The notes under the pieces: generated by a model
Databases searched by the model: none
Seen by the model: only the letters and a program-made list of their open reading frames with translations
What the model was told of the DNA's origin: nothing
Source of the DNA: Anadara kagoshimensis
Taxonomy: Eukaryota > Mollusca > Bivalvia > Arcoida > Arcidae
Length of the DNA: 64,000 bases
NCBI GenBank assembly: GCA_021292105.1
Contig: CM037874.1
Span: 22,069,534 to 22,133,533 of the forward strand
Direction of reading: 5' to 3'
Translations under genes and position numbers: made by a program
Shown here: positions 1 to 64,000 of the stretch, piece by piece
Layout: every line of letters starts with the position of its first letter
Numbering within the stretch: the stretch's first letter is position 1

Positions 1-757
1 ATACACTGCCATCCATAAATAACTTTACAAATTTATATTTGTCATGATAGCTAGATTTACATCATATATAATCATCATATATCAAATTTTGTTCATATAA
101 TTTAAATATTGAAGTTTTTTTAGTATATTGTATTTGAATGTCAAATATTAACTTTATGATCTAAATGTATGTGATAAAGTTGTTTTTCTCGAAAAACTAT
201 TTTCTTGAAATTTTATGAAATTTTGAGGAAAAATTTAAAAATTTAAAAAATAAAATTTCAAAATAAAAAAACACTCGGCATAAGCATAATGATGTTTTCA
301 ACAATTTAATTTTGTGAAGATTTTGAGTCTGTTATAATAGGACCAGTTTTAAACACGGATGATAATATATGGTGGACACTGGACAGTGTATAATATATGG
401 TGGACAGTGTAATCTGGTCATATCATTACAGACTAAAAATCTTCATAAAATTGTTGGAAATGTTATTTTCCTAAAGCCAAGTCTTTTTTTCAGCAGAAAG
501 TGTCTTTATCTTGATAAATATATTTTTTCGAACTTTTTAAATTTTCCTTTCAGAATTTCAAAAAATTCCAAGAAAATTTTTTTTTACAAGTAAAAAAATT
601 TTTGTTGCATCAAGATTAAGATCATTAAGGTATCACTCTCAAATACTGCAAAAACCTCAATATATCAATGATTGTATGAAATAAATTTGAAATGACATTT
701 ATGATAAAAATAATATAATGCAGATTGGACTGTAGTTATTAATGGATGGCAGTGTAT
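1..757. mobile_element. Inverted-repeat (MITE-like) element cut by the window edge
   Basis: The first 23 bases and bases 735-757 are inverted repeats of each other with one mismatch (core CACTGCCATCCAT at the left, ATGGATGGCAGTG at the right). The interior is AT-rich without a credible gene. It contains a short local duplication of a GTGGACA-GTGTA phrase around 370-415. This fits a non-autonomous DNA transposon whose left end sits at or just before base 1, so a target duplication cannot be checked. Confidence 0.5.
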
Positions 758-1257
758 AATATAGAATTTTACTGTGTAAAATCTGAATTGTATCAAATCC
801 AGTTGTGTTGTCAGAAAATGAATCTGTTTATATCAACATTATATTTAGTTGTTACGATATATTTTGTAGAATTTTAATTTACACCAAGTCAATAAAATAA
901 AAATATAATATGTATATCATACATTTGTTTGATTTACTTTAGGTCGATATTAGCTAAATGTGTACACTATAGTGTATTAATTTTACAATAGCACCCATTT
1001 TCTGTCTATGAAAGCTATTTCTCTACATTATTGTAAATTTTCTTCATACATGTTTGACCGTTTTGAACTGATGATTTTTTCATTGATGAAAGTAGGCGGG
1101 GTCATTTGTCATCCCACTCATCCATGATGTCATCTTTCGTTGAGATGTGGTAGACGGGTTCCACGATGCACTAAAACCAAGTGAATTAACAAAAATAAAA
1201 TGCAGCAATAGTATAAGTCCACATAGCAGTAAAGATATAAAAAATGAATAGTAAATA
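758..1257. other. AT-rich non-coding stretch
   Basis: No gene, RNA or clear repeat structure is visible here on either strand. Confidence 0.5.
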
Positions 1258-1416
1258 TAAGAAATGACATTGTTTTGGAGTCACTTCATGCTAGTATGAT
1301 ACCAAATGTTCTGGGTACAAATTTAACATGAAGAGCTTTGCTATTCATGCAATTTGTACCTGGAACACCCGGTACCATACTAGCATGAAGTGACCCCAAA
1401 ACAATGTCATTTCTTA
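1258..1416. repeat. Long palindrome (foldback MITE)
   Basis: The left arm from 1258 (AAGAAATGACATTGTTTTGG) is repeated in inverted orientation up to 1416 (ends CAATGTCATTTCTTA). The arms are more than 60 bp each, with a few mismatches and a short loop near 1330-1345. It is a foldback-type element with no coding capacity. A related end sequence (ATATAAGAAATGACA) recurs near 14553. Confidence 0.6.
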
Positions 1417-1549
1417 CATAAAGAAAATAAAGCATAGTAAAATCAATATTATATATACCGTATCAGCCAAGACTCCAGTATCAGAGGGTTTATTCCCCAC
1501 AGCCACCTGATTGGAAGGTTTGAACTTTATGGTAACTTAAAAAGTAACC

Positions 1550-1744
1550 ATGAACTTACAGAAGTTCCAAATTGTCATCGGGGATGAAAAGCTCCAGTTG
1601 TCTCAAGGAACCAAGAATATGCTTCCAGTAGTGTCCAAAATAGTAGTGGATAAGAGAATTGTGGTACCACTCAATTTTGTTGTACATATTCCAGTCAGGT
1701 TGGAGGATAAGATGCCGGGTCAATATGTAGTTGTCTACTGCTAG
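1550..1744 (+). pseudogene. Possible decayed retroelement pol fragment (weak)
   Basis: A 64-codon open frame contains a VVPLNFVVHIPVRLE...MPGQYVV phrase. It loosely resembles the linker seen after the protease in Ty3/gypsy-like polyproteins. There is an in-frame stop just upstream and no continuing frame downstream. The similarity is a recollection of pattern only; this could be chance or an unrelated exon. Confidence 0.18.
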
Positions 1745-1940
1745 TTACACACTGTAATCTTATATTAAAACGCTCGGTGTCTGGTCCAACAAACAAGAAC
1801 ATTTTTTTCTTATTGAAGTACCAGTAGTGCTCTTGTTGCTCAAAAACATTTTTTGAATATTTTTACTTCATCCCTTTCATTTTGGAAAAATATTTCTTTG
1901 TTTTTGAAGGAGTTTTAATGGCCAAGTGTTTTAAGGATAA

Positions 1941-3965
1941 ACAAGAGGCCCATGGGCCTGATACGCTCACCTGATAACTAATGGCTAGCTGATAGATTTA
2001 AAGAAAACATAAATACTAAACCCCAATGACTTTTTTCTTTACATCATGATAACCGTTGTATCAATACCTACAACATTCTAGTATACATGCCTATACAAAA
2101 AGTTAATAGTTTTCAAGATAATTAACCATTTCAGTATTGTTTCACATCTGTGACCTTGACCTTTGAACCCATGACCTTTTTCTATACATCAAAATGATCG
2201 TTGTATCGATACCTACAACATTCTAATATACATGCCTATACAAAAAGTTAATAGTTTTTGAGATAACTAAACATTTCGGTATTGTTTCGCATATGTGACC
2301 TTGACCTTTAAACCCATAACCTTTTTCTATACATCAAAATGATTGTTGAATCAATATCTACAACATTTTAATATACATGCCTATACAAAAAGTTTATAGT
2401 TTTCGAGATAATTAACCATTTCTGTATTGTTTTGCATCTGTGACCTTGACCTTTGAACCCATGACCTTTTTCTATACATCAGAATAATCGTTGTATCAAT
2501 ACCTACAACATTCTTATATACAAGCCTATACAAAAAGTTTATAGTTTTCGAGATAATTAACCATTTCGGTATTGTTTCACATCTGTGACCTTGACCTTTG
2601 AACCCATGACCTTTTTCTATACATCAAAATGATCGTTGTATCAATACCTACAACATTCTAATATACATGCCTATACAAAAAGTTTATAGTTTTCGAGATA
2701 ATTAACCATTTCGGTATTGTTTCACATCTGTGACCTTGACCTTTGAACCCATGACCTTTTTCTATACATCAAAATGACCGTTGTATCAATATCTACAACA
2801 TTCTAATATACATGCCTATACAAAAAGTTTATAGTTTTCGAGATAATTAACCATTTCAGTATTGTTTCACATCTGTGACCTTGACCTTTGAACCCATGAC
2901 CTTTTTCTATACATCAAAATGATTGTTGTATCAATACCTACAACATTCTAATATACATGCCTATACAAAAAGTTTATAATTTTCGAGATAATTAACCATT
3001 TCGGTATTGTTTTGCATCTGTGACCTTGACCTTTGAACCCGTGACCTTTTTCTATACATCAAAATGATCGTTGTATCAATACCTACAACATTCTAATATA
3101 CATGCCTATACAAAAAGTTTATAGTTTTCGAGATAATTAACCATTTCGGTATTGTTTCACATCTGTGACCTTGACCTTTGAACCCATGACCTTTTTCTAT
3201 ACCTCAAAATGACCGTTGTATCAATATCTACAACATTCTAATATACATGCCTATACAAAAAGTTTATAGTTTTCGAGATAATTAACCATTTCGGTATTGT
3301 TTCACATCTGTGACCTTGACCTTTGAACCCATGACCTTTTTCTATACATCAAAATGATCGTTGTATCAATACCTACAACATTCTAATATACATGCCTATA
3401 CAAAAAGTTTATAGTTTTCGAGATAATAATTATAATCAGAGGTAAAAAAAATTAGGTCATGACCTTCACAATTGACCTTGACCTCATTTTGAAGATACTA
3501 ACAAGAAGATGTCAAAACTGAAAACCCCATGTCATTATCTGGTCAAATAGTCAAGTTATAACAATTTGAAGCTATTTTACGATTTTTTCAAAATTAAACG
3601 CAAAAACGCGTAACCTATTTTTTATCCGAATTTCACAAAATGAACAAACTATAGGCTTAAGACCCTAGAGAACTCAAATATCACATCAGATTTTTTCTCC
3701 AATTAGTACTTTCGGAGAAGAAGATTTTTTAAGATTTTTGCACCCCTAGGTCACCTTGACCTAGTTATGGTAGCCATGGCAACGCCACGAACAAATCTGA
3801 ATTGCACCGGCCCATATATACTTCTGACAAAGTTTCATTAAAAACTGTCCAGTAGTTTCAGAGGAGAAGTCGAAAATAGGTGTTAACGACGCACGCACGC
3901 ACACACGCACATACACACGCTGCGCTATGCCATAAGCTCACATGACCTTCGGTCAGGTGAGCTAA
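1941..3965 (+). mobile_element. Helitron-like non-autonomous element, copy 1 (145-bp core repeats)
   Basis: The element runs from ACAAGAGGCCCATGGGCCTG to ...GGTGAGCTAA. The left end has a small palindrome (AGGCCCATGGGCCT) and then GCTCACCTGA, which returns inverted near the right end as TCAGGTGAGC. The core is about nine units of a 145-bp tandem repeat; CTTTGAACCC recurs at 2161, 2306, 2451, 2596, 2741, 2886, 3031, 3176 and 3321. A unique right flank of about 500 bp ends in an ACGC-rich stretch and a hairpin (TGACC-TTC-GGTCA) just before CTAA. Subterminal inverted repeats, core tandem repeats, a 3' hairpin and a CTRR-type end are known marks of Helitron/Helentron-type (HINE) elements and of bivalve tandem-repeat elements of the 'pearl' kind. 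No Rep/helicase gene is present. Confidence 0.7.
3748..3762. promoter_or_regulatory. Estrogen-response-element-like palindrome in element right flank
   Basis: AGGTCACCTTGACCT is an exact inverted repeat of AGGTCA with a 3-bp spacer, the consensus form of a steroid/estrogen receptor site. It sits in a wider palindrome (CTAG...CTAG). The same site recurs at 5919-5933 and 8234-8248. The match is seen directly; any receptor binding is inference. Confidence 0.35.
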
Positions 3966-6136
3966 ACAAGAGGCCCATGGGCCTGATACGCTCACCTGAT
4001 AACTAATGGCTAGCTGATAGATTTAAAGAAAACATAAATACTAAAAAACCAAAATGACTTTTTTTTTACATCATGATAACCGTTGTATTAATACCTACAA
4101 CATTCTAGTATACATGCCTATACAAAAAGTTAATAGTTTTCAAGATAATTAACCATTTCAGTATTGTTTCACATCTGTGACCTTGACCTTTGAACCCATG
4201 ACCTTTTTCTATACATCAAAATGATCGTTGTATCGATACCTACAACATTCTTATATACATGCCTATACAAAATGTTTATAGTTTTCGAGATAATTAAACA
4301 TTTCAGTATTGTTTCGCATATGTGACCTTGACCTTTAAACCCATAACCTTTTTCTATACATCAAAATGATTGTTGTATCAATATCTACAACATTCTAGTA
4401 TACATGCCTATACAAAATGTTTATAGTTTTCGAGATAATTAAACATTTCGGTATTGTTTCGCATATGTGACCTTGACCTTTAAACCCATAACCTTTTTCT
4501 ATACATCAAAATGATTGTTGTATCAATATCTACAACATTCTAATATACATGCCTATACAAAAAGTTTATAGTTTTCGAGATAATTAACCATTTCGGTATT
4601 GTTTCACATCTGTGACCTTGACCTTTGAACCCCTGACCTTTTTCTATACATCAGAATGATCGTTGTATGAATACCTACAACATTCTAATATACATGCCTA
4701 TACAAAAAGTTTATAGTTTTCGAGATAATTAACCATTTCAGTATTGTTTCGCATCTGTGACCTTGACCTTTGAACCCATGACCTTTTTCTATACATCAAA
4801 ATGATCGTTGTATCAATACCTACAACATTCTAATATACATGCCTATACAAAAAGTTTATAGTTTTCGAGATAATTAACCATTTCAGTATTGTTTCACATC
4901 TGTGACCTTGACCTTTAAACCCATGACCTTTTTCTATACATCAAAATGATCATTGTATCAATACCTACAACATTCTAATATACATGCCTATACAAAATGT
5001 TTATAATTTTCGAGATAATTAACCATTTCGGTATTGTTTCGCGTCTGTGATCTTGACCTTTGAACCCATGACCTTTTTCTATACATCAAAATGATTGTTG
5101 TATCAATACCTACAACATTCTAATATACATGCCTATACAAAAAGTTTATAATTTTCGAGATAATTAAACATTTCGGTATTGTTTTGCATCTGTGACCTTG
5201 ACCTTTGAACCCGTGACCTTTTTCTATACATCAAAATGATCGTTGTATCAATACCTACAACATTCTAATATACATGCCTATACAAAAAGTTTATAGTTTT
5301 CGAGATAATTAACCATTTCGGTATTGTTTCACATCTGTGACCTTGACCTTTGAACCCATGACCTTTTTCTATACCTCAAAATGACCGTTGTATCAATATC
5401 TACAACATTCTAATATACATGCCTATACAAAAAGTTTATAGTTTTCGAGATAATTAACCATTTCGGTATTGTTTCACATCTGTGACCTTGACCTTTGAAC
5501 CCATGACCTTTTTCTATACATCAAAATGATCGTTGTATCAATACCTACAACATTCTAATATACATGCCTATACAAAAAGTTTATAGTTTTCGAGATAATA
5601 ATTATAATCAGAGGTAAAAAAATTAGGTCATGACCTTCACAATTGACCTTGACCTCATTTTGAAGATACTAACAAGAAGATGTCAAAACTGAAAACCCCA
5701 TGTCATTATCTGGTCAAATAGTCAAGTTATAACAATTTGAAGCTATTTTACGATTTTTTCAAAATTAAACGCAAAAACGCGTAACCTATTTTTTATCCGA
5801 ATTTCACAAAATGAACAAACTATAGGCTTAAGACCCTAGAGAACTCAAATATCACATCAGATTTTTTCTCCAATTAGTACTTTCGGAGAAGAAGATTTTT
5901 TAAGATTTTTGCACCCCTAGGTCACCTTGACCTAGTTATGGTAGCCATGGCAACGCCACGAACAAATCTGAATTGCACCGGCCCATATATACTTCTGACA
6001 AAGTTTCATTAAAAACTGTCCAGTAGTTTCAGAGGAGAAGTCGAAAATAGGTGTTAACGACGCACGCACGCACACACGCACATACACACGCTGCGCTATG
6101 CCATAAGCTCACATGACCTTCGGTCAGGTGAGCTAA
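3966..6136 (+). mobile_element. Helitron-like element, copy 2 (chimeric middle copy)
   Basis: It directly abuts copies 1 and 3, head to tail, through the shared junction GAGCTAA/ACAAGAGG. It has ten 145-bp units; the repeated phrase recurs at 4188, 4333, 4478, 4623, 4768, 4913, 5058, 5203, 5348 and 5493. Its left part matches copy 3 and its right part matches copy 1, with the switch at about 5060-5095. At 2171 bp it is one repeat unit longer than copy 1. Confidence 0.7.
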
Positions 6137-8451
6137 ACAAGAGGCCCATGGGCCTGATACGCTCACCTGATAACTAATGGCTAGCTGATAGATTTAAAGA
6201 AAACATAAATACTAAAAAACCAAAATGACTTTTTTTTTACATCATGATAACCGTTGTATTAATACCTACAACATTCTAGTATACATGCCTATACAAAAAG
6301 TTAATAGTTTTCAAGATAATTAACCATTTCAGTATTGTTTCACATCTGTGACCTTGACCTTTGAACCCATGACCTTTTTCTATACATCAAAATGATCGTT
6401 GTATCGATACCTACAACATTCTTATATACATGCCTATACAAAATGTTTATAGTTTTCGAGATAATTAAACATTTCAGTATTGTTTCGCATATGTGACCTT
6501 GACCTTTAAACCCATAACCTTTTTCTATACATCAAAATGATTGTTGTATCAATATCTACAACATTCTAGTATACATGCCTATACAAAATGTTTATAGTTT
6601 TCGAGATAATTAAACATTTCGGTATTGTTTCGCATATGTGACCTTGACCTTTAAACCCATAACCTTTTTCTATACATCAAAATGATTGTTGTATCAATAT
6701 CTACAACATTCTAATATACATGCCTATACAAAAAGTTTATAGTTTTCGAGATAATTAACCATTTCGGTATTGTTTCACATCTGTGACCTTGACCTTTGAA
6801 CCCCTGACCTTTTTCTATACATCAGAATGATCGTTGTATGAATACCTACAACATTCTAATATACATGCCTATACAAAAAGTTTATAGTTTTCGAGATAAT
6901 TAACCATTTCAGTATTGTTTCGCATCTGTGACCTTGACCTTTGAACCCATGACCTTTTTCTATACATCAAAATGATCGTTGTATCAATACCTACAACATT
7001 CTAATATACATGCCTATACAAAAAGTTTATAGTTTTCGAGATAATTAACCATTTCAGTATTGTTTCACATCTGTGACCTTGACCTTTAAACCCATGACCT
7101 TTTTCTATACATCAAAATGATCATTGTATCAATACCTACAACATTCTAATATACATGCCTATACAAAATGTTTATAATTTTCGAGATAATTAACCATTTC
7201 GGTATTGTTTCGCGTCTGTGATCTTGACCTTTGAACCCATGACCTTTTTCTATACATCAAAATGATCGTTGTATCAATACTTACAACATTCTAATATACA
7301 TGCCTGTACAAAAAGTTTATAGTTTCGAGATAATTAACCATTTCATGATTGTTTCACATCTGTGACCTTGACCTTTGAACCCATGACCTTTTTCTATACA
7401 TCAAAATGATCGTTGTATCAATACCTACAACATTCTAATATACATGCCTATACAAAAAGTTTATAGTTTTCGAGATAATTAACCATTTCAGTATTGTTTC
7501 ACATCTGTGACCTTGACCTTTGAACCCATGACCTTTTTCTATACATCAAAATGATCGTTGTATCAATACTTACAACATTCTAATATACATGCCTATACAA
7601 AAAATGTATAGTTTTCAAGATAATTAACAATTTTGGTATTGTTTCGCATCTGTGACCTTGACCTTTGAACCCATGACCTTTTTCAATACATCAAAATGAT
7701 CGTTGTATCAATACCTACAACATTCTAATATACATGCCTATACAAAAAGTTTATAGTTTTCGAGATAATTAACAATTTCGGTATTGTTTTACATCTGTGA
7801 CCTTGACCTTTGAACCCATGACCTTTTTCTATACATCAAAATGCTCGTTGTATCAATACCTACAACATTCTAATATACATGCCTATACAAAAAGTTTATA
7901 GTTTTCGAGATAATAATTATAATCAGAGGTAAAAAAAATTAGGTCACGACCTTCACAATTGACCTTGACCTCATTTTGAAGATACTAAGAAGAAGATGTC
8001 AAAACTGAAAACCCCATGTCATTATCTGGTCAAATAGTCAAGTTATAACAATTTGAAGCTATTTTACGATTTTTTCAAAATTAAACGCAAAAACGCGTAA
8101 CCTATTTTTTATCCGATTTTTACAAAATGAACAAACTATAGGCTTAAGACCCTAGAGAAGCCAAATATCACATCAGATTTTTCTCCAATCAGTACTTTCG
8201 GAGAAGAAGATTTTTTAAGATTTTTGCACCCCTAGGTCACCTTGACCTAGTTATGGTAGCCATGGCAACGCCACGAACAAATCTGAATTGCACCGGCCCA
8301 TATATACTTCTGACAAAGTTTCATTAAAAACTGTCCAGTAGTTTCAGAGGAGAAGTCGAAAATAGGTGTTAACGACGCACACACGCACACACGCACATAC
8401 ACACGCTGCGCTATGCCATAAGCTCACATGACCTTCGGTCAGGTGAGCTAA
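6137..8451 (+). mobile_element. Helitron-like element, copy 3
   Basis: Third head-to-tail copy, 2315 bp, with eleven 145-bp units. One unit has lost a base near 7325. Its right flank carries differences not shared by copies 1 and 2, for example AGGTCACGACC in place of AGGTCATGACC near 7943. It ends at the hairpin and CTAA at 8451. Confidence 0.7.
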
Positions 8452-8650
8452 AAACCTCTCACCACTTAGGTTCAACATTCTGCTTGGGCAGAAAAGTCCA
8501 TGCTCAAGGATTACAGCACCTCTCACTGTCAAGGTTGAAATCCCACTCGGGGCAGATCCTACCATGCAAAAGTTTGTGAATTGTCTTGTCAAAGCTCAAT
8601 GTTTTGTTTCTGGCTTCCTCCACCATTCAGGAACTGACTGTCTTGATATT
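8447..8650 (+). pseudogene. Unrecognised open frame, possibly an exon remnant
   Basis: A plus-strand frame stays open for about 66 codons from the end of the Helitron-like array to a TAA near 8680. It reads like folded protein (...TVKVEIPLGADPTMQKFV...). About 60 bp further on, another frame (...GSLAQGQWYSVGILVSS...) runs into the inverted-repeat element at 8813. No family is recognised and no start codon or splice pattern is convincing. It could be a decayed gene disrupted by transposons, or chance. Confidence 0.15.
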
Positions 8651-8812
8651 AAAGTAAGAATCTTAACTAGGGCATAAAATTCCATTACTCCACTCTTGCT
8701 TAGTTTGGGCAGATCATAGTGCGAAGAAAAATTGTTGGTTCACTTGCACAAGGTCAATGGTATTCTGTGGGCATTCTGGTTTCATCCACCAACAGAACTG
8801 ACTTCCTTCATA

Positions 8813-9171
8813 TACTGTAAAAGACTTTATTTTCGTGATATTTTTATCAAAGTCATTTCGCAGCATGAAATCGCGATATCCCGTTGTGAGCCTGATCTCA
8901 TCGTGAGCCCCTCATGTAAAAGTCGTAGGTATGTACGTAAAATTGCTTGTTTTCTCACCATGTACAACTCCACCTGTACTCACCTGTGAACTGTGTTTTA
9001 TAATAAAGTATCAATTCATCTCACAATTATAATAAAGTATTAATTTTTTTCATGCTTTAGAGATAATATAAAACATGAAATTTCCGTGCGCATATTATTT
9101 TCTCGATTTTTTATGAACTTGCGAATTACGCGAAAATAACATTTACGCGAAATTTTCATGTTTTACAGTGA
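8813..9171. mobile_element. Short inverted-repeat element
   Basis: The left end TACTGTAAAA and right end TTTTACAGTGA are inverted. Both are followed inward by TTTTCG/CGAAAA-rich sequence. It is non-coding. Pairing beyond the first ten bases is imperfect, so the limits are approximate. Confidence 0.4.
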
Positions 9172-9565
9172 GTGAAAGAATCTTCACCAGGCTGTAAAAC
9201 AGCTTTATACCACTTTACTGCTTAGTTTTGAGAAAAGTTGTCTTATTTTTGCCAGGAGAAACTACTTTCCTAAGGTAGCAATTTTAGACAAACAAAAAGA
9301 CTAAATAAATGTTAACATGTATAATAAAAACAACAATGATTTTTCATTTTATATTTCATTTTTTAACATTTAATTTTGCATTTGGATTTTGAACAATCCA
9401 CATACTGCATACAGAAGCTGTTTTTATTTAATCTATTACACAATTTAGCGACAAAGACTGAAAAATCCACAGAATAAAAACAACAAATACAACAATGGTT
9501 TCAGCAAAATAAAAAATAATGCACCAAAACGTAAAGTAAAAATATTTATAAACCAGCATGACTTA

Positions 9566-9759
9566 GTGACATGGCTGAAAGCGACATGGCTGACAGCGTC
9601 TGAAACTCAAGTGACATGGCTGACAGCATTTGAAACTCAAGTGACAGGGCTGACAGCATTTGAAACTCAAGTGACAGGGCTGACAGCATTTGAAACTCAA
9701 GTGACATGGCTGACAGCATTTGCTACTTAGTGACATGACTGACAGCATTTGCCGTCAGT
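9566..9759. repeat. 30-bp minisatellite
   Basis: GTGACATGGCTGACAGCATT plus TGAAACTCAA repeats every 30 bp (9611, 9641, 9671, 9701, 9730), with a degenerate unit on the left from 9566. Because 30 is divisible by three it creates a spurious Cys-rich open frame on the minus strand. Confidence 0.85.
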
Positions 9760-10817
9760 TCTGATAAAGGTAAAATATGGTCTAATATCACAGCAAGATT
9801 TACACAATATTTACAGTTATATCAAGACTGTATATATATAAATTAAATTTATGATATTTAGCACTCTTTAGAAATGGAATAATTTGTCATCAGTAAAAAG
9901 GTAAAAATTTCCAAAAAAAAAAAAAATAATTAAATGCTCTAATGGTTCCTACCTATAAACAATTACATCATGTATATAAATAAAACAAAAATGTTACTAT
10001 AAATAGCAATTTTATAAAAGAATCTCAAATGGTTTTGTATCTTTTCTTTACATGAAAATTGATTGATTTTTAATTAGGTCCCGAAATAATTTTTTATTGT
10101 AATTATATGCTTGGATTTCAGTCAAGAAAATTGCCTCTGAACACAAAAAAAAAAGGTCACAGCACCCATGCCCTTCTTTAGAAAATTTATCAAAACTAAA
10201 AAATATGTACAAAATGCACATTCTGGTACAGGTAATTAAACAATTTTGTTACTGGGGCACAAAACAATATAACTAAGGCATTTTTTCATGACAAAAAAAC
10301 CAACACAAAAAAAAAGATAAAAATACAACAAATGGTTTTCATGGAAACATGGATTAGATCTGGAAAAACAAAGTGGAATAAAAAAACCATGTTATTGACC
10401 TATAGTAACTACATGTAAAAAATATTACAATACTGATATACCTAGTTCTACATGTAAAAGATATACAGCTTTATACATTACATGTAAAATGTTCTATTAT
10501 ATAACATTTAATATTGTTCATATATAATTTAGAAAATTTAACAAAAAACTAATAAAAATTCAACAATGTAAAGTATACAAGATTCAATATTTTACATGTA
10601 TTGGCGGATGAATTGTCTATTAAAGCTTCAAAAAATACCCCAAAAATTTACCCACACTGAATTCAGAGCTACATGTAGGAATAGAAAAAGTCTATACTGT
10701 GATGTTTTCACATTGAATTCAGCTTTTTTACACTTGCTTGTTGTGTCCATTTTTCAAGAGTACATGTATATAGTATCCAAAATCTTAACACTTAATTTTT
10801 AAAATCAGATGGAATAT
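9760..10817. other. AT-rich intergenic DNA 3' of aldolase 1
   Basis: Many A-runs and several CATGTA motifs. Nothing coding is recognised. Part of it may be an extended 3' UTR of the aldolase gene to the right if the proximal polyadenylation signal is skipped. Confidence 0.4.
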
Positions 10818-10823
10818 TTTATT
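10818..10823 (-). terminator. Candidate polyadenylation signal of aldolase 1
   Basis: AATAAA on the minus strand, about 100 bases after the aldolase 1 stop codon. It is the first canonical hexamer downstream, so a short 3' UTR is plausible but unproven in this AT-rich DNA. Confidence 0.35.
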
Positions 10824-10924
10824 GCAAAATTGATATGAGATTCCTATTTCTTCAAGCAGCTTTCGTTATCCGTAAAACTAAAAATTGTAAATTATTTGGA
10901 AGAAGTCATTATGTGTTGGAACAC

Positions 10925-12209
10925 TTAATAAGCATGCTGTGCCACAAACAAGGACTGGCCGCCAGCGGCACTATCGGCACCACCTGCATATTTACCCATG
11001 GCAGCTTTTCCATTAGCCTGCAAAAAGATAAAAATCAATATCAGTTATATTTGTCTGTGCCTTTGAATATCAGGTGGTGCTTATATAACCTTCCAACACA
11101 CCCAGCCTCACTTCCCTGGTGGAAGTTTACATATTTTATTTAATTTGCCAGTTTTCACAGTTTTTACTTTGCTTTTAGGATTGAAGTTCACTTGCTTAAA
11201 TTGATTTGCTAGTTTTCAAAGTTTTTTTACTTTCCTGATTTGAATATAGACTGGTATGTCTCTGTTTAATCACTATCAAATATGATATGATTATATTTAT
11301 CATATAAATCTTTGTATTCGCAGTTATAGATATTTCCAGGCAATATATTTTTCACCAATTTTTAAAGATATTTCATCATTTTTTGACACTTTTTTGATTT
11401 ACCACTTAACCAGTATTTGCTGGGTATCGCCAATGTAGCCAATTGCGATTTTTCTTGAACTATCGCCGCTTGGCAATTTTTTGGTAACAGTGTTTCAAAG
11501 TCCACCGGTAAGTTTACCTGTTACCCAACTGGCAACATGGTCATTTGCAGCAAGAATTCAATACTTATTATTAATGACCAGTGTTGACACTTGACATCTT
11601 GTTGAAACTTTGTGACTTTCATTTCTAATTGATAACTATTTGGTCTATCTCTATTTTAAGTCATGTGATTAACCCCACAAGTTACATTATTGAGCAAACA
11701 CGTAATCAAATGAGATAACATAGTGGGTCTTGTAGTGAATAAGGGAAGACATAAATTTCCTCCATATCCGTAAGATAGGGTTTGATGCCAGATACATGTA
11801 TGACCACCTGACATTAAGTGATACCATAATCAAAAGACAACCACATTATGTCATTGTGTTGGGAACATGACATCATCTTGTGGGGAAAAGATGTCTGCAC
11901 CTCCAAAATTTTGACATTTTTAAAAAGAGCTAAATTCACTCTCCTCTCCCATCACAAAAAGGAACAGAAGAAAAACAATCTGACTAGACTAACCTGTGCT
12001 CTGAGGACAAGTTGTTGTTGGGCAGCTGCTACATTTTCTTCTTTTCCTCCCCATGCTTTGAGTACACTAGCTTGTAATGCACGACCAAAAGAGAAGGTTA
12101 ATGCCCATGGTTTCTTTCCAGGGTATGTGTTAATGGCATTAAGATTGATTGAGGCATCTTCCTCAGACTGACCACCAGATAAAAATGTTACACCTGTAAA
12201 ATTACAAGG

Positions 12210-12240
<31 letters not shown>

Positions 12241-12243
12241 ATA

Positions 12244-12299
<56 letters not shown>

Positions 12300-15200
12300 A
12301 TACATGATTCATGATATACAAAGTTTGGTAAATACAATATTTTGAAGATTTTTTATTGGAGTTTACCAATCCCCTCGAGATACAAAAAATTTCTGATTTC
12401 ATGACAAGTGAACCGACAAACTTTCTCAGACAAGGATCTGTCTGAATGTAGGGCTGCAACCATACAGTCAATACAATTGGAAGTCATCATACAATATATG
12501 CATGTTTCATGAGATTTGCTTCATAAAACCTTTCATTATACACATTTTCTTCCTTAAAGCAACCTACTGGCAAATCTGACAATGTTACTTGACTCAAAAC
12601 AAATATAAGTTTGCTTCACAAAGTACTTATAGTCACTGTAATAAGCCCAAATGGGTTTATATTATGGATTTGAATGTTTTTTGAACCCCCTGAAGTTTGA
12701 TCTTATCACTGTCAGCCATGGTGTTGATGTTTGTTTTGTTTTTTTCTTTCTGTTTGTATACAATTATAAAATGCAAGGTGGACAATGGGTGATAACTTCT
12801 AGATTGGCAATGCAGTAAATGATTTTGTTGTAACGTTAACCGAACTGTCCTACAAATTAAAATGTACCGTCAAATGGTATATATATCATTTTATCCTACC
12901 CTTGTGGGAGTATAAACCCAGAGAGGGAGAGGCAATGTGATTTGAATGCCAGTGCCTTAGGCCACTAAATCAATGAGGCCCACTGGTAGCATATATAAAT
13001 CGTTAAACCAAATTTCTAATATAAGTTAAAACTTTCTTTACCGGCAATTTAAATAAAGTCAAATGTTTACCTGGTACTGCTGGAGGTACGGTTCTCTGGA
13101 GAGCTTGTACTGTTGCCTGGGCATTATCTGCTGGAGTGTATTTTGTAGGACAAGACATACCAGCAGTTACCATGTTTGGTTTCAACAAGGTTCCTTCTAG
13201 GAAAATATTGTGATCAGCTAAAGCTTTGTATGTGAATGCTAAAACCTGAAATAATAAAAAATAATAGTATTAATAATCATAATCATAATAGTAATGCTAT
13301 AGGTTTAGCAAGCAGGAATGATAAATCCTTTTATATATTCCAATTTGGACAAGGTTAGAATAATAGAATTTATTATGAGTATCCATGTAGGATAGGGAAA
13401 TCTCACATGAGGGGTTGAATATTTCAGTCAGAGACGAGGCTTGCTGAGTCTCTGACAGAAATATTCAACCCCTCAGGTAAGATTTCCCTATCCTACATGG
13501 ATAAACTCATAATTGATTCTTTTTCTCCCATTTTGATGACAATTTTTGGCTTCAAATAGAAGTTACATTGACACCATCGCCATCTTTGTAAATCTAACTT
13601 TGTTATTTAGAGTTTTACATTAAAAAAATTTACCATCAGACAGAATGTACCTGAATATGGTTTATACAAAATGTATAAACTAGAAAACAAAGCTATTTAT
13701 TCTAATCTCTCAGAAATAACATGTGAAACACAATGAAAATTTCTAAGTTTTGGACACTCGGATGTCATTTTCCCGCAAGACAACGTCATGTCCCCCAGAA
13801 TGATTTTAATGTGAGTGAACCTTATAAATACATGATTTTTTTTTGTGTGCGACTTACTGCATCAGTAAGGATAAAATGTACAGATAAACATAATAAGTAA
13901 TGAGACTTACAATTTCTGTTGCTTTTTGAGCTGTGGGTAAATCATGTTCACCATCTGGTAAAACTTCTGGTTCAACAATGGGTACCAAACCATTCTGTGA
14001 AAATAAAATCAATTCATAAATTCTCATTATATCAGTATACAAACAAAACCAGTTAGCTGGAATAGCTGAGTTGAGTTGAGTATTGGGGTTTTACATCCCG
14101 GTCAATAAAATTTCAATGATATCGAAACGTCGCCAGCTAAAGGGGAAGTTTCAGAAATTTTGCCTTTGTGTTGCACTGATGGCATTATACATCAGGGTTC
14201 TTAAACATGTCATGCCCACAGTCACATGGGACCTTGTTTATTTTAAGTCCCCATCCAAAAGAACCATGACTTACATTTCGTAATATTTACAATATGACTG
14301 TACCTGTTTTCGATGAAACATACAGAAGCAATTGTATTGCAATTCCCATGAAAAACAATTGGGGTCATGACTCTTAATGTGTATCAATTTTCCCGCAATA
14401 TTACATCATGTCCTGCACAGGGGGTCACGTGGCCATGTGAGATACGCCGATCTCGCATGGCTTAAAATCCTATCTCACATGAGCAGATATGAAAGAAATA
14501 GTGCCACCAAAGGTTAAACAAATCAAAATATTTATTAAAAGAAAGAATTGTAAATATAAGAAATGACAATTTCATCCTTCATTTTGAATTTTGCATGTGC
14601 CACACATGACAGGGGGGGGGGGGAAACTAAAATTTTCAAAATTCACAACTTAAGGTTCCCCAAAAAAGCAATGATACACCAAAACAGTTTATACAGATTG
14701 AATCTAGTTGCCAAATAATGCAATGACCTGACCAAGATTGCCTCAACACAACATTTTTGCAAAATGAGGATCCTAGCTAATGCAAGCTTATTATTATGTA
14801 ATTTTCTATTCCCTTCTAGGCTTGTATTTGAAACTATAGCACAAATATTTCCAATCTAAAAGTCAGAAGGTAGGCTTGAGTTTTTTTTTTTAAATCAATG
14901 ATAGTTTATAAGGTTACATCTAAGTATATTATACCTGTTGGCATATGCTAGCATATCTGGCCAATACATTGGCATTTTCTACCATAGCTTGGTATGATGG
15001 AGTATATTGTTGGATTTTAAGGACACATCTCCACTTGGCAAACTGAGCACCATCTTTTTTGTACTGGGCACATCTTTCAGCAAGACCGTCTAAGCCTAAA
15101 ATATGTAAAATATTACACAATTACTTATTTGACTAATTTCTGAAATTTGTAAAAATGAAGTACTTTTTAAAGTCTTTTTCTTTTTCTTCACAACTTCACT

Positions 15201-16817
15201 CAAATAAGTTGCTTTTTGAAACAATTTATCGGCTACAATTAGTCGATGGCGATTTTTGGCTAGAATTACTGACTTCATTTGAAATTAATAATCAAACTGA
15301 AAAAAAAATCTGTACTGAATCATTTGCCCCAATAATTTGATATTTCACATTATATTTTATAGTTACATCAAAATAATTCAATTCTCCTTTGTTTCAAGCA
15401 TTTTGATTGGTCATATTTTTCTGTTACGTTTGCATGAATGGATTAGCTCTCAGTGACGTCAACTTATTATGGATTGGCTCTCAATGATGTCATCTTATTA
15501 CAGATGCATTTGAATTCCTACGCCATAGCGTTGCTATATTTTACTTGCTATGACAATATTGTTATTTAAATTCTTGATTTGCTGTTGAAAAAAAATTCTA
15601 TAAAATGAATTTTAAGAAATGAAGTTATTTTCCTTTTTGTTATGAAAGTATGAAAGAATTTGACATTTTGCACACTGAATAATTTGCTAGAGAAAAGGGC
15701 TGAAGCAGACTGATGGAGTTTTACTCCCCCAGTCAAGATGCTTTTACTTATATCAAGGTGGTCAGTTCAGTAGATAATAGGAAAACCTTTGTATAAAAGC
15801 TTACCTTGTGTGGTGCATTCATTATCAGTTCCAGCAAGGGGGACAACTCCTTTGTCAACTTTGATTCCTGGAATAATGTTCTTATCTTGTAAAACTTTGA
15901 CAAATGGGACACCATCTTTATTTTTCTGATAGAATGTTTCATGGAACATGATCACACCACTGATGTTCTCAGATACGCTTTTATCAGTGCTGAAGAGAAG
16001 ATCTCTGTAGCGTCTTCTGTTTTCTTCTGTATTTTCAACATTTATGCTGGCTAACCTTTTACCAATTGAACCTGTATATAAAAATATTTTCAGGAATACA
16101 AATTAATGAACATACATCACAAGACTGGAAATGGTTACTATAGCAATATACAAGCTAAGCCAGAATATGGGGTTTTATTCACTTTTTCTCAATTTCCCCC
16201 TCTTAATTTTTTGTATTCAATTCCTAAAAATTGGGATGTATACATGACTTTTGTCATTTAAAATGGTTTTTACTTGACCCTGTGATCATCCAGAAAAATA
16301 CCTGATACCATAGCATCAATTTACTTAAAATGGCTGACTACCCATCATGCAGATCAAACAACCCTTACACTGGACTGGACAAAATCCACGCTCAAACACC
16401 AGGACTATCTTTTAACCTTTTTGTGAATGGGGCCGAGACCTTTGCAATTGTGAAAATAAGCATTATAATAGCCAAAACTTTGAAAACGAAAAAGTGACAA
16501 AAAAATTTCAAAACAGTTTTGCAAGCTGAAATGTCAAAATTTGTGAAAATTAGCAAAGTGATTGTGAAAAACCATAATTGTAAATGGGGCAAAATGTTGG
16601 GGCAAAAACCATCCCAGCAAGAGCCCTGAACACAGGCTATTAGTATGACCTGGTAAGCTAAAAACAACCTATGGTTTAATGATTACTACAATCAGAATTA
16701 CTAACCTGTAGATTCATCAGCAGCTAGAATACCTTTACCAGGTGCTACAATTGCATTGGCAATATTTCGGAGCTCATCTTCTTGTGCTTTGGAGAGATAT
16801 TGTGGAAAGACAGGCAT
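10925..16817 (-). CDS. ALDO: Fructose-bisphosphate aldolase, class I (paralogue 1)
   Basis: Cleaves fructose-1,6-bisphosphate to dihydroxyacetone phosphate and glyceraldehyde-3-phosphate (and the reverse) in cytosolic glycolysis and gluconeogenesis. Seven coding exons, all with GT-AG boundaries: 16817-16706, 16071-15805, 15095-14935, 13994-13911, 13245-13071, 12193-11994 and 11017-10925. They sum to 1092 nt and encode 363 residues, the usual class I length. Visible hallmarks are [12 protein letters not shown] (Asp34), [14 protein letters not shown] (Lys108), FAKWRCVLK (Lys147), [14 protein letters not shown] (Glu188), the Schiff-base lysine Lys230 in [25 protein letters not shown] (Arg304) and the C-terminal tyrosine in ...VAQHAY. 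The start is fixed by MPVFPQYL, which lies 10 bases after an acceptor, so a non-coding first exon lies upstream. Introns are long and full of repeats. All active-site residues are intact, so the gene looks functional; its tandem partner is at 22.5-32.2 kb. Confidence 0.97.
12207..12303. repeat. (AAAT)n microsatellite in aldolase 1 intron
   Basis: About 95 bases of AAAT repeats, interrupted once near 12242. It creates long spurious open frames of Tyr-Leu-Phe-Ile repeats on the minus strand. Confidence 0.95.
13365..13520. repeat. Palindromic MITE in aldolase 1 intron
   Basis: Arms of about 70 bp. The left arm carries GGATAGGGAAATCTCA and GGGGTTGAATATTTC; the right arm has the inverse (GAAATATTCAACCCC, TTTCCCTATCC). 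The loop is around 13440. It is a foldback element with no gene. Confidence 0.7.
14075..14285 (-). mobile_element. SINE-B fragment, 3' part only
   Basis: Contains the family body (TTTTACATCCCGGTCAATAA, GCACTGATGGCATTATACA, CATGGGACC) found in full at 24.3 and 30.9 kb, but lacks the tRNA-like head. It lies in the intron between aldolase 1 coding exons 3 and 4. Confidence 0.6.
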
Positions 16818-16827
16818 GATGTATGGT

Positions 16828-19319
16828 CTGGAATAAAATGAAAAGAGAGCTATAGTCAACGATACTTTTTCTTTATTCGGCCATATAAAATTAATTACTA
16901 GTTTTTCATCAATTTTTTTTTCAAAATTGGGTGGGGACAAATTTTATTTTTTATTTTTTACTTTCAAATTCCAAAGAAATAACATTAATGACATGTGCAA
17001 CCATCATTTAAACCTGGATTTGGATTGCAAAAAAAAAAAAAAAAAAAAAAATAATAATAATAAAATAAAAAATTCTGGGGCGGGCTGAAAATTAATTTTA
17101 TATGGCCTTATTAGTTGCTAAAATCTGTTCAACCCCTTTTGGAATTTCACAATATATTGATGACAGATGTGTTGTGTTAGTTTATAAATTAAAAATTTTT
17201 GTGATATAAAGTTCATCTGGCTGTAGTTCAATTCAGACATAAAAAACTTGTATTTAATGACTGATTTTATAAAACTAAAGACCAAAGATTTATTGATTGA
17301 ATGGTGTTTGACATCCCAGTCTAGAATATTTCACTTATATTGAGATGCCACCAGATATATGTGAAGTGAATATAATTTTTAACTTTGCAATGCACTCAGG
17401 GCAACATCATTATTGACTGGTGTTTAACATCCCTGTCTACAATATTTCACTTATATTGAGATGCCACCAGCTTTATGTGAAGTGACAATTTTTTCCCCTT
17501 TGTAATACACTCAAGACAATTTCATGAATGTTCAAGTAGCGAACTTCTTTAGTGTGCCATGAATACTATAACATGGGGCATGATGTCTCTGCATTAGTTT
17601 TAAATACATCTTCCAAAGAAGCCTGTGGCTTTTGTATCTGAATGGGTTTTTTTCAAGTCTTGGTCAGACCGACCAGGATTGGAACCTATTTGGATAAGAG
17701 GCACAAGACAAGTTAACAGTATTTACTAGTTCGGTGTCACTAGTTGACATTGAAAATCCCAAAATAATGACAATATTGAATGTTTTCACAAAATGTTTAA
17801 CAGGTCGCCTGCATAAAAAGCGAAAAAAATTCATTGGTCCATGGGCAAAACCCATTAGACCAGTGGTTTTTAGAACCCTGGTTTGAACACTTCTATGGTA
17901 CATGTACATGTATTTATTTTTAAAGTATAGAGGTATTTCTATCATATTTACTTTCATAATTACATAATATACAGTCCAAGTAACACAAAGCAGAGTTCAA
18001 TCTAGAGGAGGCCATTGCGTCATTGGGCCCAAAATAATTTTGTCCAACAGAATTACCAGGGTACTGTCTGTGGACCCAACCTGGCCCATCTTTTCAGTCT
18101 TAGTTGAGTTTGGAATAAACACATTTCTACCTCTTTCTAATTTATATTTTTCCTTTCTCTTCATACTGATTATTTAAAAAAAAACAAATTCTAAGAAATG
18201 TTATAAAACAGACCAATTTTTTAAAAAAAATTTCAAGGCCTAGCCAAAGATGACATCATCAACAGCATTTCTAGATTGGACACTGACACAAAGACTAAGT
18301 GGCATTATTTTGTACTACACTACCAGAGCTGTTATCAAGACCACCTTATTCGGAAGTGACAATTCCATTCGAAACTAGTAAAATGGCTGTCTACTGTTTT
18401 CGCTAAACCGCCGTGCTTCCTTGGCAGACTTTAAACAGTAACATAGCATGATCGGAATCAGTAAACATTTGTGTTATTACACCATATAAATTTTAAATCC
18501 TCTGCTTGTCGATGACTTCGACAGCAGCGCTTATATGAAACCCTGTTCGGAACTGGTAAAACGACTGTAGTGATCGACAAAGTTCTATGTTCAAGTGGGA
18601 AGATCAGTAATTTATAAAAACAACTACATGCAAGTCAAAATTCTAATATCTACTTGGAATTGATCTAAAGTTTCTGACCCCAAACTGTTTTTTAAATTAA
18701 ATAACAAAAATGATGCTGTAGTAAATCTATGTTTCCATTCCTGGTAGCCAAAATCGCCATTGGCTACTAATTTCTGAGGAATTCTTTCAAAAAGTAACCT
18801 ATTTTAGCAAATTTGTGGAAAAATACTTTAAAAAGGACTATATTTTCACAAAATTTGGAAATTTGGCTACTAATTATTTCAAATTTGTGGAAACCTAGGT
18901 AAATGGCAACATAATGTACATTATTACATAATTTATAAATAAGCATTGCCAAAAACTCATAGGCAACCATGTTTTTAACCCCATGTTCTTGATGACATTG
19001 AGAGAAAGTCCTAGTTATTGTTGAACCCAACATACATGCACTATAACATATATTCCGCAGGTTAATCATTTCTTTTTTAGAAAAAAAAAAAGTGTTCTCT
19101 CCATCTTCATAGGACCAAAATAGAAATAAATTAAACATTTAAATTGCAATTCAAATTCCAAAATATCATAAAAAATATTTTCTCTTGCAAGTTCGAAAAT
19201 TTCTAGAAACTGCTCCGTGCTGACAAAATACTGGTAGATCAAATGCCTATGTAATGATCAGATGATCAGCCCCGGTGTCATACTTAAAATAATTTATGAA
19301 AAATATAATTTTCACTCAC
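16828..19319 (-). other. Presumed first intron (5' UTR intron) of aldolase 1
   Basis: The coding exon has an acceptor (ATTCCAG at about 16828-16834 on the minus strand) 10 bases before the ATG. A GTGAGT donor lies at 19319, making this about 2.5 kb of intron. It contains a poly-A tract (about 17030-17050), a SINE-B copy with a duplicated 3' unit (17290-17690) and otherwise unremarkable AT-rich DNA. Confidence 0.5.
17290..17690 (-). mobile_element. Degenerate SINE-B with duplicated 3' unit
   Basis: Two successive copies of the SINE-B 3' module (ATATTTCACTTATATTGAGA at 17328 and at 17442) are followed by eroded body and tRNA-proximal sequence (TCAAGTCTTGGTCAGACCGA near 17655). It shows the same kind of 3' module duplication that reached eight copies at 30.2 kb. 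Confidence 0.55.
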
Positions 19320-19720
19320 CGATCTTAGATTTTACCTTCCAACCTTTTAAAAAATGAATGCAAAGTATGCCCTGTACCTTACAAAGTTCGCTGATCACAG
19401 AATCGTTTCCTAATTTGCACCGACAGTGACAGCTTCAGAGGAGACAACAACCTTCAGACTGCGGTCAAGGTTATATTTATTTCTCCTTGAACAATATTTA
19501 TGCCGACTGAAAATTCCAAAGTGTCAAATAAAATGCTGCGATTGTATTTAACGGGATGCTACAAATAATTATTAAAATCTCAGTAAATATACTTACTATT
19601 AAAAAGGCTTTTTGCAATCAAAAACTGCGAAACAAAAATGCAAACAACGGTAACCTGGAATGACCCAGCAACGATAACATGCGTGATGGGATAAATCGCT
19701 TCCGGGTGACTGTGACGTCA
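19320..19720 (-). promoter_or_regulatory. Probable first exon and promoter of aldolase 1
   Basis: On the minus strand a good donor (AAGATCG|GTGAGTG) ends at 19320. It could splice to the 5' UTR acceptor at about 16828. Upstream are a TATA-like AAATATAA near 19471-19480, about 30 bases before a pyrimidine-rich TCTCCTCTG, an ETS-like CTTCCGG near 19700, and a perfect CRE (TGACGTCA, 19712-19719). The motifs are visible; the start site is inferred. Confidence 0.4.
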
Positions 19721-22450
19721 CAATCGGGAAAAATAACAATCAAAGCACTGAAGGTACCGATAGTATGATGAAAGGGTGAGGAGTCATTAACCAGTCAAGA
19801 TCATGTTCCATTTAAATCAGTATCCCATTACATAGCAAAAGTACACATGTTTAGTTCAAGAAGAGGTAAACATTTATGTCTTAGTTTTCAAATAATGAAT
19901 ACACTTGCAGAAGTCAATTTACTAGAAGTAGCATTAATAGACCAGCCTTTGACACTAGGTAATTGCTAAATTCATTGGGAAGAAAATAATAAGCTTTTTA
20001 CATGTTTCATGGGCATGTAGTCCCATTATACAGTTTGTTATACATGTTTCATACTACAAGTTCTACAAGTTTTCATGAAGATAGAATTCAGTGGCCAAGT
20101 GTCAAACCCCCTCTCACTGCCTGTGGTTTGAATTCCAATCAAACAGATACTAGTGTAAGAAAGTTTGTCAGTCTGCTTAATATTAAGGCCAGCTGTTTCC
20201 TTTAAAGAACTCCAATTTTCTCTACATCCCTGCACTTACTGCCTTGACTTGGATGTGAAAACACATTACTCCACTCTACGGGACAGTTTATTCTAATTTT
20301 TTTTATATTTATTGCAGTCACATTAAAATCTAGAATAAGAAATTTTAAATAAAAACGTAAGGCATACTGATATTATACCTAGTATTTATTTTGTAGTTAT
20401 AAACCCTTATATAGTTGTAAATAATCATCTTCACCATAAAAATAGCACAATTTTGTAACAATGATAAATAATCTATCCAAGACTTAACAATTTCAAAATG
20501 TAAATATAAGTACAAGATAATTTTAGCAAATCAATTTAGAAAATTTCTTGCTGTAGTAATTTTGACAATTATTTGTCGGCAGTAAATTGTCCACATTAAT
20601 ATAACCACATCTACTTTACCAGTAATTATTTCCAGTGCAATGTCAATTTGTACGATATCCTTTTCATTGTCTTTTTAAACATTTTTAAAAATATTTAATT
20701 CAAGAACTTACATTATCAGTCTAATATTTTTTAATTTAAGGGATATTTTTGCTAAAATTAGAATGTCTGCTACATTTCAGCCTACAGTAATGGTCCCATC
20801 ACATGACACTACATGCCAATAAATTTGCATTTGTACTTTTGAAATATGTTATTCTCAATATGTAGTTTTCTTCCTAATATGCACAACACTTCATTAATCT
20901 TGATTTCACCTAGCAATTGAAATATCAATTGCATTCCCTTTCAAATCCTATCATTTCTTTTGCAAGGTCACCAAACACATGTAAATGGATCTCTCGTCAA
21001 TGTGGATTTCACAGTAAGCATGATAAATGCAAAAATATCTCTACATCTTCAAATACATGTACAACTTACATAAGAGAATTTTACTGAATTATGAGTTCTT
21101 CATAAATGCTATACATTAAGTAACAGAGTTCATGCATTATAAGTATGAAATAAACACAATTCAAAAGAATCAAAGATGAATAATTAATTATGCATGATTC
21201 AGACACAAAATAATGTACTTGTTTACATAATCTATTCAAATGAATTCAAAAATTGTCTAAATTAGTGATTTAAAAATACATGTATGATGTGTATAACAAT
21301 CAACTTGCAAATTAGAAATGGTTTTTTAATTCATTATCATAGGTTTTGATCAATCCATAAGGCAAACATTAACATGTATAAACAACACATCATTGAATTT
21401 TTAAATAATTTCTAACAGACAAATCAAGTGCTGCCATTCGAATTTGAAATTCACCAGAAAATATGAACTTCGATGAAATTCATATCAAGAAAAATATTAT
21501 CTATTGTTTTTAATATCCGGACAAACAAAAATTATGATATGGCTAACGTCACATAAACAATACATCTTGCACTGATGACATAACTTCTCAGAGACAAAGT
21601 GCTGCCATTTAAATTTTGAAATTCACAAGAAAAATTATCATTATTTTTAATATCTGGACAAACAGTAATGGTTCACAATGTAAAAGTACACACAAATCAC
21701 ATGCATGTTCACAAATTCTTAATATGTGATATAATAACAATAATCAATTGCAGATATAATTAAAATTAATATGCATTTACTAAATGTCTTGAAAGTAAAG
21801 ATTCAGAACTGAGCAGTCCTCTCGAAAGACTTGAAAATAAACAATTTGTAGAAGAAACACTATACAATGAACATGTATGAAGACTGAAAAGAGCCTACTG
21901 TTTAACAGTAATTAAATCACACTGTGATAAGCACATTAAGACAGGACAGCTGAGGTTACAAATAATATCAAAATCAGTATTAGGTTTTGAATTGAAATTG
22001 ATAACAAAATCATATTGTAATTCATTTTTCTGTTTCTTTATATCAAACATAATTCATTCTGATGAAAATAATTTTATTGCGTATTCTAAATTTTAACACA
22101 TGAAAGACATTTTAGTAACATGCAATGAAATTTTTGATTATGCTTAGAAAATTGGTCCTTGTTGATTATTTCCCTGGTAAAATTAATTCCATATAGCTCC
22201 GAGTGTGTAAAATGTCTACCAAACATGTTGGTGATCTATGATGATTAGATTCACTATGCTAATGATGTCACTATGTGAATATCTATGAATAAATTACTAG
22301 AAGTTAAAATTAACCTACTTGGTTTGACCACATGACAAAAATCACATAAATCTAATTTATAAACCATTGTTAAACACTAATATAGTATCTACATAAAATG
22401 GATATTAACATGAAAACCATTGTGATGGAGACAAACACTCGACAACACAT
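19721..22450. other. Intergenic DNA between the aldolases
   Basis: AT-rich with no gene found. It includes the 3' flank of aldolase 2; the nearest minus-strand AATAAA is at about 22073-22078, some 370 bases after its stop. There is a possible tRNA-like repeat fragment near 20095-20165 (CTGTGGTTTGAATTCCAATC resembles a B box) but no convincing full SINE. Confidence 0.4.
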
Positions 22451-25400
22451 TTAATACGAATGTTTAGGAACAAACAATGACTGGTCTCCTGCTGCACTCG
22501 CACTTCCTCCTTTATATTGTCCCAAAGCTGCAAGTCCATTTGCCTGCAAAAGAGTTAAAATATAAATAATGCTATCTACACAAAAATAAATAGTGACAAG
22601 TTATAATTGAAATAAGATGCCATATCAAAAGTGTCCTCCAAAATGAAACTCAACTAGGAAATTTCTAAACCATGTGCACGATCAAAATACAAAAAGCCAA
22701 TGGCATGTCTATCTACTCCATCCAAACATTGTTCTAAGGTCAGTTAAATAGTTTTCGACAAAAGAAATGCACAAAATGTTGCGACAGAAATGAACTAAAC
22801 ACTACACCGGTGTATCCACCACTTCATTTGGGGATATAATAATTGCAAGTCTTACTCACCATGCCCATCTTAATGGTAAGATAAGATCAGAATTTGAAAC
22901 CATAATCATAAAACATTCTTGAGACAAATCAATATTTATCTGATGTGATGGTATTCAGCAACTTTAAAGTCAAGAAAATTCCAGAAATACTGACTATAAT
23001 TAGATTGCCACAACCACATACAATCTGGATGGTTAGTTAATGATTAACATGTTTCACCCTATTAATTTTATGGACAGCAAATGAGTAATCAGGTTCAAAT
23101 TATGGTGACATTTTCACTTACTGTGAATTCATTAATTTTCGTGGTGTTCCAATTTTCGTTGTTTTCGTGGATACCTTGCCCGACGAATTTACATGTCAAC
23201 GAATATATATGTACAGTAGAACTTCGATGGCTCGAAGTCCATAGAACTTTGGCCAGTATTCGAGCCATCGCTCAGTTCGAGCGACAGAACATCGAGAGGC
23301 GATCTTCATTAGATTTAGGTTTCAGTCAGTTTAAAAATATTAAATTCACGATGATGTCTCGAAGTTTTCAAACTTCATTTGTAATGAAAATGTTGAACTT
23401 CGAACGGTAAATCTATCGATATCAACAGTTCATTTGAATTAAATAAATTTGATTAAAAGAAAAAGTAAATAACAACAACTGACGATATAAAATAAACTTT
23501 ATTATCGTTATAATACAGAGCACATGGTATTGCCGGTTATTAATAATCACCGGAACTACCGGCAATACACTTTGCCATGCGCATTCCAATGAAATGTAAA
23601 TAACAGAATCTGAATATTCTATAATGAAGTAAAAAGTCACTCATCTGGCGTGGACTCGGGTGTTTAACCGATCAAGCACCCGCGGATCGTAATCGGATTA
23701 AGAGATTACTAAACTGATCACGGTTAATTACTAATCTTGAGTAACACTCCATGTTCCAGACGAGTTATTCCGTTTCGCTCTATTACTTTCAGTGAAATCT
23801 GTATCATGGCTTCAGTTTGTGTTTTGTTTACAAGGACTGACCACATGTCATTTTCGAGCGAAAGAAGTTGGATTTTCATCAAATTTACACCTTCGACAAA
23901 TATTTATTTGATCGGAAACCAGTTAAATCTGGGGTCATCTTGGCTCAATGAATGAGGTCCTTTTTAGTCTACCTTTACGTAAATATCTAAGGAAGAAATT
24001 GATATAATTTTTATTATAATTTTTTTTTCAATTTTTTTTACCCGGGTGCCTGATTATCAGCTCACCTTAATGATTAATTTCGATTACCTTCTGCATAAGA
24101 CTGATTTTACTCACCTGTTTACATGTATGTAGAGTCGTCAACGGTTCGCCGATCTTCAAAGGAAGTTACGGACAATAGAGATGATATTAACAGGTGCTTT
24201 ATCCACGAATTTATCATCCCACGAAATTGTATTTTTCTCAGAACCACGAAAATTGGAGCCCACGAAATTAAATGTATTCACAGTATTTTGCTCAAAAAGT
24301 GCCATGCTGTGATCAACAGGAGTTAAGAGATTTGAGTTGTGTATTAGGGTTTAACATCCAAGTCAAGGATATTTCACTTAAATCAAGACATCACCAGGTA
24401 TAGTTTGAAGATACAGAAATTTCGCCTGTACATTGCACTGATGGCATTATACAGCAGGGTTCTTTATCATGCCACACCTACTGTGACACAGGATCTCAAT
24501 TTATTCTCAATTTATTTTAAGTTCCATTCAAAAGAACTATGCCTTTCATTTCGAAATGCCGAGTGCTTGGCGAAAGAACAGTCACTACCCACGTTCAAGT
24601 CTTAGGTCAGACCCTGTCTCAGTTCCAGCACACGACCTCCCACTTACAGACCAAGCACTCTACCAACTGAGCTACCACAGTGGTCATGATTATGTCAGGA
24701 GATCAACGGATAACTTGATCTCTAATTGTCCAAATTTTTTGGAGACACTAAGGATAGTTGAATGTTGTCCTTTGGCCAGGAAACTTAATGTACAGTACTT
24801 ATACATTTTCTGTATATCTATTATGTTCACATTTATGCACTATCATATAAAACTAAGGTCAATTTACTTCAGAGTGAGTGTATGGTTGTGATCAACATAG
24901 TCACATGACTATCAGCCATGAGAGTGCTACAAATGACACTAAAATGTTATAGCAGTGTGTAAATATTGACTGATAAAACTTACCTGAGCTCTGACCTTTA
25001 GCTGTTCCTGTGCTGCCTTCACATTCTCATCTTTTCCTTGCCATGCTTTGAGCACACTGGCTTGAAGAGCTCTTCCAAAGGAGAAAGATAGTGCCCATGG
25101 TTTACGTCCAGGGCACTGGTTGATGGCATTAAGATTTAATGTGGAGTCTTCTTCTGACTGACCACCAGACAAAAATGTAATACCTGCAAAAATCATAAAA
25201 ATGTCAGACCTTCAAAATATTTTCAAAGTCTAAAATAGACTTATAAGAAACATGTGAGGGTATTTTAAGTGGTATATAAGCATAATAAGCATATTAGATT
25301 AAGTTTGAAAAATTCAAGATCCAGCCATTTTAAATATGGACTAGAATGTATACTTGAGGGCAAGTACCAGTATATGTCTGTGTATCATTTCTCTCTCTCT

Positions 25401-28400
25401 CTCTCTCTCTCTCTTACAGACCTTACCTTTGAAAAATGCAAAACGCTTGATTAAACTTTTTTTAAGTTTTAGCTAAATGAACAGGGACAGAGAAATTTAC
25501 AGTTAATAACCAACACCCCCTGAAAATAATAAAAACAAAAACAGAAAGAGGAATGGACTGAAGTTGACTTTAAGGTTTCATTATCAATATTATATACATG
25601 TATTTTATCAGATTTTGACTTTTAAGAAATACACATACCTGGTACAGCCGCTGGTACACCTCTACTAAGAGCTAACACGGTTGCCTTGGCATTTTGTTCT
25701 GGGGTATATTTTTTTGGACAACTCTGTCCAGCGGTCACCATATTTGGTTTCAATAATGTTCCTTCTAAGTATACATGGTGGTCAGCTAATGCCTTGTATG
25801 TAAATGCTAAAACCTGGAAAAGACAGTTTTACTAAATAATACAAGTTATAACTGAAATGGGATGTCATTTCAAAAGTGTCCCCCAAATAAACCCCAAATG
25901 GAACATCCATGAATCCCAACCATGTGAACGCTGTGAGTTCGAGTCCCGCTCGGACCACATGTGGGAAAGTGAATTTTCCTTGCCGTTGGCCTTTACTGAT
26001 TCACCTGGTATCAGTATAATGGACTGGGGGAGTGGTACGCTTGTCTGCGGCGTACTGACTCTGTGAGCTAGCACGGTAAAGTCGCCTGAGTGCGCGCTAG
26101 TACAAGGCAGACATACAACACACTCACACTTCACATGCATACACAAAATTGTTCATAGATTAATCCATAGAGATTAATTAAATAGTTCTCGTCGTGATTA
26201 GCTGAAAAATTGCTGATGCGACGTTAAGCAACATTCAACCAACCAAACCAACCAACCAACCATGTGAACCATGTGCATAATCAAAATTTGGATAGTCAAT
26301 GTCATGTCTACTCCATCTTAATACTGTTCTTATGAAGTTTCATAAAGATCTGTTTGCGACAAAAGTGGCAAACACCTGTGAAAACACATGTTACCGCAAT
26401 AATGCACAATACACATATTTATGTTAAGTTCAGTATTGCTGCACATACTTATTATAAACAGATAAATGCACATTTAATTTAACAATCAAATAAAATTGAA
26501 GGTAAATTGTAACTGTCATCAATAAATTAAATAATGTTAATTATTTTCTCAGAAGATGAAGTGACTACATTTTTTTAAATGTTTTGGGTTTTTTTTAATC
26601 AATAGTGACTTTTATTATTCTGTACATAATGGTAAAATTTTGTGTAAATTTCCAACATCATTCTATGGTAATCAGAAATTGATATGATCTTTACTGATAC
26701 ATATACAGGATTATGTCTAACCTGTTCTGTTACTTTCTGTGCTGTTTCCAGATCATGCTCTCCATCACACAAAACCTCTGGTTCAACTATAGGTACTAAA
26801 CCATTCTGAAATAATAAAGATGGCATGTTAGAGTATTTTACCAGATACAGTTAAACCTAGAAGCGGAAATGCTAAATTACCCAACAGCCGTTTTCTAAAT
26901 TTTTACATGCTTTTAACAATAGTACAGACTAAAATTAAACCTGTCAAATTAATGGTCTAGTTTAGGTTTGTTTAATACATATTTGAATGAGAAACATTGT
27001 TTTTATACAAAGGACCATTAGAGCAGTCTCAATATTTTATAAATGGGAACAGGGCCCTTATAATCAGTGGTCAAATAGCCAAAATTGTGAAAATAAAAAA
27101 ATATTAAACATTATATATAATTAATAAATTCCATCTTTATGATTGTCTAAAACGGTAACACGTGACCATTTGATCTCACATGATATACCAGGATTTTCCG
27201 GTGAATATAAAATTTGGTGTACGTCATTGATTTTTGTTGACGTTCTCGTGTAAAATGATTAGAACGTCATTAATTAAGTGTGCGCAAGTGATTGTGTCTC
27301 ATCCGGGATGCTTGTTATTTTTTTCATAGAACGCTGATGTTATGGCATTATCAATTTAGTGTGTAATTGATTGTGTCTCATCCAGAATGCCATTTATTTT
27401 TTCATAGAATCAGATTTAAAATGTCAGATTGATCTAATTAATGCGGGATAATTTTAGTGCGATCTGCCAGTCTCAACCAGGGTAAGCAGGGAAATCTAAC
27501 ATCGGTAAAATAGTTAGATTGCCTGGTCACAGGTTTGTGAAAACATTGTCAACCGAAGTGCCACAGTGGCTAAATTATATAATAAAACAGTTATGGACTT
27601 TTAGTGGTTATATATGGTGTGACATTCACCGGAAAAATAAAATATTGACCTCGGTTGTTGCCTTGATCAACATTAATTTTTACGGTGAATATCACACCAT
27701 ATACAACCACTAAAAAGTCCATAATTGTATATTATTGTTTTAATTGCAAATATATATTATTGGTAGTTTTATTTGTTTCCAAAATCATTTTTGACAATTT
27801 AATTAATTTTTCAATTCATTTCCTCATTTTTATCATCACTTTATTATTTTTCATAATTCAATGGTCAGTATTAGTGTTGAAATCCAGGCATCACGCTTGA
27901 ATTCACCTTGGTCAGTCTCCGACTAGTAAATCAAATTATGTGGGAAAACCAAAACTCTAGGATAAAAGGTAAAGGTACATCACATGCATATATGTCAGAC
28001 ATGTTAAAAATTTAAAACTTTATCCAATAGGGTTCGCCGCTGTACCACGTGATACCTTCTAACGTGTCTGCGAAACGCTTGTTTCCAATGGACAAGGAAT
28101 CGCCCAATATGACGTTTTTCCCGTAAAAACGACGTTATTCCGGGAATTTGTGACGTTGACGTTTTCCAAAATGTTCCGCACAAACGTTTAAGAGGTATTC
28201 ACCATGTGGTACAGCGGCGAACTCCATTTTATGCAACAACAATTAAACAAGAAATCTGTGAGCTACTGCTCACTTATTATTCCTCTTTTTAACATACGTT
28301 AGAAAACAAACAAAATGTGAAGTAAATGTCTGGTAGACTTAAAATCTGTCCTTGTGGCATGGAGCCTCATACTTGCCTCGCATACAAAGTTTCAAGTGGC

Positions 28401-31400
28401 TCTAATTAGTAGTTACCAAGAAATCTGTTGCGAAAATCTTTGTTTTAGATGGAAAAAAGGCTGAATGTAAAGAAGGACAGGGATGAAACAGTATACCCCC
28501 TCTTCAAAGTGGGAATGTCAATCCATAAGTGTTTTTTTTTTTTGGGGGGGGGGGGGGAGGGAAGGCAACACTGATAAAATTTGAATCACAACAATACATT
28601 CTTTAGTGGGTAAAACTACACCATCACATTTTGATACCTGTTGACAAATTGATGCATATCTGGCCAATACATTAGCATTCTCAAACATGGCCTGGTAGCT
28701 TGGTGTTTGATCACCAATCTTTAAGACACATCTCCACTTGGCAAACTCTGCTCCATCTTTTTTATACTGAGCACATCTTTCTGCCAGACCATCCAGACCT
28801 GTCAATAAAAATATTAAAATTAAAATCTGAAGAACATGATAAAATCAATACATGGGTACATGCTTGACTTCCAGAAGGCAATTAAACTACATGTATATAG
28901 AATAATGTAAGTAACTGGCTTGTTCTCAAATCCTATTTATGGCCCCATGTCACACTTAGAGTAAACAAGAAAGTCAAAAGGCAAATAGATGAGCATCTCC
29001 AATAAAACTATAGTACAACTGTAAATGCAATGTAATATAAAAACACATTTGTTGACTGGTTGTATTGTCCATGCCTATTAAGCATTTTCTAAACCGTTAC
29101 TGCATGGGTTTACATATTTTGTATATTAGCAGTAACAATCTGTCAGATTCACTAAAAAGTATCTAGCCAATACCATCAGAAAATACGGGGTGTTGGCACT
29201 GCTGTTGATGTTGGATGTACAGTTTGAGCTGTCCTTGAGTTTTGTACTTTCCCTGGTGGTACAGTCCAACCTGCCTTAACGGCCACCTCTGTATAAGGGC
29301 CACCTGCCACCTGCTTATAAAGGCCAGTAAAATTGTATCCCAATTGTTCTTTAATTCTTATTATTTCAACCTGTATATAAAGGCCACCTGCCCATAGAGG
29401 ACACTTTTATTGGTTCCCCTGGGTGGCCTTTATTGACAGGTTTGACTGTATACATATTTTTGTTGTGCATCAAATATATTTCCATCATCATGAATTTTTA
29501 TGTGATTATGATTTAACAATTTGGGAAAAATGAATGTATTATGACTGGAAAATAAATTTATCAAATCATTTTTTGCAGCAGAGATCTGAATAGATTCAGA
29601 CCAAGAATGGGTAGGGCTACAGCATATAATTGGTTTTAAAATGAATGTTTGAAAGATTGTTATTCATATTCATGGAAAATACATGTAGCAGTGTTCTAGT
29701 TCTCAATGACTTCATTACTCTAAGTGTCAATTATGCCAGCAGCCATCCTTATGAATCCCAAGTCACAAAATTTATAACAAATATTCCTTCCAGATCTACC
29801 CACCTTGTGTAGTAGATTCTCCGTCAGTTCCAGCCAGTGGTACAACACCCTTGTCTACTTTTATTCCTGGGATAATTCCTCTCTCTTTCAGGATCTTTGT
29901 AAATGGAACTCCATTTTTGGCATTCTGATAAAATGTTTCATGAAACAGAATAACGCCACTAATGTTCTCTGCTACAACTTTGTCTGCGGTGAACAGAAGT
30001 TCCCTGTATTTTCTACGATTTTCTTCATTGTTTTCAACATTAATGGAAGCTAGTCTTTTTCCCATTGTTCCTGCAAGATGAATTGATGTATACATAAATA
30101 CTAGTAATTATGTCAGAAGATATTCACTTGATATACCTAACACACGAAGGATGAGATATTAAATCTTAATTTTGAATGCAACTGTTTATATATATATTAC
30201 AAGTTGAGTAATGGTGTTTAACTTCCCAGTTAAGAATATTTCACTTATATCAAGCGTCACCAGCTATAGGTGAAAATGCAGAAATTGTCTGTGCCGAGTA
30301 ATGGTGTTTAACTTCTCAGTTAAGAATATTTCACTTACATCAAGACATCGCCTGCTATAGGTGAAAATGCAGAAATTGTCTGTGCCGAGTAATGGTGTTT
30401 TAACTTCTCAGTTAAGAATATTTCACTTACATCAAGCGTCACCAGCTATAGGTGAAAATGCAGAAATTGTCTGTGCCGAGTAATGGTGTTTAACTTCTCA
30501 GTTAAGAATATTTCACTTACATCAAGACATCGCCTGCTATAGGTGAAAATGCAGAAATTGTCTGTGCCGAGTAATGGTGTTTAACTTCTCAGTTAAGAAT
30601 ATTTCACTTACATCAAGACATCGCCTGCTATAGGTGAAAATGCAGAAATTGTCTGTGCCGAGTAATGGTGTTTAACTTCTCAGTTAAGAATATTTCACTT
30701 ACATCAAGACATCGCCTGCTATAGGTGAAAATGCAGAAATTGTCTGTGCCGAGTAATGGTGTTTTAACTTCTCAGTTAAGAATATTTCACTTACATCAAG
30801 ACATCGCCAGCTATAGGTGAAGATGCAGAAATTGTCTGTGCCGAGTGATGGTGTTTAACTTCTCAGTTAAGAATATTTCACTTATATGAAGACATCACCA
30901 GCTATAGGTGAAGATGCAGAAATTGCCTGTGCATTGTTATGATGGCATTATACAGCAGGGTTTTTTATCATGCCACCCCTACCGTGACACGGGACCTCGT
31001 TTAAGTTCCCACCCAAAAGAACCGTGACTAATTTCGTAATGCAAAGTACTTGGCTTAAGGACAGTCACTACTCACTTTCAAGTCTTGGGTCAGACCCGGT
31101 TGGGGTTTGAACCCATGACTTCCCATTTATGAACCAAGCACTCTACTAACTGAGCTACCACAGTGGTCAATTATGTTACGAGTGTCAAAACAGCCATATA
31201 TGGAAATTTTCACATCCATTATTTTCATGGGAATCCTCATTTCAACATGTGCAAGATATTTGCATACTTCTATTCAGGTTTGACAACACGTCTTTCGCAA
31301 TTTGTTCACATCTTCAGTTCTCTCTATTGCACATTGTGCAAGCAAGGCAAAAAGGAACAAAATATTAGTCATTGGGTAAGTCATCTCTTAGTAAGTTACC

Positions 31401-32151
31401 TGTCTACTAAGTAACTATTATATGCAGTAGTATATTGTTACAACTATTTGTGACGGCATTTTTAATGAGAGATGAACTACTAAGCTGCAATATTATACCA
31501 ACAGATCAATGTTTCATTATAATAACCAGTACATAGCATTATGATTAACTAGAATCTGCAAGATTGTTGTGGCCATGAGCACTGACCATTTGTAAAGACC
31601 ACATAATACAGGGCTTCTATTGGACCCTTTAGACCCTGTACCCAACTATGATTTTGCTGAAAATTGATTTCCATTCCGGCTTTCAGAAAGAAACAGTTGT
31701 GTTCTGATGGGTTAGCTCTGAGATATTGTAGATTGTTAACCAGACCTACGAAAGTCAAGGATCAAATGGAAATCTTTACACCATTTTTACAATCATATCT
31801 TAACCAAGATATTCCTGATCTTAAATCTAGCAACACTTCAAATCTTTATATTTTGATCATTTTTAAAATATTCAGGAATTTAAGGATCACCTCTAGCTTA
31901 GAAGTTTTTAGTATTTAGTTTTGTCAAAACTATTCAGCCCTCCCCCTTTCCAAAAAAAGAAACAAAACTTCCCCCTCCCAAAAAAATCTGTGAAAAAGGA
32001 GTCTGTGTATGAGGTATTTATTGACAAATTTATATTTACCTGTAGATTCATCAGCTGCTAGGATACCTTTACCAGGTGCTACAATAGCACAAGCTATCTT
32101 ATGTAGCTCATTCTCCTGCTCAGCAGTTAGGTATTGTGGGAAAACAGGCAT
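22451..32151 (-). CDS. ALDO: Fructose-bisphosphate aldolase, class I (paralogue 2)
   Basis: Same reaction and pathway as its neighbour at 10.9-16.8 kb. Seven coding exons: 32151-32040, 30070-29804, 28798-28638, 26805-26722, 25813-25639, 25183-24984 and 22543-22451. Lengths (112, 267, 161, 84, 175, 200, 93) and phases are identical to paralogue 1, again giving 363 residues. Catalytic positions are all kept (Asp34, Lys108, Lys147, Glu188, Lys230 in [10 protein letters not shown], Arg304). The protein starts [12 protein letters not shown] and ends ...VPKHSY. Differences from paralogue 1 include LKIGDQTPS versus LKIQQYTPS, and RGVPAAVPG where most aldolases, and paralogue 1, have RTVPPAV. An acceptor about 10 bases before the ATG again implies a non-coding first exon upstream. 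Introns share no obvious sequence with paralogue 1, so the duplication is old. Confidence 0.97.
22611..22862. repeat. Interspersed repeat (repeat-R family)
   Basis: Shares phrases with 48462-48675, 47948-48190 and the sequence flanking the SINE at 25.9 kb: AAGTGTCCTCCAAAATGA, AACTAGGAAAT, CCATGTGCACGATCAAAAT, then a TTCATTTGGGGATATAATAA tail. Non-coding family of about 230 bp, of unknown class. Confidence 0.5.
23119..24285. mobile_element. TIR element with TACTGTGAATTCATT ends
   Basis: The left end is TACTGTGAATTCATTAATTT (23119) and the right end is ATTAAATGTATTCACAGTA (to 24285), an inverted pair. Adjacent inner sequence is rich in TTTCGTGG/CCACGAAA. No transposase frame is visible. A second TACAGTAGAACTTCGATGG... 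element appears nested from about 23212. Confidence 0.6.
24334..24686 (-). mobile_element. SINE-B, tRNA-derived, near full length
   Basis: Read on the minus strand, the head begins near 24686 with TGACCACTGTGGTAGCTCAG, then TTGGTAGAGTGCTTGG (A-box-like), a degenerate B box, then a body ending GGATGTTAAACCC. It is a tRNA-derived SINE rather than a tRNA gene: the acceptor and T arms do not pair properly and the body follows directly. Confidence 0.7.
25391..25413. repeat. (TC)n microsatellite
   Basis: A short uninterrupted CT dinucleotide run in an aldolase 2 intron. Confidence 0.9.
25930..26257 (+). mobile_element. SINE-A, 5'-truncated, with target duplication
   Basis: Begins inside the tRNA-like head at GCTGTGAGTTCGAGTCCCG (B box), runs through a conserved body (GGGGGAGTGGTACGCTTGTC, GATGCGACGTTAAGCAACAT) and ends in an (AACC)n tail. 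It is flanked by AACCATGTGAAC at 25918-25929 and 26258-26269, a 12-bp target duplication. It interrupts a repeat-R copy. Confidence 0.8.
27583..27731. repeat. Palindromic MITE in aldolase 2 intron
   Basis: The left arm TTATGGACTTTTAGTGGTTA ... GGTGTGACATTCACC is inverted in the right arm (GGTGAATATCACACC ... CACTAAAAAGTCCATAA). Arms are about 55 bp with the loop near 27657. Confidence 0.7.
28032..28222. mobile_element. MITE with GTTCGCCGCTGTACCAC ends
   Basis: Terminal inverted repeats GTTCGCCGCTGTACCACGTG and CATGTGGTACAGCGGCGAAC flank a 150-bp interior that is more GC-rich than its surroundings. No coding capacity. Confidence 0.7.
29260..29450. mobile_element. TACAGTC-family MITE
   Basis: TACAGTCCAACCTGCCTTAA at the left and GACAGGTTTGACTGTA at the right are inverted, with internal GGCCACCT / AGGTGGCC-type pairs and a central ATCCCAATTGTTCTTTA. 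TA-flanked ends recall Tc1/mariner-derived MITEs. Three more copies lie in CCDC18 introns. Confidence 0.7.
30205..30933 (-). repeat. Eight-unit 91-bp tandem array grown from a SINE-B 3' end
   Basis: Units start at 30205, 30296, 30387, 30478, 30569, 30660, 30751 and 30843, each with GAGTAATGGTGTTTAACTTC and ATTTCACTTACATCAAGACA. The sequence of each unit is the 3' module of SINE-B. The array sits exactly where that module lies in the complete element next to it (30934-31169). Confidence 0.9.
30934..31169 (-). mobile_element. SINE-B head and body
   Basis: On the minus strand it begins TGACCACTGTGGTAGCTCAG, has an A-box-like TAGCTCAGTTAGTAGAG and a good B box (GGGTTCAAACCCC). It continues into the family body (GGGAACTTAAACGAGGTCCC region, TGCTGTATAATGCCATCA) and then the 91-bp array. 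Confidence 0.75.
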
Positions 32152-32600
32152 CTTTATTGACTCTGAAAAAAAAAGAAGTCAAATAAATTTAAAATTAGAG
32201 CCAACTCCAAAAACAACTACTAGTATTCATCACCACATGAAATATCATATTATCATACCCGTGACCAGAAAAATCTAGCTATTTTGCCAATGCTAAGAGC
32301 TTGTTTTGGGCAGGATAGTATTCATCCATGTTTAAGATATCCCTATCTCAAACTGTTACCAGTATAGGATTCTGTAGGTAAGGAATATCATTTTCACTGA
32401 GTAAGATTAAGGATTTATCCAGTGGTGGGATAATAGACGGCTAGTCAGCTGTCTCTGTGAGCTAGCACCTAAAGGTGCCCCCCTCCCCCCATTCCAGAGT
32501 CTGCACATTCGTACATTAACAAGGCAGACATAAGCATCATACAAACTCAGTCATGGTCACATCTGGCCCCAGTTTTCCAAAGCTTAATTAGCTTAATCAA
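32152..32600. other. Upstream flank of aldolase 2 coding exon 1
   Basis: Contains a polypyrimidine acceptor just before the ATG exon. At about 32435-32560 there is an eroded SINE-A body fragment (CTGTGAGCTAGCACCTAAAG, AAGGCAGACATAAGCATCAT). No gene seen. Confidence 0.4.
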
Positions 32601-33275
32601 TGATTAACACAAGATTTAAAATATCAATTAAAATCATCACATTATCAACAATGCCATAGATTTATCATGTTTATAGCCACATACTTTGTTTTGTTGAAAT
32701 TCTATTCATTTACTGCATTTTTAACATTAATTTCACAACAGATTTGAAATTATGCAATATTTAAATTTTGGCTAGTCAATTGATTAAACTAACCAGGCTT
32801 CGAACAACTCTCCCAGGTAGCCTTGAGTGTAATCTGGCTGACACCACAGTGCAAAAAATTTATCAATTAATTCATTTACTCATTCACTAAAGTCTTGTAT
32901 ATGTTTGTTTTTGATTGGTATATAACTTTTGAGTAATCACTGTTTGAACACTTTTACTAGCATTAATCCATCCATCCGTCTATTCATAATTTCATCAATA
33001 ACAATGTTGACTGTATATGCAGTTGTCATTTAAGTATGATAAAAACACTGAAGAAATATTCATGATATTATATTTATTTAATTGAAATTTACTTGCAAAC
33101 TTAAATTCCTTACATATTTAATTACATAATTAATATTCTTAACTGTATGAAATGATTAATGCATAGACATAATATTTTTCCTATAAAATACTCCAGTGAT
33201 TACCGTATATTATTATATGAAAGTGCATTAATGATGGAAGATAATGTATAATGTGCATGATTGGAATCTTGTATA

Positions 33276-33562
33276 ACAACGGGCACTATGGGCCTGATAC
33301 GCTCACCTGATAAATTAAGCTGAAATGTTAAAAAAAGCCCAAAACTGAAACCTCAATTTAAGAATTCACATAGAGATTAAAAGCTTTTTTTCCAAACAAA
33401 TTCAGTATATTCTTTTGCATCTGTGGAATTGACCTTTGAACCCCTTACCTTTATATATCAAAACGATTTTTAGACCAATACCTACACTATTCTAAGGTAC
33501 ATGTCTATACAAAATGTTTTGATTTTCTAGATAATCAAGCATTTCAATATCATTACACCTCT
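33276..33562 (+). mobile_element. Helitron-like 5' fragment (in copy A)
   Basis: AACAACGGGCACTATGGGCC then TGATACGCTCACCTGATAA match the left end of the elements at 1.9-8.5 kb. About one and a half degenerate 145-bp units follow, until a SINE-A interrupts. Repeated in copy B at 37719-38018. Confidence 0.65.
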
Positions 33563-33565
33563 AGA

Positions 33566-33950
33566 GGCTGCAGTGATCTAATGGATAAGACACAAGTCTA
33601 CAAATCCAGGGTCTATCACCGCTGTGAGTTCGATTCCCAGTCAGACCATGTGGGAAAATTAATTTTCCTTGTTGTCTGGCTTTACTGGTTGACCAGCAGT
33701 GTCAGTATAATGTGACTGGGGGAGTTGTATGCTTGTCTGCAGCGTACTGACTCCGTGATCTAGCACCATAAAGTCACCCCGAGTGTGCGCTGGTATAAGG
33801 CAGACCATAAAAAATAAACTCACACTTCACATGCATATACAAACTTGTTCACAGATTAATTCATAGAGATCAATAATGTAGTTTTCGTCGCAAATAGCTG
33901 AAAAATTGCAGATGCGACGTTAAGCAACATCCTACAATTCAACAACAAAT
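33566..33950 (+). mobile_element. SINE-A, full length (in copy A)
   Basis: A tRNA-like head, GGCTGCAGTGATCTAATGGA, carries an A-box-like segment and a B box GAGTTCGATTCCC. It is followed by the family body (CTGGGGGAGTTGTATGCTTG, GTGCGCTGGTATAAGGCAGA) and a GCGACGTTAAGCAACATCC tail. It is inserted within the Helitron-like fragment. Confidence 0.75.
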
Positions 33951-35040
33951 ACACTTCTACTAAGAGGGCAATATATGACTGAAACAAGTGAAACCCAGCC
34001 AGCTATAAAGCTTAATTTCAGCTTCTTAATTTATGATAATTCAACAAATACTCTGTATATAATGCCAGTGATTTTGTTTGCCTAAAATTAATACCGAACA
34101 AAGGTAGTTTCCCCACAAGAAAATGACTACATTTTTTTCCAATTTGATCACTAAAATAATAGTAAAATTCACAAAGAAAAAATGATATAATAGATATTTC
34201 AAAATATAACATATTTGCAGTGAAGATCCTAAGCTATTCTGCTATTGCAATCATGTCATTATGCAGTTTACTTCAAATTTTCCCACTTTAAAAGGTTACG
34301 AAGGCAATTTCTAAAAAAAATTAACAAAATCAATCAATGCAGATTAAACACATAAAAATTAAATTTGAGAAGCAAAATCTCAAAATTCAATGGATATATC
34401 TGAGTTTAAATATATATAACCATCAAACCTAACTGTTGTTCTCCTATGTAAATCTGGATATTTTCTGAGGTGAAGGATCGTTATCAGATTTTTAAGGTTA
34501 CAGGTACATTTGTACATGTAAGAAGATTTATGTGGGTCAGACAAGCAAGTAGATTGAGGACATTGGTAAACAGCTGATTGTATAGGACTATATATATCTA
34601 TCTATCATACAGCCAGTAGATAAGACAAATACCTTAGCATTTTAAAAATTTAAAAACTTGCTTATGTTCTAGTTATTTAAATAACCTTGAATAAAATTTA
34701 ATTGCCATAGCAATATTGTTTGCAAAAAAAACAACAATTGTATTTGATATCAAATAAGGTTATTTTGTATAATAAACTAATTATACATGTAAAGGCAACT
34801 TGAAGGAACCAATAAGAGTGCTTGTTATGTGCAGGTGCCCTTACATACAGGTTCAAATTACATAAAGAGCAATTGAGATTAAATTTTATTTGCCCTAAAA
34901 AGCAGGTGTTCTTTGTACAGAGGTGGTTGTTAATAGGCAGATTTGACTGTGTTTAAATCTTCTACTGAATTGTGCTTTATATGGCCTGCCCTGTTCCATA
35001 TTTTGCTAACGGTGGATTTTATCTGATATTAAGATTCATT

Positions 35041-35338
35041 GATTGAATGGAGTTTTACGTCACAGTCAAGAATATATCACTTATATCAAAATGTAACCAG
35101 CTATATCTGAAATGGCAGAAATCTTTACCTTTGCAGTACACACAGGAGGATTCTTTTACATGACAAGAGACATCAGTGTTTAAGGTCTCTTCGGAAAGAT
35201 ATGTGACTTTCATTTTTAAATGCCGAGTGCTTGACCAAAGCTGCTACTTATTTTCAAGTCTTGTTCAGACTATGTTCAAACCCATAACCTCCCAAATATG
35301 GAGCAAGCAATCTACCGATTGACCTACTGTATTGGTCT
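35041..35338 (-). mobile_element. SINE-B (in copy A)
   Basis: Diverged family member. The 3' module GGAGTTTTACGTCACAGTCA lies at the left and a tRNA-like head (TAGACCAATACAGTAGGTCA on the minus strand) at 35338. Partner copy at 39476-39766. Confidence 0.6.
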
Positions 35339-35934
35339 AAATTTGTGGATATTAAGTCAAATACAAAATAAATTTGATAACTTGGACTCCTGGAAATAGC
35401 TGAAGTGATGGACTGAGAAGATTTACTGAACTGATAACTAAACAGGATAGGATTATTATAATCAGTATTAAAAAGACCGTTGAGCAGAGTGATTTAAATC
35501 TGCAACTTCCTTGATTTTGTGGCGTTTCACATTTGTAACAGGCTTATAAATTAATGTATAATCTGAAGCTAAAGTTACTCACCTCTGACAAATTCAATGT
35601 TTAACTTAATTTCCTGATTTTATTTAGTAATTCTTGTTTCTACCTACCAGTACAGCTACCTTACAGATATTTAAACTTCAGATTTCACATTTCAATGATC
35701 AAGGATATTTATACGCCATAAAATAGCCCATCATTGATTGCACTATCTTTTTAAATGCTTATGTGGAGGTCCAACTAGGATGAGCCCAAGACTGAATTAT
35801 TTCTTGATGATAGGGGCTGTGGGAATTCACAGCCCCTATCTATCTATCATCAATAAAAAGGACAGCTGACAACAGAAATAAATTGGTCTAGGTGCACAAG
35901 ACCTGATCTCTAAGTTATCTTGATTCCATGCCAC

Positions 35935-36155
35935 TTACAGTACAGTCCTGTCGAAAGTTTAACACTAAGTCGGCGAGTTAGTGTCGAATCGTCGGCTCAC
36001 CTCGGCCTTCCGTTAACGATATATCGGCAGCTGATATTATATATCATTCGACAGCTTTTCGTCAACTACATATCCATATCTCGATGGTTCGGCAGCTTAG
36101 TTTCGACTCCTTTTTGTCAGCTCAGTGTTTAACTTTCGACGGATCTGTACTGTAA
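35935..36155. mobile_element. TTACAGTACAG MITE (in copy A)
   Basis: 221 bp with inverted ends TTACAGTACAGTCCTGTCGA and TCGACGGATCTGTACTGTAA. The inner part continues with AAGTTTAACACT / AGTGTTTAACTT. The interior is TCGGC-rich and non-coding. Copy B partner is 40378-40598, also 221 bp. Confidence 0.75.
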
Positions 36156-36228
36156 CAAGCAAATAAAAACCACACAGTCAAATGGCATTGACCTGTCCAC
36201 TTGACCTTTAAATATTTATCGTGGATAA

Positions 36229-36693
36229 TATACATTTATTGCCTTTGTGTGAGGGAGATATGAACATTTGTTCACCCGCAACGAGTCATATTTCCCGAGG
36301 GCGAAGCCCGAGGGAAATGTGAGTTGTTAAGGGTGAACAAATGTTCATATCTCCCTCACACAAAGGCAATAAATTGTTTATTATACCGAAAGATAACCAT
36401 GGCAATAAGAAAGACAGGAAGAAAGAAAATATTTAAAAAAAGACAGTCTGAAAACATCAATCCTTCGCCGATTCATTGTTTTTTCTCCTATCGGAACTCA
36501 TCGGAGGCAAACGCTAGAACGTCAAGACTGATTCTCCGTCGATGACGTCATATCATTGTGACGTCACGGTGTGTTCCGAAGAGGTGGGGTATGATGTTTT
36601 CAGAGGGATACACGATGTTTTCTCCACCCTGATCACATGATCCAACCATCCAATCAAATTACAGATAGCATCGTATTTTTCTAATGAGGTATA
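36229..36693. mobile_element. 465-bp transposon insertion absent from copy B
   Basis: Copy B reads GTGG-ATAA-ATGC where copy A has GTGG-ATAA, 465 bp, then ATAA-ATGC, so ATAA is a target duplication and the ends are TATAC/GTATA. The left part is a 141-bp palindrome (36234-36374) centred on GGGCGAAGCCC. The right part carries two perfect CRE sites (TGACGTCA at 36543 and 36559). No transposase is encoded. Confidence 0.8.
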
Positions 36694-37718
36694 ATAAATG
36701 CATTTACGCCTATGGATTAAGTTTATTTTGTCAACAGAAAGCAAGCACTAATCACATGCCTTGTATATATTAACTGCCAATCCTAATACTACCCATGTAT
36801 TGGGTGGATGGATAGTCCTAATGAAAGGTCAAACGGACAGGTCAATGTTGTTTGCCTATACATCCAAGCCATCACCAACTGGTGCAATGAACATGGATTG
36901 ACACCACAGGTGCTTGGGGACAGGACCCCCAGGAGATACGAAATCAACATTGGATGATGCAACATGAAAATTCAGATGGGCTAAAGTAATAAAGATTTAT
37001 CAACACAGATTACAGCCTTTTTACTACATGATTAACACAAGATTTAAAATATTAATAAAAATAAAAAAAAAATAATAAAAATCATCACATCATCATCAAT
37101 GCCATAGATTTATCATGTTTATAGCCATAAATTATACTTTGTTTTGTTGAATCGTTTTCATTTACAGCATTTTTAACATTAATTTCACAACAGATTTGAA
37201 ATTATGCAATATTTAAATTTTGGCTAATCGATTGATAAAACTAACCAGGCTTCGAACAACTCTCCCCAGGTAGCCTTGAGTGTAATCTGGCTGACACCAC
37301 AGTGCAAAAAATTTATCAACTAATTCATTTACTAAAGTCTTGTATATGTTTGTTTTTGATTGGTATATAACTTTTGAGTAATCACTGTTTGAACACTTTT
37401 ACTAGCATTAATCCATCCATCCATCTATTCATAATTTCATCAATAACAATGTTGACTGTATATGCAGTTGTCATTTAAGTATGATAAAAACACTGAAGAA
37501 ATATTCATGATATTATATTTATTTAATTGAAATTTACTTGCAAACTTAAATTCCTTACATATTTAATTACATAATTAATATTCTTAACTGTATGAAATGA
37601 TTAATGCATAGACATAATATTTTTCCTATAAAATACTCCAGTGATTACCGTATATTATTATATGAAAGTGCATTAATGATGGAAGATAATGTATAATGTG
37701 CATGATTGGAATCTTGTA

Positions 37719-38018
37719 TAACAACGGGCACTATGGGCCTGATACGCTCACCTGATAAATTAAGCTGAAATGTTAAAAAAAGCCCAAAACTGAAACCTCA
37801 ATTTAAGAATTCACATAGAGATTAAAAGCTTTTTTTCCAAACAAATGACCAATTCAGTATATTCTTTTGCATCTGTGGAATTGACCTTTGAACCCCTTAC
37901 CTTTATATATCAAAACGATTTTTAGACCAATACCTAGACTATTCTAAGGTACATGTCTATACAAAATGTTTTTGATTTTCTAGATAATCAAGCATTTCAA
38001 TATCATTACACCTCTAGA
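37719..38018 (+). mobile_element. Helitron-like 5' fragment (in copy B)
   Basis: Counterpart of 33276-33562, with GGGCCTGATACGCTCACCTG at its left end. Confidence 0.6.
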
Positions 38019-38400
38019 GGCTGCAGTGATCTAATGGATAAGACACAAGTCTACAAATCCAGGGTCTATCACCGCTGTGAGTTCGATTCCCAGTCAGACC
38101 ATGTGGGAAAATTAATTTTCCTTGTTGTCTGGCTTTACTGGTTGACCCAGTGTCAGTATAATGTGACTGGGGGAGTTGTACGCTTGTCTGCAGCATACTG
38201 ACTCCGTGATCTAGCACCATAAAGTCACCCCGAGTGTGCGCTGGTATAAGGCAGACCATAAAAAATAAACTCGCACTTCACATGCATATACAAACTTGTT
38301 CACAGATTAATTCATAGAGATCAATAATGTAGTTTTCGTCGCAAATAGCTGAAAAATTGCAGATGCGACGTTAAGCAACATCCTACAATTCAACAACAAA
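38019..38400 (+). mobile_element. SINE-A (in copy B)
   Basis: Counterpart of 33566-33950; head GGCTGCAGTGATCTAATGGA, tail GCGACGTTAAGCAACATCC. Confidence 0.75.
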
Positions 38401-39475
38401 TACACTTCTACTAAGAGGGCAATATATGACTGAAACAAGTGAAACCCAGCCAGCTATAAAGCTTAATTTCAGCTTCTTAATTTATGATAATTCAACAAAT
38501 ACTCTGTATATAATGCCAGTGATTTTGTTTGCCTAAAATTAATACCGAACAAAGGTAGTTTCCCACAAGAAAATGACTACATTTTTTTCCAATTTGATCA
38601 CTAAAATAATAGTAAAATTCGCAAAGAAAAAATGATATAATAGATATTTCAAAATATAACATATTTGCAGTGAAGATCCTAAGCTATTCTGCTATTGCAA
38701 TCATGTCATTATGCAGTTTACTTCAAATTTTCCCACTTAAAAAGGTAGAAGGCAATTTCTAAAAAAAATTAACAAAATCAATGAATGCAGATTAAACACA
38801 TAAAAATTAAATTTGAGAAGCAAAATCTCAAAATTCAATGCATATATCTGAGTTTAAATATATATAACCATCAAACCTCACCGTTGTTCTCCTCTGTAAA
38901 TCTGGATATTTTCTGAGGTGAAGGATCGTTATCAGATTTTTAAGGTTACAGGTACATTTGTACATGTAAGAAGATTTATGTGGGTCAGACAGCAAGTAGA
39001 TTGAGGACATTGGTAAACAGCTGATTGTGTAGGACTATATATATCTATCTATCATACAGCCAGTAGATAAGACAAATACCTTAGCATTTTAAAAATTTAA
39101 AAACTTGCTTATGTTCAAGTTATTTAAATAACCTTAAATAAAATTTAATTGCCATAGCAATACTGTTTGCAAAAAAACAATATTTGATATCAACTAAGGT
39201 ATCATAAACTAATTATACATGTAAAGGCAACTTGAAGGAACCAATAAGAGTGCTTGTTATGTGCAGGTGCCTTTATACACAGGTTCAAATTACATAAAGA
39301 GCAATTGAGATTAAATTTTACTTGCCCACAAAAGCAGGTGTTCTTTGTACAGAGGTGGTTGTTAAGGCAGGTTTGACTGTATTAAAATCTTCCTGTGGAA
39401 AAATTGCACTGAATTGTGCTTTATATGGCCTACCCAGTTCCATATTTTGCTAATGGTTGATTTTATCCGAGATAA

Positions 39476-39766
39476 AATGGAGTTTTACATCACAGTCAAG
39501 AATATTTCACTTATATCAAAATGTAACCAGCTATATCTGAAATGGCAGAAATCTTACCTTTGAAATATGCAAGGAGGATCCTTTTACATGACAAGAGACA
39601 TCAGTATTTAAGGTCTCTTCGGAAAGATATGTGACTTTCATTTTTAAATGCTGAGTGCTTGACCAAAGTTGCTACCTATTTTCAAGTCTTGTTCAGACTA
39701 TGTTCAAACCCATGACCTCCCAAATATGGAGCAAGCAATCTACCAATTGACCTACTGTATTGGTCT
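39476..39766 (-). mobile_element. SINE-B (in copy B)
   Basis: Counterpart of 35041-35338 with small indels. Confidence 0.6.
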
Positions 39767-40377
39767 AAATTTGTGGATATTAAGTCAAATACAAAATAAA
39801 TTTGATAATTTGGACTTCTGGAAATAGCTGAAGTGATGGACTGAGAAGATTTACTGAACTGATAACTAAACAGGATAGGATTATTATAATCAGTATTAAA
39901 AAGACCTTTGAGCAGAGTGACTTAAATCTGCAACTTCCTTGATTTTGTTGTTAGTGTGATTTTGTGGCGTTTCACATTTATAACAGGCTTATACATGTAT
40001 AATCTGAAGCTAAAGTTACTCACCTCTGACAAATTGAATTTTTAACTTAATTTCCTGATTTTATTTAGTAATTCTTGTTTCTACCTACCAGTACAGCTAC
40101 CTTACAGATATTTTTAAACTTCAGATTTCACATTTCAATGATCAAGGATATTTATACGCCATAAAATAGCCCATCATTGATTGCACTATCTTTTTAAATG
40201 CTTATGTGGAGGTCCAACTAGGATGAGCCCAAGACTGAATTATTTCTTGATGATAGGGGCTGTGGGAATTCACAGCCCCTATCTATCTATCATCAATAAA
40301 AAGGACAGCTGACAACAGAAATAAATTGGTCTAGGTGCACAAGACCTGATCTCTAAGTTATCTTGATTCCATGCCAC

Positions 40378-40598
40378 TTACAGTACAGTCCTGTCGAAAG
40401 TTTAACACTAAGTCGGCGAGTTAGTGTCGAATCGTCGGCTCACCTCGGCCTTCCGTTAACGATATATCGGCAGCTGATATTATATATCATTCGACAGCTT
40501 TTCGTCAACTACATATCCATATCTTGATGGTTCGGCAGCTTAGTTTCGACTCCTTTTTGTCAGCTCAGTGTTTAACTTTCGACGGATCTGTACTGTAA
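40378..40598. mobile_element. TTACAGTACAG MITE (in copy B)
   Basis: Counterpart of 35935-36155, same length, with a single visible change near 40525 (ATCTTGATGG for ATCTCGATGG). Confidence 0.75.
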
Positions 40599-41563
40599 CA
40601 AGCAAATAAAAACCACACAGTCAAATGGCATTGACCTGTCCACTTGACCTTTAAATATTTATCGTGGATAAATGCATTTACGCCTATGGATTAAGTTTAT
40701 TTTGTCAACAGAAAGCAAGCACTAATCACATGCCTTGTATATATTAACTGCCAATCCTAATACTACCCATGTATTGGGTGGATGGATAGTCCTAATGAAA
40801 GGTCAAACGGACAGGTCAATGTTGTTTGCCTATACATCCAAGCCATCACCAACTGGTGCAATGAACATGGATTGACACCACAGGTGCTTGGGGACAGGAC
40901 CCCCAGGAGATATGAAATCAACATTGGATGATGCAACATGAAAATTCAGATGGGCTAAAGTAATAAAGATTTATCAACACAGATTACAGGCTTTTTACCA
41001 CACGCATTTTCAACATTGTATAAAAAGTTTTGTCAATATGTTTTGACTAATTCTTAAAGATTTTATCGGGTTAGAAGAGTCGTTGACCGGTGATCATATT
41101 TTGTGAACAGTAATCAAGTTTTAGAAATCGATATTCAGGAAATGTGTATTGGTTTTTGTGGAGTATAAAATATGAAATTGATAATTCATCATTATGTTCC
41201 TTGTTATATAGAAATACTTACTAAACACACAAAAAAATCAAGAAAACTACACACAGTCTTTCCTTTCCACTCAGTCTTCAAGAAGTACACAAACAAGCGA
41301 AGGTGTGTCCGATATGGCACGATTTGATTGGTTGGAATATTTGGCCTTGACCTTGGAAGAAACAGCTGACAGTCACGTAGCCTATACACTGTTTACGTTG
41401 AATATTATTCACTAAAGTGACGATAAATCATCTCTAGAACAGGTTGAGGTCACGGGATTTATTTCTTAAATTATAAATTTATACTTTATTCAGTAGCACA
41501 TTACCGTACTAGATCTAGTAAAACAAAGGTTAAAGTTGTGAAAAGTCATACCTACAGTACTTT

Positions 41564-42708
41564 GGGTGCAAGTCATTTCGGCACCAGGTCATTTCGGCAC
41601 CTGTAGAAAAAGTCATTTCGGCACCGAGTCAATTCGGCACCAGGTCGTTTCGGCACCTACAATAAGTCACTTCGGCATCTACGATCGGTCACTTCGGCAC
41701 CTCCATTTTTTAAAATTTTTATTTCAATAAAATCACTACAGAATGTGTTTTAGTAGCTATAATTAAAAATTAATAAAATTTAAAAAAAATAATAATAATA
41801 TTTACTGGTGCATCAGCGGTACCGTGATTATTTACTTTTACAAATTCTTTAGATCTATGTAATAATAAAGAAATGGTGTGGACTGGTAGATTAGAGTGGA
41901 AAATGTGTTGAAATCTGGGCCGCGTGGATTGATTGGTGTTGCTGACATATGTTTTTACATGTGTTTAATATGCTACTTTTCAAGTTTTTGAATATTTTAA
42001 TTGAGTAGCCTATCAAGAATATGCGGCTTTGCAAAATATTTTACTTTCGTAGCTAGTCAAGAATATATTTGCCTAAATCAAAATACAATATAACAAGTCA
42101 AAAGTATTTCATTGAAAACGCCAATCTCTGCAGAAATTGTGGAAAAATTGTTTGTTTTAATTTAAACAATATTTTATTCACAAAATACAATAATACAATC
42201 ATATACCAAGACCAATTAATTATCAGATCTTTATATATCTTTAAATTTTCATAGAAAAAATATTAAACTTCGTTTAAAAAGAAAATGACTGAAAATGAAT
42301 TATGAATTTCTGCCAATATTTTGTCATTCGATACCATTAAAATACTGAATTTTTGCATTTTTTAAACTTCAACAGAATTATTTTAAATGTAAATTCTGGG
42401 TGTTACATATAAACATTGTAAAAAGTGGATAAAAATGATATGTGCACTGGGTTGTGTAGAGGGAAAACGTCAATAGTGTGATTATTATAATTATGTCCTC
42501 AGAATTATGACAAAGTTATACATAACCAATAATTTACAGTACTGACGATTAATCAGCTGTTAATAGTAAGTGTATTAGCAAGGTGCCGAAATGACTCGGG
42601 ACTGGTGCCGAAATTACCCAGTGCCGAAATGACCTGGTGCCGAAATGACTTGTCAAGTGCCGAAATGACCTGGTGCCGAAATGACCCGGTGCCGAAGTGA
42701 CTAGGATT
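41564..42708. mobile_element. DNA transposon with arrayed GTGCCGAAATGAC termini
   Basis: The left end has about seven copies of AAGTCATTTCGGCACC-type words; the right end has about seven copies of the inverse (GGTGCCGAAATGACCTG). The interior is AT-rich without a transposase. It is flanked by CAGTACTTT at 41555-41563 and 42709-42717. The uninterrupted site CAGTACTTTCACTTTAC is present in the second duplication copy near 43111, so the boundaries are directly supported. Confidence 0.85.
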
Positions 42709-42845
42709 CAGTACTTTCACTTTACTGCTGTAGATTAAAGCAGTAAATCTTTAGAACACGGTGGCTATTATTTACAATTGGCATATACAACCACCACCAC
42801 CACACACACGTTGTGCATTCTAACCGTGCTGATGATTCAGCTACG

Positions 42846-42945
42846 GTTTTATTTTATTTATTTATTTTATTTTATTTTTATTTTATTTTATTTTATTTAT
42901 TTTATTTATTTTATTATTTATTTATTTTATTTTATTTTTTATATA
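42846..42945. repeat. TTTTA/TTTA-rich microsatellite
   Basis: About 100 bases of mixed TTTTA and TTTA units. It is the source of a spurious Phe/Tyr/Ile-rich frame. Confidence 0.9.
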
Positions 42946-42986
42946 CATTTTCTCCATAAATTTTCAAAATGTATTGATTGCGCCAG

Positions 42987-43337
42987 AACAGGTTGAGGTC
43001 ACTGGATTTAAATATTTTATTCAGTAGCACATTGTTGTCCTAGATCTAGTAAAACAAAGGTTTCATAATAAAAATGATAAAAATAAAGTGTTGTTAAGTC
43101 ATACAGGTCTACAGTACTTTCACTTTACCTATTGTAGCTTAAAGCAGTAAATCTTTAGAACACGGTGGCTATTATTTAGTTGACATATACAACCACCACC
43201 ACCACCAATCCTCCCCACCCAGCCGCCACACACGTTGTGCATTCTAACCATGCTGATGATTCAGCTACAGTTTTATTTTTTTTTTTTTTATATATATATA
43301 TTCTCCATAAATTTTCAAAATGTATTGATCCCGTCAG
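42987..43337 (+). repeat. Tandem duplication, second copy (empty site)
   Basis: Matches 41439-42986 minus the 1145-bp transposon; ends TTTTCAAAATGTATTGAT like the first copy. Confidence 0.85.
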
Positions 43338-45359
43338 TCTTTTTAGTAAATATAATAATAATAAATAGTCACAGGTGACTACAAATTGACAGAGTCCTAA
43401 AACTATGAAGGCATTATCAAAGTAAAATACAAAATTGATGGAAAGAATGCCATTTGTATCAGCAGATCAGTACGGTTCCACTTATTTTCAATGACTGAAA
43501 AAGCTTAATCACAACTAAACAAAATCATGTTGAGTATTTCTGTGAAATATAGTTTTCAAAAATTTCCATAGGCCTACCGGTAGATTTTTTCCAAAACGGC
43601 TGGGGTAATTACAAAAGCATGAAGCTTTGATTTTATGAAGCTGTGGTTTGCGCAGTGTATTGTTATAGCTGTTGCATATGCATACATATTCAAGAAAGCT
43701 ACAAGTATTCACTGATTAATAACACTATGCTTAGTGGACAAGAACCACAAGCAAAACTGTTATTAAGCAAATATATCACTTTATCCCAAAAGTCTTACAA
43801 TTTATGAATGAATGGTCGCCTTGGTACAAAACTTGGTATATTCACCTTGTATTAAATTAAAGCTCACATATTAACCTAAATTGTCTGTATCAAATTAAGT
43901 TATTACTTTGCTTGGGATTGTGAGTTGGAAATGGACTAGCCCGGCTAATAGTAATTATAGGGTATGTCTGATTGGTATAGGACTTTTGAGTTCACTGTTT
44001 GACTCCATTTTAAACGTCCAAATTGTATTTTTTTAAATCATTATTTGTGAATAAAATATCGTTTAAACTACATACGTGATCGAAAAAAGCCGCCAAGAAT
44101 CGTGACCCGAAAGATAGACTTCATGGTTTATAGAGCGGGAGATCAAATTTTTTTATCTCAAAATTTCAAATTTTTCTGGGGGAGCAGACCCCTCTAGCAA
44201 ATCGCGCCTTTGGTGCATATTCTTCTGACATACCACCAAGCCTACACATTCCATTTTACCTTGCTATGCCCCTGGGTGACGTCTCAATATGAGTGAAATA
44301 TTCTTGACTGGGAGGTTAAACACCATTGCTCAACTCAATTCAGAGCAATCTGAATGGTACCATGACACAATGCATCAGTTTTTAAGACTTTCATTTTTAA
44401 ATGCCAAGTTGTTGTTGAAAAAACAGTTACTATCTATATTCAAGTTTGGTCCAGCCTCCACATATTAACATGAACTGTAGTAGCAAACAAAGTATGTCAT
44501 AAATGTTACCTATTAATGTGTTCAAATAATCACAACATTTTCTTTAGTTCTAAATTTAATCATAAAAATACAAAAATAAATAAATTAATATAATATATAA
44601 GTATAAAACAAAACTATACAATGTAACAACAATATACAAATAAATGTGGTATTTAATCTTCAATACATAAGTGTTCTTAAATGGCAAAAAATACTCTCCA
44701 AAGGAGCAACCGTTATGGAATGTAAATCAGATCATTTTTTATATCCCTACTAACACAGATGACAATCATGTGACTATGTTGATTTCACCCCCATACTTAC
44801 TTTGACGGTAAAGTGACCTTAGTTTTTTTTATGATGGCACATGAATTTTTAAAAAATAAAAAACCCTATGGAAGGTATTGATGTGCTTTAAGTTACCTTG
44901 CCAAAAGCAACACTGAACTCTCCATAGTTTCTGCAAACACTTTGACAATGATCAACAGGAGTTTAACTTGACAAAACATTGTCAAAGTGTGATCAACATG
45001 GCTATGTGATTGTCACCTGTGACTAAACTACATGTATGAATCACTACTGTCTTCTTTTGATTACAATATATGGACTTCTACCTTCTTTACTGATTAAATG
45101 AGATTATTAAATATCATTTACAATTACAGTACTCAATCTAGAAGGAGCCCTGGCACCATTAGCTCTAAAAGTAAAACTAGAACCGTCTCTGAAGGAAACT
45201 AATACCCCCACTCTCGATTATTGGTGGAGAAAATCGATCCATGTAATGGGTTCTCATGATGCTTAACATCTATGCATGTGTAGCGGGACTGAGCTAGTCG
45301 TGGTATTGTTGTGCTGTATATACATGTAGTAGATATAATAGAGTGATTTACTGCCAGAC
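43338..45359. other. Intergenic DNA
   Basis: No gene recognised. A SINE-B 3' module in plus orientation lies at about 44285-44460 (AGTGAAATATTCTTGACTGG, GGTTAAACACCATTGCTCAA). The rest is AT-rich unique-looking sequence. Confidence 0.45.
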
Positions 45360-45620
45360 TTTCTGGTCCGGGTCTTTTAGCTTTGTGGTAGAACACTCGC
45401 TTTTCACCCTGGAGGCCCAAGTTCAATCCTCAGCAAGGGCACTCTGTGAGGAAGTGTTTTTTTCTGGTGTTTCCTCCCTCTTGTTACACATGGATGGACA
45501 GACAGTCAGATGGACAGAAAAGATGATTCCAGTATACCCCTTCACCCAAGTCAGAATAATTTCTGAAATAATGCTGGTCCAATTTTTGAAACTATGGCCC
45601 CAACTTTTTCAAGGCCTGGG
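45360..45620 (+). mobile_element. tRNA-derived SINE-like repeat (family C)
   Basis: TAGCTTTGTGGTAGAACACT (A-box-like) is followed about 40 bp later by AAGTTCAATCCTC (B-box-like), giving a tRNA-like head. The body that follows (GGACAGACAGTCAGATGGAC) is not tRNA. No second copy of the whole is seen here, so the limits are approximate. Confidence 0.4.
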
Positions 45621-46113
45621 TTAAGATGGTCCCACTATCCTCAGTTCTAGATTGAAGACTGAAATTATTATTTATAATGGGTGTTGCCACTGTGCAGCAC
45701 GATCAACATCCTATAAAGCTTGTGCAGGACGTTTTAGAAAATGTTTACATCACAAATTGCTCGAATAACATTGTATGTAAACAATTGTTCTGCACACACA
45801 TTAGGGGATATCACATGTTATAGCATCAAACCCTGCTAAAAATACAACAGCTTAACATTAACTATTAAAACTAAATGGACGGATACAATGTCTGAGAATA
45901 ATACATTTGTATACATTTGTATGATCAGTATTTCTCATTAAAAACCTTTGGTTTTGTATGCAGATACAACAATGTTTCCAGAAAACAAATGTTGCCAACG
46001 GTTATGTAAAAAGACAAATAAAAATTGCTGCATGACATCCATCTTGTGGTTTCTATTAACATCGATTGTTCATGTATCTGGAAATCGCACATTCACACTG
46101 GTCACATGATGAG
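45621..46113. other. Intergenic DNA
   Basis: No gene or clear repeat; contains imperfect inverted words around GTTTACATCACAAATTG and TGTATGTAAACAATTG. Confidence 0.4.
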
Positions 46114-46291
46114 AATTGACGGATCGCCAGCCACACCCACTATGTTACGACAAAGGGTCGACATGCTTGAATGACACGCAAAAAGAATGAAAACTCGGCC
46201 TGAATTGTGCGGTTGAATGAAGTCACTGACACTAGAACGTCATTAGTTGCTGTGACGGAACATTGTGGGTGTGGCCGGCGATACGTCAATT
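46114..46291. mobile_element. AATTGACGGATCGCC MITE, copy 1
   Basis: Ends AATTGACGGATCGCCAGCCA and TGGCCGGCGATACGTCAATT are inverted. The 178-bp element is non-coding. A second copy lies at 49115-49324. Confidence 0.75.
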
Positions 46292-47352
46292 ACAGTCTAT
46301 AAATCTAAATTTCCTATACTCAGATCTATCATAGAAGCCAATACTTCTCTCAAAGTTTTTTTAATGCTACATCTTAAATTAACTTACACCTCTTCACATA
46401 CATTTGTAGTGCTAATGTTTTGTTTGGGTAAAACCTGTGATACATCAAATGAAATAGAACCTGATATATTCCAAATAACTTCTGGCTGACAATCATCACA
46501 GTTAAGTAAGTAAGTTTTATGTGATACAAGTAGTGAAAAAAAGTCAGAAATAATTGAAATAACTTCTGACCAAATTTTCACCATCATTTCTTAACACTTT
46601 TATCAAGATTTTTATTGACTTAAAATTAGCAAATTTTAAGAAACAAAATACGAATGTTATAAGATTGAAGTGAATTGACATCTTAAATTTCCATATATAT
46701 TAGAAATTAACAAAACAATTACGACTTCAAATTGAAACTGGTACTTATAATATGGATATACATGTATCTTATTAACAACGTTTAATTTTGTGACACGACA
46801 TGATGAGCCTTTCACACTGTAAATTAATTTTGAACAGTGATAACCATTAGGAGGAGGCAGTATCACTGTGCTTCATTTACTGTTGTAGTACTGTATACAT
46901 GTCGACAGAATGTCCTTGATTTGAAAAAAATTATGGCAAGGCTAAATCACAAAATTTGAAACTAGTAAAATAGTAACTATGGTTTTATTGGTCCTATAAA
47001 AATCACTTTGGGACTCTGGGATAGAGAGAAAAAATCACCTGCTCTGGGACTGGCATAGAAAGAGAAAATCAATTGCTTTGGGACTATGGGATATAGGAAA
47101 TCATCCGTTTTGGGATTACAGTATGCAATAGAGAAAATTACTTTTGAGCTCTGCACTGTAAAATACTGTCTAAAAATAGAGAACTTAAGGAAAAGTTTAT
47201 TAAACTACTGTTGAACTATAATTAATGGTTTAATATTTACAATCACTGATTTTTTTTCTTATGAAACTTACATTTTAGTAATCTAGAACGACCTGCTGTA
47301 AGCCTCTTGTCAAGTCCGATTTCGGTTTGGGTTTGTTTCTTGTGACATCAAA
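46292..47352. other. Intergenic DNA 3' of CCDC18
   Basis: AT-rich. From about 47005 to 47150 a loosely repeated phrase (TTTGGGACTATGGGATA followed by GAGAAAATCA) recurs about four times at roughly 40-bp spacing. No gene is seen. Confidence 0.4.
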
Positions 47353-47563
47353 GAAGGCGGAGCTAAATACTCCGAAAGGATGCAATTACATAAAAAAAGG
47401 AGTGGCTAAATGCCCTGAAGGGATGCAATTACATAAAAAAAGGAGTGGCTAAATGCCCTGAAGGGATGCAATTACATGAAAAAAGGTATGGCTAAATGCC
47501 CTGAAGGGATGCAATTACATAAAAAGATGTGGCTAAATGCCCTGAAGGGATGAATGGCACTGT
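47353..47563. repeat. About 42-bp minisatellite
   Basis: Five units of GGCTAAATGCCCTGAAGGGA followed by TGCAATTACATAAAAAAAG. The first unit is diverged (CTAAATACTCCGAAAGGATG). The CCCTGAAGGG core is a small palindrome. Confidence 0.85.
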
Positions 47564-47821
47564 TGCATTCATTAACAAAACCAGCGAATGAAAACGAGTA
47601 TTTTGTCAAAATGACTGGGTTTTTTTGCAAATTTTCAGCAGAAATGTCAAAGATTAATATTGTAAATACAAGAAATAATTATAAATGTAGTGTGGTTTAT
47701 GGGGTATAAACAATTCTATGGTAAGTTGCATCAGGAACCTAGTCATGTGCAATAAAAATCAAAAGAAATATATAATATCACATTGAATTTGTAGGTGATA
47801 GGATAAAGCTCCAGTCCACTG

Positions 47822-50800
47822 TTATTTGTTGTCGAGATCCATTAACTGTTGATCAATCATTTGTTGTCGTAATTCATTTTCCCGTATCTTTTCTTGAATT
47901 TCTTCCATTAGGTAGCTACAACAAAGACAAAAAGTTATAAGTGAAATGAAATGTCCTTATCAAGCTTTCCCCCAACGAACCTAAACAAGGAAATCCATGT
48001 TTTCCAAAATATGAATAACCAATGATGACACATGTAGTCCACATAGGGATTGTTTTTTTTTTTTTTCAAGTTTCATAAAGATCTGCTTATTAGTTTTTGA
48101 GGAAAAATAGCAGACAAAATGTTTATGAAATAAATGTATGGTAGTAAACATTATGTCCCCCCTCCCCCAACAATTGTTTGGGGACATAACAATGAAGTTA
48201 GTCGAGTGGAGAACAGAGTAGCAGAATTGTGTTGTTTACCCTAGTCAAGACTTACATTTATACTGAGGTGCTCAGTTCTGTGTTGGTAGAGGAAAACAAG
48301 AGTGGAATGAGTGTACATATATCACTTATCTTTGGTAAGTAAAGAATAAGTGTGCAGAGTAGCTAATGGCGTTGTTTGCTCGAGTCAAAATTATTGCATT
48401 TATACTGAGGTGGTTAGTTCTGAAATGATGGAGGGAACCAGAGTTAAAAAAAATACCACCCTTAAGTGTCCCAAAAATGATTACCTTTAACTAGGAAATG
48501 CACAATCATGTGCACAATGGAAATATAAATAGCCAAAGGCACATTTACTCTAACCAAAGATTGTTCACGTGAAGTTTCATAAAGATCTGTTAAATAGTTA
48601 TCAAGAAAAGTGACAGAAAATAATGGTTAAGAGTAAATACTATATCCCCCCACTTCATTTTGGGTACATAATTACGACAATGTACAACTTATGCATACCT
48701 ATCACATTCATCTAACTGTTGTTCTCCAGACTGACTAATCTCTGATACTACATTTGGTTGATACATCCCTACAGCAGTCACAGGCTCTGTAAATATATGT
48801 ATACATGTAAATAACTGTAAAATATGAACTACATGTACATGTACAGCAGTTTTGTTATCATTATTTAACCATTGAACTGTCTTAAAATGGTATTTAAAGT
48901 GTTAATACTTCCATTACCATGTAAAGCAAACTGAAAAAATGCACTGTAGTGTAGTTATATTTACATATACATTTTTTGGAATTTTTTTTCTGATTTTTTT
49001 TTAAATCCTGAAATAAATATTAAAACGCTGTTATGTACCACATGCATTTACTATCACGGGATGTCATTAGTATAGGCATAAACAAGAAATGAGTGATATC
49101 ACTTTAGCAATAGTAATTGACGGATCGCCGGCCATGCCTACAATGTTCCGACAAAGGCCCAGCATGCTTGAATTACATGCAAAAAGAATGAAAACGCGAC
49201 CTGAATTGTGATATTTAATGATGTCAATGACACTAGAATGTCATTAGTTGCTGTGGTGCTGCTTTGGTACCGTGATGGCGGCCAGTGTCGGAACATAAAA
49301 GGCGTGGCCGGCGATATGTCAATTGTAGTACATTTTTGGAAACAAGAGCTGTAACAACAGTGCATTACTCATATAAATGTACAAGTAACAAACAAAGCAC
49401 AAAAATGTTTAAGTGTGATGGTTATATACAATAAAAACTTCCATCAATCACAGCCATCTGATCAGTGTGATTTGGGTGTTATACACAGTTTTAGCAATAA
49501 AACAAGGGAGACTGTTTGAAGGAAAACGTATTTAGGAAATAGACTTTTAATCTTTGGTACTTCCATAGCATTTGGCAATGAGAGAGATGGTAAAGTTATC
49601 AAGGGACATTATCACAAGGTTTTACTGTAATTGGAAAACTTTCCTGGCCAGGAAATATGCAGCACTTTTTATTACTTACCGATTTCATATTCTCCAGGAA
49701 GATGATCAGATTGTCTAGGTCTCGACCTCGGTGTTACTTGTCTCAAATTATGTGAATTTTGTCCTGGAGATGAGTTTTTTATTTGATGTTTCTGTTTATC
49801 ACTTGTAGAATCAGCACTATGATTTGTATGTTTCACTGTTGTCATAGCAACACCATTCTGACTAGGATCTCTAAAATGTTTGTTTGTAGTATTATTAATT
49901 TGCAAAGCATGTTGCTGATTTATTAAATTTAACTGTTCTTCATTTTGCCTGTGTCCTTCAAACTGACCATGATCAGTTCTAGGCTGACCATTAGCACTAA
50001 TTGGGTCAACATTTGGCTGAACTCTCTGGAAGTTTGAAGCTCGGACTTTGAATGTCTGAATACTGGAAGAGTACTCAGAATTAAATTGATCCTCACTAGA
50101 GGGCACCGTTTCTGGAAGAACACCTTCTGAATTACTTCCCTTGATGTCATTTATTCGTTCAATTTCATGTGATTCAGTTGGAGGAGATATTAATGCTGAA
50201 CTCTGGTATACAGAGTTACCTCCCATTGTTCCTCCAAAACTATCCATAGATCTGTAAGATGCCATTGTTCTCTCCATACCAGATATTCTAGCCTGAAGTC
50301 TAGCTATTTCTGCATCCTAAAAAAATAAAAGTTGAAAAATACATTAAGTGATTGATGTACAAATCACCAGCTGTCAGATAAATTTATTTCAAAATTTGTG
50401 AAAATAATCCTTTTTAAAGTATTTTTCCTAAATTTGCTAAAATAATCTACCTTTTTGAAGTAATTAGTAGCCATTGACAATTTTAGCTTTCTCAGCCCGA
50501 TTGTTTAAATCTCCCTTACCCTTACCAGTGGGTTAGTGAAAAATTGTGCTTTAGCCAATACATGTATTTCTGAAAATTCTGTTCAAAAGTTTACCCACAC
50601 TACTGGTATTATTCTTACTAATACAAGCAGTTAAAGGCCAAAACTATTTTTATATCAAATATTTTTTATATTTTAATAACATTTTAAATTTTCACCAACC
50701 ATTTGGTTAAGCTAACACAGCTTTCAAGAACCGACAATAATGGTAATCACTAATGAACAAACCTACCTTTAGCAATAACGATTCATTAGCAGCATTAACT

Positions 50801-53800
50801 ACCTGTTTCTTTGCTACAATTACCCGATATTTCTCCAACAAACCTACCTTTAGCAATAACGATTCATTAGCAGCATTAACTACCTGTTTCTTTGCTGCCA
50901 TTACCCGATATTTCTCCAACAAACCTACCTTTAGCAATAACGATTCATTAGCAGCATTAACTACCTGTTTCTTTGCTGCCATTACCCGATATTTCTCCAA
51001 CAAACCTACCTTTAGCAATAACGATTCATTAGCAGCATTAACTACCTGTTTCTTTGCTGCCATTACCCGATATTTCTCCAACAAACCTACCTTTAGCAAT
51101 AACGATTCATTAGCAGCATTAAACTACCTGTTTCTTTGCTGCCATTACCCGATATTTCTCCAACAAACCTACCTTTAGCAATAACGATTCATTAGCAGCA
51201 TTAAACTACCTGTTTCTTTGCTGCCATTACCCGATATTTCTCCAACAAACCTACCTTTAGCAATAACGATTCATTACCAGCATTAACCACCTGTTTCTTT
51301 GCTGCCATTACCTGATATTTCTCCAACAAACCTACCTTTAGCAATAACGATTCATTAGCAGCATTAACTACCTGTTTCTTTGCTGTCATTACCCGATATT
51401 TCTCCAACAAACCTACCTTTAGCAATAACGATTCATTAGCAGCATTAACTACCTGTTTCTTTGCTGCCATTACCCGATATTTCTCCAACAAACCTACCTT
51501 TAGCAATAATGATTCATTAGCAGCATTAACTACCTGTTTCTTTGCTGCCATTACCCGATATTTCTCCAACAAACCTACCTTTAGCAATAACGATTCATTA
51601 GCAGCATTAACTACCTGTTTCTTTGCTGCATTACCTGATATTTCTCCAACAAACCTACCTTTAGCAATAACGATTCATTAGCAGCATTAACTACCTGTTT
51701 CTTTGCTGCCATTACCCGATATTTCTCCAACAAACCTACCTTTAGCAATAACGATTCATTAGCAGCATTAACTACCTGTTTCTTTGCTGCCATTATCCGA
51801 TATTTCTCCAACAAACCTACCTTTAGCAATAACGATTCATTAGCAGCATTAACTACCTGTTTCTTTGCTGCAATTACCTGATATTTCTCCAACAAACCTA
51901 CCTTTAGCAATAACGATTCATTAGCAGCATTAACTACCTGTTTCTTTGCTGCAATTACCTGATATTTCTCCAACAAACCTACCTTTAGCAATAACGATTC
52001 ATTAGCAGCATTAACTACCTGTTTCTTTGCTGCGATTACCCGATATTTCTCCAACAAACCTACCTTTAGCAATAACGATTCATTAGCAGCATTAACCACC
52101 TGTTTCTTACTGGCCATTTCCTGGTGTATCTCCAACAAACCTACCTTTAGCAACAACGATTCATTACCAGCATTAACCACCTGTTTCTTTGCTGCCATTA
52201 CCCGATATTTCTCTAACAGACCTACCTTTAGCAATAATGATTCATTAGCAGCATTAACCACCTGTTTCTTAGCGGCCATTTCCTGGTGTATCTCTACCAA
52301 CTGTTGTTGAAGCTGTTCAAACTGATCTTGGTAATGTTGTTCTAGCTCCTGTAGTTGTATTGATTTTTCATCTAAGTTTTTGTTCAGCATGTCTTTATCT
52401 GTTTGTAACTGTAGAATTTCTTCTTGTAACTGTTCAGTCTGTCAAACAGAATAGAAAATTACATGCCATGATAAGCATGGATAAATGTGTTAAATCAATA
52501 TGAATATTAAACTTATCAATAGATGGATTTTTATTTTTATCCCCACCTTTTGAAGGGTGAGTGGGGGGGGGGGGGGTTGGGAGAGAGAGAGAGAGAGACT
52601 GAATTAAATTCTGTCCTTCTGTCCAAGCAGAACTTCTTGTCAGGAGTAAATCTCAAAAACTTTGAAGCACTATTTTATGAAACTTGATGCAAAGTGCAAA
52701 GCATCAACATTGATAGAAGATACATATATCTTTATCCAAGGTTGATTCCCTCATTTTCCTTGGATTTATCTCCCTTAGACTGACAAGTAGCTACTGGTGA
52801 TGCATTCTATTTCACTGACTTTGCTTATTTCATTTTATAGAACAGTTATAAAATTGATCCAATCCACTAAGTTTCAGCAATCCATTAAAGCACATTTAAT
52901 CCACTATACACATTAAAATCCATAAGAAAGAAAAATGGAATATAACATTGTTCTTGACAAAAACCAGAACACTGACTCTTGAGAGCCAAATACCCCAGCT
53001 CCCAACAATAAATGTTTTCCCCCAGCCTTGAGCTTTGAGATATGACATTGATTCAAGGTCATGGCACACCTTTGGAACATGAAGATTATTCATATGAAGT
53101 TTTATTACAGTCATCAAAATGGCCAAATCACAACTGTACATGAACAGGCAGACATGGTGATTTCTATATCCCCTTAAACTAGTTTGCAGGGGGTATAATA
53201 ATACTTAAAGATTTTACCTGTTGTGAGGATAATGCCTGTCTGAGATCCAATTTAACTTTCTCCATATCTTTTTTGGCTTGAGTTATATCCTTCTCTGATT
53301 TTATAAGTTCATCCTGTCTCTCCTGTAATATACATATGTAACCATGTTTGCGTTAAGTCTCAAAATTTAATCTAAACATGTTAATGTGGTGTGCGAGTTT
53401 TGTGCAAGTATTTACAACGTATGATCTGCTTATTACTGTCTCACACGTATGGCAACATTAAGAGTGCCAGTACACTCTTGGGCAATGTTGCAAATAAACA
53501 TCATACACAGCCCATTATACTGGTACTGATGGGCCTACAATACAAGTTAATGAACAAAACAGCAAAACAAGTTTAACACCAGTATATTATAGGGGTTCAA
53601 AATGTTTTGTAATGAAAGGTCCAGGACCTTTTGGCTTTTTTTCATATCAACACTGAAAGGTCCATATGCAGTTAAATAATCATGAGGATAAAGTAGAATT
53701 ATCCTGGTAAACCTAGAACTGTCTCTTTAGAGCCAAATAACCCACGGCCCCAACATCTGCAACAGTTTAATGTTTTCTCGTGACCTTGACAATTCCAATA

Positions 53801-56800
53801 TGACCTTGGTTCAAGGTCATGACACACCTTTGGATCATGAAGATTATTCATGTAAAGTTTTATGACAGTCATCCAAGGCAATTATGAGATGTGGCCCAGA
53901 CACGATTTTATATGGACAGACAGATGGATAGACATGGTGATTCCTATATACATAAAAATGGCAGGTCCATCAGACTTTTACAGGTCCCAATACAAAATTC
54001 AAAGGTCTTGGACCTAAGACCTACAAAATTTTGAACCCCTGCTAGATAAATAATAATTAATCCTATTGACCTTTTCTAAAGCTGCAGCTTCTTCTAACTC
54101 CCTGGTAAGTCTTTCCTGTTCCCTATGTGCCTGAGCTAGTTCTCGCCTCGTAGACATAAACTCACCATGCTGCTGTTGTAGCTGCTCTCTACAATTGATA
54201 ATATGTTTGTACATTGTATATGAATACACTACAACTTTAAATCATACTGTAAACCAAGTATAATTTGAAGATATTAACTTTTCCAATTCTCTTACCAAAA
54301 CCATTTCGTGACTATTAACTTTTGTGTTAATGACTATAGCTGAATATTTGGTATAAATAAACCCATTTTCAGGAAACAATTGCGCAACAATCAACTTTTG
54401 CGATTATTTTGTCCGCTCAAAAACACACAAAGTTAATGGAATGTGAATAAAAGTTGGTATACAGTAAACTGAATATTCTAAGGAGATATTTCTGTTTCTC
54501 TAATAGCATTTGTGTATTATTATATGGAAGGTTTTTACTTTGAAAAGAGAACATTATACTAATCATCACAACTATGGTATTGTTAATTTACATACAGTTA
54601 TCCAAAGGATTGGATTAATTGTATTTTAACCCAAAGTAAAGTTTCTTTTACAGTCCAACCTGCCTTAAAGGCCACCTCTATATAAGAACAACCTGCTTAT
54701 AAAGGCCAGTAGAATTGTATCCCAATTGTTCTTTATTGATATTATTTGAGCCTGTATAAAAAGGCCACTTTTCCTGGTGTCCTTGGGTGGCCTTTATAGA
54801 CAGGATTGACTGTACTTATACCAAAGTAGTCATCAAAGGATGGTGGAGGAAACTGTATAAATTTTAGTGCCTGGAAAAAAACCATCACATTCCGCAAGCA
54901 TACTGACGACTTTCTTACACTAGAATTTGTACAATTGAGATTTGAAAAACCTAAATAGTGACAGGTGCTGTAATCCATAAGTAGGTGCTTTAGTGGCAAA
55001 ATTTTTGAGGGATAAAGCAAGGAAGGCTGATAAAGAAATAAAAACATACAAGAAAGGAATTTTTGGACTTCAAAATAGTGTGGCAATAAGCAAAGTGTCA
55101 AAGTTACAGAGGGGCATTACGAAATGATGTTTGACTGTACATAAATATACATATAAGTATTACCTTGTTAGTCTTAACTCTTGTGTGATTTCTACATTTT
55201 CTTCTTTCTGTTCTTCCAATTTTACTGTCTGTCTCTCCACAAGCTTAAATAAAAAGTAAAATAAATTATGTCTATTTGTAAACATGATTTTTTTCTACTT
55301 AAAGATGTTCCTGATAACATAAATGATTTTTAACAAGTATGAAGTAAAAGAATCCCTTTCTTTAATGGGCGGACATGGCTAAGTGGAACTGTCACTGGCT
55401 TTTGAAGTCAAAGGTTGTGGATTCAAACAGCAATTGGGACTTGGAAATTTTCTAAGATGATTTTCATCTTCTGCCCATATTAGAGCTGTAAAATACTAGC
55501 ATAGTTTTTCGGAGGAGACTCAAAACAGAGTTCCCATGCATGCTAAAGACACCTCTGTAGAGTTCTAAAAAGAGTAGGCTACCTGTGGTCACTAAAGAGA
55601 ATGCTTCATTGATATTAGAATACACATGTGTAATAATGATTTTTAATATGACTGATGGCATGACCATTAAGAAAGTGCAGCCGACCCCTGTGGCAGATAT
55701 AACTGTAATTTTAGCATAGGTTTAGCATGTTTAGGCAGATTATGTACCGGGTTAAACCTTTAGGAGCCCTAATCTATTTTTCTATATTTCTAAGAAAAAA
55801 TCGCTAATCTACATCAAAATGGTTCCTTTTGAAATCTCTTAGGATGTTATGAAATTCTTTTCCGTTCTTGTTTAAAAATGGCCACATATTGTGGTGCATT
55901 CCACATGAATTTGACAAAAAATTTTCAGTATATAGATTGTTGCATTGGAGTAATGGGCTTTTTGTACTTTGATTGGTTTTAGAATTATGTACAAACGTTA
56001 TCTATGCTGAAAGCTTTGCTTTCTATTACATGGCTTTATTGTACAGATTTCAGGGATTCAAAATTGTGCTTTGTAATGGAAGGACAAGGACTTTTGCATT
56101 TATTTTTGGCAGGTCCCACATAAAAATTTGAAAGTCCAATATCATCACATGGAAAAAATCCATGTACAATGCATATAGAAAAGAAGTATAATCTTGGTAA
56201 AAATGACAGGTCCATCAAAGGTCCCAACATAAAATCAATAGGTCCCGGACTTCAGACGTGGGGAATTTTGAGCCCCTGCATGTTTTGGGCGATTATACAA
56301 GTAAAAAATTTGCAGTTCATGTTAAATATGCTATTCCTGACTCTCATTCATAATACCAAATGAATATACTCAAACAGAATATTATTTCTTATATTTACAA
56401 TCATAAATAGTTAGCCTGACAGAAACGTAAAGCTTTTGCTACAATAATTATTTTATTCAAGTTTCCGACAAACATATAGGATTGATGGAACAGCTTTTTA
56501 CCAAATAAGGATGGAATGCCGACCACTCAAACAAATCATGATGTAATAGGACATGGCATTCCATGACGTCATCTGATAGTTAAAGTTACGTAATCAGAGG
56601 TTATGACCCATACCGTATTCATGAGCAATTGAATGATAGCAAAAACAAATAGGTTCATCTAAGGAAGGTCCATTCCAATTGTAAATATTAAATTTTATTA
56701 CTTACTGTCTGTAGTTCATCTAGTTTGGCTGTTTTAGACTGTAGGTCTATACTTTGTGTTTTTGATATCTGGTCTGTTTGTTGTAACTGTAGTGTCTTAT

Positions 56801-58882
56801 CTCTCAGTTCTGCTTGTGTGTCCTGTAACTTATCATCCAAATCGGCTATCTATAAACAAGTTTAGAAATTAAATCATTTTACCTTACCAATACAGTCAAA
56901 CCTGTCTTAAAGGCCACCTGTATATGAGGCCAGTAAAACTACATCCCAATTGCTCTTTATTCATGTTATTAAAACTTGTATATAACAGTCATCTGTGCAT
57001 AAAGACCACTTTAACTGATTCTATTGGGTGGCCCTTATAGACAGGTTTGTCTGTATTACAACTTGGTAATATCTGAACCTCATAAATTGAATAATTCAAA
57101 CCCTACATTACATTGAAGTGATTGTCCTGCAGACCATACTCAAAAATACAATTCTTTTGATCCTCAATATTTTGATTTGATGTACAATGAACTACATGTA
57201 TATCATTAACCTGAGTTGGTTTGCTCATTTTCCTGGGAGTTATAGTCCTTTGAACATAAGTGCAAATCACAAAAAATTACCTTCTGGCTGGGGGTTGGGT
57301 GGGTGATGGTCCTATTGCTCTGAATTTGCTTGTTTAATTGGACTTTACCATACATTTTTAAAAGAGCACTGTATTTACATGCACAGAATGACTTACAAAC
57401 AGAATCAAAACATAGCTGTGGAGTGACCTAGGCATAGTTAGTTAAAGGGACAAAAAACCTGCCAAGATATAAATAGAAAATGCCAAAAAAAGCTCCCACA
57501 GTACAGTTGACTCTCGTTATCTCGAACTCGACGGGGAAATGCAAAAAGTTCGACTTATCCGGAGTTCGAGATAACCGATGTTAAAAACGACAACAAAAGG
57601 GAAGTAACTCGTACACGCCTACCGGAAGTCGCTTTCGGTTTTATCTGGTCAAACTGTATATTGCCGGTTTCTCCTATATCGTATGTATTCAAACATGATA
57701 TAAAAAACTGCATTATTTATTATTTGCATTATAATTGAGAATGTAGTATATAAAAATCGGGAGATTATCTGTTACTTGTTATTAGCCGACAAATAGTGGA
57801 GTCCGCTTTGGTCTCCATACCAGTTTCGCTTTGTGTACTTTAATCATCCCAAGCTTCCAGTTGTATTGAGTAATGTTCACATCACACGTTTTCGGAAGCC
57901 ATGTTCAGCTTGGCAGTAATTATAACACCTGCTAATCCCCATGATGGTTTAATTGCTTATGCAAGGGATAATAATTAAGGGCTTAAGGAAATTGGGAGGT
58001 CAGTGCAATATTGTAATTTTAAAATCAACACGAGGCCGACAGTCAATTATTTTATTTTATTTCTACCAAAAATCTGTAGGCGCTGACAAATTTGATTTCT
58101 CAAAATTTTTTGTTCGAGTAACAAATTAATTTTCCTAAATTTTTTGTTCGAGTTAACAAATTTAATTTTCCTAAATTTTTTGTTCGAGTTAACGAGTGTA
58201 ATTTTCCTAGGATTTTCATTCAAGGGGACGAAAATATTGTTCGACATATCCGATAATTCGAGATATCCGAGTTCGAGATAACCGGAGTGATTTTGGTTTA
58301 ATAAAGAACAACTTTGTTCGGACTTTTTAAAAAAGTTCGAGATATCCGGTAGTTCGAGATATCCGAGTTCGAGATAACGAGATTCAACTGTATAGGTGAA
58401 AGGAGATAAGATAAAATGCCTCATAGGCCTCCTGAGATATGTAGGTAACAAACATGACAAGGCCCAATAATCTCAGGTGAAAAGATGATGAGATAAAATG
58501 TCCATTCAACCTCTAAGATATATACAGTCACACCTGCTCATAAAGGTCAGTAGACTTGTATCCCGATTGTTCTTTATCCATATTATTTGAACCTGTATAT
58601 AAAGGCCACATGCCCAGAAAGGCCACTTTTACTGGTTTCCTTGGGTGACCTTTATAGACAGTTTTGACTGTATTGGTAAAAAGCAACCCCATATGAACTG
58701 CTGATTCGACACCAACTTGTTAGCTGTGTGTTACACATTCCACAGATTTGTATGGTATGTCATACCTGTTTTGTCCGTTCTCTAATTTCCGTTTCGTACC
58801 TCCGTAATGTGGTGTCTAGTTTTTGTATTCGTTCTTCCATCGCTATATGATGCTCTTTAATTTGTAAATCCAGTTGACTAAC
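47822..58882 (-). CDS. CCDC18: CCDC18-like coiled-coil protein, C-terminal nine exons
   Basis: Exons: 58882-58766, 56849-56706, 55243-55164, 54188-54071, 53322-53218, 52438-52226, 50316-49680, 48786-48699 and 47915-47822. All phases fit and give 531 residues plus stop; the 5' part is beyond the window. The first 280 or so residues are continuous coiled coil. They align with recalled human CCDC18: ITQELRLTREQLQQQH versus LGQELRLTREQVQNSH, and NAANESLLLK-DAEIARLQARISG versus EAANEALLTK-ESELTRLQAKISG. CCDC18 is a little-studied coiled-coil protein linked to centrosome/centriolar material in vertebrates; that role is borrowed. The 212-codon exon is mostly low-complexity polar sequence rich in Asn, Gln and Ser after a short coil, and the tail ends in a Glu/Gln-rich helix (YLMEEIQEKIRENELRQQ). 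The donor after 54071 (AAG|GTCAAT) is weak. Exon 52438-52226 runs into the 81-bp array described separately, so its 3' end is a choice among repeated donors. Confidence 0.85.
47948..48190. repeat. Repeat-R copy in CCDC18 intron
   Basis: GAAATGAAATGTCCTTATCA ... CTAAACAAGGAAATCCATG, AGTTTCATAAAGATCTGCTT and an ATTGTTTGGGGACATAACAA tail parallel the copies at 22.6 and 48.5 kb. Confidence 0.5.
48462..48675. repeat. Repeat-R copy in CCDC18 intron
   Basis: AACTAGGAAATGCACAATCA, TGTGCACAATGGAAATA, AGTTTCATAAAGATCTGTTA and TTCATTTTGGGTACATAA match the family. Confidence 0.5.
49115..49324. mobile_element. AATTGACGGATCGCC MITE, copy 2
   Basis: Ends AATTGACGGATCGCCGGCCA and GTGGCCGGCGATATGTCAAT. It is about 30 bp longer than the 46.1-kb copy because of extra sequence near 49255-49300. 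It lies in a CCDC18 intron. Confidence 0.75.
50757..52294 (-). repeat. 81-bp minisatellite spanning an exon-intron boundary
   Basis: Nineteen occurrences of CTAAAG|GTAGGT (minus strand), at 81-bp spacing with three indels. The last exonic bases fall at 52226, 52145, 52064, 51983, 51902, 51821, 51740, 51659, 51579, 51498, 51417, 51336, 51255, 51173, 51091, 51010, 50929, 50848 and 50767. Each unit encodes 27 residues (EKYRVMAAKKQVVNA... then ANESLLLKVGLL). The 5'-most unit keeps the ancestral EIHQEMA wording, which recurs once in the next unit. The array therefore repeats the end of a CCDC18 exon plus the start of its intron. The frame is open from the exon start through the donor at 51659. A 1-bp deletion near 51629 then leads to a stop at 51611; two 1-bp insertions lie near 51204 and 51121. 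Confidence 0.93.
52563..52599. repeat. (G)n and (GA)n simple repeat
   Basis: A run of Gs followed by GA dinucleotides in a CCDC18 intron. Confidence 0.9.
52942..53200 (-). repeat. Interspersed repeat in CCDC18 intron (pair member 1)
   Basis: Shares with 53700-53965 the words GAGCCAAATA, ATTCAAGGTCATGGCACACC, ATGAAGATTATTCATATGAA and GACATGGTGATTTCTATAT. Non-coding and of unknown class; the short frames it creates on the minus strand are shadows. Confidence 0.6.
53700..53965 (-). repeat. Interspersed repeat in CCDC18 intron (pair member 2)
   Basis: Second member: GAGCCAAATAACCCACGG, GTTCAAGGTCATGACACACC, ATGAAGATTATTCATGTAAA, GACATGGTGATTCCTATATA. Confidence 0.6.
54245..54476. mobile_element. 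TACTGTAAACCAA inverted-repeat element
   Basis: The left end ACTGTAAACCAAGTATAA and right end TTGGTATACAGTA are inverted, with TTAACTTT / AAAGTTAA inner pairs. It is a 230-bp non-coding element in a CCDC18 intron. Confidence 0.5.
54649..54814. mobile_element. TACAGTC-family MITE
   Basis: Ends TACAGTCCAACCTGCCTTAA and GACAGGATTGACTGTA, with the family core ATCCCAATTGTTCTTTA. Confidence 0.7.
55367..55670 (+). mobile_element. tRNA-derived SINE-like repeat (family D)
   Basis: GGGCGGACATGGCTAAGTGG (A-box-like) and GGTTGTGGATTCAAACAGC (B-box-like, GGATTCAAA) form a Leu/Ser-tRNA-like head. A non-tRNA body follows (TTTTCATCTTCTGCCCATAT onwards). The 3' limit is uncertain. Confidence 0.45.
55671..56705. 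other. CCDC18 intron sequence
   Basis: AT-rich intron. At about 56050-56280 a phrase (GATTCAAAATTGTGCTTTGT, AAAATGACAGGTCCATCAAA) resembles 53590-54020 (TTCAAAATGTTTTGTAATGA, GGCAGGTCCATCAGAC), so another interspersed repeat is probably shared between these introns. No gene. Confidence 0.4.
56891..57056. mobile_element. TACAGTC-family MITE
   Basis: Ends TACAGTCAAACCTGTCTTAA and GACAGGTTTGTCTGTA, core ATCCCAATTGCTCTTTA. Confidence 0.7.
57502..58392. mobile_element. TIR element with TACAGTTGA...TCTCGTTATC ends
   Basis: The left end TACAGTTGACTCTCGTTATC, then CTCGAACTCG, is inverted at the right (CGAGTTCGAGATAACGAG, then ATTCAACTGTA). It is 891 bp. Extra GAGATAACC / GAGATATCC words repeat inside both ends. 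A 40-bp unit (AAATTTTTTGTTCGAGTTAA) repeats about three times at 58100-58210. A 137-codon minus-strand frame here is a by-product of these repeats; no transposase is recognised. Confidence 0.75.
58523..58672. mobile_element. TACAGTC-family MITE
   Basis: Ends TACAGTCACACCTGCTCATA and ATAGACAGTTTTGACTGTA, core ATCCCGATTGTTCTTTA. The shortest of the four copies. Confidence 0.7.
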
Positions 58883-59871
58883 CTAAAAACAAAGAACCAG
58901 GAGAATACATTACATAAGTATGGTTTTTGCTTGACACACCACATTTTTTTTATTTTATATGTAGTGAAGAAAATCATGCATGTTCTCTCAAATATGTTGA
59001 ATGCTGAATGGAAACATTGTGTTGCGAACCCTATCAAGAATATTGTGAATGTTTTATTTTTTTTGTATTTGAAATAACTTTTCAAAATTATTTTTTTAAT
59101 ATGTAAAAAAAAAAAAGTTAATAAAATATAAATAAACAGAATATTGCAATTAAAATGGGAAACAAACATAAAAACCATAAAAATGTACATGTAGAAGAAG
59201 GAAATTTTCAAATAAGAAATAAAACACATGTACATGTACTTGGCAACAACCTATGTAACCAATAACATGATACAATCCAAGACAAATAAATGTATTGGGA
59301 CCACTGATTATGAAATTCCAGACTTTGGACGGAATAAGTGTTAAATAGCCAGTGACACAGTTGTAGCATTATTGGGGAATATAGTAGCACTATGCAACTG
59401 ATTTCAAAAGTGAAAAAGTGCATATCATTTAGAGTTGAAAAAATAAATAAATAAATAAATAAATAAATATAAATAAATAAATAAATAAATATCTTAACTT
59501 TATAAACAACAGAATGATTTTGAAAAGATTGAAAGATAAAATTTAAAATCAAAGTACTGAAAGTACTAAATTCGCGAAAGATTAGAAAGACAGAGAGTTC
59601 AGTGTCTCCATCAATGTAGTGTCAGGTATATGAAGTTGTCAGGTAACTGAAAGGAGGTTGTTATGTTCACCTTGCATTGCTCCCAACACAACATAGCGGG
59701 TTCATGTAGTGTGCAATGTGCAGACTATGAGCATGGGGCTGTTTTAATATTCACACATTGAACCAATATTAAGGATTCATGTAGGAAATAGTTCAATCCG
59801 AATAAATGCATGTATGGAACCATCAAGGATGGTCAAAGTTACTTCCATCGTCATGGAGACCCTAATATTAA
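58883..59871. other. Presumed CCDC18 intron
   Basis: AT-rich, with an (AAAT)n microsatellite at about 59440-59490. The long frames here are low-complexity Phe/Tyr/Ile artefacts. No exon recognised. Confidence 0.45.
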
Positions 59872-61191
59872 ACAAGAGGTCCATGAGCCTTAATGCTCAC
59901 ATGCAGCTGAGTACATATCTCATGCAGAGGTTCAATGGTCATTGACATTAATTAAAGAGAATGTCCAAATAAATTTTCAGCAGTAAGGGCCAATTATATG
60001 TAAGGATTTTTTGCAAATTTATTATAACATAACTAGTCATAAGAGTGCTACATATAATATATCTGAAATCTAGCTACAATATATTGTTTATAAACAACTA
60101 AAAAGGTAAAGAAAAATTTGAACCCATGACCTTAATCTAAATATCGCAATGAATATTAGGTCAATACCTACAATTTAGAAGCCTATACAAAAAGTTTATA
60201 GTTTTTGAGATAATTAACCATGTCAGTATTTGTTTGCATCAGTGACCTTGACTTTTAAACTCATGTCCTTCATTCATATATCAAAATGATCGTTAGGCCA
60301 ATACCTACAATATTTTAACATATATGCCTATACAAAAAGTTTATAGTTTTTAAGACAATTAATCATTTCAGTATTCATTTGCATCTATAACCTTGACCAT
60401 TAGACCTATGACCTACATTCATATATCAAAATGAACATTGTGTAAATGCCTATAACATTCTGATATACATGCCTATAGAGAAAGTTTATCATTTTTGAGA
60501 TAATTCACCATTTCAGTATTTGTTTGCATCTATGACCTTGACCTTTGAACCTATGACCTTCGTTCATATATGGAAATGACCGTAAGGCAAATGCCTACAA
60601 TATTCTAATATACATGCCTACACAAAGAGTTCAAAGTTTTTGAGATAATTAACCATTTCAGTATTCGTTTACATTTATGACCTTGACCTTTGAACTTATG
60701 ACCTCTATTCATATATCAAAATGACCGTTGTGCAAATGCCTACAGTATTCCAATACACATGATGATGATGCCCATACAAAAAGCTTATAGTTTTCAAATA
60801 TATTGACAAATACATTAATTTTGCAATTTCCCCCTCAAGTACCTTGCCATTATCTCATTTTGGCCCCTAAAGCTACAATATGTGCAAATCTAAAACTAGG
60901 TGCCCATAGTGTTTTACATGGAATATCTAAGTTATATCTCTTGTAGGTTCAGAGCAGATGATTTTTAAAGATTTTCAAAAATTTCCCCTTTATGGGGCCC
61001 CAAGGGAACATAATCCTTGCATTTGTGCAAATCTGAAAACCCCTTACTTGACCATTACTGTCAAATATCATCCAATTTGGCTCTGTAGTTTTGGAGGAAT
61101 TGATAAAAAATGTGAAAAGTTTATACATGATGCACATCGGACGAAGATAGATGGCAATTGCACATCTGAGCCTTTGGCTCAGGTGAGCTAA
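59872..61191 (+). mobile_element. Diverged Helitron-like element with 145-bp units
   Basis: Starts ACAAGAGGTCCATGAGCCTT, carries about five diverged 145-bp units (CCTTGACCTTTGAAC-type words near 60252, 60398, 60543 and 60688) and ends TGAGCC-TTT-GGCTCA-GGTGAGCTAA at 61191. It is the same design as 1941-8451 but clearly an older or separate subfamily, with a different hairpin stem. No protein is encoded. Confidence 0.7.
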
Positions 61192-61260
61192 AAAGTTTAT
61201 ACAAGACGGATGAAGATAGATGACAATTGTTCATCTGAGCCTTTGGCTCAGGTGAGCTAA
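61192..61260 (+). repeat. Duplicated 3' terminus of the Helitron-like element
   Basis: The last 69 bp of the element (AAGTTTATACA ... GATAGATG-CAATTG, hairpin, GGTGAGCTAA) is repeated immediately downstream, leaving two tandem terminators. Confidence 0.75.
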
Positions 61261-62015
61261 TAAGCTTCTGATATCTTTCATGTCATAATTGAGGATATTT
61301 TTTAAATAAATTAATAACTTGAAAAAATTAACTATTATTTTATTATTACTTATATCACCAGAGTTGTGTTTTAAGAATTCGATAATTTTTGGAAGACTTT
61401 TTATTCCCGAGACCAGCATAATTTTAGTAAATCTTGTAAACAACAATTTTTTCAATCGGGTGGCCGTTAGGATCCCCGCTGACTGGGTTTGACAGGTGAC
61501 CCCTCTACAAAGGTTCTGTACATGATAAAAATGTAGTTGACAGATGACCACTCTACAAAGTGATCGCTATCCCAGATTTCACTCTAATCAATTTATAATT
61601 TTTTAAGGATGACTTCACGGAATGCTTTGAAAAACGGGAAAAGCAGTATGATAGCACAAAATTCCAAAATTTTTGTCTTAATATGGGGAGACTCCTCACA
61701 TCAGCAGGGATTGAGCTTAACTTTTCGATGAGCCATACAATGAACTGTCAAGAGTGATGGTTGATCTGAATATATCAGGCATATACATTTGGATTATTCT
61801 ATCCCTTGCTTTACTTTTCGATATTCAACATCTGCAATTACATTGACGAATGGTTTTGCAGAAAATGTTGATCTATAGGTACTGCCAATGTCAATGACTG
61901 TATAATTTTGGCAGATTTTGATTTATTAGCAGGAACTTGTTTTGCATTACTAAAGGCTTGGGCCTGTTTGTGAGATTCAGAAATGTCATGTTTATTTACA
62001 CTGTCAAGTTTATAA
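61261..62015. other. Non-coding stretch
   Basis: No exon or defined repeat recognised. No downstream exons of the zinc-finger fragment at 62016-62237 were found here. Confidence 0.4.
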
Positions 62016-62237
62016 CTAGTGCAACCCTCGGTAAATACAGATTTTTTTCCTGTCGAACTCTACACAATCGGCACACTTCATTCCGTCCTGCGTATCATAC
62101 AACCAAGGCCTGCCATCTTCCCATGGGTTTTTATATGCTCCGATGCGTTTGGACTTATCATACTCTTGATAGTACTTTCGTTTTTCCGCAGGTCCTTGTT
62201 TAGCCTTTGGAGTCGATGCTCCTAAAAATTTCCACAT
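62016..62237 (-). CDS. Possible first exon of a hAT-derived zinc-finger protein (ZNF862-like)
   Basis: The frame starts MWKFLGASTPKAKQGPAEKR and includes RKYYQEYDKSKR, then RPWLYDTQDGMKCADCVEF. The run of basic residues, then PWL-D----M-C--C, is the layout of the N-terminal TTF/hAT-type zinc finger in ZNF862/C17orf113-like proteins, which are domesticated or active hAT transposase relatives. The ATG context (CTGCCATG) is acceptable. The frame ends at a stop at 62016, so if genuine it must splice before that; a GTATTT at about 62037 or GTAGAG at about 62061 are candidates. No partner exon is seen downstream, so it may be a solitary remnant within the large CCDC18 intron. Confidence 0.4.
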   Translation of the reverse strand: MWKFLGASTPKAKQGPAEKRKYYQEYDKSKRIGAYKNPWEDGRPWLYDTQDGMKCADCVEFDRKKICIYRGLH

Positions 62238-63227
62238 GGCAGAAAGCCGGAAGTATCATGTTATACATAAATATCAGAAAAGGAAACGAAATGGCACCGT
62301 ATTTGAATTCCGGTCGGAACACCGGTCCATTTACACTTGTTAACTATATGATACCCATTTTTCAATTTTACTATTATTGTCGCCAGTCAGAAATATAAAC
62401 AGGAAATCGGTAAACGGATCGGAATGTCAAATACACCGAACTGAAAATTCTAATCGCCACCTGGCAGACCTGTGTATGATACATTTATCGCCCAGAGCGA
62501 AAAACTGGGCGCCCGTTAATCTCAATCCCTGATCGGGAGGGTTGGCAGGTATGATAAAACCATTAAAAGTTAATTACTGCTAAAAATAGCTAACATCTGG
62601 GTCAAGAAGACGATCTCAACCAATCAGATTTCAGATTATAATATATACAAGGAAAAAAATCTGTTGACCGGGAGGGGGATCCGCGTGACGTCATCAACAT
62701 ATTCTATCCTCAAATACAACAAAATGCAGCGTTCTCTTTTCAATCTCGTATCAATTTCTTACTAAATCAATATTACTCAATAAATAAACCCCATTTACAT
62801 GACAATTTACCCATCAAATCCATAGAATACAAAAGTTATTGAAATTTGAATTATCTCCCTTTATTCAAACTTCGACCTACATACGAGAGAGAGTTGATTT
62901 TCTGTAACGGAAGAATATTCGGGTTGAGAAATCTGCATGTAACAGCTACATTCGAGAATGATCAAGATCATTCGCGAATAAAAATTGAAAGATAACATTT
63001 TAAAAATCTTGTGTTATGAAATTCAATTTTTCCTACTTTTTCTTACATGCATTTATAATCAAGTTCAATCATTACAAATTATAATGTACAATTCTACTGT
63101 TTTGGACTTGAACAAAAGCAAAAATCATTATACCTGTTAAAAAAATCTATTTATTTAAATAGTAAACACGCTATTTTCAAGTTCATTTTATGTAAAACAA
63201 CCAAATACACACATAACTTTTTTCACA
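62238..63227. other. Mixed sequence upstream of the zinc-finger exon
   Basis: More GC-rich to about 62560, with GCCGGAAGT (ETS-like) close to the exon and a perfect CRE TGACGTCA at 62686-62693. It may be the promoter of the zinc-finger frame, or a MITE like those elsewhere that also carry CREs. A GATCAAGATC palindrome with CGAGAATGATC arms lies near 62950. Confidence 0.3.
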
Positions 63228-63335
63228 GGAGCTCTATTTTGCATTTTTCGCAGGAGCTATATTTCACATTTTTCACAGGAGCTCTATTTCGCATTTCTCT
63301 CAGCTCTATTTCACAGGAGCGCTATTTCACAACAA
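63228..63335. repeat. About 30-bp tandem repeat
   Basis: CACAGGAGCTCTATTTTGCA plus TTTTTCG recurs about four times with variation (AGGAGCTATATTTCACATTT, AGGAGCTCTATTTCGCATTT, AGGAGCGCTATTTCAC). Confidence 0.8.
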
Positions 63336-64000
63336 AATCAAATCAAAACAAAACTGTTTGAAATTCACACAATTCACAAAAAAAAAAATAGAAAACAAAC
63401 AAGGAAACATATGAGTATAGAATACTGACCATCTGGAAAGTTAGTGAACAAAAAAAAATTGTTTAGTTCAATACTTGGATATACATGTATAAAAAAACTT
63501 TTAGTTCAACATTCAATGCTTGGATATATTATACAGAAAATCTCAAATACACTCTTGTAAAAATGGTAAAATTATCATGCAGAATACCCTATTATCTGCT
63601 GTTCCCCAAATTTGTTCCATCTTAAAAATACAAACAACCATTGATTTTTATACAATGTATGTATTACAAATTCATATGAAGTTCATAAGATAAAAGTGTA
63701 AGTTTAAAAAAGCATAGCAAATCACAAAATAATATTGTAAACAGGGGATTTTAAAATGTTGATCATTAGATATTCTCAAGGATTGAGTCAGGAAAACTGT
63801 CAAGATAGAAATCAACTTGCAAGTTTTAAAAGAAGATAAAAATGCTTCAGGAAAATTTTTCCAAAGAGATAACATATTACGACACACCTCAATGATTTTT
63901 CATGGACTTCAGATGATTCTTAGAGCAATGCCTACTCTTCTGTGAATATCTGAATTGTTTAATAAGACAAATATTATTTTAAACAAATGTAAACAAGAAA
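63336..64000. other. Non-coding stretch at window end
   Basis: AT-rich. No upstream CCDC18 exon could be recognised. Confidence 0.4.

Follow-up and report, generated by a model that had tools for sequence, protein, structure and literature searches.

Background

Choice among identical competing splice donors has been studied mostly with built two-site constructs, and donors in close tandem usually come as pairs. Repeats that touch exon-intron boundaries have been examined in human segmental duplications, reportedly by De Grassi and Ciccarelli. In the excerpts of that source used here, the exon-intron boundaries of human segmental-duplication genes bear internal tandem repeats that vary, and 27 intron modifications are given (PMC2812944). 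The Rogers model, which derives new introns from AGGT segments duplicated in tandem, is illustrated in the excerpted text by ATP2A1, a potato RdRp and fission-yeast cases; in the fission-yeast genes a 24-bp AGGT segment is multiplied and the intron stretches across two or four copies (PMC4974935). Tandem 5' splice sites, e.g. GYNGYN, are likewise described in excerpts of three sources as close tandem donors (PMC1779574, PMC2423196, PMC2878309), with a spacing of 2-12 bases in PMC2878309. Phrase searches of the literature returned no paper on repeated or duplicated splice donors and none on a VNTR with a splice donor site in each repeat unit and isoforms. At the ark-clam locus described here, 19 identical donors (AAG|GTAGGT) stand at the end of one exon of a CCDC18-like gene.

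Results

An 81-bp repeat carries the donor of a CCDC18-like exon

Within the window, i.e. the whole stretch of 64,000 nt analysed, AAGGTAGGT was found 19 times on the minus strand, with no further match on either strand; all features below lie on the minus strand. The G of the donor GT falls at 52225, 52144 and so on down to 50766. Fifteen of the 18 steps measure 81 bases, one measures 80 (51658 to 51578) and two measure 82 (51254 to 51172 to 51090). TRF reported a period of 81 bp, 18.8 copies and 96% matches at 50756-52280, and its 81-bp unit lies in the size range of minisatellites or VNTRs (tandem units of about 10-100 bp). From donor to donor the 18 units occupy 50767..52225. In a typical unit, 12 bases that match the beginning of the intron (GTAGGTTTGTT, then G in place of C) precede 69 bases (23 codons) from the end of the exon, and at the point of fusion intron base 11 or 12 meets exon codon -23.

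Exon borders were placed by frame and homology. Donor 1 (52220..52228) ends a 213-base exon of 71 codons in phase 0 (52226..52438), whose product finishes with ...NESLLLK. The next exon (49675..50316, 3' border approximate) follows the acceptor TTCAACTTTTATTTTTTTAG, begins with DAEIARLQ... and is also in phase 0, and with donor 1 the intron measures 1909 bases and the protein junction reads NESLLLK-DAEIARLQ. Donors 1-8 are in frame across units 1-7 (51659..52225) and correspond to 0-7 modules of 27 amino acids. The 80-base unit 8 (51579..51658) shifts the frame and brings a stop at 51613-51611, so that donors 9-19, which lie beyond the stop, yield no extended protein; the local codons are the same at every donor, donors 9-19 included. 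Donor 19 (50761..50769, G at 50766) is followed by unique intron sequence, GTAGGTTTGTTCATTAG, and this unique part covers 450 bases up to the acceptor (50317..50766).

Splice sites were scored with an approximate matrix, which gave -3.5 to one presumed real acceptor and serves as a rough guide. On this scale the array donor scored 10.0 versus 5.0-8.9 for four putative donors of the gene. Most units also contain two weaker sites of donor type that share the local phase (CRG|GTAAT 16 times and CAG|GTRGTT 18 times across the 18 units), and at least 35 such sites (16 + 19) were counted in the exon and intron start. No strong acceptor was found within the array (best -1.6 versus 8.6 for 50316). The sequence AGGT is present at each unit border, where the AG scored about -2.3 as acceptor on the same rough matrix, and most units have a branch-like TGCTAAT placed 20 bases ahead of the AG (16 occurrences across the 18 units). 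For intron gain from AGGT segments, where a unit needs a usable donor and acceptor, the donor is strong and the acceptor context weak on this approximate matrix. The initial annotation had claimed an 81-bp repeat with 19 AAG|GTAGGT donors, frame-keeping by the first eight of them with a matching phase at 50316, and units free of an acceptor-like tract, all of which agrees with these results.

Gene identity and the ancestral junction

When proteins were searched with the Mytilus relative (P0001), CCDC18 entries of mammals and of sturgeons or paddlefish and a CCD18-like protein of Mya arenaria were obtained, along with hypothetical proteins and one entry named outer dense fiber protein 2-like. 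Exons of the window copy matched P0001 at 35-76% in collinear order. Judged by its similarity to named CCDC18 proteins and by the conserved junction, the gene is CCDC18-like and qualifies as a CCDC18 orthologue. A Pfam search gave a single match, below the cut-off (DUF1664, E 0.56).

Among 24 homologous entries (some species with several entries), 16 aligned without a gap across NESLLLK-DAEIARLQ, so donor 1 gives the ancestral protein. Both the family and the ancestral nature of the product of the 5'-most donor had been proposed in the initial annotation, and both hold. Six camelid CCDC18 entries from three species have 13 extra residues exactly at the donor-1 junction, and the other two entries aligned too weakly to judge it. 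As 13 and 27 are both 6 modulo 7, the camelid insertion indicates that extra residues and a register slip are tolerable here. None of the 24 homologues found contained the 27-residue modules.

A second copy of the region

The same contig carries this region once more, 10.66 Mb away. The two copies form a mosaic of identical and diverged blocks, with divergence up to 8%, which suggests that the second copy is the other haplotype; if so, the difference in array length would be variation between alleles rather than between paralogues. The second array has 22 units against 18 in the window copy, with 22 intact donors plus one broken, ten of them in frame. The order of units differs between the copies, the first five units are identical in both, and the open units are the first seven in the window copy (A) and the first nine in the second copy (B). 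Frame-breaking units occur in both, with 80 and 82 bases in the window copy and 97 bases in the second. The sequences adjoining the array showed 0 differences in 449 downstream intron bases and 0 to 3 in about 700 upstream. The array has thus changed faster than its flanks, and 18 versus 22 units between near-identical flanks mark the repeat as hypermutable. In one upstream exon of the window copy, two length differences absent from the second copy break the frame.

To trace how far the segment extends, six queries were chosen among 14 pieces of 10 kb taken from the flanks or as controls. Partners near 22.25 and 22.40-22.42 Mb were found for the pieces at 11.58 and 11.70 Mb. The pieces at 11.33, 12.00 and 13.00 Mb had no partner there among the candidates scored (38 of 29,439, 1 of 6,255 and 39 of 12,692, respectively); repeats crowd these searches and few candidates were scored, so the misses are weak. 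If they hold, they would bound the duplicated segment to about 0.28-0.66 Mb. The control taken at 40 Mb matched a 99% partner over 2.2 kb at a distance of 0.27 Mb, so near-identical pairs are not peculiar to the duplicated segment.

Coding constraint and coiled-coil register

Substitutions were counted from unit 3 onward, with units 1-2 of each copy, units of other than 81 bases (three in the window copy) and one 178-base stretch of the second copy (two units) excluded. The distinct array substitutions comprised seven nonsynonymous and two synonymous changes, and about 66% nonsynonymous and 31% synonymous are expected without selection. Across 11 exons compared between the two copies, 18 synonymous and 8 nonsynonymous substitutions were found (Fisher P = 0.02 for array versus exons, with only 9 distinct array substitutions). 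Unlike the exons of the gene, the units showed no sign of coding constraint, and the purifying selection expected of a coding repeat domain was not found in these small numbers.

When the broken donor of the 178-base stretch was added by hand, one of 10 distinct substitutions lay inside the 9-base donor, where 1.1 were expected (P(<=1) = 0.69); selection for the donors was not supported, their conservation being no better than chance. The long open frame was also rejected as evidence of coding, since 29% of 7,614 enumerated boundary-spanning duplications were both open and in frame, and the unit also has an open antisense frame, one out of three.

Each 27-residue module slips the heptad by one, and the register is kept only with 0 or 7 copies. 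A core Ile common to the two closest homologues is Lys in 17 of the 18 units. The functional coiled coil of tunable length that had been suggested for this locus therefore found little support, given the 7:2 versus 8:18 ratios of nonsynonymous to synonymous changes, the Ile to Lys exchange, the heptad slip, the frame-breaking units of both copies and the homologues free of modules.

Discussion

The array would have begun as a tandem duplication across the exon-intron boundary, which took in the last 23 codons of the exon together with the donor and about 12 bases of the intron. The 81-bp minisatellite formed in this way may then have expanded and contracted via unequal exchange or slippage. 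Because every unit carries a complete, strong donor, about 20 equal donors now form a ladder at the start of the intron. Donor 1 is probably used in most transcripts, because it is transcribed first, leaves the normal 213-base exon and gives the conserved protein; the remaining units would then be intron. Donors 2-8 would give in-frame variants, presumably tolerated rather than useful, and donors 9-19 of the window copy would lead to a premature stop and probably to nonsense-mediated decay. We consider it fairly probable that the array is such an unstable by-product, a passenger of the intron, with donor 1 mostly used. Against this stand several points. The use of donor 1 is read from sequence, and in-vitro work on splice-site proximity has reportedly shown that, of duplicated donors, the downstream one can be preferred. 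The five shared first units and the open first seven or nine would fit coding constraint too, the test of constraint is weak with only 9 distinct substitutions, and the camelid insertion occupies the same junction with the same remainder modulo 7.

If several in-frame donors were used at real levels, a clam would make CCDC18 with 0-7 or 0-9 modules, the range being set by the allele. The uniformly strong site at all 19 donors, the open units 1-7 and 1-9 of the two copies and the camelid insertion favour such isoforms; the lack of detectable coding constraint, the heptad slip, the frame-breaking units within the array and the absence of modules from the 24 homologues found make them rather unlikely. 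A stepwise form, in which the spliceosome would stop at successive donors with a probability falling with distance, so that graded CCDC18 of 0-9 modules would be tuned by the fast-changing repeat number, we regard as unlikely. That the competing donors would act as decoys, recruit U1 and slow or weaken correct splicing, CCDC18 output dropping with repeat number, is doubtful: one exon and the start of its intron hold at least 35 weaker sites of donor type besides the 19 strong ones, and donors 9-19 end in a stop, but the free variation of the array between near-identical flanks speaks mildly against strong dosage effects.

Removal of the 81-base units singly or several together, as exonic mini-introns or by recursive splicing, seems very unlikely. 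CTAAAG|GTAGGT could serve as both AG and GT, the unit borders and the branch-like motif would suit it, and the excerpts of PMC4974935 report the same principle for AGGT duplications, including multi-copy arrays of fission yeast; the pyrimidine tract is weak, however, and so is the acceptor score on the rough matrix. Least credible of all is that the assembler created the repeat number or the entire array. Assemblers struggle with long arrays, and the frame-breaking length differences in the upstream exon are confined to the window copy, but the units of the second array follow an order of their own and the two arrays begin with the same five units.

Apart from the reading of the array as an intronic by-product, the locus matters in that a single assembly appears to contain a pair of natural alleles, with 19 intact identical donors in one and 22 in the other at near-fixed spacing, in one exon context and with one acceptor. 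This would provide a natural test of how a cell chooses among many identical splice sites. Counts of junction reads would tell position (first transcribed, exon length) from proximity to the acceptor as the deciding factor, and would also show how frame and decay filter the outcome. The array may further show an early stage of intron growth through duplication of its own start.

As far as the excerpts of these sources go, the array is like the human boundary repeats in being a minisatellite at an exon-intron boundary, with variable copy number and a potential to change splicing; there, units average 30 bp in four copies and novel introns were formed, whereas in the clam an 81-bp unit repeats a complete donor about 20 times in an existing intron (PMC2812944). 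Tandem AG|GT copies are shared with the AGGT-duplication introns, as excerpted, but in the clam the AG appears to have no good acceptor context, and the repeat lengthens an intron that already existed and multiplies mainly donors (PMC4974935). Tandem 5' splice sites likewise offer in-phase or shifted donors to one acceptor; in the excerpted accounts these lie a few bases apart, in contrast to 19-22 identical sites 81 bases apart (PMC1779574, PMC2423196, PMC2878309). Like the zinc-finger array of Prdm9, the clam repeat is intragenic with a high turnover of units, but, compared with the excerpted description of that coding minisatellite, its units would be coding only by donor choice and show no detectable constraint (PMC3890296). 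Altogether, the array resembles boundary minisatellites and AGGT-duplication introns, and its number of donors is unusual.

Results

On the minus strand, the CCDC18-like exon at 52438-52226 (71 codons, phase 0) runs into the minisatellite, and the following exon starts at 50316, likewise in phase 0 and with a strong acceptor ahead; the borders of both were set from frame and homology. All 19 occurrences of the donor-bearing sequence AAGGTAGGT in the window lie on this strand between 52228 and 50761. Consecutive donors are separated by 81 bases in 15 of the 18 steps, by 80 in one and by 82 in two, and Tandem Repeats Finder reported a period of 81 bp, 18.8 copies and 96% matches. The reading frame is preserved at donors 1 to 8. 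The 80-base unit 8 then brings in a stop codon at 51613-51611, 32 bases ahead of donor 9. The repeated in-phase donors that the initial annotation had placed at the exon end were thus confirmed.

When the joined exons and modules were used as query, two relatives were found among the best 7,993 word-sharing candidates scored, one from Mytilus edulis and a second protein (P0002). The middle part of the Mytilus protein retrieved 24 proteins, itself included, among them named CCDC18 of mammals, sturgeons and paddlefish, a CCD18-like protein of Mya arenaria, a chiton entry named outer dense fiber protein 2-like, and unnamed or hypothetical entries. No gap across the junction was present in 16 of these (Mytilus, P0002, two gastropod entries from Batillaria, two bats, the chiton, eight sturgeon or paddlefish and one nemertean), alignment at the junction was too weak to judge in two (E 0.002), and repeated modules were seen in none of the 24. 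The claim that donor 1 gives the ancestral protein is therefore borne out. In the remaining six entries, all camelid CCDC18 (P0129-P0134, three species), 13 extra residues stand exactly at this point (ALLIK-TIMNNAAMNTGVQ-ESELTRLQ), suggesting that a splice site or exon was gained there independently; judging by these entries, the junction has taken in extra residues at least once in another lineage.

When the end of the exon was compared with the units and with the unique intron sequence that follows donor 19, a typical unit proved to consist of 12 intron-start-like bases (GTAGGTTTGTT plus one differing base) and then 69 bases from the tail of the exon. Since the unit unites intron start and exon tail, it probably goes back to a single duplication across the exon-intron boundary, whose product would then have been multiplied. 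Unit 2 is still near the exon sequence, and the remaining 17 have a diverged first half in common (EKY... versus EIHQEM... in the exon). The I, E and M of the exon are kept in both the Mytilus protein and P0002, so the changes from I to K and from E to V arose inside the array.

In most units two further donor-like sites lie in the same local phase as the main donor (cut marked by a slash): CRG/GTAAT, 16 times in the units, and CAG/GTRGTT, 18 times in the units and once in the exon itself. On donor and acceptor scoring matrices, the main donor reached 10.0 and four donors inferred for the gene 5.0-8.9, the 5.0 site being uncertain; the top acceptor-like site of the array scored -1.6 versus 8.6 for 50316. 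One inferred real acceptor scored -3.5 on the same matrix, so the array may hold weak acceptors. The branch-point-like word TGCTAAT occurs 16 times in the 18 units and, in the copy measured, stands 20 bases ahead of the end of CTAAAG.

The search of the 1.115-Gb genome with the Mytilus protein (P0001) gave 13 matches, with 67 of the 148 candidates scored; they fall into two exon clusters on the single contig C18. The window lies at C18:22069534-22133533 and a colinear copy of the region at C18:11.43-11.48 Mb. Pieces from 11.58 and 11.70 Mb still have partners near the window copy; for pieces from 11.33, 12.00 and 13.00 Mb no such partner was found in searches crowded by repeats. Outside the array the copies differ by 453 substitutions in 20,412 aligned bases (2.2%), very unevenly distributed: difference-free runs of 500-base windows alternate with windows at 4-8% (heterogeneity chi-square 392, 42 degrees of freedom, for the 43 windows that remained of 49 once six with little aligned sequence were set aside; 8 windows at zero). 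As such mosaic divergence is the pattern expected of recombining haplotypes, we read the second copy, from its sequence, as the other allele retained in the assembly; gene conversion acting on a segmental duplication would be a possible alternative.

Across 11 inferred exons, with the frame-broken exon upstream of the window omitted, the coding differences between the copies comprise 18 synonymous and 8 nonsynonymous changes, which shows the CCDC18-like gene to be constrained. In that upstream exon, the window copy carries two frame-breaking length differences (extended window coordinates about 71050 and 70975, C18 near 22,140,580), which may reflect allelic variation, paralogue decay or assembly error. 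The copies also differ in structure: at 32961-41563 the window copy carries a segment of about 4.4 kb twice in tandem, and the second copy has it once.

Around the array, the two copies are identical over all 449 intron bases downstream and differ at 1 of 213 in the exon; upstream, global alignment gave 0 differences in 695 bases and three gaps, and BLAST, which aligned part of this stretch, gave 3 substitutions. The window copy has 18 units and the second copy 22 (22 intact donors and one broken), the first five being the same in both and the order differing after that. With flanks nearly identical and unit number and order different, the array changes far faster than the sequence around it. 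The second copy keeps donors 1-10 in frame, up to a stop within a 97-base unit.

Elsewhere in the window, two neighbouring minus-strand genes lie at 11955-16943 and 24942-32178; the exon translations of both resemble fructose-bisphosphate aldolase. Satellite repeats of 145 bp occupy 2026-7914, with higher periods of 290 and 435 bp, and 60181-60761. By its COX1 the source animal is an ark clam, with 87% identity to Tegillarca granosa, 80% to Barbatia decussata and 90% to one further match; the genus is probably Anadara. COX1 matches were found at three places of the large contig C4, near 4.49-4.54 Mb (L030-L032); they contain TGA, as in the mitochondrial code, under which one reads through, and we read this region as an inserted or misjoined mitochondrial genome.

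Discussion

The array is best read as a by-product within the intron: a minisatellite that is unstable and by chance includes a full donor. Donor 1 would be the one mostly used, being the first to be transcribed and the one that defines a normal exon. Donors 2-8 could yield minor in-frame isoforms, and donors 9-19, if used, would yield stops. A functional isoform ladder is possible. The long open frame was rejected as coding evidence for the units, since 29% of the 7,614 duplications enumerated across this exon-intron boundary likewise stay open and in phase, and the unit also has one open antisense frame. Of the nine distinct substitutions from unit 3 onward, 7 are nonsynonymous and 2 are synonymous, where about 66% and 31% would be expected without selection; this ratio differs from that in the exons (Fisher P = 0.02). 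All unit length changes (-1, +1 and +16) break the frame, and donor bases are conserved no better than other bases. The ancestral coiled coil spans the junction in a single heptad register, which each module shifts by one residue and which is restored only with 0 or 7 modules; the camelid insertion shifts the register equally, so such slippage is not a strict bar.

In the open-access literature searched, no paper on repeated donor arrays was found. Two articles describe similar cases: tandem repeats of human genes, which likewise sit at exon-intron boundaries (PMC2812944), and intron gain via AGGT duplication, including fission-yeast arrays of a 24-base unit (PMC4974935). Compared with the cases described there, the clam array has more donors and is more regular.
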